Translations under genes and position numbers: made by a program
Shown here: in pieces, positions 1 through 64,000 of the stretch
Numbering within the stretch: the first letter of the stretch is position 1
Layout of the letters: each line of letters starts with the position of its first letter
Assembly (NCBI GenBank): GCA_026545225.1
Contig: CM048845.1
Span: 123,122,033-123,186,032, forward strand
Length of the DNA stretch: 64,000 nt
Source of the DNA: Cornus controversa
Lineage: Eukaryota; Streptophyta; Magnoliopsida; Cornales; Cornaceae
Direction of reading: 5' to 3'
The notes under the pieces: generated by a model
The model's database searches: none
The model's input: the letters and a program-made list of their open reading frames with translations, nothing else
What the model was told of the DNA's origin: nothing

Positions 1-966
1 AATGGCCTACATGAAAGCACCAATGTCATTAGCTTCCAGTACAAAATTAAATCAACAAAGAACATGAGAATGAAGACATGATATTCAAAATAAACCTCCT
101 CAAGCATCTTCTTCTCAGCCTCCACTTCTGAACAGTCCCTGAAAAGAAGTAACATACACACACGTTTAGATGATTTCCAACAAGCATGACAAGATATGAA
201 ACTGTTCGACTATTGTCGACACAATTCTTTGTGATTAATCTTCAAGTTCAGAATGAAAGTATTAAAATATGCATTTGAAAATCACCCAAACCTTCCAATT
301 ATACTACCAACACGGCAAGAACACTTGGCGCACACATTTTGTTCCTTAGCACAAGCTACATTAATCATCAAAGTAACGAGTAAAGAAGGCAATTCTTCAA
401 GTTGCATATAACAAACAGGACACTAAATTGAGAATCGTGATGGAGAAAGTATAGCTGAAATTAACCAGTGCACAGATTGTGGTGAGCTTGACGAACGGCA
501 CGTTTGGAGCATCGTTGACTGTGAAATTCAATTGCAATTCGATTCAGTAAATATTCAATCAACAAAAATAGTCACAGTAACATCGAGAATTGAATCAAAA
601 CAACGATTAGTGGATCAAAATATATACCATTTGGCAGGCTCACTGAGGGGCTTGTATTTGCCATACTTGCGTTTCCATTCGATCTGTTCTTTACAGCGAG
701 GGCACACTCCCGTTACCTCCGAGTACGGCCTGAACCTTCCTCCAACTTCCTATAGTGATATATACATATATATTACACACACACACACATAAATACAAAT
801 AAAATATGTAGTAATTCATTTCAATCGAATATTTAGAGAGAACGTTTATGTTCTAGAGAGAGAGAGGAAGAGAAGAGGGAAAAAGTACGGTTTCGTTGAT
901 CTTGACACCGGCGTTGGGCTTCCAGGCGTATCTGTTTTGGTGCTTCGGCGGACCTTGCCTGCTCAT
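1..966 (-). CDS. DUF2039 / C9orf85-like zinc-ribbon protein, 5' part of gene
   Basis: Spliced gene running off the left edge. Exons, read 5' to 3' on the minus strand: 966-889, 749-628, 518-466, 355-292, 138-96 and 6-1 (partial). All five introns have GT donors and AG acceptors and the phases join. The protein starts MSRQGPPKHQNRYAWKPNAG and continues with CPRC, CQRC and CAKC cysteine pairs, then an acidic helix (DCSEVEAEKKMLEE). This order matches the small eukaryotic DUF2039 family (human C9orf85), whose function is poorly known; the cysteine pairs suggest zinc binding. Exon 6 begins with codons for Ala-Ile, as expected for the family. I chose the ATG at 966 because family members start at this MxRQGPPKHQN motif; an in-frame ATG further upstream (1074) would add residues the family lacks. 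It is a single-copy-type housekeeping gene and marks the left border of the repeat-rich cluster. The 3' end is outside the window. Confidence 0.9.
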
Positions 967-2385
967 CTTTGCTAGCACGTTCTGATTGCAACAAAATACG
1001 ACACTACCATGACCTAACTTGTTCTTCCACTTATTTGCTAGACGGTAATTACCAAAACAGTATTTACAATACATTTTACACTGGTTATTTATTTATTTAA
1101 AAAAGATAAGATAATATTAATTATGCAAGAGGATAGTTTTGAGGGTCCATTGTGCATAACGCTTCACAAGTGCAAAAATTTTATAATAACTCAATTTTTT
1201 TCATTAAAATAAGATGAAAAACACAAAATATATTTATGTTAAAATTCATTCATTTTTTTCTTTTTTCTTATCCAGTTTCATATTTCTAGTAAACATAACT
1301 CAAATTTTTTTTTCACAACCATAACAAGTCTGCTGAGAGAATAAATAACTAAATATGCATCTATATAATATTTTATAAGAAAATTTCAGTATAATAACAA
1401 ATTAAAAATATTAAGGACCAAAAAAAAAAACAACATATGCTAAATGAGAAAAAACAATAACAAAAAACATACCTTACTAACCGATGAAGACACAAGTCGA
1501 CTAACTGAAGCATCTCATCTCACTAGCCGTATATAAACAATTAACAGTCTAATAAGAGAAGCAAAATAATAATAAAAAAAGAATAAATGTCAAAGCTTTG
1601 ATGACAACACTTAAATAATTAATTATGTTCAACCATTGAATATTGAGCAGGATTGATTGTACTGGGCTAAAAAAGAAAGAAAGAAAAATAATGTTTAGTT
1701 GTGTACTAGTTAGGACAAAAGAAGAATCATGAAGGCAACACGAGAAGCTCATGAATACAATATTTAATACTCATATACTTTTGTAAAAAAATTACAATAT
1801 TTCGTTAATTCGCTCATTTTTAAAAATGAATTTGAATGTAAGATTATTATTAATTTTAATTTTGTTCTTTGAAATTATGAATATTTGTCAGAGTATGGTT
1901 CCGAAGGAAGAGTTTTCACAAAAAGTGATATATATAGTTATGCAAAATCAAACATACTGATTTTATTTTTAATTTTTCAATCACTTGTGCCTAAACAATA
2001 TAATTTCATCTTTTTTTTCTTTTTTAAAAATGCAATTACCAGTGAAGTGAAAGAGATGTTCTTCGCCCAGAAAAATAATTTTTGCCCGTGGAGCATGATA
2101 CAACAAGAGGCTTCTAATTTTGGGGTGAAAGTGAAACAGATGATGCATTGAAGACTAGATGTATAGAATTAGAAATGAGAGAAAAACTTACATAGGAGAC
2201 GAATTGGACTTTGGTGGACCACAACCTTTACATGAAATAGTAGTTGCTTGCTACTATTTGGCCATGAAGAAAGAAGAAGAAAATGAGAGAGAACGAGCTG
2301 TGAAGAAAGAAGAAGAAAAAATACAAAGTAAACCCAAAAAGACGGATTGGATATTTAGTTAGTAATTTTTTTTTTTTTAAAAAAA
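967..2385. other. AT-rich intergenic sequence upstream of the DUF2039 gene
   Basis: The part nearest 966 is the DUF2039 promoter side. I see homopolymer runs and short low-complexity stretches but no convincing coding exon, RNA gene or complete mobile element. Confidence 0.5.
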
Positions 2386-2600
2386 GAGGCTTAGTAGTAT
2401 CGGATTTGGTTAAATGGACCATAAATAATAAAATTTTATTTTTTTAAATTAGACTGAATAGCATTGGGTTTGGTTAAATGGACCATAGTTAATAATTTTA
2501 TTTTTAAATGAGGCCTAGTAGTATTGGGTTTGGTAAAATGAACTATTAGTTAATAAAAAAAACTAAAATGAGGCCCAATAGTAGTATTGGGTTTAATTAA
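2386..2600. repeat. Tandem repeat, about 4 copies of a ~60-bp unit
   Basis: Copies begin near 2386, 2451, 2510 and 2570. Each has a variant of GAGGCCTAGTAGTATTGGG followed by TTTGGTTAAATGGACC and an AT-rich spacer. The repeat leads directly into a GC-rich stretch (2607-2654) that looks like a transposon end. Confidence 0.75.
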
Positions 2601-2606
2601 AATTTG

Positions 2607-2654
2607 GGGGCCCTAGGCAATCACCTGGGTCGCCTAGGCCCAGGACTGGCCCTG
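2607..2654. mobile_element. Possible terminus of a hAT-like non-autonomous element
   Basis: The stretch ends CCAGGACTGGCCCTG. Its reverse complement starts CAGGGCCAGTCC, a form common at the ends of plant hAT-type elements. The other end and a target duplication were not found, so the element cannot be delimited. The tandem repeat at 2386-2600 may be its body. Confidence 0.3.
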
Positions 2655-2819
2655 TAGGCACATTAACATGTCAGAATTTTTTTATTTTTGGTTTTACGGT
2701 AGCATCTTCAGATTTTTGCTATTCAGAAATAATAATATTTTAATAATATTTTAATTAAAATTAAATTTTATTAATTATTTTTTTAACTATTTACTAACGA
2801 CTATATTTTTCAACGACTA

Positions 2820-4040
2820 TGTTAAAAATATAGGAATAATATATATATTGAATTGATTGAATTGATTTTGAATGAAGAATACATCAAGCTTATTTATAGA
2901 CACACTACACAGAGACTAAGTTTATTTAGGAAACAAGAATTTCTAGTTCTAGATGGTTTAGGAGAAGGTGTAAGAAACCTATTAGGAAAATATATATAAT
3001 CTATAATATGAAATATATAATCTAACAGTCCCCCGCAAACTCAAGGTGAGTCATCTGAAGCCAACTTAAGTTTAGAGACAAAATCTTAAATGCGGCTCGC
3101 GAAAGCAATCTGGTGATGTAACCAATTGTTATTACGAACATATACAAAAAAGCTGCAAAAGAGTCAGAAAGAGAGAAAGCGGCTCGTTGGAGTGAAAACT
3201 GATTTGAAAATCAGAAAAAGGAGATTGTTGAAATCAGCAATTTTGACACACAGATGTTATGGCTCGTGAAAGCAATTTGGTGATTTTACCAACAGTGGTT
3301 GAAAAACACATACAAAGAAGGTGCAAAAGAGCGAATTCGTTAGAGCGATGGTAAGACTGAAAGCGACTTGTTGGAGTGAAAACTGATTTGAAAAAAATAA
3401 AAAAAGGAGCTCATTGAAATCAGCGACTTTGACACAGATGTTAGGGTCCGTGAAAGCAATCTGGTGATTTTACCAACAATGATTGAGAAACACATACAAA
3501 GAAACTGCAAAAGAGCGAACTTGTTGGAGGGACGGTAAGACTGAAAGTTACTCGCTGGAATAAAAACTGATTTAAAAATCAGAAAAGGGGCTCATTGAAA
3601 TCAGCAACTTTGACACACAGATGCTAGTGAGAGACGATGAATTGAACTTGAACTTGAACTGGGCTATCATATTTTTCTTTTATTATCTGCATAAAAATAT
3701 AGATAAGGTGGAAGCTATTTTCTATGATTGACCATTGTCCCCGGGGATGAAGCTAGTGGTGTCATCCCCGGCAATGACGACGATGGACTGAGAAAGATTT
3801 ATCAAGGATCGGTTGGCTCTGATACCATGTTAGAAATATAGGAAGAATATATATATTGAATTAATTGAATTGATTTTGAATGAAGAATACATCAAGCCTA
3901 TTTATAAATACACTATCTTAGAAACCAAGTTTATTTAGGGAACAAGAAATTCTAGTCATAGATATATGGTTTAGAAGAAGGTGTAAGAAACCTATTAGGA
4001 AAAGATATATAATCTATAATAGAAAATATATAATCTAACA
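2820..4040 (-). mobile_element. TRIM-1, terminal-repeat retrotransposon in miniature
   Basis: Two direct repeats of about 210 bp, 2820-3027 and 3828-4040, begin TGTTA and end TCTAACA. Just left of the right repeat is TTGGCTCTGATACCA, the reverse complement of the initiator-Met primer site TGGTATCAGAGCC. The element therefore reads on the minus strand. A CCCCC tract next to the left repeat (3029-3034) is the polypurine tract on that strand. The interior of about 800 bp has no coding domain and contains about three imperfect copies of a 170-185-bp repeat. Flanks are GACTA on the left (2815-2819) and GGCTA on the right (4041-4045), a near-match target duplication. It is non-autonomous and depends on other elements for mobility. 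Confidence 0.85.
3088..3625. repeat. Internal tandem repeat of TRIM-1, ~3 copies
   Basis: The phrase GTGAAAGCAATCTGGTGAT recurs near 3100, 3268 and 3452. It is followed each time by a pattern containing GTTGGAGTGAAAACTGATTT and TTGAAATCAGC. Unit length is roughly 170-185 bp. Confidence 0.7.
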
Positions 4041-4179
4041 GGCTATATTCTCAACAACTATAATTTTCATTTGATATAAAAACCCATTTGCTCATTTATA
4101 AATTATCACTACATTTATCTCTTTCATTTTTGCAAGTTGCAAAAATTCATTCAACATCTCCTTCAATTTTGAATTTTGA

Positions 4180-5900
4180 ATGAATTCGTCATCACGACCT
4201 TTGCCATATTCTAATTTTTCACATTCTTCGGTATCCTCCTCATCAATAGATCTTGACACATTACTTGAAAAGTGATCGGCATTGAATGTTACGCATTCTA
4301 GTCTCTTAAATTACATATTTTATTTTCTTAGTAATAGTTTATTTGTAATTTTACTCTATTTTTGTATTTTCTGTCTTTTTCGGAGCCTTAATAATTATTT
4401 AAGATAAAACCATGATTTTGGAACTTTTAAAGATAATATCCAAGAAGGTTATATGAAGTCTAAATTTAATGGATCCATTCAACTCCATATGTCAACTCAA
4501 ATCAGCCCAAAGAAGAGTTCCAAAAGAATTACAACTGCTTAAGGAGGTTACGGACTTAAAGCCCAATTCTGCACTTAATCCAGTTTTAAGCCCGTTTTGG
4601 AAAGTGGATTAAAAATCTTATTTTCGAGCGTCAATTTGACTTAATTCCTGCCTAGGTTGAACTAAATTCGATTCTGGACACTTTTGTATTTCATGTAAAT
4701 TTCATGAATCGGACTTCTACTGGGTCAAAACTTGAGCCGAATGTTAGCAAAAAAAATTTACCTATTTAGGGTTGCGGGAAAACCCTAATTATCTCCTAAT
4801 TGGATTAGAACTTTATCTCCTAATTGGATTAGGACTTTATGTATTTTCTTGGGGTATAAAGTAACAAACTAGAAGCTGTTTTGGGGAGAAAACAAGTGGA
4901 GGCCAGGGCAGAGAAGACAGAGACAATCCGGGTTTTATTTATTCATTATGTCTTTTATTATTTTGTGATCTTCTTCTTCTATCCTGTGTAACTAAACTCC
5001 TCAACTAGGGTTGAGGAGGAAACCTCCATTAATGAAGTGAAGTTCTTTTGTTCATTAATTGATTCCTTTGTGTATGATTTAATTGCTTATGATTTTCGCT
5101 TCTTGTGATTAATTATTTTATAGTTCTTTTATCATCTATATCATGTATATATGGTAGTTAGAAAGTATTATAATTAATCTAAGCTTGAGTTTGTATTTCT
5201 TAAAAGTGATAATCTTTGATCTTATGTTTTTCATTAAATTGGATACATAAGATATTTAGAATTTTACATTAGTAAAGCGAAGGAAAATCTACTTTTTTAA
5301 TATATTTTTTATAGTGCTTTATTGTTAAATCTTGAGTAAGCAATAGATTGATTTCTTGATTGGTACTCCAAATTTGGGAATTAATAAATGAATATTAGAA
5401 GCTTCATGGATTTAATGGTGGTGGAATCCGACACCTTAGTTATTTTCTCTGTTTGATTTTAATTGTGTTCTTTTATTTACATATTAGTTTAATCTCTCAA
5501 ATCAACTAACCTTTGTTTAAACTAGATTAGTTTTAAATTAATTTGAATTTGTGTTAGTTTTTCTTCTCAAAGCATTCCCTTGGGTTCGACCTCGTTCTTG
5601 CCGATCTATATTTCAATAGATTCGTACACTTGCGAGTTATTTAACAATTTTAAAACAACATTAAAGAACATCTAGATGCCTACAAATCAATTTTGGCGTG
5701 TGCGACGCTAGAGATTGTAGCGCAAGTCTTTCAATCAGTTCACAAGTGACAATACTTTTACCGTGACCCTAATATTTTTGCGGCACCCATCTACACTCGC
5801 CTAACTCCAGTACTACAATAGAGAAATAAATACACAATTAAAGAACGATTTGATAGAACATTTGTGGAATCAGATTGGTGATGCAAATGAGAATGATTAA
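4180..5900 (+). pseudogene. PIF/Harbinger (ALP1-like) transposase relic split by a solo LTR
   Basis: At 5830-5900 one frame reads LKNDLIEHLWNQIGDANEND then stop. This resembles the C-terminal tail of plant Harbinger/ALP1-like nucleases (xLxNDLxEHLWxxxG). On the other side of the solo LTR, 4180-4272 encodes a Ser-rich start (MNSSSRP...IDLDTLLEK) that could be an N-terminus of the same kind of protein. The catalytic middle is missing. The C-terminal match is the stronger part; the N-terminal assignment is a guess. This is a decayed DNA transposon or domesticated relative, not a working gene. Confidence 0.45.
4273..5661. mobile_element. Solo LTR, Athila-like family
   Basis: This 1.39-kb block is similar along its length to the 3' LTR at 23526-24916. 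Both start TGATCGGC, share GTTGAATGTTACGCATTCTA near the start, and end with a tail containing GATTCGTACACTTGCGAG. No internal retrotransposon sequence adjoins it, so it is a solo LTR left by recombination. The target duplication is not clean (AAAAG on the left against TAAAG on the right). Confidence 0.85.
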
Positions 5901-5949
5901 GTTATGTTTTTTTTTTTGTATGTACTAGAATTTTTAAGTTATTTTGTTT

Positions 5950-7199
5950 TTTATGTACTAGTATTCTTAAGTTATGTTACTTTTTATGTACTAAAATCTT
6001 TAAAATCTTTAAGTTGTGTTGCATTTTATGTTTTTAAAATATTATGAAATATTATGAAATAAAATTTTGATTATGAATTGTTTTTTTGCATAAAAGTATT
6101 ATTTATTCGTATCTATAACTTAAGTAAATAATAAATTAATAAATTTTAATTTTTAAGTTTGTCTTAATTTTAATATTTAATAATCATAAATAAAAATTTG
6201 TACTATTAACATGTGAAAATTAAAATATAATTGATATGTGTTGAAAGAATCAGTGGACTGATTCTGTATTTTGTGCTTATCTTGACCCAGCTGCGAGAGT
6301 GCAGATTTAAGAAAGAAAAAAAAAACCAAAGCCAAGGCTGGGATTGGATCACTCTAATAAATCGAAAGATATATACTACTATATTTTTTTTTGGTGAATA
6401 AAAAGAAAATTGATTGTTTAATTTGTTTCTTTCCAAAACCGATTAGTTCTCAATCCCTAGTCCGTAACCTTTCCTCTACATCATTATTTTGTAGACAAAC
6501 TGATATGGAACAAAATTTTATTTTTCGTGCTTTACTGTTATTTTTATTATGATAATTTTTTGAAAGGAAATTAAAATTTTTCAATAAGGTATTTTATTAT
6601 TATTATTATTGCTACGGTTATCTCAAAATTTGTTCCCAATATGTTGATCTGAGTATCAAATATGTATACAGATTAATTAATTAAACATTTAAAGACTTAA
6701 AATTCAGGACCGTTTTATCAAATGCACTCTAATAAGTCTCACACACTGTTCAAATTCAATTCCCAACTCTCTTGAATTATATATTTTTAGATCAATTTTT
6801 ATATTTAGCAGGTGGCTGATAGCATAGCTGAAGTCTAAAAGTTGAAATCATTATTCAGCTTCAGCCACCATTTCATAGTGATGCTAACATACTATCAAGC
6901 CATTAAACGAGTTGAACAAATTATATTAATTCAAAGACACATATGATTATAGATTAACAATCTAGATTAACAATCTTACTTATCATTTTGACTCGGTAAG
7001 CAACACCCATAATCTCATTGCATCAAGGTTGGGCTCAAACAGTTTCTTTCGATTATACTAACACTTGTGTTTCACTAGTACATTAATCCAAATGATTATC
7101 ACAAATGATCACAATTGGACCCGCCATATTGACTTGACAGGTAGCGATTTGCTTTACTACAATGCACATGTGCAGGTGTAGGCAATTCTTACCCACATT
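5950..7199. repeat. 3' flank of CrRLK1L gene 1, paralogous to the 3' flank of gene 2
   Basis: From about 5957 to the stop of gene 1 this sequence matches 24920-25379 plus 31002-31775, the 3' side of gene 2, nearly base for base. The gene 2 copy is interrupted by element B. The copy here has no insertion and shows the empty site at about 6431-6440. No gene was recognised in it. Confidence 0.85.
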
Positions 7200-9863
7200 T
7201 CAACGCCCCGTAGGGTTCATGATCTCAGAGAACACACTTGTCATCGTCACCCCACTGCTCGACACGTGTCCATTACCAACACCTACCGCCTCATCTAGAC
7301 GGTTAAGATCCTTTTCCTTATATTCTACCTCAGCTCCATCAATTCTGATTCCCTCCTCCTCACTCACTTGTAGCTTCAAAGCAAACTCAAGGGTCCACAG
7401 TACTTCATTCATTGACGGCCGTTTGATTCCCTCATCATGCAAACACCTCACCGCTATCTCCCCGAATATCTTCAAACACTCTGGCTTGATCTTCTCGATC
7501 ACATGCGGATCAACTATTTGATCAAGTGTACCATTTTGATAACATTTGCGAGCCCACACAGCTAAGTTCACTTGATCTCTCTCCAGCGCTCTATTCAGAG
7601 GTGCCCTACCACATAATACCTCAAACAACACCACACCAAAAGAGTACACGTCAGACTTCTCTGTTAATTGCTGGCGTTGATAGTATTCCGGATCCAAATA
7701 ACCGAAACTACCCTTCACCGCTGTGCTGACGTGGGCGTTAGAGACGTCAGTGGGGTTTATTTTGGATAATCCAAAATCCGAAACCTTGGCCACCCATTTA
7801 TCATCCAATAAAATATTGGTCGTTTTCACGTCGCGGTGAATGACCCTGTGCTTCGCACCTGCATGGAGGTAATGCAACCCGCGGGCAGCGCCGATGCAGA
7901 TCTCGAGCCGTTGCTTCCACGGCAGCGGAGGATTGTCAATGCCGTAAAGATGATCACTGAGAGTCCCACGAGACATGTAATCATACACAAGGATCATCTC
8001 ACGTTTGTCGTTGCAATAGCCAATAAGAGACACAAGATGGCGATGACGGAGCTGAGAGAGCATTTCGATCTCCGTCTTGAACTCGTGGGCCCCTTGTTGG
8101 GACCCTGGTTTAAGGCGTTTGATCGCAACCGGAGTGGCCCCACTGTCTAAATACCCTTTATACACATCCCCAAAGCCTCCACGTCCAATGATGAAAACAT
8201 TGTCAAAGTAATTAGTCGAGGTTTTGATTTCAGCAAAAGAAAAGTGACGACAAACATCATTCGATAGAAGTGAATCACCCATTTTTTCGTTTCTAGTTGC
8301 GACATAGGAGATCGAGCCCCAACATGTTGCTCCCCCCTGACTGGAACCTGATTCTTTAAGTCTCCTCCTTTGCCGGAAATTAATCAAGAAACCAAGAACA
8401 GAGATTGCGACCACAACGGAAAGAACACCGCCGACAATGGCGGCGACTAGTGTAGTTCTTCGCTTTTCCGGCTTTGACGGTTGTGGAGTATACGGTGAAA
8501 CTGGTGGTGGACCTGGGTCAGGGTTGAGTCCGGCGAGATTGCCGGAATAGTCACTCATTTTGAAAACCTCTAACGCATTCATGATGGCATCAGAGTAAAC
8601 AGTCCTTGAGTCCGCATTAGGATGCAAAGCTATAGACAGATTCTGTTTCTTATTCTCTCTTCCTGGACTCACCATCATCACTGCATAATCTCTATAAACC
8701 GGGACATGATTTCTTCCGGCCCAAACAATGACATCGGCTTGAGGCTCGGCCGTCTGATTTGCTATGAATATACTAAATTCCCTGTCACTTTGTTTTGTCA
8801 CCTGAACTTGAAACTCACAAAAGTGTAGTCTCACCAGGTACGTAAACCCCGAATCCACAGGCAAATTCCAAGTGAGATTGTACTTCTTGTTCTCTGTTTT
8901 GTTGTTTCCCATGGACCGAGCGGTCCTATATAGTATGGCCGGTGCAGTGTAGCTGGGTACATCACTGGTGAAGATAGGTTGGATAGTACTCATGTCAACT
9001 GGAATAGCCCCAATGTTTGAAACATACTCCTCGTCGTTCAACCAGTTTCGGAACATGCCCGTGTCCTGCATGGGCGAAATCTCACTCCCACCAACATTCA
9101 ATCGGTGTACGGTCTCAAGAGCAGTGTTGTTTTCAATACGATGTACTGGGTTTTGCTCGTTGCCGATAAAAGTAACACTTTGTGTCTGGGCGGAGCTGTA
9201 ATAAAGATTGGTAGGCATGGGGACAATTTCAATTCCATTGATCAAAGCATATGCACCGAACGGAGTTGAAGACGGAGTGAAGGTGATGTTCAATGTTAGA
9301 TCTTGATCTTCTACGTTTATGCAGAATTCTTTAACTAGAGTGTCGGAGCCCAGATAAGCAGCTGTTAGAGAGGCACTGAAGTTACTGAGAAGAGTGAATT
9401 GATTGGCTTTGACGGAGAAGAAGACTTTGGAGGGGTCGAAGTTTTGGTACTGAGCAAGATTGAAGTGCAAGCGGATGAATTTTTGGCCGGCAGTGACAGG
9501 AAATACGAAGCTGAATCCAGACGAAGATGTGAGAGCTGTCAAGTAGGGAACATACCCATAACTCGTTTGGGGTGATGATCTCTGTGCTGAAGGGGCTATT
9601 GATGTGTTGTGTTTTTGTTCTAAAAGGGAGAGATAGTTGGTATTGGTGTCTGCGACCCATTGTCGGCCGTTCAGTAAGGTGTTGTTGCCGGAGGAGCCGC
9701 AGTCCAGGAAATTTTTTTCAATAGGGGTGTAGGGAGGTTGTGAGTTGCAGGAAATGGGGAAGAGTGAACTAGTGAGTAGGATGAGGATGTACAGAGGAGT
9801 TAGAATCACTAGATTGTTGAAATATAGAATTGTCCTGCTTGTGTTCTTCATTGCAGGAGACAC
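7200..9863 (-). CDS. FERONIA-like receptor kinase (CrRLK1L), gene 1
   Basis: Intronless, 887 aa, full length for the family (FERONIA is about 895 aa). Order: signal peptide (to ~40, ending near ISCNS), malectin-like ectodomain (~45-440, many Asn-X-Ser/Thr sites), proline-rich juxtamembrane (~448-466), transmembrane helix (~470-494), Ser/Thr kinase (~555-830). Catalytic parts are intact: Gly loop GRGGFG 560-565, VAIK Lys 582, HRD 676-678, DFG 696-698, activation segment STAVKGSFGYLDPEYY. It should sit in the plasma membrane and, by family, sense RALF peptides or wall pectin. Two start codons are possible: 9863 adds MSPA to the start used by genes 2 and 3, and the homologous ATG is 9851. The C-terminal tail lacks about 20 residues present in gene 3 just before VFSEIMNP. 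An LTR element (10058-15357) lies about 195 bp upstream. Subfamily FERONIA is sure; specific ligand is not. Confidence 0.95.
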   Translation of the reverse strand: MSPAMKNTSRTILYFNNLVILTPLYILILLTSSLFPISCNSQPPYTPIEKNFLDCGSSGNNTLLNGRQWVADTNTNYLSLLEQKHNTSIAPSAQRSSPQTSYGYVPYLTALTSSSGFSFVFPVTAGQKFIRLHFNLAQYQNFDPSKVFFSVKANQFTLLSNFSASLTAAYLGSDTLVKEFCINVEDQDLTLNITFTPSSTPFGAYALINGIEIVPMPTNLYYSSAQTQSVTFIGNEQNPVHRIENNTALETVHRLNVGGSEISPMQDTGMFRNWLNDEEYVSNIGAIPVDMSTIQPIFTSDVPSYTAPAILYRTARSMGNNKTENKKYNLTWNLPVDSGFTYLVRLHFCEFQVQVTKQSDREFSIFIANQTAEPQADVIVWAGRNHVPVYRDYAVMMVSPGRENKKQNLSIALHPNADSRTVYSDAIMNALEVFKMSDYSGNLAGLNPDPGPPPVSPYTPQPSKPEKRRTTLVAAIVGGVLSVVVAISVLGFLINFRQRRRLKESGSSQGGATCWGSISYVATRNEKMGDSLLSNDVCRHFSFAEIKTSTNYFDNVFIIGRGGFGDVYKGYLDSGATPVAIKRLKPGSQQGAHEFKTEIEMLSQLRHRHLVSLIGYCNDKREMILVYDYMSRGTLSDHLYGIDNPPLPWKQRLEICIGAARGLHYLHAGAKHRVIHRDVKTTNILLDDKWVAKVSDFGLSKINPTDVSNAHVSTAVKGSFGYLDPEYYQRQQLTEKSDVYSFGVVLFEVLCGRAPLNRALERDQVNLAVWARKCYQNGTLDQIVDPHVIEKIKPECLKIFGEIAVRCLHDEGIKRPSMNEVLWTLEFALKLQVSEEEGIRIDGAEVEYKEKDLNRLDEAVGVGNGHVSSSGVTMTSVFSEIMNPTGR

Positions 9864-9965
9864 TTAGAACACAGAAAAGGCTTGAAAGGTCACCTTATAC
9901 ATGCAACTAGAAATGTTAATTTCATTTCATAGAAGTTTGAAACAAGTCCTCTATCTCTCTCTCTC

Positions 9966-9970
9966 TCCCT

Positions 9971-10010
<40 letters not shown>
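9966..10010. repeat. (AT)n microsatellite in the gene 1 leader/promoter
   Basis: A CT-rich run (CTCTCTCTCTCCCTC) is followed by about 20 AT dinucleotides, about 100-150 bp upstream of the start codon. Genes 2 and 3 lack it at this position. Confidence 0.9.
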
Positions 10011-10013
<3 letters not shown>

Positions 10014-10042
10014 CTTGACATGGCCATGTGAAGATTTTACTT

Positions 10043-10048
10043 GGTCAA
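10043..10048 (-). promoter_or_regulatory. Conserved W-box upstream of gene 1
   Basis: TTGACC on the coding strand, within the block AATTTTGACCAAGTAAAA, about 180-195 bp upstream of the start. The same block lies at the same distance from genes 2 and 3. TTGACC/T is the WRKY-binding core. Function is inferred from conservation only. Confidence 0.45.
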
Positions 10049-10057
10049 AATTAAAGT

Positions 10058-10406
10058 TCATAAAGTATTTGACTCCAATTGTGAAACGTACAAAGTGGAG
10101 GTTAAGTTTAAGGTGACGTGGATAAAAAGTCTACTTTGACCAGGATTTCTCTATCTCCAGATGAGTCTGGGGAACTGAAGAGTCAGTCTCCTACTAGGAC
10201 ACAGTCCCACTTGACCGCTATAAATATAGAGACGGTCCATATATCAGGTACGGAATTAATACCCTCAAAAGTGCCTTTATAGTTTAAGAAAGTCCTTCCG
10301 ATTTCTGACTTGATCGTCGGAGCATAGTCGGCCGGCACTACGCCGGTGCTCTTTCGACTATCATTTTTTTTGTCTTTTCAGCTCAGGGTGAATTTCTGCT
10401 TCATCA
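10058..10406 (+). repeat. 5' LTR of element A
   Basis: About 350 bp ending TTCTGCTTCATCA. It contains GCTATAAATATAGAGACGG, a likely TATA box for the element, and pairs with 14989-15357. Confidence 0.9.
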
Positions 10407-10572
10407 GTTAGCGCCGTCTGTGGGAAACGATTTGTTTTCTGAAAAAAAATATTATTCCTACGGTTTGATTATTAAAATTATCGTTTAATTAATTGCTTTA
10501 TTTTTATTTGTACAACTTGATTATTGAATTTAAACCCAATGATCGGAGAACCATGGTTAAGATTGAAGTTTT

Positions 10573-10608
<36 letters not shown>

Positions 10609-12939
10609 GGATGCCAGTATAATCCCAGTTCAAGTTATAACTTAATACCAATGGTTAAACCCTGTTTTCATGTTCACGATCTGGGTCTATTTTGCACCGT
10701 GGGCCTCATATATATATATAGCTGGTAAGATTTTATCTTTTACTTGGTTTGAGATAAAACAAGTTAGAAATTATGGCAGATCATTCAAATGACTTTCTGA
10801 TGTCATCTAGAAAATCGGAATGTTTTATGAGTCATGTTTTGGTTTTCCATGCATATATCCATGGTAATGAACATCTATAGAATAATGAATTGTCTGGTTC
10901 TGAGGAAGAAGTCTCTCTCAGATTCTTCTGCCAAAACTGGGCAGCACCTTTCATATATAAATACATACGTATCCCTATGTACGTACACAGTATATATATA
11001 TACATGCAGGGCACATAACATTACATATTTGTGTGTATATACATAAAAGGTATATATATTGTTGTTAATCCTATAAAGGAATCCAATTTCATATTTATGT
11101 GATAAAAAGCGCCTTTTCAGTTCTTGGTGCATGTATGATGTTCAAATCACAAAATACCTATTCCCTTCCTTTTTCATTTCCTTTCTAGGCAATCAAATAA
11201 CATGAAAGAAAAATGCCACGTAGATATATTTGGATTGCTATGAACTATGTTTGCTTCGAATCTACTGTTCCATCACTCAACATGTGCAAACCCAGTAAGA
11301 GACACATGTATGGAAAATGAGTTTTATCACACCGTTGCACTAATATATAATTTTGCTTGCCAAGTGTTGGTTTATGGGTTCTCAAGGTAAAAGCACCAAA
11401 GTACCTGATGCATTGTTAATTTGGCTACATATAACTCCATATTATCCTTATATGCATTAGTTATATACCTCCATAAATTGTCCTTATTTGCATTGGTTTA
11501 AGGCAATACAGTGATGAAGAATAGAATGGATTAATTGACAATGTGGTTGTGGCTGGTTGCAAGGGTGAATATCAATTCTTTGTCATCTTTATTAAAAGAA
11601 GGGTGAATATCGACTCCTCATCACACACCAACAAATGGCGAGTTTGGCCGTAGAAGAGCTGTATATAAAATTGGCCACTGGGCTGAAATAATTGTGGACA
11701 GTGACCCAAGAGAAGAAGATCTTCCCGAAACACGAGTCACTTGCTAGATCTTTCGATGGTGAACTCAAAAAGAAAAATTGTGGGTTGCTTTATGGATAAG
11801 TTGCAGGCTATATTATGTGTTCATGGTCTTGTTCACTGTGGGCCTCCATTATAAAACTTGCAGTAACATCATCATGGCCGTGAGTTCAGACGACGACAAT
11901 GACAACCTTCTTTCATTGAAGAAAGTAAAACTAAAACTATTGCCCATAAAGATCTTTCATGGGAAAAGTATAAACTACAAGTACTTTTGATAATGAAGAA
12001 GAAGAAGATCCATATATGCTACTGAGCCATACCATTTATTTAATTTCATCACGAGACCCCTTTCATCGCTTATTTCATGGATTTACCACTGATCACGGTT
12101 TCATCAACCATCGTTGTGCTCTAGTTCACCGATTGCCAAGATTAAGTAATCACTCATGTTGATCTTCAACTGAATGGTCAAATTGCTGAAAGATCTTACA
12201 TGCCCGATCCTTCACCACCGAACATGGTTTGACGTGAGATTAATGAATAACTGATCCTCATTGACTGCCAATCTATACCACTAATCTAGTTGGATTTCAC
12301 CAACATCATCATCAAACTGGCAATCTCTTCCTTCCGATGGGACCATAAAGAACATTGTGTTTATCAACTGAAGCATAAGAAGGTCAAATACGTACCCTAC
12401 TGCTGTTTTAGAGCAAACCACCAATTTGGTTTGTCTCAACCTTATTTTTATTGGTCTCAGTACATACTACATGCTATTGTATATATTTGTATAATGCTAT
12501 TATATGACACGATTTTCATAGAACTCTATCACATACAGACATATATTATATATTGTTGCTACACTGAGTGTCAATTGACAGTGGACAAAGGGCTTTTGAG
12601 CCCATTGTTAAAAAAGAAAAATCTGATGGACCAAAATTAATGGTCCAAACAACACACCATGTATTAGTAAAAAAAAAAAGAGCTCCCTCTGTCATTTGCA
12701 CAAATAGTTACTCCTGACTTATATCGTCCCTGATAAATAACAAGCAAATATTTAGCCTGCATATATATATATATATATATGTTTTGTTTAAATTTATTTA
12801 ATGGTGAATTGCCCTGACCTCCTCCCCTTATTAAGGGGTCAAGTCAAAACCTCCTTTTACTAAAGGATCGAGCAACGAACCTTCTAATTAAAGGAGCGGA
12901 ACTTTATAAACCCCTTTATTAAAGGGGCAAGCTCACGAA
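10407..12939. other. Element A interior, left part, without coding domains
   Basis: Starts with the primer-binding site at 10408-10425. The rest is AT-rich with (AT)n runs at 10575-10603 and 12758-12782. Short open frames here show no known domain. Confidence 0.6.
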
Positions 12940-14580
12940 ACTCGACATTGTCAAAATAGTCCTACGAGGCACATCTCTACGGGGACACACCTCTAACGGA
13001 GGGCCTTTAATAAAAAAGGCGGGATGAATTAATTCTGAGAACATTGTCAAACAGCCCTACGGGGGCATATCCCTACGGGGACACACCTCTAATGGAGGGC
13101 CTTTAATGAAAAAGGCGGGATGAATTAATTCCGAGAACATTGTCAAACAGCTCTACGAGGGCATATCCATACGGGAACACACCTCTAACAGAGGGCCTTT
13201 AATGAAAAAGGAGGGATGAATTAATTCTGAGAACATTGTCAAACAGTTCTACGGGGGCATATCCCTACGGGGACACACCTCTAGTAGAGAGCTTTTAATG
13301 AAAAAGGCGGGATGAATTAATTCCGAGAACATTGTCAAACAGCTCTACGGGGGCATATCCCTATGGGGACACACCTCTAACGGAGGGCCTTTAATAAAAA
13401 AGGTGGGATGAATTAATTCAGATAACATTGTCAAACAGCCCTACGAGGGCATATCCCTAGAGGGACACACCTCTAACAGAGGGTCTTTAATGAAAAAAGC
13501 GGGATGAATTAATTCCGAGAACATTGTCAAACAGCTTTACGGGGGCATATCCTTACGGGAACACACCTCTAACGGAGGACCTTTAATGAAAAAGGCGGGA
13601 TGAATTAATTCTGAAAATATTGTCAAACAACCCTACGGGGGTATATCCCTACGGGGACATACCTCTAATGTAGGGCCTTTAATGAAAAAGACGGGATAAA
13701 TTAATTCCGAGAATATTGTCAAACAGCTCTACGAGGGCATATCCATACGGGGATACACCTCTAAAAGAGAGTCTTTAATGAAAAAGGCGGGATGAATTAA
13801 TTCCAAAAACATTGTCAAACAGTTCTACGGGGGCATATCCCTACGGGGACACACCTCTAGCAGAGGGCCTTTAATGAAAAAGACGGGATGAATTAATTCC
13901 GAGAATATTGTCAAACAACTCTACGGGGGCATATCCCTACGGAGACACACCTCTAACGGAGGGCCTTTAATAAAAAATACGGGATGAATTAATTCCAAGA
14001 ACATTGTCAAACAGCCCTACGAGGGCATATCCCTTCAGGGACACACCTCTAACAGAGGGCCTTTAATGAAAAAAGCGGGATGAATTAATTCCGAGAACAT
14101 TGTCAAACAACTTTACGGGGGCATATCCTTAGGGAACACACCTCTAACGGAGGACTTTTAATGAAAAAGGCGGGATGAATTAATTCCAAAAATATTGTCA
14201 AACAACCCTACGGGGGCATATCCCTACGGGGACACACCTCTAATGGAGGGCCTTTAATGAAAAAGATGGGATGAATTAATTCCAAGAACATTATCAAATA
14301 ACTCTATGGGGATACACCTCTAAAGATGGTTTTTAATGAAAAAGGCGAGATGAATTAATTCTGAGAACATTATTAAAACAACCCCACAAGGGCCTATCTC
14401 TAAAGAGAGCCTTTAATGAAAAAGGCGGGATGAATTAAAACAACCCCACGAGAGCATACCTTTAAAGAGGGTCTTTAACGAAAAAGGTGTGGTGAATTAA
14501 TCTTGAAAACATTGTCAAAGAACCCTACATAAGGATGCCTCTAAAGGAGATATTTAATGAAAAAGACGAAATAAGTAAAT
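12940..14580 (+). repeat. 96-bp tandem array inside element A, ~16-17 copies
   Basis: The unit contains AACATTGTCAAACAGCCCTA, then GGGGCATATCCCTACGGGGA, ACACCTCTAACGGAGGGCC and TTTAATGAAAAAGGCGGGAT. Copies recur at 96-bp steps (for example 13040, 13136, 13232), with shorter degenerate units after about 14290. Closely related units, on the opposite strand, are inside element B (26120-27095) and element C (36470-36835). Confidence 0.95.
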
Positions 14581-14988
14581 TCTAATAATATGATCAGTTG
14601 ATCCTATAGGGCACAGCCCGCCTAAGGGAATTTTACCCAATAGTAAGGTGAGTCCATTGCGTAAGTTCTTTTGCAGGATTATGCCATAAAGGTTTTTTCT
14701 TAGGAACCAGAGGACACCTTGGAGAGAGAAGTCTCACAAAAAGTAAAGAGAGAAGTCTCACAAAAAGTATGTCAGCCAAGGTCGGCCCCTAGGCTTAGCC
14801 CGAGCCGGTCCCCAAAGGCTAGCCTAAGTTGGCCAGCCCAAGAGCTTAACAAGTTAGGATTCGAAATTCGTGGGCCAAGATGGAAGGTCAGAGAAGTTTC
14901 TTAAAATGAGAGTCCGTTTCTACAACCCGACGGGCCAGCCAAAGTGTTCCTAAGGCCTGACGAGCAACCCTCATGAACAGGGGGCATC

Positions 14989-15357
14989 TGATAAAGTATT
15001 TGACTCCAATTGTGAAACGTATAAAGTGGAGGTTGAGTTCAAGGTGATGTGGATAAGAAGTCTACTTTGACCAGGACTTCTCTATCTTTAGATGAGTCTG
15101 GGGAACTGAAGAGTCAGTCTCCTACTAGGACACAGTCCTACTTGACCGCTATAAATATAGAGACGGTCCATATACCAGGTACGGAATTAATACCCTCAAA
15201 AGTGCCTTTATAGTTTAAGAAAGCCCTTCCGATTTCTGACTTGATCGTCGAAGCATAGTCGGCCGGCACTACGCCGGTGCTCTTTCGACTATCCTTTTTT
15301 TTTGTCTTTTTTACAGGTTGACGTTTGACCAGCTCAGGGTGAATTTCTGCTTCATCA
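14989..15357 (+). repeat. 3' LTR of element A
   Basis: Starts TGATAAAGTATTTGACTCC and ends TTCATCA. It is a little longer than the 5' LTR because of a short extra stretch near its end. Confidence 0.9.
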
Positions 15358-15362
15358 AAAGT

Positions 15363-16627
15363 TAAGTTCAGGTCCTATTGAATTTAATTAATTGCAGAGT
15401 AGAGTTTTTTCTTTTGGCTAAGTAGTAAGTGGAGATTTTAGATGATACTTAAATTTGAAAAAATCTATCATAAGATTTTCTTTTGTTTTCTGAACGGTTT
15501 ATCCTTCCTAATATTTAATTATTTTTTAATATTTTCTTTTGTTTCCTGAACGGTTTATCCTTCCTAATATTTAATTATTTTTTAAGATTTTTTTTGTATG
15601 TTTTATAACTAAAGAAAAAACTTTTCATAAAACTTCATACTATATACTTGTGGTCTTCAAGAACAAGAAATGATACCTTTGTTGGGCCACCCATTCAAAC
15701 TAAGTTTTGGCTTTGAGAGTTTAGTGAATAATATTTAAATTTCACATTAATAATCAAATGAAAATGACACTCGTTATGCCTAAATATTTTTTCGTATTCC
15801 AAGTTTTGCTTTGACTAATTCTTGGAGACCTTAAGTGCTTGAAGAGAGACTGTGTATAAAATGGTACTTAAGCCATCAAATTTTGGTGCAACTATTTTTG
15901 TAGATTAATACATGCGTGGAAGCAGGAGTTGTTAAGACGCGTAAAGGGCGGGCCAATGGAGTGAAGACTCCAACAATGACGACTTAGAAAAGTCTCTGGC
16001 ACTCTCACATTTTTAAAGTGTGATTTTCGGTCTTGAAAAATAAAGTTTTAAAGTCAAAGGGTGGGCCAAAGACTCGAGGACTTGGCTTAGAAAAGTCTCT
16101 GGCCACTCTCACATTTTTTCACCCAAAAAAAAACAATTTAGATAAGGAAGAACATACACACTGCTAGTCTTTGGAACTTTAGAGACACAAAATACGTGGA
16201 CCACCACTTGCTATGAAAGTTTGGACCCTTTTGATTGTCTCTTTTTGGCAGATGAACTTTAAAATTAAGCAATCGGACTGACCACTATCTCGTATGGAGC
16301 CAAATCCCCATTTCTTAGTCATCCTAGCATACTATGCGAACATTAAAGTAGTTAAACAAATTAACTAACCTTATCATTTTGACTTGGTAAGCAACACAAA
16401 ATCATATTGCCCTATGTTGGACTCAAATTCACTTTTCTTTCATCAACAAATCCCTTAAATTATACTACGCTAACATAACTTGGAGTACATTACTAGTAAT
16501 ACGTACAAATGATGATCACAATTATGACTACTGGACTCGCGTGATCCACACGTAGCTATTTGCTTTGCTTCACCACAATGCACTAGTGTAGACAATCCTA
16601 GCTTACTCACATTTCAACGCTCCTTGA
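15363..16627 (-). repeat. Displaced gene 1 upstream sequence and 3' remnant of a lost CrRLK1L paralogue
   Basis: This continues the gene 1 upstream sequence on the far side of element A: TAAGTTCAGGTCC aligns with the block that follows the W-box in genes 2 and 3. From about 15480 it matches 48810-49625, the 3' flank of gene 3, including GACTTAGAAAAGTCTCTGG. At 16616-16627 the last three codons and stop of a CrRLK1L gene remain (Lys-Glu-Arg-stop, against Lys-Ala-Arg-stop in gene 3). Homology then ends abruptly. A further receptor gene once lay here and was lost. Confidence 0.75.
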
Positions 16628-17151
16628 TATGGACAGAAATCGTCTCCAATTAGACTGTGCACATTTCCTCTCCATTTGGCTCAAAACGCTGTAGTTTTGC
16701 ATTGAAAATTGATTTCAAAAATGATCTTGCGATTCTAATTGATCCATATATATTGTTAAATTGGATGCTGACAAGTGTCCATGTAAGGTAAAAAATATTT
16801 ACCTATACGTATTTGTTGCTCTGAATACCAAATACTAACATATACTTATACAATATATTAACATTAAAAGTACAAAAATGCCCTTCTGTATCCAACTTTA
16901 CCTTTTCTTCTCTAGTTTCCTTCCCTCGCAAAAATGATACAAACCTATACACAGAGTTGAATAGAATATCTGTTTTAAAATTATTCTCAATCTGTGTTCC
17001 TGTTCGCTTCCGGCGTGGTGCTATTCGAACTGTGGTCGTCTTCTTCGACGTGGTGGTAGTCGAATTGTGGTGGTCTCTGTGGTGTTCCCTTTCTCAACGC
17101 TGCATCCTTCCTCTTCTCAATCGCTGTCTTCGGGCTCCTGTTCGGTTCCGT
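16628..17151. other. Unassigned sequence between the lost paralogue and the Athila-like element
   Basis: AT-rich to about 16980, then a GC-richer stretch (16990-17150) with TTCGACGTGG and CTCTGTGGTG motifs. It does not match the other flanks. No gene could be recognised. Confidence 0.4.
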
Positions 17152-18433
17152 CGTTCTTGTCGATCTATACTTCAATAGATTCGTACACTTGCGAGTTATT
17201 TTACACTTTTAAAACAACATCAAGTTTTTGGCACTGTTGCCGGAGAATCGCAAACAAGAAACTAATCAAATTTCGATTGATTTAATTCTTCTACTAGTTA
17301 TAATTTAGTTTTTTTTTTCTTTTCTTTCTTTTTTTTATTATTATCAAAAAGAAAAAAAGAATCTTTCTAATTTTATTTTTTTTATTAGTCCATTGTTCTA
17401 GGTTAAAAAAAAAACAAAAAAAAAAAAACTTTTGTTTTATTATTATAGTTTAGTTTTAGTTTTAGTTTTATTAATTTTATTTTTATTATTATTTTTCTTA
17501 GTTTAGTTTTAGTTTTAGTTTTGTTTTATTGTTATTATTTTACCTGATACTTCTTGAATTCTATAGGTGGTATTGTTGAAAATTACCTTTTTCGCATATT
17601 CTTGGGCACTACTTTGGAATCCAAGTAAATATAGTTTTTTTTTCCTTCCGTTTATTTATTTATTTTTTCTTTTCTTAGATTAGGAAAACATAGATTTTTG
17701 TTTTAGGTTGATAACTTGAGCATGAGAACTCTAGGATAGAATAACATAGAAATAACCCTAGGGTCACACTTTCTTCAAGTTTATTTTATATTTTTTTTTC
17801 TCTCAATTTAGGAAAAAAAAGAAAAGAAAAATCACACACTCACTCACTTTTTATTTTATTTTTATTATGGTGTGTTTTGTTTGTGCATTTTAATTTAGCA
17901 TTCTTGCATTAAAATTTTAGTAAGGGCACAAACCCCCAACAAGATAAGGATTGGATTTCATCACCAATTCCTTGCCCAACTAGGTTAAAAATCTCCTTAC
18001 ATTTGTCTATCCCAAACCAAATTTAGTTTAAATTTAAAATCAAGTAGACATTGGCCATAGGAATTCATATAGCTTATAGGACCCTCTTGGACAGAGTTAA
18101 CTTTTGGTAACTCTCGTGAGCACCTTCCAACTTCACAATGTCTAGGAAAGTTCTGAGAAGATTGGTTTTTAAGTGGGACCGTTTGTGACCCCTCCAATCT
18201 ATCTTAGAAACTTTCCTAGTTGTATTGTTGGTGGGGCTTAACTGGTAATCCTCTAGTTCATCTGAAAGGGAGTAGAAGCTGTCTAACTAGGTAAGAATTA
18301 TTTTGGAATTAGTCCAGATAATTCTTTAGGAAAAAAAAAATTAAAATAGAAATCACTAACCTTGAATTAAATTTGAAAAAAAAAAAATTTTGCTTGTTTA
18401 TTTGGTTGGTGTTTTTGTGAGTCATTTTAGTGT

Positions 18434-19712
18434 ATGTTAGGTCGTCGATCACTGAATCCAGAGTTGTTTCCATTAGATCTTGAGATTGAGAGAACCTTTC
18501 AAAAAGGTGTGAAAAATTCTAGTGTTAGAGATCCTTCTTTGAACAAGATGGCAGATCCTGTTGAAACTAAATCCCTTAAGGACTATTACACTCCCGTGCA
18601 TATTACAAACCCATCTTGCATTGTGTTACCTGCTACCCAACAGGGACATTTTGAGATACGGGCAGCGGTAATTAATTTACTGCCCACTTTTAGAGGTCTT
18701 AGCTCTGATGGTCCATACCTCCATGTCAAGGAATTTTTAGAGATTTGCTCCACACTACAATTTTAAAATATTTCTGAGGAGTTAATTAAATTACGGTTAT
18801 TTCCATTCTCTTTGAAAGAGAAAGCAAAATCTTGGTTATACTCACTCGAACCCGTGTCTGTCAATTCATGGAATGGATTATGCACCAAATTCCTTACCAT
18901 GTTCTTTCCCATGCACAAAACTAACTCCCTTCGTCGAAATATCATGCAATTTACTCAAAAAGAGGGTGAAAAATTTTACATATGTTGGGAGAAATTTAAT
19001 GATATTCTCCTTAAGTGTCCACATCATGGTTTTGCCAAGTGGCAATTAATTCAATTCTTTTATGAGGAGTTGTCACCCTATAATCGTCAACTAATTGAGT
19101 CACGAGGTGGGGTAGAATTCATGTCTAAGAATGATGAAGCATGAAAATTTCTTGATGCGTTGTCAGAGAACTCTCAACAATCGGAGTACTCAGGGAGGGT
19201 TAAAATGAGCGGTCTATCAGTGCTCTCAGAACCCAAAAAGGGAGGAATTTACGAGTTTCGAGAGGAGACTGATTTGAGTGCGAGGATAGCTAGTCTAACT
19301 AGGAAAGTAGAGGCGATAGAGACGAGTAAAGGATGTAATTCGTCTGTTTGTGCAGTTAGTGAGGTGTGTCAATTATGTGAGAAAATTATGTGAGAGTTTT
19401 TCTCATACGGCTAAAACTTGTCCATCTATTGCATCTTTTCATGAGTGTATAGCCGAACAAGCCAATGCACTCAATTCCTATAAGAAACCATTTGACAGTC
19501 CCTATTCTGACACATACAATCAAAATTGGAGGAACCACCCCAATTTTTCTTGGAGGCAAAACCAACCTCGTAACAACCAAGGGGTGCAACCTATGCAACC
19601 CCAACGGCAACCACAATTTTCATATCCTTCCATGTCCCAAAATGCCCCTCCGTATGTTCCCCCACCTCAACAAAAACCAACTTTAGAGGATACTCTCCAA
19701 CAGTTCATGTAA
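18434..19712 (+). pseudogene. Athila-like gag remnant
   Basis: Contains gag landmarks of the Gypsy type: AKSWLYSLEP, a W-N-L-C-T-K-F-L core, a basic NSLRRNIMQF stretch and FYEELSPYNRQLIESRGG. A Pro/Gln/Asn-rich tail follows (19500-19690). It is a fossil in several pieces. Confidence 0.8.
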
Positions 19713-20135
19713 CAGACCAGTCAATCAATTTCTAAGTTAGAAATGCAAATAGGTCAATTAGCCATTGTTATAGGAGAGAGGAAGAAGGGAAAGTTTCCGA
19801 GTCAACCTGTGCCTAACCCAAAGGGCCAGTTTCATATTAGTGACCAATCCACTTCTGGTTTACATGAGCAGGTTCACTCTATCACAACCCTAAGATCGGG
19901 CAAATAAGTTGATAATGGAGTCCAAATGCCTATACATAATGAGAAAATTGAAGAGGACCATGTTAGCGGTTTAGGAAGAGAGGACAAAACTACATCTGAA
20001 GTTGAGTAAAAAATTCAAGTCCCTAGTCTTGACCCACCATCTCAAATAAGTCCACCAGTTAGAAACTTTGTTCCTATTGCACCATATCCTCAAAGACTTC
20101 AAAAGCCTAAGAAGGGGAATCACTATAATGAGATT

Positions 20136-20978
20136 ATGGAAGTGTTTAAACAAATTAAAATTAATATTCCATTTCTTGATGCAATTCAACAGATCCCCTC
20201 TTATGCAAAATTTTTAAAGGACTTGTGTACGGTCAAACGTGGCTTAAATGTGCACAAGAAAGCCTTCCTTACTGAGCAAGTCAGCTCAATCATCCAACAT
20301 CGCACTCCACCTAAATTTAAGGATCCTAGATGTCCTACAATTTCATGTGCCATAGGTGATCAAAAAATTGAGCAAGTTTTGCTTGACTTGGGTGCGAGTG
20401 TCAACTTGTTGCCTTACTCTGTTTACGAGCAACTAGGTCTAGGTGAGTTGAAACCCATGAAGGTGGTACTCCAATTAGCAGATCGCTCAGTTAAGGTACC
20501 TCGTGGTGTTATTGAGGATGTACTTATTCAGGTTGATAAATTCTTCTTCTCTGTAGACTTTATTGTCTTAGACACTCAACTTGTAGCTAATCCTACTAGC
20601 CACATTCCTGTTATCTTAGGTCGTCCATTCTTAGCCACTTCAAATGCTCTAATCAACTATAGGAATGGTGTTGTAAAACTCTCTTTTGGAAATATGTCGG
20701 TTGAGCTTAATGTTTTTAACGTAAACCGACAACCACCAGACTCTGAGGATATTTGTGAGGTAAATTTAATAGAGAGTCTAGTTCAGAATACTTTTATTCA
20801 TGCTAGTTATAAGGACCCTTTAGAGGCAAGCCTAACTAATTTTGTCTGTAATTTTGATATTGATAGTGCTTGTAAAGATGTGAATGCTTTATTGGATGTG
20901 AATGTTTCATTGAATTCAGTCCATTTTATCAACACCAAAAAGTGGAAAGTCAAGATGGAAAGCCTAGGTATAGGTTGA
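20136..20978 (+). pseudogene. Athila-like retropepsin remnant
   Basis: Shows the retropepsin pattern of the lineage: a LLDLGASVNLLPYSVYEQLG stretch at the active-site region, a beta-rich segment with GVIEDVLIQVDKFFF, and VILGRPFLATSNALI near the end. It lies directly downstream of the gag remnant. Fossil. Confidence 0.8.
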
Positions 20979-23525
20979 GTTATAGTCCATTTTTATCATC
21001 ATTGTACATTATTCGTTTTAAGATTTCTAGGACTTGTGTCTTTTTATTTTTTAGTTTGTGTCAATTTTTTTTTCTTTCATTTTGTGTATTTAATTTTTTA
21101 AAAAAAAAGAAAAAAAATTCATAATGGCGGTATAGCCTCCCATTCTCTGACTATGTATGTAGTACCAATTCTACAATTTGTGATATGATTGATAAAGTTG
21201 ATGATTTTCGTTTATTAAAGTCTAGTTTCAATACCCAATACTGTCGAGATTCCTTCAACCCAGTATGACTTTAATAAAGAAAGGCAACTCCTTTATACTC
21301 TATACGTTAGGGTGTCTGGATAATTAATATCTTATCACATATACACCTTGGAAAATTGGAACCCACCAGTTCAGAGAATGAGGAGAAGAGTAGTACCTGT
21401 GGTTTTCGCATGAAGATTAGGTTTCAAAAAAAAAAAATTTGTTTTTACTTTCTATTTGATATTTATTTTCACCCATGTTATTTCACTTGGTCGTTGGAGT
21501 ATAGTCGTTGTTTTGACAATATGTAGCATCCAAGTTTGGGGGAGTGACTTCATTACCTTCATGCTACTGGTTTGCTCTAGTTTCTTGCCACTACTCCCGT
21601 TTTCTGGTAATATCGTTCTAACCCTTCTCTATGCTTTGATTGGGTGTACATTGAGGATAATGTACAGTTTAAGTTTGGGGGTGAGGCGATGCCTTTTTTA
21701 TGTGCTTTATTGCAATGGGGGGAGATTTTTATAAAAATTTTCTTATTTTTAGGACTTTTTGGTTACATTATTTTTATAATTTGTTTTGTTTTGTTTTGTT
21801 TTTAGATCGGATGTTTTTATATCATTCAAGGGATTAATACTTTATGTAGGTGCTTAACTTGCAATTCTTGGGTATGTTTTAAATTTTTAGAACCTGTGAT
21901 TTGGATTAGTGGTTTTAATCATTGTTTGCATTAACATGCCTTGGAGTAATTGATTTTAGTTTTCTCACATGCACAAGCATGCTAGCATAATTTTATGGGG
22001 TATAAACTTTGGCTTTGAGTTGTTGGAATACATATACTTGATATTAATTGTAGTAACCCTTGTGGACGGGTGTGAGTGGGCGGGTGCATAGACAGACACT
22101 GGGCTGAGCTACCACATTGACAGGGTACAAGGTACTCAATCCCACATCGCCTGGGTGTGGAAAAGGGGATGTGCTTATATGTAGTATGTTCTCTTCAAAT
22201 GGTATGAGGCTTTTTGGGGTAAAACCCAAGAGCAAAACCGTACGGGCTCAGGCCCAAAGCGGACAATATCATACCATGTGTTGGAGCGGGGTATTACAGT
22301 TGGTATCAGAGTCTGAACCCAGCCGAAAGTGTGCCGACGAGGGCGTCAGGCCTCGTAGGGGGGGTGGATTGTAGTAACCCTTGTGGACGGGTGTGAGTGG
22401 GCGGGTGCATAGATAGACACTGGGCTGAGCTACCACACTGACAGGGTACAGGGTACTCAATCTCACATCGCCTGGGTGTGGAAAAGGGGATGTGCTTATA
22501 TGTAGTATGTTCTCTTCAAATGGTATGAGGCCTTTTGGGGTAAAACCCAAGAGCAAAACCGTGCGGGCTCAGGTCCAAAGCGGACAATATCATACCATGT
22601 GTTGGAGCGGGGTATTACATTAATTAATATCCCTTGAGAATGAGTACCGATGATGTGATTTACTTGACTTCAATGAAAAAAAGAAAAATAGAAAAAAAAA
22701 AAAGAATATGTGATGAATAAAAATCAATTTGATCCTTTTCATGAGTAACCGGACCTCTATGCCTCAGGAAGCACGGAATGTTCGCGTCAAAAGTGAAAGG
22801 GTGAGAAAAGATGAGTATTGGTTGTCTTGATTTGTAGCCTGACTGATTCGAGTAATTAGGTTCTTCGGGGTGTCTTAACGCCTAGTGCCCTAAACCCATC
22901 TGGTTTGGGAGTCACTGACTGAAAGCTTGCTACATGGGTCATTCAGAAAGCTTAATAGATCAAGACATTGCACAACCAATAAAGCAATGAAAAAAAAAAT
23001 AAAAAAATATATATGAAAAAGTCATGTATTCATGTCTGGAAGTATGATTTCAATAAGGGGAGCTAGTGAGTTGAAGGGGTATGTGCCTTAATATATTCGG
23101 AGCTGGGTAATGCCACATGAGATGATTGCTAGTTCACTTTTCACAAGGGAGCTAGAATTGGTTACTTTGAGATATGTTGATGTGAATTATGTGTGGGGAC
23201 CATTACTTTGAATTATGGAATTTGAAAATTTGAAGTTGTCCTTGAATGCAAGTTTGTAACTATATATTGTATTCTTCTTCTTGATTAATGTTTAAATAGA
23301 AATTTTGAATGTTTATGGGTAGCATTTCTGGAAACCCTCACAAGACTATAACTCGTCCACTAGGGGGAACCTATGGGTTTAAAGACTTGTTACATATGCT
23401 AAATGCAATCGTTTCTCCTACGAAAGAGGAGTTGGGTAGTTTAGTTTGTGTTTAGTTAGTTTTATTTGTTCTAGTTTTATTTTGTTCTATTGCTAAGGGA
23501 CTAGCAATATGTAAGTTTGGGGGTG
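20979..23525. other. Non-coding 3' interior of the Athila-like element
   Basis: T-rich and AT-rich, with repeated AAGTTTGGGGG motifs (near 21533, 21672 and 23512), the last acting as the polypurine tract before the 3' LTR. No coding domain was recognised. Contains TRIM-2. Confidence 0.65.
22049..22619 (+). mobile_element. TRIM-2, complete miniature LTR retrotransposon
   Basis: Two near-identical 250-bp LTRs (22049-22298 and 22370-22619) start TGTAGTAACCC and end GGGGTATTACA. Between them are only 71 bp: primer site TTGGTATCAGAGTCTGAAC (initiator Met type) and a G-rich polypurine tract (22358-22364). The 5-bp duplication TTAAT flanks it (22044-22048 and 22620-22624). The few LTR differences suggest a young insertion. 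It has no coding capacity. A solo LTR of the same family interrupts RALF-A at 55444-55693. Confidence 0.95.
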
Positions 23526-24916
23526 TGATCGGCGTTGAATGTTACGCATTCTATCCTCTTAATTTACATATTTTATTCTCTTAGTGATAGTTTATATGTG
23601 ATTTTACTCTGTTTTTGTGTTTTCTGTCTTTTTTAGGGCCTTAATGATTATTTCAGATAAAACCATGATTTTGGGCTTTTAAAGATAATATCCAAGAAGG
23701 TTATAGAAGCTTACATCTAATAGCTCCATTCAATTCCATATTTTAACTCAAAACAACCCAATAAAGTGGTCCAAGAGAATTATAACTGCTTAAGGAGGTT
23801 ACGCATCTGAAGCCTAATTTTGCACTTAATCCAGTTTTAATCCTGTTTTGGAAAGTAGACCTAAATTCTTATTTTCAATCATCAATTCAACTTAATTCTC
23901 GCGAAGGTTGAACGAAATTCGATTCTGAACACTTTTGTATTTCACGTAAATTTTGTGAATCGGACTTCTACTGGGTCAAAACTTGGGCCGAATGTCAGCA
24001 AAAAAATATACCAATTTAGGGCTGTGGAAAAACCCTAATTATCTTCTAATTGGATTAGAACTTTATCTCCCAATTGGATTAGGACTTTATGTATTCTCTT
24101 GGGGTATAAAGAGGTGAATTGGAGGCTATTTTGGGAGAGAAAACAAGTGGAGGCCAAGACAGAGAAGACAGAGACAATCCGGGTTTTATTTATTCATTAT
24201 GTCTTTTATTATTTTGTTATCTTCCTCTTCTATCATGTGTAACTAAACTCCTCAACTAAGGTTGAGGAGGAAACCTCCATTAATGAAGTGAAGTTCTTTT
24301 GTTAATTAATTGATTCCCATGTGTATGATTTAAATTCTTATGATTTTCGCTTCTTGTGATTAATTATTTTATAGTTCTTTCACCATCTATATCTTGTATA
24401 TGTGGTAGTTAGAGAGTATTATAATTAATCTAAGCTTGAGTTTGTATTTTTTAAAAGTGATAATCTTTGATCTTATGTTTTTCATTAAATTGGATACATA
24501 AGATGCTTAGAATTTTACACTAGTGAAGCGAAGGAAAATCTACCTTTTTGATATATTTTTCATAGTGCTTTATTGTTAAATCTTGAGTGAGCAATAGATT
24601 GATTTCTTGATTGCTACTCTAAATTTGAGAATTAATAAATAAATATTAGAAGCTTCATGGATTTAATGGTGGTGGAATCCGAAACCTTAGTTATTTTCTC
24701 TATTTGATTTTAATAGTGTTATTTTATTTGCATGTTAGTTTAGTTTATCTCAAATCAACCAACTTGTGTTTAAACTAGATTAGTTTTAAATTAATTTAAA
24801 TTTGTGTTAATTTTTCTTCTCAAAGCATTCCCTTGGGTTCGACCTCGTTCTTGTCGATCTATACTTCAATAGATTCGTACACTTGCGAGTTATTTTACAC
24901 TTTTAAAATAACATCA
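23526..24916 (+). repeat. 3' LTR of the Athila-like element
   Basis: 1,391 bp, starting TGATCGGCGTTGAATG and ending AACATCA. It resembles the solo LTR at 4273-5661 along its full length. Confidence 0.9.
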
Positions 24917-25379
24917 TTATGTTACTTTTTTATGTACTAAAATCTTTAAGTTATGTTGCATTTTATATTTTTAAAATGTTATGAAATATTATGAAATAAA
25001 ATCTTAATAATGAAATTGTTTTTTTTTTTGCATAAAAATATTATTTCTTCGTATTTGTATCTTAAGTAAATAATAAATTAATAAATTTTAATTTTTAAGT
25101 TTGTCTAAATTTTAATATTTAATAATAATAAATTAAAAATTGAACTATTAACATGTGAAAATTAAAATATAATTGATATGTGTTGAAAGAATTAGTGGGC
25201 TGATTCTGTTTTTTGGGCTTATCTTGACCCAGCTGCGAGAGTGCAGATTTACCCAAAAAAAAACCATTAAGCCATGGCTGGGATTGGATCACTCTAATAA
25301 ATCAAAAGATTTATACTATTATATTTTTTTCAATGAATAAAAAGAAAATTGATCGTTTAATTTGTTTCTTTCCAAAAAC
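24917..25379. repeat. Gene 2 distal 3' flank, paralogous to 5957-6440
   Basis: Matches the gene 1 3' flank almost base for base, including GACCCAGCTGCGAGAGTGC. It ends at the target duplication AAAAC (25375-25379) of element B. Confidence 0.85.
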
Positions 25380-25634
25380 TAATGAAACAAAAATTTACCC
25401 CGAACTAGTCAAACACCAACCTGTAAAAAAGGACAAGAGAAGAGTAATCAAAAGGGCACCGGTGTGGTGCCGTCCGACTACGCTCCGACGATCAAGTCAG
25501 AAATCAGAAAGGCTGTAAAAGCTGTAAAGGAACTCTGATAGAGAAGTCCTAGTTAAAATAAATTTCCTATCCACATCACCTTGAACTCAACCTTCACGTT
25601 ATACGTGTCACAATTCTAATCAAATACTCTATCA
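25380..25634 (-). repeat. 3' LTR of element B (left end)
   Basis: 255 bp, ending ATACTCTATCA. It matches 30650-30996 but lacks a middle portion. Confidence 0.85.
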
Positions 25635-25734
25635 GATGCCCCTTATTCATGAGAGTTGCTCGTCGGGCCTTATGAACACTTTGGTTGGTTTGCTAAGCTT
25701 TATCTTGGCCTGTGGATTTAAATTTTTTTTTTTT

Positions 25735-25865
25735 TGCGCTCGGCCTGGGCCGGGAAGTGCCTGGCTTGGGCGGGCAGCGCCCGGCTTGGGCTGGGCAGGG
25801 CCTGGCCTGGCCGAGTAGGGCTTGGCTGTTGCCCGGCCACTTGGCGCCCAACCTGGGCTGGGCGC
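25735..25865. repeat. GC-rich repeat in element B
   Basis: Short GGCCTGGGCYGGGC-type repeats, far above the local GC level. The equivalent part of element C (36050-36245) has a related GC-rich block with GGGCCGATTTCTTCTTGGGC repeats. Confidence 0.6.
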
Positions 25866-25959
25866 GGTGGGGCTCAAAAAGGCCAATTTCTTCTTGGACT
25901 TGATTTTTGGTCGGTATATGAGAACCCGATTTATATATATTTAAAAAATAATTGTCACT

Positions 25960-26030
25960 TTGAAAAATCGAACCTTAGTTAATAAGGTCTAATGATCTCA
26001 CCCTAACCATTATGCGAATGACTCATTTGG
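25960..26030 (-). ncRNA. tRNA-like / SINE-head sequence inside element B
   Basis: On the minus strand, TCGCATAATGGTTAGGG resembles a Pol III box A, and GGTTCGATTTT lies about 32 bp downstream as a box B. Spacing is tRNA-like, but the acceptor stem is not convincing. Element C has a better-preserved copy at 36300-36375. It is probably a degenerate tRNA-derived module carried by the family, not a tRNA gene. Confidence 0.4.
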
Positions 26031-26119
26031 TTAATAAATTTTAACTAATAAATTTTATAGCACAACTCTTCATAAGCCATGCGACAACCTTGGCGGGTTT
26101 TACACGTTATTTGCTAAAA

Positions 26120-27095
26120 TTTATTTTAACGGGTTGTGCCCCCGTAGGGGTGGTTGACAATGTTCTCGGGATTAATTGTCCTTCCTTTTTCATTAAAGTC
26201 CCTTTGAAGATATGTGTCTCAACAGAGTCGTGTCCCCGTAGTTGGGTTAGGCCCCCGTAAAGGCTGTGTTCCCGTAGGGCTAGCCGTGCACAGGGTTGTG
26301 TCCCCGAAGGGCTGTGCCCCCGTAAGGCTATCCATGCTGTAGGGTTGTGCTCAAATAGGGCCAGCCTTGCGTAGGGTTGTGTCCTCGTAAGGCCAGCCAT
26401 GCATAGGGCTATCCGTGTGTTGGGTTGCGTCCTCGTAGAGCCAGCCGTGCGTAGGGCTGTGACCCCGTATGCCTGTGCTCCCGTAAAGCTATTTTAACAA
26501 TATTCTCGGAATTCACCTATCCCGCCTTTTTCATTAAAGGCATTCCTTGGAGGTGTATCCCCGTAGGATTTTGCCCACGTAGGGCTGTGCTCCCGTAGGA
26601 CTGTTTTAACAATATTCTTGGACTTCACCCATCCCACCTTTTTAATTAAAGGCTCTCCTTGGAGGTGTATCCCGTAGGGTTGTCCCCCATAGGGCAGTGC
26701 TCCTGTAGGGCTGTTTTAACAATGTTCTCGTAATTCATCCATCCCACCTTTTTCATTAAAGGCCCTCCTTGGAGGTGTATTCCCGTAGGGTTGTGCCCAC
26801 GTAAGGCTATGCCCTCGTAGGGCTGTGACCCCGTAGGACTTTTAACAATGTTCTCAGAATTTATCCATCCCGTCTTTTTCATTAAAGGCCCTCCTTGGAG
26901 GTGTTTCCCCGTAGGGTTGTGCCCACGTAGGGCTATCCGTGCGTAGGGCTGTGACCTCGTAGGGCTGTTTTAACAATGTTCTAGGAATTCATTCATCCTG
27001 CCTTTTTCATTAAAGGCCCTCTTTGGAGGTGTATCCCCGTAGGGTTGTGCCCACATAGGGCCATGCCTCCATAAGGTTGTGCCCCCGAAGGGCTG
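26120..27095 (-). repeat. Tandem array in element B related to the element A 96-bp unit
   Basis: About 8-10 degenerate units containing CCTTTTTCATTAAAGGCCC, GGAGGTGTATCCCCGTAGGG and AACAATGTTCTCGGAATTC. These are the reverse complement of the element A unit, partly expanded with extra CCCCGTAGGGCTGTG sub-repeats. Confidence 0.9.
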
Positions 27096-27628
27096 TTTAC
27101 TTTTTGTTTTAGTTATAACAACATATTTGAAACAAAAATAACTGCTATTGATATTTTAGCAACAAATAGAGAATTATTCGAGCAAAAATCTCGAAGCTAT
27201 CATCCTAATGCTCAATATTAAATTGATTTTTAGATAGAATTATTAAAGTAAATCAACTTTTAAAAGAAAATCTTACTAGTGGCACTTCCTTAGACACTCA
27301 GCATTCCAAGGAAGCGGCAATTGCCTCCCTTCTAATGTCTCTAGTCAATATGCCCCCTGCCTCCTCCAAGTCCACCAGAGATAACTCTGATTTCCCCCAA
27401 TAGATGATTTTTTCGAGTGTTGTCATCTTTACCATCCTCATCCCATTGACAATTTCGTGTTCTCCTCTCATCTCCGGCCACGTACATTTGTAGCTGGCCT
27501 CTACAAATCAGACTTTCAATTTGCCTTTTCAAGTCTATGCACTCATCTGTATCGTGGCCATGGTCACGATGGAACCTGCAATACTTGTCACGGGACCTCT
27601 TGGATAGATCGGTTCTTAGTTTTGGGGG

Positions 27629-28500
27629 TCAGGCAACAACCGGGTCATCTTGGATATTGAGGAGGATTTGACTTATTGACGTGTTTAAAGGTGTAAAGGT
27701 GTTGAATCCCTTATCATAACGTGATACTTTATTGGTCTGCTCCAGTGACATTCGGCTTGGGGTCTCTATCTTCCTCACTGGACTATCCCCCCTTTTCCTG
27801 TCTGCCTTTTTCGCATCAAGGGCCTCCTCTGCGTTTATGTACTTTTGGGCTTTCACGAGTAGCTCGGACATACTTTCTGGAGGGTGCTTGAAAATTGAGT
27901 AGAAGAACTTTGAAGGCAGTAGGCCCCCCATGAATGCGGTAAATGCCACCTTGTCGTCCAGGGCATCGACCTACAACATCTCCCTGTTAAACCAGTAAAT
28001 GTAGTCTCGCAATGACTCCCCCTTAGTCTGTCTTACGTTTAGGAGATAGGTAGTGAGTTTCTGTGCCTTCAGGTGGCAATAAAATTGCCTACGAACAATT
28101 GGCTCAGTTCTTTAAAGGAACGTACAGATGTCGGCTTCAGGTTGTTAAACCATGACCGGGCGGAACCCTTCAATATAGTAGGAAAAGCTCTACATAGGAT
28201 TTCATCCAGTATTCCTTGGAGGTGCATCAGAGCCTTGTAGGTCTCCAGATGATCTAGCGAGTCCTTGGTCCCATCAAAGCTTTCAAGGGTGGGCATCTTG
28301 AACTTGTTGGGCAAATGACAGTTCATTATCCCCGCGGAGAAACGAAGGTTGGTTTGCTGGACCAGCTCATCTACTGTAGCAGGGCCCTTCCTTTTTATGG
28401 CGTGGGCCACGCTTTTTACCCTGGCTCTTAGGTCCTGCATCTCCATGTCATAATAGGTAGTTTCCACTGGGAGCCCTGAGTCTCCATGAGGTTGGTTCTT
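27629..28500 (-). pseudogene. Ty3/Gypsy-type gag remnant of element B
   Basis: The minus strand encodes typical gag segments: LPNKFKMPTLESFDGTKDSL, a HLETYKALMHLQG region, ILKGSARSWFNNLKPTSVRS, and further along VAFTAFMGGLLPSKFFYSI and ELLVKAQKYINAEEA. This is the capsid-like domain of Gypsy elements. Gag without pol recalls the published TR-GAG class. Fossil, broken. Confidence 0.8.
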
Positions 28501-28744
28501 TTCGAGTGGGACTAGGTGACTATGATTCGTCCCACTTCTTACTTGACTATGAGCTGCGTCGTTCGTTGGGACTTCATTGTCTCACCCAACACCATCCCCT
28601 TTTGTTTCAACAGGCCTATGGTGACCCCGTGATGATACTAGCTCCACAAGAGGGAGGCGCTGCAGAATTGTCGCATTTTGTTGGAGTATCTGTGTCAGAT
28701 TTTGATTCAAGTTTCAGACCTGGCATTCCAACGCTGTGATCCGT

Positions 28745-30261
28745 TGATAGGCGTTGAATGTTACGCATTCTAGCCTCTTAACTTATGAATTTTATTCTCT
28801 TAGTGATAGATTATCTGTGATTTTACTTTGTTTTAGTGTTTTTTGTATTTTCAGGGCCTTAATGATTATTTCAGTTAAAACCAAGCTTTTGGGCTTTTAA
28901 AGAAGACATCCAAGATGGTGAGATGAAGTCTACATCAAGGAGATTCACTTAACCATTTATTTTAACTCAAATCAGCCCAAGGAAGAGGTCCAAGAGAATT
29001 ACAGCTGCTTAAGAAGGTTTTGGGCCTGAAGCCCAAATCTGCGCATAATATAGTCTTAATCCCGTTTTGAAAAATGGACCAGAAGTCTTATTTCCGAGTC
29101 TCAAATTGATATTATTTTCGCGAAAGTTAAACGAAATTTGATTCTGCACACTTTTGTATTTCACGAAAATTCCGTGAATCGGACTTCTAGTGGGTCAAAA
29201 GTTGGGCCGAAGTCAGCAGGAAAAACCCACCTGATTAGTGCTGCGGGAAACCCTAATTTATTCCTAATTGGATTAGGACTTTGGTGTATTCTCTTGGGGA
29301 ATAAAGTAAAGACTTGGAGGCTGAATTGAGAGGAGATTAGATGGAGAGAACAGAGCTTGGAGAGTCTGAGAGGGCTGAGAAGAGAACAGAAACATATTTG
29401 CAGAGCCATTAGAGAACAAAGTCATACGCAGAAGTCATGAAGATGATGCCTTCTTCCTCAACAGTTGAAGCTTCTTCTTCTACCATGAGCGGCTAGTTCA
29501 TCCACTAGGATTTTGATGTAGCCCTAACAAAGCATCAATGGTTTGATTGTTTTAATTATTGGGGACCTTTATATACATGCATAGATTGTGTAATTCAGAG
29601 GTTTCTTATTATAGAATTGAGCAATAAAAGTCTTGTAAATTCAATCTCAATGATTTTTTATCTTGTCTTAGATATTTAGTTGTTGTTATTGAACTCAATC
29701 CCTCTTATTTTCTGTAATCATGAGAGATATTATTACACAATGGTAATCACTGAATATATTGTTAAGAGCTTTGATGGATTATGCCTAGAGAAGATGAACC
29801 ATACTGTACCCTAGATTAGAGTAGTTAGGCAGATGGCCCATGCCAATCGAAGATAGTCCATGGCTTAGCCTTAATCATATGTTATCTTCTTGACAGATGA
29901 AGGTGAGTTTGTAGCCACCGACACCACTTATGCATGATGTAATTCCCCTATAGTTGATTCAATTGACCATTGATTGTGGAGTTAGTGGTGAACTCAAACA
30001 CCCTAGATTTCTCTCCTATTATCTTCACTATCTTATTTATCTTTGTTTTATTTTATTTTATCTTTTTAATTAGTTTAAAAATTAGAATTTTTTTCTTATA
30101 AATTTAATTAGAATTAATTTCGTATTTCCAATTCATCAGACCATAATCCCTGAGGTACGATACCCCTTACTTTCGATAGCCCTATGCAAGGAATTCGTTT
30201 TATTGCGAAGTGTGAAAATTTTTAATTGATATATTTTTGAGTCACACTCACACACGAATCA
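28745..30261 (+). mobile_element. Solo LTR nested in element B
   Basis: 1,517 bp, starting TGATAGGCGTTGAATG and ending ACACGAATCA, flanked by the perfect duplication TCCGT (28740-28744 and 30262-30266). The first part is clearly related to the Athila-like LTR (GTTGAATGTTACGCATTCTA, then CTTAATGATTATTTCAG), while the second half diverges. It is a different subfamily and younger than element B. Confidence 0.92.
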
Positions 30262-30409
30262 TCCGTCCTTGGTCGTTTGGGATTTCGGGGCGTGCCCCAG
30301 GGAAGTTCATTTGTCCAGGGGGTTGCATGTCTCCCTGTCCTGCAACTGGCACCACGTTGCAGCCGGGAAGATCAGGGGCAGCAAGCGGGCCTTGTCCGAC
30401 TAGAAGGTC

Positions 30410-30545
30410 ATAGCTGACAGGAGGATCCTGTGCGGCTGGAGGATTGTGACCGGCAGGAAGGTCGTGTGCTGGAGGATTGTGACCAGCAGGAAGGTCCTAC
30501 GCTGGAGGATTGTGGTCGGTAAGAGGGCCCTACGCAGAAGGGTCC
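30410..30545 (-). repeat. Short tandem repeat upstream of the element B gag
   Basis: About 3-4 copies of a ~43-bp unit containing CTGGAGGATTGTGACC and GCAGGAAGGTC, between the primer site and gag. Confidence 0.7.
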
Positions 30546-30649
30546 TGTACGGCCGTAGTCTCTAACCCAGATCGTAGGTGTATCATGCTTCGTATATGAT
30601 TTGTGTAGAACAATCAAGTTTGTGATTATTTCCTATAGACGGCGCCAAC

Positions 30650-30996
30650 TGATGAAGCAAAAATTCACCCCGAACTAGTCAAACACCAACCTGTAAAAAA
30701 GGAGAAGAGAAGAGTAATCGAAAGGGCACCGGCGCGGTGCCGTCCGACTACGCTCCGACGATCAAGTCAGAAATCGGAAGGACTTTAAAAGCTGTAAAGG
30801 AATTAAGAGGGTATTAATTACGTACATAGTATGTGGACCATCTCTGTATTTATAGCGGCCAAGTGGGACTGTGTCCTAGTAGGAGGCTGACTCTTGGAGA
30901 TAGAGAAGTCCTAGTTAAAATAGACTTTCTATCCACGTCACATTGAACTCAATCTTCACGTTATACGCTTCACAATTCTAGTCAAATACTCTATCA
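30650..30996 (-). repeat. 5' LTR of element B (right end)
   Basis: 347 bp, starting TGATGAAGC and ending CTCTATCA. Contains the reverse complement of the TATA-like region seen in element A. Confidence 0.9.
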
Positions 30997-31001
30997 AAAA
31001 C

Positions 31002-31775
31002 GATTAGTTCTCACTCCCTAGTCCGTAACCTTTCCTCTACATCATTATATTGTAGACAAACTGATCTAGAACAAAATTTTATTTTTCATGCTTTATTGTT
31101 ATTTTTATTATGATAATTTTTTGAAATGAAATTAAAAAATTTCAATAAGGTATTTTATTATTATTATTGCTACGGTTATTTCCTTAAAATTTGTTCCCAA
31201 TATGTTGATCTGAGTATCAAATATGTATACAGATTAATTAATTCAATATTATAAAGACTTAAAATTCAGGACCGTTTTATCAAATGCACTCTAATGAGTC
31301 TCACAAACTGTTCAAATTCAATTCCCAACTCTCTTGGATTATATATTTTTAGATCAATTTTTATATTTAGCAGGTGGCTGATAGCATAGCTGAAGTCTAA
31401 AAGTTGAAATCATTATTCAGCTTCAGCCACCATTTCATAGTGATGCTAACATACTATCAAGCCATTAAACGAGTTGAACAAATTATATTAATTCAAAGAC
31501 ACACATGATTATAGATTAACAATCTTACTTATCATTTTGACTTGGTAAGCAACGCCCATAATTTAATTGCGTCAAGGTTGGGCTCAAACAATTGAGCTCT
31601 CTTTTAGGAAGAAGAGCTTGTATCAACAAATTCTTTCGATTTTACTAACACTTATGTTTCACTAGTACATTAATCCATATGATTATCACAAATGATCGCT
31701 ATTGGACACGCCATATTGACAGGTAACGATTTGCTTTACTACAATGCACATGTGCAGGCAATTCTTACCCACATT
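31002..31775. repeat. Gene 2 proximal 3' flank, paralogous to 6440-7199
   Basis: Near-identical to the gene 1 3' flank, apart from a short extra stretch around 31600. No gene recognised. Confidence 0.85.
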
Positions 31776-34385
31776 TCAACTCCCCGTAGGGTTCATGATC
31801 TCAGAGAACACACTTGTCATCATCACTCCACTGCTCGACACGTGTCCATGACCAACACCTACCGACTCATCTAGACGGTTAAGATCCTTTTCCTTAAATT
31901 CTACCTCATCTCCATCAATTTTGATTCCCTCCTCCTCACTCACTTGTAGCTTCAAAGCAAACTCAAGGGTCCACAGTACTTCATTCATTGACGGCCGTTT
32001 GATTCCCTCATCATGCAAACACCTCACCGCTATCTCCCCGAATCTCTTCAAACACTCTGGCTTGATCTTCTCGATCACATGCGGATCAACTATTTGATCA
32101 AGTGTACCATTTTGATAACATTTGCGAGCCCACACAGCTAAGTTCACTTGATCTCCCTCCAGCGCCCTATTCAGAGGTGCCCTACCACATAATACCTCAA
32201 ACAACACCACGCCAAAAGAGTACACGTCAGACTTCTCTGTTAATTGCTGGCGTTGATAGTATTCCGGATCCAAATAACCGAAACTGCCCTTCACCGCTGT
32301 GCTGACGTGGGCGTTGGAGACGTCAGTGGGGTTTATTTTGGATAATCCAAAATCCGAAACCTTGGCCACCCATTTATCATCCAATAAAATATTGGTCGTT
32401 TTCACGTCGCGGTGAATGACCCTGTGCTTCGCACCTGCATGGAGGTAATGCAACCCGCGGGCAGCGCCGATGCAGATCTCGAGCCGTTGCTTCCACGGCA
32501 GCGGAGGATTATCAATGCCGTAAAGATGATCACTGAGAGTCCCACGAGACATGTAATCATACACAAGGATCATCTCACGTTTATCGTTGCAATAGCCAAT
32601 AAGAGACACGAGATGGCGATGACGAAGCTGAGAGAGCATCTCGATCTCCGTATTGAACTCGTTGGCCCCTTGTTGGGACCCTTGTTTAAGGCGTTTGATC
32701 GCAACAGGGGTGGACCCACTGTCTATATACCCTTTATACACATCGCCAAAGCCTCCACGTCCAATGATGAAAACATTGTCAAAGTTATTAGTTGCGGTTT
32801 TGATTTCACTAAAAGAAAAGTGACGACAAAGATCATACGGTACAAGTGAGCCACCCATTTTGTCGTTTTTTGTTGTGACGTACGAGATTGGGGCCCAACA
32901 TGATGCTTCTCCATGGCAGGAAACTGATTCCTTAACTCTCCTCCGTTGCCGGAAAATCAACAAACCAAGAACAGATAGTGCGACCATACATGAAAGAACA
33001 ACGACGACGACTAGTATAGTTTTTCGTTTTTCCGGTTTCTCTGGTTGTGGAGTAGACGGTGAAACCGGGTCCAGGTTGAGTCCGGCCAGATTGCCGGAAT
33101 AGTCACTCATTTTGAAAACCTCTAGCCCATTCAAGATGGCGTCAGAGTAAACAGTCCTTGTGTCCTCATTAGGATGCAGAGCTACAGACAGATTCCGTTT
33201 CTTCTGTCTTCCTGGACTCACCATCATCACTGCAAAATCTCTATAAACCGGGACGTGATTTCTTCCTGCAGCCCAAACGATGACATCGGCTTGAGGCTTG
33301 GCCGTCTGATTCGCTATGAATATACTAAATTCCCTATCACTTCGCTTTGTCACGTTAACTTGAAACTCACAAAAGTGTAGCCTGAGCAGATATGTAAAAC
33401 CCGAATCCACAGGCAAATTCCAAGTGAGATTGTACTTCTTGTTCTCTGTTTTGTTGTTTCCCATGGACCGAGCGGTCGTATATACTTCGGCCGGTGCAGT
33501 GTAATTGGGTACATCACTGGTGAAAATAGGTTGGATAGTACTCGAGTCAACTGGAAGAGCCCCTATGTTTGAAACATACTTGTCGTCGTTCAACCAGTGT
33601 CGGAACATGCCCGTGTCCTGCATGGGCGAAATCTCACTCCCACCAACATTCAATCTTTGTACGGTCTCAAGAGCAGTGTTGTTTTCAATACGAAATACTG
33701 TGTTTAGCTTGCTGCCGATAAAACTAACACCTTGTGACTCGGCGGAGCTGTAATAAAGATTGGTAGGCATGGATACAATTTCAATTCCATTGATGAAAGC
33801 ATATGCATCGGACGGAGTTGAAGACGGAGTGAAGGTGATGTTCAATGTTTGATCTTGATCTTCAATGTTTATGCAGAATTCTTTGACTAGATAGTCGTAT
33901 CCGAAATAAGTAGCTGTTAGGGAAGCACTGAAGTTGCTGAGAAGAGTGAATTGATTGGCTTTGACGGAGAAGAAGGCTTTGGTGGGGTCAAAGTCTGGTG
34001 CGTATTGAGAAGGGTAGAAGTGCAAGCGGATGAATTTTTGGCCGGCGGTGACCAGAAATAAGTAGCTGAAATGAGACAGTGATATGCGTGCTGTCATGTA
34101 GGGAAAACTGCTCACTTGGGGAGATTGTCTCTGTGCATTAGAGGCTATTGATGTCTGGTGTTTGTCTTCTAAAGTGGAGAGAGAATTTGTACCAATGTCG
34201 GTGACCCATATTCTGCCTTCCGGCGTGGTGTTGTTGACGGGGGAGCGGGAGCCGCAGTCGAGGGCGATATTTTCAGTAGGGTTGTAAGGAGCTGGTAATG
34301 AGTCGCAGGAAATGGGGAAGAGGAGGTACAGAGTGAGAATCACTAGATTGTATAAATATAGAATTGTCCTGCTCGTGTTCTTCAT
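31776..34385 (-). CDS. FERONIA-like receptor kinase (CrRLK1L), gene 2
   Basis: Intronless, 869 aa. Signal peptide (1-~28), malectin-like ectodomain (~34-428), shortened Pro-rich linker, transmembrane helix (~456-479), kinase (~535-812). Catalytic residues are intact: GRGGFG 542-547, Lys 564, HRD 658-660, DFG 678-680. From RHRHLV to the APLNRAL segment after the activation loop the kinase is identical to gene 1, whereas the first ~150 residues follow gene 3 (ALDCGS, HQTSIASNAQRQSPQVSS, MTARISLS). It shares with gene 1 the missing ~20 residues in the C-terminal tail. The start at 34385 (MKNTSRTILY) aligns with gene 3. The 5' flank matches gene 3, the 3' flank gene 1. Predicted role is a plasma-membrane RALF/wall-sensing kinase. 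It looks functional, though the mosaic structure means family trees from different parts will disagree. Confidence 0.95.
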   Translation of the reverse strand: MKNTSRTILYLYNLVILTLYLLFPISCDSLPAPYNPTENIALDCGSRSPVNNTTPEGRIWVTDIGTNSLSTLEDKHQTSIASNAQRQSPQVSSFPYMTARISLSHFSYLFLVTAGQKFIRLHFYPSQYAPDFDPTKAFFSVKANQFTLLSNFSASLTATYFGYDYLVKEFCINIEDQDQTLNITFTPSSTPSDAYAFINGIEIVSMPTNLYYSSAESQGVSFIGSKLNTVFRIENNTALETVQRLNVGGSEISPMQDTGMFRHWLNDDKYVSNIGALPVDSSTIQPIFTSDVPNYTAPAEVYTTARSMGNNKTENKKYNLTWNLPVDSGFTYLLRLHFCEFQVNVTKRSDREFSIFIANQTAKPQADVIVWAAGRNHVPVYRDFAVMMVSPGRQKKRNLSVALHPNEDTRTVYSDAILNGLEVFKMSDYSGNLAGLNLDPVSPSTPQPEKPEKRKTILVVVVVLSCMVALSVLGLLIFRQRRRVKESVSCHGEASCWAPISYVTTKNDKMGGSLVPYDLCRHFSFSEIKTATNNFDNVFIIGRGGFGDVYKGYIDSGSTPVAIKRLKQGSQQGANEFNTEIEMLSQLRHRHLVSLIGYCNDKREMILVYDYMSRGTLSDHLYGIDNPPLPWKQRLEICIGAARGLHYLHAGAKHRVIHRDVKTTNILLDDKWVAKVSDFGLSKINPTDVSNAHVSTAVKGSFGYLDPEYYQRQQLTEKSDVYSFGVVLFEVLCGRAPLNRALEGDQVNLAVWARKCYQNGTLDQIVDPHVIEKIKPECLKRFGEIAVRCLHDEGIKRPSMNEVLWTLEFALKLQVSEEEGIKIDGDEVEFKEKDLNRLDESVGVGHGHVSSSGVMMTSVFSEIMNPTGS

Positions 34386-34572
34386 TGCAAGAGAGATTTA
34401 GAACCCAGAAGACACAAGATGGAAAGATGTGAATGGAATTAAAGATTTGAAAAGTTTGGCTCTAAAAGAAAATATAGAAATAATTTCATTTCGTAAAGAG
34501 TGTGAAACAAGTCATAGATATATACTCCTATAAAAATATGAACTTGGGCATGCTCACAAGAAGGTTTTACTT

Positions 34573-34578
34573 GGTCAA
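34573..34578 (-). promoter_or_regulatory. Conserved W-box upstream of gene 2
   Basis: TTGACC on the coding strand, about 190 bp upstream of the ATG, in the same conserved block as in genes 1 and 3. Confidence 0.45.
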
Positions 34579-34685
34579 AATTACAGTTCAAGTTCTGATA
34601 CTACTGAATTTAACTAATTCCAAAATTGAGTTTTTTTGTCTTTTTTTTTTTTTTGTTGCCAAGTACATGGTGGAGATTTTATTGA

Positions 34686-34687
<2 letters not shown>

Positions 34688-34727
<40 letters not shown>
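34688..34727. repeat. (AT)n microsatellite
   Basis: About 19 AT units upstream of gene 2. A shorter run sits at the equivalent place in the gene 3 flank (52590-52610). Confidence 0.9.
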
Positions 34728-34729
<2 letters not shown>

Positions 34730-35808
34730 CTATGCTCCTCAGGCACAAAAGAGATCGAAGAAACCTTTATTGGATCAACCAGAATTAAGGTTTTGTTGAT
34801 TCAAAATATTAAAAACAGATTTCATCCTAACTGATTTTCGGATTTGAAACCACAAACATAATTAAGAAAAACAATTTAGCAGTACAGTTTGGTTTCGAAA
34901 GTTTACTGAATCATATTTAAATCTCACATCAACAATCAAAATAATAATCAAAATGACACTCTGTTTTGCCTATATATTTTCCCATATTCAAAGTTTGCAT
35001 TGATTTTCAAATAATTCTTCTTAGCCCGGAATTGGACCAATTGGTTGAAGAGAGATTGACACATAAATAAATGGTAGCTGAAGCCATCAAATTTTGCTGC
35101 TACCTTTTTTGTAGATTAATAAGACATGCATGGGGAAGTAGTTTGTTAAGACGCGTTGCGGGTGGGCCAATCGAACGAAGACTCGGACGACTCGACTTAG
35201 AAAAGTCTCTGGCACTCCCACCACATTTTCTCCACCAAAAAGTAAAGAAGATTGCGACGCCCAGTATACTTTCTTTTTGAGAGAAGAACTTTCATATTAA
35301 GCCATTGATTGACCACTACCCCATGGAATACCAAAGATTCGATCTGTACATTCTTAGATTACCAAGAATCCTGAACCTATCCATCTCTTATCATCTAATT
35401 TAACTACCAACTCCAATCCTGTGCTGTGTCCAGAAGAGAAGAGGGTGAAAATCACCTAAAGTCCAAAGGCTGTGCAGACCACATTTTTTTTTTGAGTATA
35501 TAGAATATTGTTTCTTATTCTAATAATTATACTAAAAAATTGGTAGATGCAGTAATGTCTAATGCACCGATAAGTTTGTATCCTGTCCATGCAACTGTTT
35601 TCAAAATCCGTCTAATTTAAATTATCCAAATAACATACAATAAAATTTCGATAAATAAATGTTTCATAAATTAATAACCTTATTTAAATAATAAAATATT
35701 TTGGTCCTAACTCGTGTCACTGTACTAAATTAATAATCTAAGCAAATACATAATATAATAATTTTTTTAGAAATTCTTAAGGGTCCAATGAAATATAAAT
35801 TAATAATT

Positions 35809-36835
35809 TGATGAAACAAAAATCTATCCCGAACTGGTCAAACGCTAACCTATAAAAAAGGATAAGAGAAGAGTAATCGAGAGAGCACCGGCGCGGTGCC
35901 GGCCGACGGTATTAATTGCGTACCTTGGTATATGGACCGTCCTATATTTATAGTGATCAAGTGAGGATGTGTCCCAGTAAAACCCTGTCTCTTCAGCTTC
36001 CCTTTCCCACTTGGAGATAACTAGTCTTGATCTAAACGGATACCCCGACTTTGCGCCTCACGCCTGCTCGGCGCGGCTCTGGCCACCCACGTGGGGCGGC
36101 TTTGGCTGTGCTCAAGATGGGCCGATTTCTTGTTGAGCCCGCCGCTTGGTCGGGCCAATTTCTTCTTGGGCTCAGCTTTTGGTTGGGCCGGTTTCTTCTT
36201 GGGCCCACCGCTTGGTCGAGCCGATTTCTTCCTGGGCTCGGCCCTTGGCCGGTGTATAAGAACCCAATTTATATATATATATATATATAATTATTGTCAC
36301 TTTGAAGAATCGAACCTTAGCTAATAAGCTCTAATGGTCTCACCCTAACCATTATGCTAATGACTCACTTGGTTAATAAACTTTAACTAATAAACATCAT
36401 AGCACAGCTCTTGATAAGTCATGCGACAACCTTGGCGGGACTTACCCGCCATTTGCTAAAATTTCTTTTAATGAGTTGTGCCCCCGTAGGGTCAGTTGAC
36501 AATGTTCTCGAGATTAATTATCCTGCCTTTTTCATTAAAGTCCATTTAAAGAGGTGTGTCCCCGTAGAGCTGTGTCCCGGTAGTTGGGCTGGGCCCCCGT
36601 AGGGGTTGTGTCCCCATAGGCTAGCCATGCGTAGGGCTGTGTCCCCATAGGCTAGCCGTGCGTAGGGCTGTGTCCCCGTATGGTTGTGCCCCCGTAGGGC
36701 TATTTTAACAATATTCTCAGAATTCATCCATCCCGCCTTTTTCATTAAAGGCCCTCATTGGAGGTATGTCCCCGTAGAGTTGTGCCCACGTAGGGCTATT
36801 TAACAATGTTCTCGGAATTCATCCATCCCGCCTTT
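35809..36835 (-). mobile_element. Element C: fragment of the element A/B family
   Basis: Starts with a partial LTR (35809 to ~36045) of the same family. A GC-rich block follows (36050-36245), then an (AT)n run, the tRNA-like stretch (36300-36375) and 3-4 tandem units (36470-36835), in the same order as in element B. The other LTR and the gag are missing. It abuts AT-rich repeats that precede the Copia element. Fossil fragment. Confidence 0.8.
36300..36375 (-). ncRNA. tRNA-like / SINE-head sequence inside element C
   Basis: On the minus strand, TAGCATAATGG (36349-36359) fits box A (TRGYNNANNGG) and GGTTCGATTCT (36306-36316) fits box B (GGTTCGANNCY), at tRNA-like spacing. The same module is in element B, so it belongs to the element family. 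No confident cloverleaf could be drawn. Confidence 0.45.
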
Positions 36836-36839
36836 TGTG

Positions 36840-37110
36840 TGCATACTTTATATAAATGATATATTTATATAATCCTTCTCGATTGGAAAAATCAGCATAC
36901 TTAAGCTATATAAATGTTATATTTATATAATTCTTCCCAATTGGAAAAATCGGCATACTTGAGCTATTTAAATTTTATATTTATAAAGTCCTTCCTGTTT
37001 GGAGAAGTGGCATGTTTATATTAATATAATAAATCCTTCTCAATTGAAAAAATTGACATCCTTGAGCTATTTAAATACTTTCTTTTTTGAGAAGAGGCAT
37101 AGTTATACTG
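36840..37110. repeat. AT-rich tandem repeat, ~4 copies of ~65-70 bp
   Basis: Units contain GCATACTTGAGCTATTTAAAT, then TATATTTATATAATCCTTC and an ATTGGAAAAATCGGC-type stretch. It may be the leader of the Copia element or separate debris. Confidence 0.65.
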
Positions 37111-37229
37111 ATGAATATATGTTTGTCAATATATTATATCTTAAATATTATTACCATGTGTTTGTTAATATACTATAACTGTATATTTTTCTAACCACGT
37201 TATTTGACATTTTATAGTCTCTTGAAAAA

Positions 37230-38110
37230 ATGTCAAATCTTGCAAAGCTCAATTTTACTGCCCTTAATATTTCGGGAAAGAACTATTTATGTTGGATTCT
37301 TGTGTGGAGATCCATCTCAATGCTAAGAATCTGGGAGAAACTATTAAAGATAGAAATGAAGCATCTGTGCAAGAAAGGGCAAAGACAATGATTTTCATTC
37401 GCCATTATATACATGAGGATTTGAAATTCAAATATCTTACGGTAAAGATCCATCCATTCTATAGAAAATTTTGAAGGATAGGTTCGAACATCAAAGAACA
37501 ATAATCCTTCCAAGAGCTCGAGACAAATGGTCAAAATTAAAGTTGTCCGATTATAAATCTGTTATAAAATATAATTCAGGTTTGTTTCGAATAAACTTTC
37601 AAATGAACTTGTGTGGAGAGTCAAAAACTGATGTGGATATGTTAGAAAAAACATTCACCACATTTCATTCCTCGAACTTGCTTTTCTAATAGTAGTATCA
37701 AGAGAGACATTTTACAAGATATTCTGAATTGATATCTTGCTTGTTAGTGGCTGAACAAAACAATGAGCTCTTGTTGAAAAATTACCAATTACGTCAAATT
37801 GGATTAGCTTCATTAACTGAAGCACATGTAACATCCTTTAACGGTCGTGGACGTGGACGTGGTCGTGGTAATGGACGTGGTTTTGATCATGGTCATGGTC
37901 AGTACCACGGTAAAAATAATTATGATAACTCTCATTCATCATGGTTTCCTAGATGGAATCACACTCCATACCACCACGAAGGAAATAAAGTGGAGCAAAG
38001 CAAGATAAAATGAAATGAGTGCAAAACGCACCTTCTAAATAGTATGAAAATGCTTGCTTTAGATGTGGCATGAAATGACATTGGTCACAAACATGTAGAA
38101 CACCCAAACA
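37230..38110 (+). pseudogene. Copia gag remnant
   Basis: Recognised by LAKLNFTALNISGKNYL at the start, a MLEKTFTTFHSSN segment, and SCLLVAEQNNELLLKNYQ. A Gly/Arg-rich tract (GRGRGRGRGNGRGFDHGHG) and a CCHC-like knuckle follow. Fossil. Confidence 0.8.
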
Positions 38111-38382
38111 CTTGGTTGATCTATATCAAGCTTCCATCAAAGGAAAAGGAAAAAAAAAGAGACTGAAACAAATGTTGTCGAGAATTATGAGCCAAAGGCC
38201 ATTAATCATCTTAATGTTTCAGATTTCTATAAAGACCTCAATGATAACATTGATTTGTAGAATGATGATGGAAATGTCCACATCAACTCATCTTATTTTC
38301 TTTTGGTATTTTTATTTCCAGTTTATTTTATTTTTGGTGATGTAATATATTTTAATATGAATTTTGTATTTTGTTTTGAAGA

Positions 38383-39547
38383 ATGGATCTAACCAATGCA
38401 TTCCCCGAATCAAAGAAAATTGATGAAGATATATGTTTGGTTGACAGTACAACAACACATACTATCCTTCGAGATAGAAAATATTTTTCTCATATAAATT
38501 TAGTTGAGACTAATGTTAATACAATATCAAGATCTGTAAACCTGATTGAAGGATCTGGAAAAGATTGTATTGTGCTCCCATTTGGAACAAAATTATATAT
38601 TGATGATGTACTATGCTCAAACAGATTCAGGAGGAATCTATTAAGTTTCAAAGATATACATTATAATGGATATTATATTGAAACAATAAATGAAGGGAGT
38701 ATAGAATATTTATGCATTACATCTACAATTTCATGCAAGAAACATGTTTCAGAGAAACTCTCGACTTTCTTTTCTGGATTATATTTTATGAATATAAGGA
38801 CAATTGAATCACATATAGTGATGCACCAGAAGTGCTTTGACCCAAAGAATTTTATACTTTGGCATGATTGCCTTGGTCATCCTGAGTCAACGATGATGCG
38901 TCGAATTATTGAAAATTCAAATGGACATCCAGTAAAGAATAATAAAATTATTTTGACAAGTGATTATACATGTGTCACATGCTCACAAGGAAAGTTAATT
39001 GTGAGGCTATCTCTTTCAAAAGTTCTTGTTGAATCTCCTGATTTTTTAAAAAGGATCCATGGGAATATATGTGGGCCTATTCACCCATCATATGGATCAT
39101 TTCGTTATTTTACAGTCTTAATTGATGCCTCAACTCGATGGTCTTATGTATGTTTACTTTTTACTCGCAATGTAGCATTTGCTAGACTATTGGTACAAAA
39201 GATACTGTTCCTCGAAAGAGGAAAATATAATAGAAAGTGCAAAAAAAAATGACACTCCTTTGAAGGTCATACTTACAAAGGGAGCAATAATAGCGCTTGA
39301 AGAAACACAAGCCCTTGATGAGGCCATTGAAATAATAGCCCTTGATGAGGCAGAAAAAAAAATAGTAATACCTAAAAATGATGAGATATCAATAAATTAT
39401 GCAAAAAGATGGAACAGAAATAAAGTTCTTGTCAACAACATATTCTCTTTCGCAGTTGCTCTTGATATTGCAAGAGATGATGAGGATCCGGAATCACAAT
39501 ACGTAGACGAATGTCAATGCATAAATGATTGGCCAAAATGGAAATAA
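38383..39547 (+). pseudogene. Copia protease / GAG-pre-integrase / integrase remnant
   Basis: A protease-like WLVDSTTTHTI-type stretch (LVDSTTTHTILRDRKYF) comes first. The GAG-pre-integrase HDCLGHPES motif follows, then CVTCSQGKL and the start of the integrase core (DASTRWSYVCLL). The rest of the integrase is mostly absent. Fossil. Confidence 0.75.
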
Positions 39548-41090
39548 GTAATACAGGCAGAATTAAATTCATTACAAAACTATAAATATTTGGACCAAAA
39601 TATGTAGGGTACAAATGAGTATTTGTACAAAAAAGAAATGAGAAAAATAAAATTATGAGATACAAAGCCCGCTTGGTGGCATAAGGTTTCTCACAGAGGC
39701 CTGGTATTGACTATGAGGAGACATATTCTCCCATCGTAATGGATGCAATCACATTTCGATTCTTGATTAATTTGACAGTCACAGAAAGGCTGAAAATGCA
39801 TCTAATGGATGTGGTTATGACATATTTATATGGATCACTTGATAATGATATTTATATAAAAATCCTAGAAAGATTTCAAATATCTTAAGTAAGTTCTTCA
39901 AAACCATGTTGCATGTACTCAATCAAGTTACAACGTTCGTTGTACGAGTTGAAGTAATCTGGATGCAGGTGGTACAATCGCCTTAGTGAGTACTTATTAA
40001 AAGAATGATATGTAAATAATCCAATTTGTCCATGCATTTTCATTAAGAAATCAAAATTTAGATTTGCAATTATAGTAGTATATGTTAATCATCTGAATTT
40101 TGTGAGAACTCTTGAAGAGCTCACCACAACTGCTAATTATTTAAAGAAAGAATTCAAAATGAAAGATCTTGGTAAAAAAAAGTGTTTCCTTGGACTACAG
40201 ATTGAACATTTACCAAGTGGAATTCATATTCATCAGTTAACATATACAGAAAAAATGTTGAAACGATTTTATATTGATAAAGCTCATCCATTAAGTTCTC
40301 CAATGGTTGTCCGATCACTTGTTGTGAAGAATGATCCATTCCATCCTAACTAAGATAATGAAGAATTTCTTGGTTCTGAAATTCCATATCTTAATACTAT
40401 TGGTGCTCTTTTGTATCTTGCAAATTGCACCCGACTAGACATAGCATTTTCAGTCAATTTATTGGCACGATACAGTGTTGCACCAACCCATAGACATTGG
40501 AATGAAGTCAAGCATATAATGCGGTATTTTCGTGGAATAATTGATATGAGATTAATTTTATTCAAACAAATCAAAATCCCAATTAGTTGGATATGCAGAT
40601 ACAGGTTATCTTTCTGACCACATAAAGCTCGATCACAGACATGATATGTATTTATTTGTGGTGACACTATTATATCATGGAGATCGATGAAACCTATAAT
40701 GACTGCAACTTCTTCCAATCATTCTGAGATACTCGTGATTCATGAAGCAAGTCGGGAGTGCATTTGGTTGAGATTTATAGTGCAACATATTTGAGAAACA
40801 TGTGGACTTTCCTCAATAACAGATAGCCCAACAATATTGTTTGGGCTGCGTGCCTTACACAAATCAAAGGAGGCTATATTAAAGGAGACAGAATCAAACA
40901 CATCTTACTAAAATTCTTTTATACTCACGAGCTTAAGAAAAATGGTGATATTGATGTTCAACAAATTTGATTATGTGATAATTTAGCAGATTTGTTCACT
41001 AAAGCTCTACTTATCATGACATTTAAGAAATTGGTTCACAATATTGGAATGCGGCAACTCAAAGATTTTTCATGTTAATGAGAGGGATAA
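39548..41090 (+). pseudogene. Copia reverse transcriptase / RNase H remnant
   Basis: RT segments include KKEFKMKDLGKKKCFLGLQI and GIHIHQLTYTEKMLKRF. RNase H-side segments include YLANCTRLDIAFSVNLLARY, HRHWNEVKHIMRYFRG and a final DNLADLFTKAL. This order is diagnostic for Copia. Fossil with many breaks. Confidence 0.8.
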
Positions 41091-41365
41091 ATTGATTGAA
41101 AATGTATTAACTTATTGCACTCTTTTTCCTTCGATCAGGTTTTATCCCACTGAATTTTTTTGACAAGGTTTTATTGATACAATTTTTATTCACGTAACAT
41201 CACTTTCACATACTCGAGACAATTTTCTTAGCATATATAATGTAGTAGACCATAAGGGAGAGTGTTGTAAAAGTAAAATTGTAGAGTCCACCCCCATTAT
41301 TACTCTTTATCTACTTGCCAACTTGCTTCTCATTTTGCCTATAAATAAGGCATTGTATGATGTAC

Positions 41366-42759
41366 TGATAAGTGTTCAATACTATGCATTTAAACCCTCT
41401 TTATTGCATATGTTAGTCCCGTTATTACGTTTTCTGAGATACGTTTACGGTATTTTTGTGTTTTTGATGTATTGCAGGTTTTGTACTAAAAGGAGCAATG
41501 TTTGAGGTCATTTGCAGTTGAAGAGCGAATTGAAGCTAAGGCATCTCGATCAATCGAGATGTTGATCTCGATCAATCGGAATCTCGATTGATCGAGGATG
41601 CATTTCAATTAATCAAAAATCTCGACTAATCGAGATTCTAATCTCGATCAATCGAGATTCTGCAGACCCACTTGCCCACTTGCTCACCTGCACTTCCCAC
41701 TTGCAATAAAATCCACCTTTTTGCACGACTTGGATGGATTTTCTGACTTGAACAAGACACATGGAGATATTATTGACTTAGTTGGTATATATATTGATAT
41801 ATATATATATATATATGGTGGGCCCCAAGGATGAAAAGGTAGCCACAAATGCACAAAAGGAGCCATTTTCACATAAAACATATACCATACATTGAGATTT
41901 TCGGGAGAGGGAGCTGAACCAGACCTTGAAGCTTCATTTTCTCCATCAACGGAAGAGTGCAAGGCTGCCATGATCAACTAACTTCTCTACTAGGGTGTGG
42001 GTGAAACCCCTTGCTATGTAAACTTGTTCATTTTTGTAGCATTATTTGGGATTTGTATTTAAATGTTGATTACTTAATCTAGTGATAATGTACACTTATA
42101 CATTTCTTATATATATTCATATGATGTTATTTTTATTCTTGTCTTAGAGTATAATCCATCTTATGAATGCACAACACTTGCATTTTCCACAAAAAGTGCA
42201 AGTAATGGCTAAGCAATGGTGTTTAAATGGAGTGTGTTGTTCTTGCTTGTATAAACCATGCCAAGATGAGGTAGTTTGGTTGCATTTAGGTTCACTTAGA
42301 GAGTAGGGTAATTAGTTAGGTTGAAGAACTATGCTTGTTGAAGATGGATTATGATAGATTTGCACACACATTGATCTTTTGATATGTTGTTGAGGTCACA
42401 AGTCTAATGACATTGTTAGACATTTAATCTTATAAATCCCAAGTTTGCTACATTGTTGGACATGTGAATGGCTAGTGGTGGAAATCACCCCTAGTTCTCT
42501 ATCCCAACTTACAACTCTTTAAATTTAATGTTATTACATTTCATGCAATAGTTTTAAAACAAAAAAATCAAAACCTTATTTTTAGAATTAAAGTGGAATT
42601 AATCTTTCTTCAAGACAATTAACAACTAGTCCTCATGGGATCGATACCCTCTATATAGAGCCGCATCTACAAAGATTCGTGCTCTTGCTAGTGGTTAAAT
42701 TATATTTTGAAAAAGGACAAAAATTAAGCTTAGAATTGCAATCAAGTTTAGCCACATCA
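41366..42759 (+). mobile_element. Solo LTR nested in the Copia 3' LTR
   Basis: 1,394 bp, starting TGATAAGTGTTCAATACTAT and ending GCCACATCA. The perfect duplication TGTAC (41361-41365 and 42760-42764) flanks it. It carries a cluster of dyad repeats (41546-41660). Its flanks are the two halves of the Copia LTR, so it is the younger insertion. Family not assigned, though general build resembles the other long LTRs here. Confidence 0.92.
41546..41662. repeat. Cluster of CTCGATCAATCGAG dyad repeats
   Basis: At least five copies or variants of CTCGAT-NN-ATCGAG within about 115 bp inside the solo LTR. Each is an inverted repeat with a 2-bp centre. Confidence 0.85.
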
Positions 42760-42908
42760 TGTACATTGTGTAGTGATTTGATACAAAAAAAGTTCTTCCT
42801 CTTTCTCTTTCAATTTCTCTTATTATACTAGTGTGCTTACTCTTGCAATTTCTTTTTTATTTACAACAGAGGCAACGATCTCTAAAAAATGGGACTTCTT
42901 TTTACTGA

Positions 42909-44100
42909 ATTGTAGTTCTCTCTTCCTTGTCTCACAATCATCACTGCATAATCTCTATAAACCGGGACGTAATTTCTTCCTGCAGCCCAGACGATGACGT
43001 CAGCTTGACGCTCAGCCGTCTGATTCGCTATGAATATACTAAATCCCCTGTCACTTTGCTTAGCCATCTCAATTTCAAAATCACAGAAGTTTAGTCTCAC
43101 CAGGTACATAAAACCCGAATCTACAGGCAAATTCCAAGTGAGATTGTAGATCTTGAACTCTGGTTGCATGTTTCCTATGAACCGAGCGCTGATATATAGT
43201 TAGACCGGTGCAGTGTAATTGGGTACATCACTGGTGAAGATAGGTTCGAAATCCCAGTTAAGTGGAAGAGGCCCTATGTTTGAAAAGTAATCGTCATCAT
43301 TCAACCAGTGTCGAAATATGCCCGTGTCCTGCATGGACGAAATCTCACTCCCACCAACATTCAATATGTGTACGGTCTCAAGAGCAGTGTTGTTTTCAAT
43401 ACGAAATACTGGGTTTTTCTTGTTGCAGATAAAAGTAACACCTTGTGTCTCGGCGAAGCTGTAATAAAGATTGGTAGGCATGGAGACAACTTCAATTCCA
43501 TTGATGAAAGCATATGCATCGGACGGAGTTGAAGACGGAGTGAAGGTGATGTTCAATGTTTGATCTTGATCTTCAATGTTTATGCAGAATTCTTTGACTA
43601 GATAGTTGGAGCCGAGATAAGTAGTTGTTAGGGAAACATTGAAGTTGCTGAGAAGAGTGAATTGATTGGCTTTGACGAAGAAGAAGGCTTTGGTGGGGTC
43701 AAAGTTTGGTGGGTATTGAGAAGGGTAGAAGTGCAAGCGGATGAATTTTTGGCCGACGGTGACCAGAAATACGAAGCTGAAATCAGATAGAGATATGCGT
43801 GCTATCATGTAGGGAACAATGGTCACTTAGGGAGATTGTCTCTGTGCTTTAAAGGCTATTGATGTGTTTTTTTTTGTTTTAAAATGGAGAGAGAATTTGT
43901 ATCAGTGTAGGCGACCCATTTCCCGCGTACTGGCGTGGTGTTGTTGACAGAGGAGCCGCAGTCAAGGGCGATATTTTCAGTAGGTTTGTAAAGAGCTGGT
44001 TGTGAGTCGAGGGAAATGGGGAAGAGGAGGTACAGAGTGAGAATCACTGTATTGTAGAAATATATAATTGTCCTGCTGGTGTTCTTAATTGCAAGAGAGA
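42909..44100 (-). pseudogene. CrRLK1L (FERONIA-like) pseudogene
   Basis: Ectodomain only. From right to left: signal peptide with DSQPALYKPTENIALDCGSS (44047-43856), malectin-like region (43826-43200) and its C-terminal part (43169-42913). The start codon aligned with genes 2 and 3 is changed (ATT at about 44091). The frame is broken between these blocks, and two stops lie in the ectodomain. Homology stops at about 42913 after GRE, so the linker, transmembrane helix and kinase are missing. The 5' flank (44092-44150) still matches genes 2 and 3. It is close to gene 3 in sequence. It abuts the Copia 3' LTR, so transposon insertion with deletion probably removed the kinase half. Confidence 0.92.
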
Positions 44101-44754
44101 CTTAGAACCCCGAAGGCACAAGATGGAAAGATATGAATGGAATTGTGAAATACCTAGGAAAATTTCGCGCATGAGGTAACTAGTCTCATACACAAAACTT
44201 GAGAAATATTAATAACTGATAGCAACAATAGTAAGAAGGAAAGTCTCTCTAAATTAATATAACATTAAATAACTGAGTACGTGTTTGGTATTACAATTTG
44301 AAAGTCCCGTAATCCAAGGACCTCTTAACCACAAAGACTAAGAGTTTTTAATTCTAAATTAATACCAACAATCAAAGTCTCAAAAGTTCATAGGTTGGCT
44401 CTTGAAGAAGATAAGTTCCTACCCTGTAACCGATGAGAGAGAAAATATCTGCCACAACCAAATCCTAAAACTCTATCATCGCGAGGGAATTTGCTTGGGA
44501 CCTGAAATCAACAAAGTGGGTTAAACCTATGAGCAAGTCCTATCTACTACATCCCAATCAGAGAACCAATATACATACCCTCAATGTGAGGGACATAAGA
44601 GATAAATATAGGTGTAAACATATAGGTCATTCCTTATTCAGTTCATGTTTTCAAAGATAAAAATCATCTTATACATTATCCCAACAAACCCATATCATTC
44701 AATAATGAACATATTCTTTAAGTTCAAAATAAAGAAACATATGCATGCATTTTA

Positions 44755-45180
44755 TTAAATCTAGGCAATCTTGACATGCCAAATATAATGTATAGATACC
44801 TTATTAGGTATTGGCAATCCTGACACGCCTGACAATCCTGACATGCCAAAAATAATGTATAGATACCTTATTTGGTATTGGCGATCCTGACATGCCTGAT
44901 AATCCTGGCATGCCACATATAATGTATAGATACCTTATTAGGTATGGGCGATCCTGACACGTCTGGTAATCCTGACATACCAAATATGATGTATAGATAC
45001 CTTATTAGGTACTGGCGATCCTGACACGCCTGATAATCCTGACATGCCAAATATAATGTATAGATACCTTATTAGGTATTGGCGATCTTGACACGCCTGA
45101 CAATCCTGACATGCCAAATATAATGTATAGATACCTTATTAGGTATTGGCGATCCTAACACGCCTATGCAATCCTTACAT
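44755..45180. repeat. 69-bp tandem repeat, ~6 copies
   Basis: The unit contains CCTGACATGCCAAATATAAT, then GTATAGATACCTTATTAGG and TATTGGCGATCCTGACACGC. The steps are about 68-69 bp. Confidence 0.9.
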
Positions 45181-45599
45181 GCGTCCCAAACCAATTTACA
45201 ACATGAATAAGAAAATGTGCACAATTATTAAAAATGCACAAGATATAAGGATTTAAATTGTTAGATATCCGATCATAACAAAGAGATAACTCGTTCACAA
45301 ATAAGCTATACCAAATGTATCGTGGATAATTATAACTTCAAAAAGAAAACAGTTAAGACAATAAAAATAACACAAGCATCTATTATAGGATAAAATACTC
45401 AACCAAACCTCTAATGTATCTAAACTTTTGAGGGAGTCAAAACCTAACTCTAGTCTAGGTTTCTGGGCTTATTCTGCTTCTAAAACCATGTTTAACTATT
45501 CTGGAATAATCTAAAAATATTTAGAAAATTTAAAAAAATTTCAAGTAAAAGAAAATAAAACATCGTGTTGAGGCAAGCTTTTAAAACCGATACAACCAC

Positions 45600-46130
45600 A
45601 ATGGAAACTTATTTTCTCTTGAAATTTAAAACCTAAGTGGATTTCATCCCTATAAAGTTACCTGAATGTTTTTAGAATTTTTCAGAATTTTAAAATATTT
45701 TTTAAGATAAAAGAAGGTGAAAAACCTACTTTTTAGACACCTTAAAAATCAATTGAACTATAAGAGGACCTAATTTCAATATGAAAATTTAAAACCAAGT
45801 TCATTTAACATTTAGGAAGTTATAGTAAAAATTTGGGAAGTTTTGAAATTATAAAATTATTTTCTAGAATAAAAGAAGGTGAAAAACCCAATTTTTTTTA
45901 CACTTTAAAAATCAATTGCACTACAAGGGCAGCTTATTTCGAGATGAAAATTTAAACCCTAGTTCATTTAACCTCCAAAAAGTTACAGTAAAAATTTGAG
46001 AATTTTTGAAAAATTTTAAGCATTTTTCTAAAATAAAAGGAGGTGAAAACTCAATTTTTAGACACTTAAGAAATCAATTTAAAATCATCAGAAAATCTTC
46101 TCGATGTGAAATTAAAACCCAAGCACTTTA
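45600..46130. repeat. ~150-bp tandem repeat, 3-4 copies
   Basis: Each unit has AAAAGAAGGTGAAAAACC, a run like TTTAGACACCTTAAAAATCAA, then AAGTTCATTTAAC and AAAATTTGGGAAGTTTT-type stretches. Confidence 0.75.
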
Positions 46131-46131
46131 C

Positions 46132-47990
46132 AGATTGATTTTGCCACCACTGTTAGAAAAGATTCACAATGTATTCCATGTTTCGATGTTGAGGAAATAT
46201 GAACCTAATCCATCACATGTCTTGAGTTGGGTAGTCATCGAGGTCGATGAGAATGTCACCTATGAGGAGAGATCGGTAAAGATTCTTGATACTAGATAGC
46301 AAGTTCTGAGGGGTAAGACCATCTTATTGGTCAAGGTTTTGTGGCATCACCATAATGTTGAGGAGGTTACTTGGGAATGAGAGCAAGAAGTTCATTCTAA
46401 GTATCCAGACTTTTTTCCTTCATGTATGATATGATTTTGGGGATGAAATCCTTTTTAAGTTGGGTAGGTTATAAGAACCGTGACCGCTTTTGTCCGTTTC
46501 TCGTCATTTTTATTTAATTGTCATATTAATACTTTAAATGATTGTTTATGTGTTTTAAATGTGAAATACATGTTTAGAGAACATATTTAAGGTTTGAAAA
46601 TTTTTTTGGAGTGTTTGACCAAAGTTGACTTTTTCGAGTCCAGTTGACCTAGAGATGCGGGCCCCGTGGGCCCAAAAAATCCTAAATCGTCAGAATGAAC
46701 CTAAATTTAGAGAGTAACTTAAATAAAATATTTTATGCGCTATCAAATCAATTTCATGTCAATCGAAGTTACAGAACCCCGAAAACAAGTCCGGGAAGGT
46801 TAAGGGAAAAGTAATGATATTATTGTAAATAAGTGTAGGTCTTTTACTATAAATTGCAAAAGAGAGCACCTAGCCCTATTCTCTTATTCCCCTAACTGAA
46901 TGGAACTATAGATATATATCTATATATAGCAACTTTTTCTTCTTCCCTTCTCCATTGATTTTGAGGGGCTTAGGTCCATAATTGAAGTTCGTCGAAGAAG
47001 AGAGAAACGGTCTATGCGTCAAGAGCTCAAGATTGATTGGCCCAGAATTAATTTCGAAGAAGGTTGAGATTTCAAGTAAAGTAAGGAATAACCTAAAACT
47101 ATAGCTATTGATGTAGGGGGTGTGTGTTGTGTCTTACATTTCAAGTTTAATTTTATGTTTTTAGCATAAAATTGATATAATAATGTTACATATAATGATA
47201 TGAGATTTCATAGGTTCATTGTTGATTTAAATTCATGATATATATTTCATTGAATTGGAAATGATTAATTAAGGTTGTTGAATGCATGAAATGCTTAGAT
47301 GTGCAAATTGAAATATATATTGTATATGTAGAATTTTGGTGAGTTTATTGGAAAGCATTACTTTAGAATTTGAATGTATACTTGTGTCATTATGAATTAT
47401 TGCATGACATGCTATAATGGATATAGGAAATGAATTAGATACAATGCATTAAGAGTTGTGAATGTATATGCAAAATGTGATATGTTTTGTGTGAGTGAGT
47501 GTGGGATTCGGAGATGGTTCATGTGAAAAGTAGACAGGGAACATATTTTTGGGGATTGTAAGGCCTTGAACTTGCGCAAGAAGGTTAGTTAACGGTTGGT
47601 TAGTAGTCCTAAAATAACTAAGAAATCAGATATGGGGCTTCGGCACATATCCGGGATGTGTGTGAGTGTGATACCAATTCTGAGAGCGTCCTTGAATTTT
47701 TAAGTTTATAATGTGACCTTATGTTGAATTATGTGAGATAATGTGACTTATGTGGATTAAGTGAAATTGTGAATAAATTTGGTTATGTCATATGTCATAG
47801 ATATGGTGATTTGTGCAATGAGCGTGTTGTGAACTTTATAAGTCTTTTTCTATATCGTGGAAAGAGAAAGACAGGAGAGACGATTGTCAAATGTATTTGA
47901 TGAGTATATCATGGAAATAAACATTGTAATTTTCTTAGAATGCATTCTTCCCTAAACTTTTCTATATCGACATGTTTCCTGAGCTCATCG
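46132..47990 (+). mobile_element. Ty3/Gypsy (Tekay/Del-type) 3' end, fossil
   Basis: 46132-46435 encodes the integrase tail and chromodomain region, with IHNVFHVSMLRKYEPNPSHV, TYEERSVKILDTR and VKVLWHHHNVEEVTWE. Next comes GATGAAATCCTTTTTAAG with a weak polypurine tract, then a presumed 3' LTR from about 46469. Its right end was not found; AT-rich LTR-like sequence continues to about 47990. The rest of the element is missing. Fossil, broken. Confidence 0.75.
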
Positions 47991-48809
47991 AATGATAGGG
48001 GCTTGGGGTTTTCAGCAATTTGGACAATGGTTCTCTCGCTACTACCACTACTTTCAACCATGGGTTAACTGGTGAAGAAGAGAGAAAATGGAAGTAGAAT
48101 CGAGAATGAAGTTGAAATGGATGAGAAAACTAACCTTGTGGAAATAAAAAAATCGCTGGAGAACTAGTAAGAAGTAGAAGATGAAGAAGAAGTGCAGATG
48201 TCAAGTTCATAAAGGAAGGAAGTGGGTAATAATGACGACAACTCCTCAAGCGCCAAGGGAAATGGGATCATGCTTACGATCAATATGGCGAATGATGAGC
48301 CGACGAAATGAGAAAACCCTTCGAGTTTCCTTTCGTACGAAATAGCTAAAAGAAAACTGGGGGCAAGTGTGGAGGAAAATCCTTCCCATACGAATTTGCC
48401 ACCTGTCCACAATAAGGGGGCTGCCACATTTACATAGAAATAAAATATTATTACTGGGTTGGGTCAACTCAAAGGATTGGGCTGTTTGATGGGACTAGAA
48501 GAGTAAACTATAAAGGCCTAACAAGCCCAAACAGAATTAGAATCCCAAAAGAAAAATGAAATAAGAAAAGAAAATACAAGTCCAATACGAAAAAGAATTC
48601 CTTGGGCTGAAATCCAAGGGAATTATGATTAAAACTCATGTATAAATAAGAGGCAACGATCTCTAAAAAGGGGGACATCTTTTTACTGAATTTTGCGAGA
48701 ATTCATCTTCTTAATTGGTAAAATTAATTTTCTTTTTGTGTGTTTTTAAGAAAATCATTGGCCGATTAAGATCAACCAATTTTTTGCATCTACAGTATTG
48801 TATTTGTTT
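47991..48809. other. Unassigned sequence between the Gypsy remnant and the gene 3 3' flank
   Basis: It carries a ~40-bp stretch at 48652-48693 (GAGGCAACGATCTCTAAAAA and onward) that also occurs at 42869-42908, next to the Copia LTR and the pseudogene. The remainder may be LTR debris ending near CATCTACAG (about 48793). No gene recognised. Confidence 0.4.
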
Positions 48810-49625
48810 GTTTTCTGAACGGTTTGTCCGTTCATAATATTTAATTACTTTTTAAGATTTTGAGTGTGTTTGATATCTAAAGAAAAAACTTTTCATAAAA
48901 TTTCACATTATATACTTGTGGTCCTCATCAACAAAAGAAACGATAACTTTATCGAGCCACCAATTCGAGCTAAATTTTGGCTTGAGAGTTTAGTGAATAA
49001 TATTTAAATCCCACGTTAATAATAAAATAAAAATGACACACTTGTTATGCCTAAATATTTTTTCCATATTCGAAGTTTTGCTTTGATTTTCACATAATTC
49101 TTCCGAGGCCCTAAGTGGTTGAAGAGAGAGTGATGCATAAAATGGTACTGAGGCCATCAAATTTTGCTGCAACCATTTATTTGTAGATTAATAATACATG
49201 CGTGGGAGGAGTTGTTAAGATGTGTAAAGGGTGGGCCAATGGAAGGAAGACTCGGACGACGTGACTTAGAAAAGTCTCTGGGCACTACCACATTATTTTT
49301 CCACCAACAAAAAAAAAAGAATTTAGATAAGGAAGAACATACACACTGCTTGTCTTTGGAACTTTAGAGCCACAAAATACATGGACCACCTCTTGCTATG
49401 AAAGTTTGGACACATAATCATATTGCCCTATCTTCACTCAAATTCACTTTTCTTTTATCAACAAATCCCTTAAATTATACTACGCTAAGATAACTTGGAG
49501 TACATTACTAGTAATACGTATAAATGATGATCACATATTATGACTACTGGACCAGCGTGATCCACACTAACTATTGCTTCACCACAATGCACACGTGTAG
49601 ATCGACAATCAATCCTTACTCACAT
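48810..49625 (-). repeat. 3' flank of gene 3, paralogous to 15480-16627
   Basis: Shares TTTTCTGAACGGTTTRTCC, GACTTAGAAAAGTCTCTGG and the sequence running up to the stop codon with 15480-16627. No gene recognised. Confidence 0.8.
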
Positions 49626-52298
49626 TCAACGCGCCTTGGGATTCATGATCTCAGAGAACACAGCACCTGAGGACACTTTATCAGATCCATCAGTCGTAAA
49701 ACTCATCCCACTTTCACTCGTCATCGCCACCCAACTGCTTGACACGTTTTCATCATCGCCACCTACCGGTCCAATCAGACGGTTGCTATCCTTTTCCTTA
49801 AATCTTACATCAGCTCCATCAATCCTCATTCCCACCTCCTCACTCACTTGCAGCTGCAATGCAAACTCTAGGGTCCACACTACTTCATTCATTGATGGCC
49901 GTTTGATTCCCTCATCATGCAAACACCTCACCGCTATTTCCACAAATCTCTTCAAACACTCCGGCTTGATCTTCTCCATCAAATGCGGATCAATGATCTG
50001 ATCAAGAGTGCCGTTCTCATAACATTTGCGGGCCCACATAGCTAAGCTCACTTGATCTCTATCCAGCGCCTTATTTAGTGGTGCCCTAGCACACAATACT
50101 TCAAGCAACACCACCCCAAAAGAGTACACATCAGACTTCTCGGTCAATTGCTGACGTCGGTAGTATTCTGGATCCAAATACCCGAAACTACCCTTCACCA
50201 CCGTGCTGATGTGGGCATTGGACACGTCCGTGGTGTTTATTTTGGATAATCCGAAATCCGAAACCTTCGCCACCCATTTATCATCCAATAAAATGTTAGT
50301 CGTCTTCACGTCGCGGTGAATGACCCTGTGCTTCGCACCTGCATGGAGGTAATGTAGTCCACGCGCAGCGCCGATGCAAATCTCGAGCCGTTGCTTCCAC
50401 GAAAGCGGGGGATTATCTGTGGCGTAGAGATGATCACAGAGGGTCCCACGTGACATGTAATCATATACAAGGATCATCTCACGTTCGTCGTTGCAGTATC
50501 CAATAAGAGACACCAGATGGAGATGACGGAGCTGAGAGAGCATCTCGATTTCTGTTTTGAACTCGTGCGCCCCTTGTTGAGACCCTTGTTTCAACCGTTT
50601 GATCGCAACCTCGGTGGCCCCACTGTCTATATACCCTTTATAGACGTCGCCAAAGCCTCCACGTCCAATGATGAAAACATCGTCCAAGTTGTTTGTTGCG
50701 GTTTTGATTTCAGTAAAAGAGAAGTGACGACACAGATCAGACGGCAGAGGTGAGCCACCCACCTTGTCCAATTTTGGTGCCACGTAGGAGATCGAACCCC
50801 ACCATGATGCTCCTCCATGACTGGAACCTGATTCCTTCCCTCTCTTCCGTTGTCGGGAAATCAAGAAACCAAGAACAGAGAGTGCGACCACACCTGAAAG
50901 AACACCGCCGACAACGGCAGCGACTAGTGTAGTTCTTCTCTTTTCCGACTTCGCCGGTTGTGGAGCATACGGTGGAAACAGTGGTGCAACTGGGTCAGGG
51001 TTGGGTCCGGCGAGATTGCCGGAATAGTCACTCATTTTGAAGACCTCTAGCCCATTCAAGATGGCGTCAGAGTAAACAGTCCTTGAGTCCGCATTAGGAT
51101 GCAGAGCTATAGACAGATTCTGTTTCTTCTCTCTTCCTGGACTCACCATCATCACTGCAAAATCTCTATAAACCGGGACATGATTTCTTCCGGCCCAAAC
51201 AATGACATCGGCTTGAGACTCGGCCGTCTGATTCGCTATGAATATACTAAATTCCCTGTCACTTGGTTTTGTCACCTCAACTTGAAACTCACAAAAGTGT
51301 AGTCTCACCAGGTACGTAAAACCCGAATCCACAGGCAAATTCCAAGTGAGATTGTACTTCTTGTTCTCTGTTTTGTTGTTTCCCATGGACCGAGCGGTCG
51401 TATATACTTTGGCCGGTGCAGTGTAGCTGGGTACATCACTGGTGAAGATAGGTTGGATAGTACTCAAGTCAACTGGAAGAGCCCCAATGTTTGAAACATA
51501 CTCGTCGTCGTTCAACCAGTGTCGGAACATGCCCGTGTCGTGCATGGGCGAAATCTCACTCCCACCAACATTCAATCGGTGTACGGTCTCAAGAGCAGTT
51601 TTGTTTTCGATACGAAATACTGAATTTTGCTCGTTGCCGATAAAAGTAACACCTTGTGTCTGGGCGGAGCTGTAATAAAGATTGGTAGGCATGGAGACAA
51701 TTTCAATTCCATTGATGAAAGCATATGCATCGGACGGAGTTGAAGACGGAGTGAAGGTGATGTTCAATGTTTGATCCTGATCTTCAATGTTTATGCAGAA
51801 TTCTTTGACTAGATAGTCGTAGCGGAGATAAGTAGCTGTTAGGGAAGCACTGAAGTTGCTGAGAAGAGTGAATTGATTGGCTTTGACGGAGAAGAAGGCT
51901 TTGGCGGGATCAAAGTTTGGGTATTGAGAAGGGTAGAAGTGCAAGCGGATGAATTTTTGGCCGCCGGTGACCAGAAATACGTAGCTGAAATCAGACAGAG
52001 ATATGCGTGCTGTCATGTAGGGAACACTGCTCACTTGGGGAGATTGTCTCTGTGCATTAGAGGCAATTGATGTCTGGTGTTTGTCTTTTAAAGTGGAGAG
52101 AGAATTTGTACCAGTGTCGGCGACCCATTTCCTGCGTTCCGGCGTGGTGTTATTGAGAGAGGAGCCGCAGTCGAGGGCGATATTTTCAGTAGGGTTGTAA
52201 GGAGCTGGTTGTGAGTCGCAGGAAATGGGGAAGAGGAGGTACAGAGTGAGAATCACTAGATTGTAGAAATATAGAATTGTCCTGCTGATGTTCTTCAT
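49626..52298 (-). CDS. FERONIA-like receptor kinase (CrRLK1L), gene 3
   Basis: Intronless, 890 aa, the copy closest to canonical FERONIA. Signal peptide (1-~28), malectin-like ectodomain (~34-430), Pro-rich linker, transmembrane helix (~457-480), kinase (~538-815). GRGGFG 545-550, Lys 567, HRD 661-663, DFG 681-683 are intact. The activation segment reads STVVKGSFGYLDPEYYRRQQ, the usual CrRLK1L form, where genes 1 and 2 have STAVKGS and YQRQQ. The C-terminal tail keeps a Ser/Asp-rich stretch (ESGMSFTTDGSDKVSSGAVF) before SEIMNPKAR; FERONIA ends in a similar VFSQIMNPKGR. Genes 1 and 2 lack that stretch. Predicted role: plasma-membrane receptor for RALF peptides and wall signals. A broken RALF-like gene lies 3.1 kb upstream on the same strand. 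Confidence 0.96.
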   Translation of the reverse strand: MKNISRTILYFYNLVILTLYLLFPISCDSQPAPYNPTENIALDCGSSLNNTTPERRKWVADTGTNSLSTLKDKHQTSIASNAQRQSPQVSSVPYMTARISLSDFSYVFLVTGGQKFIRLHFYPSQYPNFDPAKAFFSVKANQFTLLSNFSASLTATYLRYDYLVKEFCINIEDQDQTLNITFTPSSTPSDAYAFINGIEIVSMPTNLYYSSAQTQGVTFIGNEQNSVFRIENKTALETVHRLNVGGSEISPMHDTGMFRHWLNDDEYVSNIGALPVDLSTIQPIFTSDVPSYTAPAKVYTTARSMGNNKTENKKYNLTWNLPVDSGFTYLVRLHFCEFQVEVTKPSDREFSIFIANQTAESQADVIVWAGRNHVPVYRDFAVMMVSPGREKKQNLSIALHPNADSRTVYSDAILNGLEVFKMSDYSGNLAGPNPDPVAPLFPPYAPQPAKSEKRRTTLVAAVVGGVLSGVVALSVLGFLISRQRKRGKESGSSHGGASWWGSISYVAPKLDKVGGSPLPSDLCRHFSFTEIKTATNNLDDVFIIGRGGFGDVYKGYIDSGATEVAIKRLKQGSQQGAHEFKTEIEMLSQLRHLHLVSLIGYCNDEREMILVYDYMSRGTLCDHLYATDNPPLSWKQRLEICIGAARGLHYLHAGAKHRVIHRDVKTTNILLDDKWVAKVSDFGLSKINTTDVSNAHISTVVKGSFGYLDPEYYRRQQLTEKSDVYSFGVVLLEVLCARAPLNKALDRDQVSLAMWARKCYENGTLDQIIDPHLMEKIKPECLKRFVEIAVRCLHDEGIKRPSMNEVVWTLEFALQLQVSEEVGMRIDGADVRFKEKDSNRLIGPVGGDDENVSSSWVAMTSESGMSFTTDGSDKVSSGAVFSEIMNPKAR

Positions 52299-53240
52299 TG
52301 CAAGAGAGACTTAGAACACAGAAGACACAAGATGGAAAGATGTGAATGGAATTAAAGATTTGAAAAGTTTGGCTCTAAACGAAAATGGGAAAGAGAGCTA
52401 ATTTCATTTCGTAAAGAGTGTGAATCAAGTCATAGATATATACTCTTGTAAAAATATGAACTTAGGCATGCTCACAAGAAGGTTTTACTTGGTCAAAATT
52501 ATAGTTCAAGTTCTGATACTACTGAATTTAAGTAATTCCAAAATTGTGTTTTTTTTTTTGCCAAGTACATGGTGGAGATTTTATTGATGATATATATATA
52601 TATATATATAAAGTTGAAAAAAATTAGTAGCTGAAGCCATCAAATTTTGCTGCAACCATTTTTGTAGATTAATAAGACATCCCTGGGAGAAGTAGCTGTT
52701 AAGACGCGTTAAGGGTGTGGGCCAATGGAACGAAGACTCGGACGACTTGACTTAGAAAAGTCTCTGGCACTCCCACCACATTTTTTTCCACCAAAAAGAA
52801 AAGAAGAAGATTGAGACGACCACTATACATATACAATAATTGATAGCTAGCAGCCTAGCACTGTGGAAGAAGATTAGGACGTGACCACTACTACACTATT
52901 TGATAGCATTGTTTCTTTTTGAGAGAAGTAACTTTCATATTAAGCAATTGATTGACCACTAACTACCCCATGGATTCGATCTGTACATTCTTAGATTACC
53001 ACAACTCCTCAACCTATCCATCATTTATCGTCTAATTTAACTACCAACTCCAATCCTCTGCTGTCTACACAAGAGAGGAGGCTGAAAAAGTCCACGGCAG
53101 ACTACATTTTTTTGAGTATATATATATATATATAGGATCTTCTTTCTTATTCTAATAATTATACAGTTATACTACAATAAGTACGTAGTACTAGTAGATG
53201 CAGTACTAACGTACAAGCACCGATAAGTTTTTATTCTATC
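52299..53240 (-). repeat. 5' flank of gene 3, shared with gene 2 and with 62270-62700
   Basis: Includes the conserved leader, the W-box, an (AT)n run (52590-52610) and GACTTAGAAAAGTCTCTGGC near 52750. It is paralogous to 34386-35590. Confidence 0.8.
52491..52496 (-). promoter_or_regulatory. Conserved W-box upstream of gene 3
   Basis: TTGACC on the coding strand, about 195 bp upstream of the ATG, in the same block as in genes 1 and 2. Confidence 0.45.
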
Positions 53241-53690
53241 TTGTTATTTATGGAATTCCAGTGACTCTTACTTCTATTCTATGTTGTTAATCAGACAATT
53301 AAAGAAAAAAAAATTAAAAAGAAAAAGTGGAAATAGTATCTCCCAAGTACAATAATTGCAATGTAATTAATTGCAATGTAAAATAAGTAGACGCAACTTG
53401 TCATGCAGTGAATGGGGGTGGATGATAGCACTAAAAAATGTTTTAATGCGCTGTGAATGAATTTTGTCGTATACTAAAACTTCAAACTACTGCGGTCCCT
53501 TTGTCCACATCAAATGAGCTTTTCCCTTCAAAAGAGGGCAAAGGTTTTAATTTTTAAAATAATTAGATGGTTGGGCTATATGATTCCCATCAATCCCACA
53601 ACGACATATTATTAAAAAATTTAATAAAATTGATATATTTTACTGATAGTGTCATTTTTTTATTGGTTGAAATTATGTAAAAATATCTTT
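53241..53690. other. Spacer between gene 3 and RALF-A, paralogous to 63440-63660
   Basis: 53270-53440 (GAAATAGTATCTCCC, then GCAATGTAA..., GACGCAACTTGTCATGCAG) aligns with 63450-63660. No gene seen. Confidence 0.6.
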
Positions 53691-53916
53691 TTAAAGAGAA
53701 ATGTTAAACGACATAAAATTATTTCATAAATTTGTATGGTGAATGATGTGACAGGTAACGTGGAGAGTTCGTATTGGTGAAATTCGATGATAATATCATG
53801 AGACTCTGTGTATGGAGGGAATCCCACTAATACTAACTCTCCACGTTACCTATCACATTATTCATTATACAAATTCATGAAATAATTTCATGACGTGTAG
53901 CATTGCTCTTCTTTAA
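53691..53916. mobile_element. MITE with ~80-bp terminal inverted repeats
   Basis: 226 bp. The left arm starts TTAAAGAGAAATGTTAAACG and ends GGTAACGTGGAGAGTT. The right arm is its imperfect reverse complement, ending GCTCTTCTTTAA. The long hairpin and short loop mark a non-autonomous DNA transposon. Superfamily not determined. Confidence 0.85.
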
Positions 53917-55117
53917 ATAAGACAATTTGTGAGTGTGTTACTTAGCTAAAAATAATAAAACTTTTGAGATATGATATTTTTGTAAGTAGGAAGAAAAATT
54001 GTTTTTCAATTAGTTATGTTTTGAACGGAGAGAAGATACCACTAGACCACATTACAGAAAATATTTTATTGATTTCACAAATATTTGTAGTACAAATGAT
54101 ATCTCATCAATTTTTCAAAATGTTTAAAATTTCATAGGGAACAATTGAGTAATTATGTTATTTTGTAAAAAAGAAAAAAAAAAGAAAACTTTATTTTTTG
54201 TTGCCTTCACAACCTACTATGTTGTTTGGCCCTAAGCCATCACTTGATCGATGTGTATATGAATTTGGATAGACAACTAATTAAGGTGGACTATTCCAAA
54301 ATCTTTTAAATACTTGTTTTGTGTCGGCTTCAATTTAGTTCACCATATATTCCCCCACAAGATAACAATCATTGAGTCTCTCTACTTGTCTCAGAACTGC
54401 ACCGACACATTGGAAAATATAGTTTGACGGAATAGTTGAGCAAAATTGTTAGACAGGAACCTTTATATTCATCGGATGGATGGATGCATGCATGTGAGAG
54501 GTGCATATGGTGTAACCCATCACATAATGTAAAAATTTAAGTCCATCAATTCTGCTTCTTTGAGATTTTATACAAAATTGAGTTTAAGAAATCATGCAAG
54601 TTGAAATATGAACAACAGCAGTGACTGTGTAGTAGTAATGTAAAAAAAAATCAAAGGTAAAGTGTTTGTGTAATTTGTCCCTCCCAACACCATCGAGTTG
54701 TTAATGGACACTGAGTAATGACGCTTGAACCATTCTGGTGCTGAAGCGTTGTGGGTGAAACGTACGAGCAGTGATTCAAATAAATTGAGTGGAAAAATAT
54801 AACAATGGGACAACTGTACGTTCCTTTTTCTTTCTTTTATACAAATGTGGGAGTCGATGAGTTAACTTGCTGGTTACTAAATTTCAACCTCTAAATTGGT
54901 TATGTTATAATCCAATGACAGATAGAGCTACATTTCTTCACATCTTTGAGGTGAATCTTACACATGAATTCAATAGCAAATTATGCCTGTTTTCTGTTGT
55001 GAGAGGGCGACATGACATAGAACTCGTCAAAAGATCCACGTACAGTTATCTATGCATTATGTAAAATCCAAACAGCAAAAATCTAGAGAAGAAGATCGAG
55101 ACATATGTATATGTCCA
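53917..55117. other. Intergenic, no gene recognised
   Basis: AT-rich. A short open frame at 54592-54813 (minus) shows no known domain. Confidence 0.5.
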
Positions 55118-55341
55118 AAATCAATAATGTATATATAGTTGAAACTTGAACAATCATCACTAGAAACACACATAGCTTGCTTAGAAATCAATACTAATAT
55201 GCACGATTGATGCACGAGTAGAGACAAGTGATCTTATATGTTCCTTACATTTGCGGTTGATTCACTCATCTCGTTTCTAGTTATGTATATATAATTATTG
55301 CATGCTTAATTCGATCACCATACACCAAGCAAAGAGGGGTT

Positions 55342-55379
<38 letters not shown>

Positions 55380-55391
55380 GTAGTGGACTAA
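55118..55391 (-). repeat. 3' flank of RALF-A, present three times in the window
   Basis: GCTTAGAAATCAATACTAAT, GAGACAAGTGATCTTAT and GCAAAGAGGGGTTTGC recur at 61155-61436, and partly at 63700-63890. Contains an (AT)n run at 55346-55378. Confidence 0.8.
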
Positions 55392-56030
55392 TTATGGTTT
55401 GCCTGGGCGGCACCTGTCATAAGTATTGCACTTCCGACCTGATTGTAATACCTCGCTCCAACACATGGTATGATATTGTCCGCTTTGGGCTTGAGCCCGC
55501 ACGGTTTTGCTCTTGGGTTTTACCCCAAAAGGCCTCATACCATTTGAAGAGAACATACTACATATAAGCACATCCCCTTTTCCACACCCAGGCGATGTGG
55601 GATTGAGCATCCTGTACCCTGTCAGTGTGGTAGCTCAGCCCAGTGTCTATCTTCGCACCCGCCCACTCACACCCGTCCACAAGGGTTACTACACTGATTT
55701 TCCGTTTGGCAGTGGAAGACAACTTGCGTATTTAGGTCTACCACAGTCTGCGGCTGCTTTACCCGGTTTAAGAGCCTTTTTAGTGTTTCCTCGCACTGAT
55801 AGCATTGATCTGATTACAATTTCAGAATCCATTGAAAAGTAAAGCAGCTGCTGATCATCTTCCTCCATCAGGCATTCGCCAATGCTATCGTTGCAGTTCT
55901 TCTTATGTAGTGTGGTAGATCCACATACAAGTGCAAGTGCGCTCATCAGTATTACTATTACAAAAAATACTAGTGCCAATGAACACCCTTTCTTCACACA
56001 AATAAGCAACATTTCACAACTCAATTTCAA
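55392..56030 (-). pseudogene. RALF-A: RALF-like peptide gene split by a TRIM solo LTR
   Basis: From the start at 56030 the frame encodes a basic N-terminus, a hydrophobic signal segment (CSLALVFFVIVILMSALALVCG), then NCNDSIGEC, typical of RALF precursors (CNGSIxEC), an acidic propeptide, MDSEI, and the first two cysteines of the mature peptide (DCGRPKYASCLPLPNGK). A 250-bp solo LTR (55444-55693) with its CTGAT duplication follows. Beyond it, 55443-55392 encodes the last two cysteines (RKCNTYDRCRPGKP) and a stop. The spacing C-x7-C-x11-C-x5-C fits RALF closely. The RRxL processing site and YISY motif are absent, as in the divergent RALF clades. RALF peptides are secreted ligands of CrRLK1L kinases. 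The insertion puts a stop right after Lys-Ser-Val, so only a two-cysteine product could be made. Confidence 0.8.
55444..55693 (-). mobile_element. Solo LTR of the TRIM-2 family inside RALF-A
   Basis: 250 bp, the reverse complement of the TRIM-2 LTR (TGTAATACC to GGGTTACTACA on the plus strand). It is flanked by the perfect duplication CTGAT (55439-55443 and 55694-55698). Confidence 0.95.
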
Positions 56031-57671
56031 TTTCTTCGCAAAAATACTTTACTTACTCCAACAAGCCAATTCACCACTCTTTGTCTTTCAGCAATACCAG
56101 CCCTTTAGAGTAGTGTCTTTTATAATTGAATCATTAGCTTCGGATATCAAATGAATGGTCATCCTCATTCCTGGTTAGCTCCAACTGGCCGGTTTAATTA
56201 TTGGTACCATCTATGTATGTATGTTAAAGGATAGAAAATAAAGGAGGAAAAGGAAAACTCATCATAAAGTAGCAGCAACCCAATAATTATTGATGTCTAC
56301 GCCTGTCCACTGTTATATCCAATTTGAATTAAATGTATTTCTTTTATCGAATATGAATCTCCTGCAAAATTGTCTTTTCTTACCATCAGAAACTAAAATT
56401 TGTTGCTCCATCTCTTCCCATGATTATGTCACAGGATTCAGTATTTATTAATAAGATAAACTAAGAGGGAAAAAAGAGCAATGATAACATTACTTTGTTA
56501 TGGAAAAAAAAAAAAAAGTAAAGAAAAGAAATTATAGTTTTAACTTGGTTTTGAGATAATTTAGATAAAATAGAGGAATGGTTTGTTTTATTTGACACTC
56601 TAATTTAGATAAAATAAAGGAATGATTTAAATATGACAATCCAAAATAGAAACGTAGATTATTAAATTGAAACCGATAGAATATATTTTTGTAATTGATT
56701 CATTCGTCATACACCCAACAAAGAGGAGTTTGCATTATACATTAATTTGTGTGTCAATCTGTGATTTGTGGAGAGACGACTGCAATGTATTATCAGAGCA
56801 AGAGAGCATTGGTAAAAGATCAAAGGAGGAAAAATAAAACTTAAGGTGAAGTACTGAAGTACCATGTACCCAGTAATGATATGTCTATTCTGTGTCCCTT
56901 GTGATACTGACTTGATTTGAAGTTTGAAATCATCACAATTAAAAATTACCAGTAATCTCGCAATTTATGTTATGAGAGAAAGTCGGCAATCTAGAGCATT
57001 CAATTGTTCTCAAAATTAATTACAGCAATTTTACAACTTGTCAAGAAATGATTAAGTGGATAACTCAAAATTAGATTAAGGAAAATGACAGCAATTTTAC
57101 ACCCGACTCACATATCGACTGACGTGAAAAACAAACTTGGCGGGACACGTAATCTCTCAAACTCGTATACTCTCGTTCACTCTCTCACTCTATCCCCAAT
57201 TTATCAACTCTCAAACTCTCGCTGCTTTGTTCTTTTTTGTCTCTGCTCTCTCTTTCTTTCTGGTTCACTCTCACATTCCATCCCTAATTTTCTCGCATAA
57301 ATTTGTAATCCTAATTTCAATCTCATACTCTACCCCCCTGAGAAACCTAGAGCTGAAAATTCATGATCCGAAGCAATTAGGGGTAAAAAATGATCATGAT
57401 ATGAGGGGAATGAAACAAGAGCAAACCCATTTTGTTTCACATATCAAACAAAACATAAAAACAGAAAAAAAACAAAAAATCCATTAAAAAACTATAAAAT
57501 ATTAACATATGTTTTCTTGATGCTTTGGTTCTTCAAAGCAAGAGGCACAAATGTTTGTTTGTTGTATTTCCTTGTTTCGCTGGTTTTTCTTTGGGAACCC
57601 TATTCCATGGTGCATTGATGCTCTTCCTTTTGCTCTGTTTTTCTTTCGGTTATTTTGTTTTATAATGTTCT
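56031..57671. other. RALF-A 5' flank and intergenic sequence
   Basis: 56330-56400 (TGAATCTCCTGCAAAATTG..CTTTTCTTACCAT) matches 60115-60160, so part is duplicated. CATACACCCAACAAAGAGGA (56708 onward) recalls the RALF 3' flank. A CT-rich stretch at 57150-57290 looks like a leader, but no coding exon follows. Confidence 0.45.
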
Positions 57672-57674
57672 GTA

Positions 57675-58113
57675 AGAGCATCCACTGTGGGATTTTCAAA
57701 TTTGGTTCTCCAAATTTGAATTTTAGCTAGTCACCTCAACATTTTAGTCAGCTACATCATCATGTCAGGATCTCTAAATTTTAACTCCAAAACAAGTTCT
57801 CAAGATTTGAATTTTAGCCAGATACATCATAATCTCTAAATTTTGATTCCACATCAGGTTCTCCAGATTTTCACTACCCACACAATTAAATAATCTTACA
57901 TAATTAAATTAATCTAAAATTTTATGTATATACATATTTATATTAATTTTTTTAATACTTTTTTAACTTGAAAAATTCATAATTTTTTCGTTTTAAGTCA
58001 AAAAATAGCTTAAGTGGTACTCAACTTAAAGCTCTCGAAATTATCTTTTTAACAGAATTAGTTTCATCAAAAAATTCAATTTATAGTAAAAGTTATTGAC
58101 ATTTAAGTAAATG

Positions 58114-58153
<40 letters not shown>

Positions 58154-58345
58154 CACATTTTTATAAGAAAAAGACAAAAAAAAAAAAATATATATATATA
58201 TTTGGATAGCTATGTGGTTGGCCGGATTTAGCCAATCACTTAGCTAACCAATGCTGAGTCTCACAATTTTAACTATATTGTTGTATTACTACAGTAGCAT
58301 TTTGTTGGTCAAATGGTGTTTGGCTATCTCATTGGTGGTGCTCTA
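57675..58345. mobile_element. Non-autonomous DNA transposon (GAGCATCCAC-type ends)
   Basis: Starts AGAGCATCCAC and ends GTGGTGCTCT, an imperfect terminal inverted repeat of a kind common in plant MITEs. The interior is AT-rich and contains (AT)n runs (58118-58150 and 58188-58201). No coding. Target duplication not clear. Confidence 0.55.
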
Positions 58346-58443
58346 ATGATTTTTCCAGTTCCTGCTATGTTGTTGGAGGTGAGCCAAAGTTAGGAATATT
58401 TTGGTTTTTGAATGGGTTTCGCATAGGAATCGGCAGTAGTTAG

Positions 58444-58790
58444 TTGTGTTTGGCATAAAATAATGAAATATAATGAATATTCTATTAAAGTGATAATGAA
58501 ATAAAAATGTGAATGAAATTGAATTATCATTTTCATTCTATTGTTTAGTTTCAAACATAAAATGATACAGAAATGAAATAATGATTACATTATTTTTGAT
58601 AACTAGATTTTATTTTTTAATGTTTATTGAAAATGAAATGACGATATCACAAGTTGAGTAGTGAAATAAATTTTCATTCTAAGGAATGACGCAAAATGGT
58701 CATTCCCACTTTAGTTTTTTTTACCAAATAAAGGAATCGATCCAAAAAGGTAATATTAGAATTTCATTCCATTGTTGCCTACTAAACACA
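58444..58790. mobile_element. MITE with TGTGTTTGG-type ends
   Basis: Starts TGTGTTTGGCATAAAAT and ends TGCCTACTAAACACA, with inner complementary stretches such as GAATGAAATT and AATTTCATTC. Typical AT-rich plant MITE; superfamily unassigned. Confidence 0.55.
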
Positions 58791-59342
58791 TCATTAAATT
58801 AATTTAGACTCAAAATTAAATTAATTATTATTTAAACTCATTATGCAATATTATTAACTAACTAAAACTTAATGAAATATATAAAAAAAATGAATTATAT
58901 ATCAATTCTTGAATAAATTTATAATTAAATTTTTTTACTTCTATTTGGTGGTAATTTTTCCTAATAATATAAATCAATAAACCTATCTAGGCATGGATAC
59001 ATGTGACCCGTGCACATGCAACATCTGAATACTAGTATTTAATCATTTGATTGTAAAATTCACGAAGAAAATACTTTGCTAATTTGTCAATTAGGATTCA
59101 ATTTTAATGCATAAAACACCATGAACTATAAACTTTAGAGGTAATATAAATATTCTTACCTCAATCCATCACAACTAATGGAACTTGAAACCTGAGTGCT
59201 TAGTATGGTGTTTCATTGTCAAAGAGAGTTTCAAGAATATGATTTGAAACCTTAACATTCCTAATATAACATATTAATTTATGATGAAAAACTAAAAGCC
59301 TCTGATTGATTGGAAGACCAATAATTAATATGTTATATTAGG

Positions 59343-59391
<49 letters not shown>

Positions 59392-60045
59392 TGAGAGTTA
59401 CACATTTACATATTCTTTTATAAAAATCCAACAATTTAATAGAGTAATAATGTTAGCACCTAATGATCATTAGATTTAAGGATCAAATTCTCTTGAATAC
59501 AAATAATTCTTTGAAAGTGAGAGTGTGTACTAAAAAAAAAAAAGTCTTAATGTTCTAGTGTAATGGAAGACAAACTCACATTTCCATTACGAGTGTAACA
59601 ATCTTTAGAATCCTTGCATCATCGCATTTGGAAAAAAATAATACAAATCATTCAACAATAATTCAAGTCAACCTGTTCAAATATGCATATGTATATCCCC
59701 TTGATCATACAACACCGCCAGTAGAACCCTTGCATCAAAATATATGTCAATTACAGTTTACTCTTCAATTGAAATATATGCATGCCATCAGATTCAGATT
59801 TGGATATCATTTTATCAAAAATCAAAACGCCCTAGCAGACTCCATCATACAATTAACAAGTGCCCTCTTCTTCACTATCAAGGGAAATCTGGTCGGTCTT
59901 ACATTACTTTATAGTGGTACTTCTCTTTCCAGATAAAGGCTAGAGTTTGAAATCTTTCTCCAATTCCAAGCCCTAGCTAGCAGCAGATCTATGGGCAATT
60001 GGATTTTATATATATATTTGTGGTGAATACTATAGTGGTATAGTA

Positions 60046-60081
<36 letters not shown>

Positions 60082-60556
60082 GGTGAATACTATAGTGAAT
60101 CAAATCATTTTTATCTGACATGAATCTCCTACAAATATTTTCTTTTCTTACCATGACAAACAAAAATTTTATACTGTGAAAGTCAGTCAGGAAATTACTG
60201 GGTTCAGTTTTCTCTTGGACTTCATTAGTTATGAGAAGAAAAATAATTAAAACAAAGGAAATGATAGTGTTAAGTTGTCCTTATGTTTTGATAATTTACA
60301 ATAGAAAAGATATTAATAATAATCCGTGATCGTGTTTGAAAAAGATAATTGAGATAAAATAAAGTAATATTTTTATTATTATTTTACAAACCGTGTAGAA
60401 GCAGACATACATTGTGCACATTTTATGCATGCACTTGCAAAAAAGCACCAAATGCACAATATCTGTCATTTATTGCCCATAAATTACTTGTGTACATTTG
60501 GTGGGTAATATTTCAATGCGTTTGCTTACAAATTGATGAGAAACTAAAATAAACAT
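58791..60556. other. AT-rich intergenic sequence, no gene recognised
   Basis: Contains (AT)n microsatellites at 59346-59388 and 60042-60077, and a short duplicated phrase TTTGTGGTGAATACTATAGTG (60017 and 60077). The open frame at 59628-59936 has no known domain. Confidence 0.5.
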
Positions 60557-60831
60557 TTTTAATTACGGAAATGATAAAAGATCCGATCTGTATCCGGACT
60601 TGCGTCTGAGCTATTTGAACAACTAAGCGAAGTATTAACAACCATGCACCTTTAACCAAATAAAATAGAGGAATGGTTTGCACCTTTATCATTTTAACCA
60701 AACTGGATTCGTGCAAATTTTTGTATCAAGTGAGATTTTTAATTACGAAAATGATAAAAGATCCGATCTGTATCCGGACTTGCGTCTGAGCTATTTGAAC
60801 AACTAAGTGAAGTATTAACAATCATGCACCT
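60557..60831. repeat. Direct repeat, two ~95-bp copies 179 bp apart
   Basis: TTTTTAATTACGGAAATGAT through GTATTAACAACCATGCACCT occurs at 60557-60651 and again at 60736-60831 with few differences. Confidence 0.9.
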
Positions 60832-60845
60832 TTATTTATTGGACG

Positions 60846-61123
60846 ATACTTACCTACTCACCGGTGTGTAGGTGAGCCCTCCTGACCGCTGATGTGTCCC
60901 AATAAAAAATCAACACATCAGCTTTAATTACAAAATTAAATTTAAAATGCAATAAATAAGTATAATAAATGAGATTTAAAATGCAATAAATAAGTATAAT
61001 AAATGAGATTGACCTCATTTATTATACTTATTTATTACACTTTAAAACTGACGTGTTCAATTTTTATTGGGACACATCAGTGGTCAGGAGGGCTCACTTA
61101 CACAATGGTGAGTAGGTAAGTAT
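60846..61123. mobile_element. MITE with long terminal inverted repeats
   Basis: 278 bp. The left arm is ATACTTACCTACTCACC, then GTGAGCCCTCCTGACC and GATGTGTCCCAATAAAAA. The right arm is the reverse complement ending GGTGAGTAGGTAAGTAT. The centre holds a further direct and inverted AATAAATAAGTATAATAAAT repeat. Foldback-like. Confidence 0.85.
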
Positions 61124-61154
61124 TATTCTTATTTATTTATTTATTTATTTTTTG

Positions 61155-61436
61155 AAAATTCAAGCAATCATCACTGGAAACAAACAGAGGCAGAACAATT
61201 TTATTATGAAATTGTACCATACATATATAGGTAACAAGCTTAGAAATCAATACTAATATGATTGATACACGAGTAGAGACAAGTGATCTTATGTGTTTCT
61301 TACACATTTGCGGTTGATCCTCTCGTCTCGCTTCTTGTTATGTATATATAATTACTGCATGCTTCACAATACACCAATACCAAGCAAAGAGGAGTTTGCA
61401 TATATATATATATATATATATATATAATGCAATGGA
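61155..61436 (-). repeat. 3' flank of RALF-B, paralogous to the RALF-A 3' flank
   Basis: Shares long blocks with 55118-55391. Contains (AT)n at 61400-61424. Confidence 0.8.
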
Positions 61437-61849
61437 CTATTGCCTGCACATTTCACGGTATCGGCAACGATCTTTTGGTCTTCCATTTTGCTTAGGAATG
61501 CAAGGACTATATGATCGTCCTCCATCACACTTTCCGCCTACAGATGCACGTTGATTTGAAGCTCGTGTAGTCAGTAGATCCCCATATTCTGCGAGTAGCC
61601 TTCTACTTATTTCATGATCCATTGGAAGCTCCAGCTGTTCTTCGTCCATGCCGCATTCGCCAATGCTACCTCCATTGCTGCAGGAGGAGGAGAGGAGTAG
61701 TGTGACTTGAACAAGTTGATCCTCTTCTTATGTGAGCTATATGTAGTAGAGGTAGAGTTAGCTCCACATACAATTACAATTGTGCCCAGCATCACCGCCA
61801 AGACTGCTAATGAACCGCTTTTCTTCACAAACACTAATGCATGCACCAT
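61437..61849 (-). pseudogene. RALF-B: RALF-like peptide gene with a broken frame
   Basis: The start at 61849 (MVHALVFVKKSGSLAVLAVM) gives a signal peptide like RALF-A. In a second frame the gene continues with CSNGGSIGEC, MDEEQLELPMDHEISRRLLA and a complete mature part, GGKCDGGRSYSPC, IPKQNGRPKDRC, RYREMCRQ. The spacing C-x8-C-x11-C-x5-C and CDGG..SYS match RALF32-type peptides. ISRRLLA is a good RRxL processing site; YISY is absent. The two frames change over between about 61690 and 61740. A CTCCTCCTCCTGCAG stretch there resembles a splice acceptor, but no plausible donor lies close by and RALF genes are normally intronless, so an indel is more likely. An unbroken second frame from 61649 would lack a signal peptide. 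Secreted function is therefore doubtful unless splicing or an assembly error explains it. Confidence 0.72.
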
Positions 61850-61921
61850 TTTACTTTCAGGAAGCAACAACTTAGGCAATACCAGCCTTTAGAGTATATT
61901 TTATAATTGAATCATTAGCTT

Positions 61922-61966
<45 letters not shown>

Positions 61967-62259
61967 TGAATGGTTCTCATTCCTGGCTCCAATTTGTTTA
62001 ATTATGGCTACTTCGTTAAAAGTATCATCCCACTATACTTGGGTGAGGATCAATAACAAATACCTTACTAGGTTGCGCAACATATATAGAACTGTTTCTC
62101 TCTCTCTCTCTCTCAATCACATACACACGCTCACTACAAGCAGATAAAGTCAACTATGTCAAGATCTTTTGCTTTTAGTGCATAATCAAACTCATGAATT
62201 CTATGCATCAAAACCCACTCACCTAGGTTAAGATTATTGCTATTTCGTTAAAAGTACAA
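61850..62259. other. RALF-B 5' flank
   Basis: GCAATACCAGCC, TTAGAGTA and ATTGAATCATTAGCTTCGGATAT match the RALF-A 5' flank (56090-56150). Then an (AT)n run (61926-61962) and a (CT)n run (62098-62114). No further gene. Confidence 0.65.
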
Positions 62260-63900
62260 TTTTAAAACAGATTTCATCGTTTCTGATTCGGAACCACAAA
62301 CCTAATTAAGAAAAACAATTTAGCAGTAATTAAAGTTGTCTATATATGCAAACTATGAATGAGAGCTTTTATTTAAGCAACAATTCAAACAATTAATATT
62401 CTACCAAAAAAAAATAAACCAATTGAAACCATAAAACATGACAACTGGAGTAACACATGACAAGAAATCGTTTGTTTTACTGTAACACAGTCTCGTTTCA
62501 AGATTTATCAACTGGAGTCTTATTTTCCTTAAACATGACAAGAAATCATTTTGAAATTGTCAAGCTCATGTCTTGTACGTTTTCCTGAAGCCATAAAAAA
62601 GGTGGGCCAACGGAATCTTGAAGACTCGGAAAAGTCTCTGGCAGTGGTGGATTTTTCCACCAAAAAGAACAAGATTAGCTGGAAGATAAGAAGCACCGAC
62701 ACACTAAACACAGGTACGAGACTACACCGACACCGACGTGATAATATGATAAATTTCATAAAATAAAACACGAACACAACAAAAATAGGACTATAAAATA
62801 ATAATATATTAATATATATTTAATAAATTAATTAATATTAATAATATCATAAATTTAACAATAAAAAAAAAATTATACAAGTACTTGAATTTATTATCAA
62901 ACAATTAATGTATTTTCAACAGGAGTGTTTTTATTATATTCAAACTAACTGCTAGAATCTTATACGTTACTAATTTTTCTAATAACAAACAAATAAATTT
63001 AAATACAAAATATCAAACAAAATGACATAAATTTATGTTAAATAAAGTTCTATTGACTTTTTTATTTTTTTGTTTTTAAATTTATTATTTAGAAATTTTA
63101 TCTCACTATTTTTTAGTTTTTGAAATTTTATTTTATAAATCACTATATTTATAAAGAAAATGACATAATAGTCATATTAAATGGTATATAAGTCATTATA
63201 ATTCTTTCAGGAGATGAGGGTCAAGATGTTAGCTTTTAAAAGATGAGGGACTGAAATGCTTAAAAAAAATACTTTAAAGGGGTTTTTTTGTAACTTTGAA
63301 AAAGTTCAGAAATTTTTTTGAACTTTTAAAAATTACAAAATGTACTTCGCCGTATCCCCTGCGTGTCATTGTAGTGTAAAAAAAAAAATCAGAACACTTC
63401 AAAAGAGTGTTCAATACGTCTAAATATTCGAAAAATATTTAAGTATCTGATGGTGACTGTTGCTTCTATGTTCGTTCTTAACCAGTCAATTAAAGTAATA
63501 AAATAAAAGAAAAAAGGAAAAAGAAAAATGAGAAATAGTATGTCCCGACAGCAATAAATGCAATGCAGCTGCCTAAATACCAATGAAAAATAAGTTCGAT
63601 GCAACTAGCTGGTCATAGTCAGACACTGGGGTTGATGATGATGAGAGCGAAAGCACTCAAAGAAGTTATAATTAAATTATAGGGGAGAGAGATGGTCAGT
63701 ATCCCCTAAATCAGTAATGTATAGTTGAAACTTTAAAAAGCTTCATTAGAATGAGAGGCTGAATAATTTTATAATTAAATCATAGCATATAAACATAGGT
63801 AGCTAGCTAGCTAGCTTAGAAATCAATAATAATATGATTGATGCACGAAGAGAGACAAGTGATACACAGTTCTTATAATTACTGCTTCACCATGCACCAA
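62260..63900 (-). repeat. Second copy of the CrRLK1L 5' flank / spacer / RALF 3' flank block
   Basis: 62260-62345 matches the gene 2 upstream sequence at 34805-34890 (AACCACAAACCTAATTAAG, CAATTTAGCAGTA). 62590-62660 has the AAAAGTCTCTGGCA motif. 63440-63660 matches 53270-53440. 63700-63890 matches the RALF 3' flank (GCTTAGAAATCAATAATAAT, GAGACAAGTGAT). The order is the same as at 52.6-55.4 kb, but no receptor gene adjoins it on the left. 62760-63400 is AT-rich without recognisable content. Confidence 0.65.
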
Positions 63901-64000
63901 TCAAGAGTTAAAATTTAAAAAAAAAAAAAAACACTATCAAACACAAATAAAGATATACATATTTAAAAGATTCACTTAAAATCTGAATTCCAGATTTTAT
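63901..64000. other. Right edge, no gene recognised
   Basis: A-rich sequence. A third RALF-like gene would be expected to the right if the block is complete, but nothing of it is visible here. Confidence 0.4.

Follow-up and report, generated by a model that had tools for sequence, protein, structure and literature searches.

The YISY motif docks canonical RALF peptides to LLG. To our knowledge, the RALF and FERONIA-type receptor genes of Arabidopsis are unlinked; the genes that we take to be ANXUR1 (At3g04690) and RALF21 (At3g04735) have near locus numbers, which chance could explain. We know of no ligands assigned to CrRLK1L receptors beyond FERONIA, THESEUS and the ANXUR/BUPS group, for which RALF-CrRLK1L pairs are described in PMC7783096. 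The receptor LET2/MDS1 is described as playing a part in autoimmunity; as to its ligand, the authors go no further than to suggest RALFs or others (PMC7519094). A search of published literature that covered mainly titles and abstracts found no report of linkage between RALF and CrRLK1L genes. Here, we describe such a linkage in the genome of Cornus controversa.

Results

The window analysed here is a 64,000-nucleotide stretch of C. controversa DNA (GCA_026545225.1, contig CM048845.1, positions 123,122,033 to 123,186,032). Its GC content varies between 27 and 48% in 2-kb bins. The window is the left edge of a larger peptide-receptor gene array, and its receptor and RALF-like genes all lie on the minus strand:

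7200..9851, minus strand: CrRLK1L K1, complete frame, 883 aa, PF12819 and kinase domain, included in the receptor tree
31776..34385, minus strand: CrRLK1L K2, complete frame, 869 aa, PF12819 and kinase domain, included in the receptor tree
42918..44089, minus strand: CrRLK1L pseudogene with a broken frame, reduced to the ectodomain, two pieces with 78-79% identity to K3
49626..52298, minus strand: CrRLK1L K3, complete frame, 890 aa, PF12819 and kinase domain, included in the receptor tree
55392..56012, minus strand: RALF-like gene R1, coding pieces 56012-55694 and 55443-55392 with an insert between them
55444..55693, minus strand: insert inside R1, 250 bp, TG...CA ends, solo-LTR/TRIM-like
61437..61849, minus strand: RALF-like gene R2, signal half and cysteine half in different frames (frameshift)
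64129-64512 in window coordinates, just right of the window: RALF-like gene R3, intact, next after R2

This inventory agrees with an earlier note on the same DNA, which had claimed three complete CrRLK1L kinases, one CrRLK1L pseudogene (the truncated, frame-broken ectodomain copy) and two RALF-like genes on one strand, the latter being R1 and R2, both of which are broken. The R1 insert is flanked by a perfect 5-bp target duplication, ATCAG, and has 15 more matches of 229-251 bases at 82-97% in a 264-kb region. Read as an empty site, R1 gives a 121-aa precursor with four cysteines in the mature region.

The earlier note had proposed a run of the RALF profile PF05498 on both peptide genes and had named failure as the outcome speaking against it, and both genes do fail: their coding pieces gave no match at E<=1, and the empty-site reading of R1 scored 14.8 bits, below the cut-off of 22. 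We set this failure aside because R1 and R2 are paralogues of peptides that have a RALF-type propeptide and four cysteines, and because two of the five such peptides tested do pass the profile (R3 with 31.3 and R7 with 34.0 bits; no match for R5, R6 and R11). The peptides of two further loci on contig C2 all scored above 22 (C2a 40.2 and 42.8 bits, C2b 30.2 bits). Because the standard profile misses three of the five array members tested, gene catalogues may overlook such peptides. With a profile made from the five array neighbours tested above, of which one lacks the signal part, R1 scored 70.6 bits for the piece ahead of the insert and 10.5 bits for the piece behind it, and R2 scored 55.1 and 79.9 bits, the best of 400 shuffles reaching 5.7 bits. 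R1 and R2 are clear paralogues of the neighbouring array peptides.

The full locus spans approximately 220 kb (C1:123.13-123.35 Mb) and holds ten receptor copies, namely four complete FERONIA-type CrRLK1Ls, one pseudogene, four copies (K5-K8) with a kinase followed by a degenerate second kinase plus a malectin-like ectodomain, and one further CrRLK1L without a kinase. A Malectin_like ectodomain and a Ser/Thr kinase lie within one unbroken frame in K1-K3, K4 and K5. For K2, the likeness to the K3 tail continues beyond the stop codon, the match reading through one TGA. A PDB search placed FERONIA/ANXUR as the nearest solved relatives of K3 (FERONIA kinase, E 8.1e-144; FERONIA ectodomain, 5.5e-112; ANXUR1, 7.1e-79), and an NCBIfam search with K3 returned only models far under their cut-offs.

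At least 13 RALF-type copies are present at the same locus, seven of them with intact frames, and every intact one lies outside the window. A recent 24.2-kb tandem duplication, 99.7% identical, contains RALF copies and nothing that matches a receptor, which together with the unmatched copy numbers indicates that the RALF and receptor families expand separately. Identity to R3 is 78% for R5, 45% for R6 and 64% for R11, and the four cysteines of the mature part are invariant across eight aligned linked peptides. An RRLL site is found in R2, R3, R5, R7, R10, R11, R13 and R14, among them six of the seven intact C1 copies (all but R6), and RRIL in both C2a copies; RRxL is absent from R1, R4, R6, R9 and R12, and C2b has RQLL. 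The array peptides have a hydrophobic N-terminus as judged by eye. The YISY motif is absent from the C1 array and from C2b and is partial in C2a (ISY/FSY); Clade IV RALFs likewise lack it (PMC7098601). In the PDB search, R3 matched RALF8 alone, at E 0.68 and with the four cysteines in line, which is suggestive and not significant; the C2a peptide gave chance matches only, and R3 had no match in NCBIfam.

Outside the four cysteines, which stay, the mature peptide varies widely. For the compared pairs of R2, R3, R5, R6 and R11, the mature DNA is 55-75% identical. Mature-region dN/dS ranges from 0.50 to 2.33 and is at least 0.9 in 11 of 15 pairs, nine of which 15 include the broken R2 or R7; the six pairs formed by the intact R3, R5, R6 and R11 span 0.50-1.22. 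Propeptide dN/dS is 0.16-1.83, with few changes. We do not claim positive selection on the mature peptide, dN/dS being above 1 in five of the 15 pairs only. Between R3 and R5, dS is 0.03-0.10 for signal and propeptide against 0.41 for the mature part, and DNA identity is 90% over 300 bp of upstream sequence and 97-98% over signal and pro, compared with 73% for the mature part and 72% downstream. From pro to mature, dS likewise rises from 0.09-0.24 to 0.57-0.69 for R2 with R3, R5 and R7, and no such rise is seen for R11 with the same three (0.41-0.51 to 0.31-0.41). The contrast between leader and mature part may reflect recombination or conversion.

In the receptors, the kinase is conserved and the ectodomain less constrained, with dN/dS of 0.10-0.17 and 0.46-0.76, respectively. 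Because ectodomain dS is below kinase dS in five of the six K1-K4 pairs, the ectodomains look homogenised, and the receptors show signs of gene conversion.

RALF and malectin matches of the genome are spread over ten contigs, C1-C10. The physical linkage of the two families, also claimed in the earlier note, exceeds chance and recurs at two further loci of the same genome, C2a (C2:5.79-5.88 Mb) and C2b (C2:99.51-99.52 Mb). Three of 20 RALF loci, counting the C1 locus that prompted the question, are either located in a CrRLK1L locus or no more than 10 kb away from one, where 0.02 were expected under uniform placement with a per-locus chance of 0.00106 (P ~1e-6); with the C1 locus left out, two of 19 are linked (P ~2e-4, worked by hand). 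As a control, we took 66 other malectin-RLK positions from the 106 non-CrRLK1L matches, mostly omitting second pieces of the same genes; none of the 20 RALF loci comes as near as 200 kb to any of them. No CrRLK1L lies as near as 10 kb to any of the remaining 17 RALF loci, and RALF neighbours are missing from most CrRLK1L loci and from the FERONIA-like locus on C8.

In the receptor tree, which has 17 rows, the eleven receptors of the linked loci form a single clade (100/100) to the exclusion of the FERONIA-like gene on C8 and the five other receptors; within this clade, C2b_K sits on a long branch. The unlinked receptors C5:44.16, C1:121.92 and the C9:26.7 group, left out of the tree, are 45-52% identical to K3 over matches covering the ectodomain and may fall inside the linked clade. 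The linked peptides lie inside one clade (91/86) that also contains the unlinked C10 pair, and a clade restricted to the ten linked peptides was neither recovered nor rejected (p-AU 0.24). Outside C1, R3 is matched best by the C2a peptide, which in turn has its best matches outside C2a in the C1 array; the best matches of the C2b peptide are C10:39.007 and the canonical peptide of C9 and none of the other linked peptides.

Discussion

Because the same neighbourhood is found at two other places in the genome, the linkage looks inherited. We lean towards an inherited pair of a RALF and a FERONIA-type CrRLK1L, copied to at least three places, whose peptides act on the neighbouring receptors. In an ancestor, one gene of each kind would have become neighbours, and the pair would have been copied to C1:123.13-123.35 Mb, C2:5.79-5.88 Mb and C2:99.51-99.52 Mb, at least. 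At C1, tandem duplication would have given rise to the at least 13 RALF and ten receptor copies, with repeated loss by insertions and frameshifts. The peptides would be secreted and closed by two disulfides, with site-1 protease cutting most of them at RRLL/RRIL, and would bind the malectin-like ectodomains of neighbouring receptors, the intact kinase signalling. Because the C1 peptides are without YISY, they should bind otherwise or act as antagonists. By analogy with Arabidopsis LET2/MDS1, the most likely role would be local immune or cell-wall signalling.

The same layout would arise if a RALF gene had come to lie beside a CrRLK1L by chance and had been carried along by segmental and tandem duplication, the linkage being inherited and the peptides not acting on their neighbours. 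The unequal copy numbers, the 24.2-kb duplication lacking a receptor match, the many broken copies and the missing YISY of the C1 peptides all fit such hitchhiking, which we regard as possible if rather unlikely, given that linkage was retained at three loci despite receptor divergence to ~55% identity and that four cysteines were retained in a mature peptide that otherwise changed widely. It is quite improbable that the adjacency is due to chance or that the assembly has falsely duplicated a part of the array: the 99.7% identical block could be a doubled haplotype and the R2 frameshift a sequencing error in what is one assembly only, but the other copies differ widely (mature DNA as above), and the adjacency recurs twice on another contig at the probabilities given, with or without the C1 locus.

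The earlier note had likened the locus to SCR/SRK. A self-recognition locus, acting in self-incompatibility or as a species barrier with a RALF-type peptide and a CrRLK1L as determinants, would agree with the linkage of ligand-type and receptor-type genes, with the diversified mature peptides and with the involvement of FERONIA in Brassica pollen rejection described in PMC13033167. The likeness is not supported, as these are multi-copy tandem arrays with many broken genes, and the low ectodomain dS of K1-K4 is the reverse of the pattern expected for old, specificity-bearing ectodomain alleles; we therefore consider such a locus improbable. Birth-and-death evolution fits the locus better than an S-locus because of the many copies, the pseudogenes and the signs of receptor gene conversion.

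The inherited pair that we favour invites a bolder and doubtful extension, which we put forward as speculation: the linkage group would predate the split from legumes, RALF-type peptides whose mature part had been redesigned would be private ligands of neighbouring FERONIA/MEDOS-side CrRLK1Ls, kinase-pseudokinase forms included, and mature cassettes would be exchanged behind a common leader, giving a fast-evolving recognition system. According to PMC10219148, PMC7397338 and PMC8012678, the soybean gene Glyma.08G248700, at one time catalogued as GmRALF12, stands two gene numbers away from the CrRLK1L Glyma.08G248900, the first of three MEDOS2 genes. We counted this neighbourhood, known here by gene listing and not by sequence, for inherited linkage. 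Glyma.08G248700 was later rejected as being without a RALF domain, and soybean chromosome 2 carries other MEDOS genes and no RALF (PMC9583537). If linkage marks pairing, specific candidate peptides can be named for specific receptors without a known ligand.

Compared with the RALF/FERONIA-type CrRLK1L/LLG system of Arabidopsis (PDB 6a5e), the C1 locus involves the same families; four cysteines and, in most precursors, RRxL are common to both sets of peptides, and K3 is nearest to FERONIA in the PDB, whereas the C1 peptides lack YISY. The tandem MEDOS/MDS clusters (Arabidopsis MDS1-4; legume and poplar arrays) are likewise tandem CrRLK1L arrays, but the accessible parts of their descriptions mention no RALF array beside them (PMC6093868, PMC7397338, PMC7783096). 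The Brassica S-locus (SCR/SRK) also links a gene for a small cysteine-rich peptide, at C1 a putatively secreted one, to a receptor kinase gene, whereas the C1 locus, known from one assembled sequence, is a multi-copy array of other families. K5-K8 resemble, as far as the available accounts of them go, the tandem kinase-pseudokinase proteins of wheat (Yr15, Pm24) in having a kinase followed by a degenerate kinase, and differ from them in having a malectin-like ectodomain in addition.

Linkage of RALF and CrRLK1L genes in the genome

The physical linkage of RALF and CrRLK1L genes that the earlier note had claimed is real and non-random and is probably inherited. In the 771.7 Mb searched (61 contigs; window at C1:123122033-123186032), 20 RALF loci were counted, and three of them sit inside a CrRLK1L locus or no more than 10 kb from one, compared with 0.02 expected (P ~1e-6, assuming uniform placement); because gene placement is not uniform, the true P is larger than computed. 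The RALF set combined 28 matches to PF05498 with 11 further places found by searching with the array peptide R3 (39 matches, 20 loci), and the CrRLK1L set comprised 36 whole-domain, single-exon PF12819 matches hand-picked from 142 (21 loci). Because the C1 locus had prompted the question, linkage was also computed without it, giving 2 of 19 RALF loci (P ~2e-4, hand calculation). As a control, 66 other positions of malectin-RLKs were taken, and none of the 20 RALF loci came within 200 kb of any of them. Two CrRLK1L-like genes outside the count (C1:121.92 and C2:70.55) have no RALF match nearby among the listed RALF matches. The three linked loci are C1 and two neighbourhoods on contig C2, C2a and C2b.

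C2a, 5.794 and 5.805 Mb: CrRLK1L matches reaching the ectodomain only or just past it
C2a, 5.851 Mb: CrRLK1L match with a stop in the tail
C2a, 5.870 Mb: complete CrRLK1L match
C2a, 5.855, 5.857 and 5.883 Mb: RALF copies, only that at 5.883 complete
C2b, 99.514 and 99.5215 Mb: RALF and CrRLK1L, respectively, same strand

The C1 locus

The gene content described earlier, namely three CrRLK1L genes that are complete and a further copy that is truncated and frame-broken, together with two RALF-like genes (R1 and R2), all on the minus strand, was confirmed in the window. R1 and R2 fail the RALF profile PF05498 that had been proposed as their check: their pieces gave zero matches, and R1 read across its empty site scored 14.8 bits. 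R1 is split by a 250-bp insert (55693-55444), probably of solo-LTR or TRIM-like type given its TG...CA ends, perfect ATCAG duplication and 15 further matches (229-251 bases) in the 264-kb region. With the insert removed, R1 reads as a precursor of 121 aa whose mature region has four cysteines, and in R2 the signal half and the cysteine half lie in different frames. A profile built from R3, R5, R6, R7 (which lacks the signal part) and R11, five array peptides nearby, scored 70.6 bits before and 10.5 bits after the insert in R1, and 55.1 and 79.9 bits, one per frame, in R2, with a canonical RALF at 37.2 bits and the best of 400 shuffles at 5.7 bits. Retroelement frames (gag-type aspartyl protease; gag_pre-integrase) lie between the window receptor genes at 20136-20978 and 38383-39252.

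Examination of the window plus 100 kb on each side showed that the C1 locus is far larger than the window alone revealed. At least 13 RALF-type copies, each matching over roughly 60 codons or more, run rightward on the minus strand (C1:123177730-123267825), accompanied by short fragments. Seven have an intact frame from the start codon and, because R10 equals R13 and R11 equals R14, encode five different proteins.

Intact RALF-type copies and receptors right of the window (window coordinates unless marked C1)
64129-64512, minus: R3, intact
79.4 kb, minus: R5, intact
84706-87402: K4, receptor within the RALF array, 898 aa
95.8 kb, minus: R6, intact
109.4 kb, minus: R10, intact
121.2 kb, minus: R11, intact
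133.5 kb, minus: R13, intact
145.4 kb, minus: R14, intact
157678-161334: K5, right of the array
C1, 123280-123350 kb: CrRLK1L genes in which a kinase is followed by a degenerate one, in all four checked

A 24.2-kb block bearing RALF-type genes is repeated in tandem at 99.7% identity (window coordinates 105778-154117), reflecting either a recent event or an assembly duplication. RGP and COBRA-like genes to the left of the array (L028:6134-6634, L021:1010-1483) are possible synteny markers. A weak match to the R6 C-terminus (E 0.006; 107-aa open frame) lies 5.6 Mb from the array at C1:128830623-128830733.

Right of K5 follow the receptors K6, K7 (plus strand), K8 and K9, up to C1:123350261. The open frames of K5 to K8 measure 1240-1297 aa (1218 aa for K5 when counted from the first ATG) and combine a malectin-like ectodomain with two kinase domains, identified by Pfam in K5 and by frames with two kinase matches each in K6 to K8. 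The second kinase lacks the VAIK lysine in all four and has lost HRD and DFG in three, and the 566-aa frame of K9 holds an ectodomain without a kinase. Long frames with two kinase matches recur at C9:26.72-26.80 Mb and C5:44.16 Mb.

Origin and sequence evolution

In a 17-row receptor tree, from which K9 was dropped and which left out, among others, C5:44.16, C1:121.92 and the C9 group, the 11 receptors from C1, C2a and C2b form one clade (100/100) apart from five other CrRLK1Ls and the C8 gene, which from its C-terminal sequence we take to be the FERONIA orthologue. The receptors at the three linked loci are thus close kin; C5:44.16, C1:121.92 and the C9 group, near which no RALF match was found, may belong in this clade, and linkage need not be general in it.

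The linked peptides sit in a clade of 12 (91/86) that includes two unlinked C10 peptides, and the ten linked peptides as a sole clade were neither recovered nor rejected (p-AU 0.24). Because the C1 array peptides and the C2a peptide are reciprocal best outside hits and the C2b peptide is closer to C10 and to one canonical peptide, a linked ancestor is fairly well supported for C1 and C2a and more weakly for C2b. Two RALF genes lying side by side on C10 (39.007 and 39.009 Mb), which group with the linked peptides, carry HISP/YISP motifs, and their first cysteine loop is longer; the nearest counted CrRLK1L is 7 Mb away.

By Nei-Gojobori counts rather than likelihood tests, as for all distances here, mature-region dN/dS among six peptides was 0.50-2.33 (at least 0.9 in 11 and above 1 in 5 of 15 pairs); broken R2 or R7 enter nine pairs, and the six intact-copy pairs span 0.50-1.22. 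Propeptide values were 0.16-1.83 on few changes over the same 15 pairs, and the four mature-region cysteines are retained among the linked peptides aligned. For K1 to K4, dN/dS was 0.10-0.17 in the kinase and 0.46-0.76 in the ectodomain. Because ectodomain dS is 0.10-0.20 compared with a kinase dS of 0.37-0.47 in five of six pairs (K1-K2, 0.07), these values suggest gene conversion in the ectodomains.

Interpretation and comparison with known systems

We lean, by a little, towards an inherited RALF/CrRLK1L pair whose peptides act on the neighbouring receptors. Precursors would be secreted and cleaved, at RRLL or RRIL in most, into four-cysteine peptides that would bind neighbouring CrRLK1L ectodomains. 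YISY is described as important for receptor binding and activity of canonical RALFs in PMC7098601 and PMC9583537. Because this motif is absent on C1 (it is partly retained on C2a), the C1 peptides may bind independently of LLG or act as antagonists. The rival account, in which duplication carried RALF genes along beside CrRLK1L genes without any action on them, is rather unlikely. A linkage older than the split between this plant and legumes, with redesigned peptides serving neighbouring receptors and mature cassettes exchanged, is more doubtful still. Because the receptor tree omitted unlinked kin, we gave less weight to an acting pair, in either form, and more to passive duplication. The visible evidence lends no support to the likeness to SCR/SRK-type self-recognition loci drawn earlier.

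The Arabidopsis tandem CrRLK1L LET2/MDS1 has a role in autoimmunity, its ligand being left open by the authors (PMC7519094), and on this analogy alone we favour an immune or cell-wall role for the linked pair. Soybean chromosomes 2 and 9, which have CrRLK1Ls and no RALF in PMC9583537 and PMC7397338, count against linkage as a general rule. On soybean chromosome 8, Glyma.08G248700, listed as GmRALF12 and later rejected as having no RALF domain (PMC10219148), is followed by the CrRLK1Ls Glyma.08G248900,.249200 and.249400 (MEDOS2A-C; Gm08:21.68-21.75 Mb; PMC7397338 and PMC8012678), an adjacency judged by gene number only.
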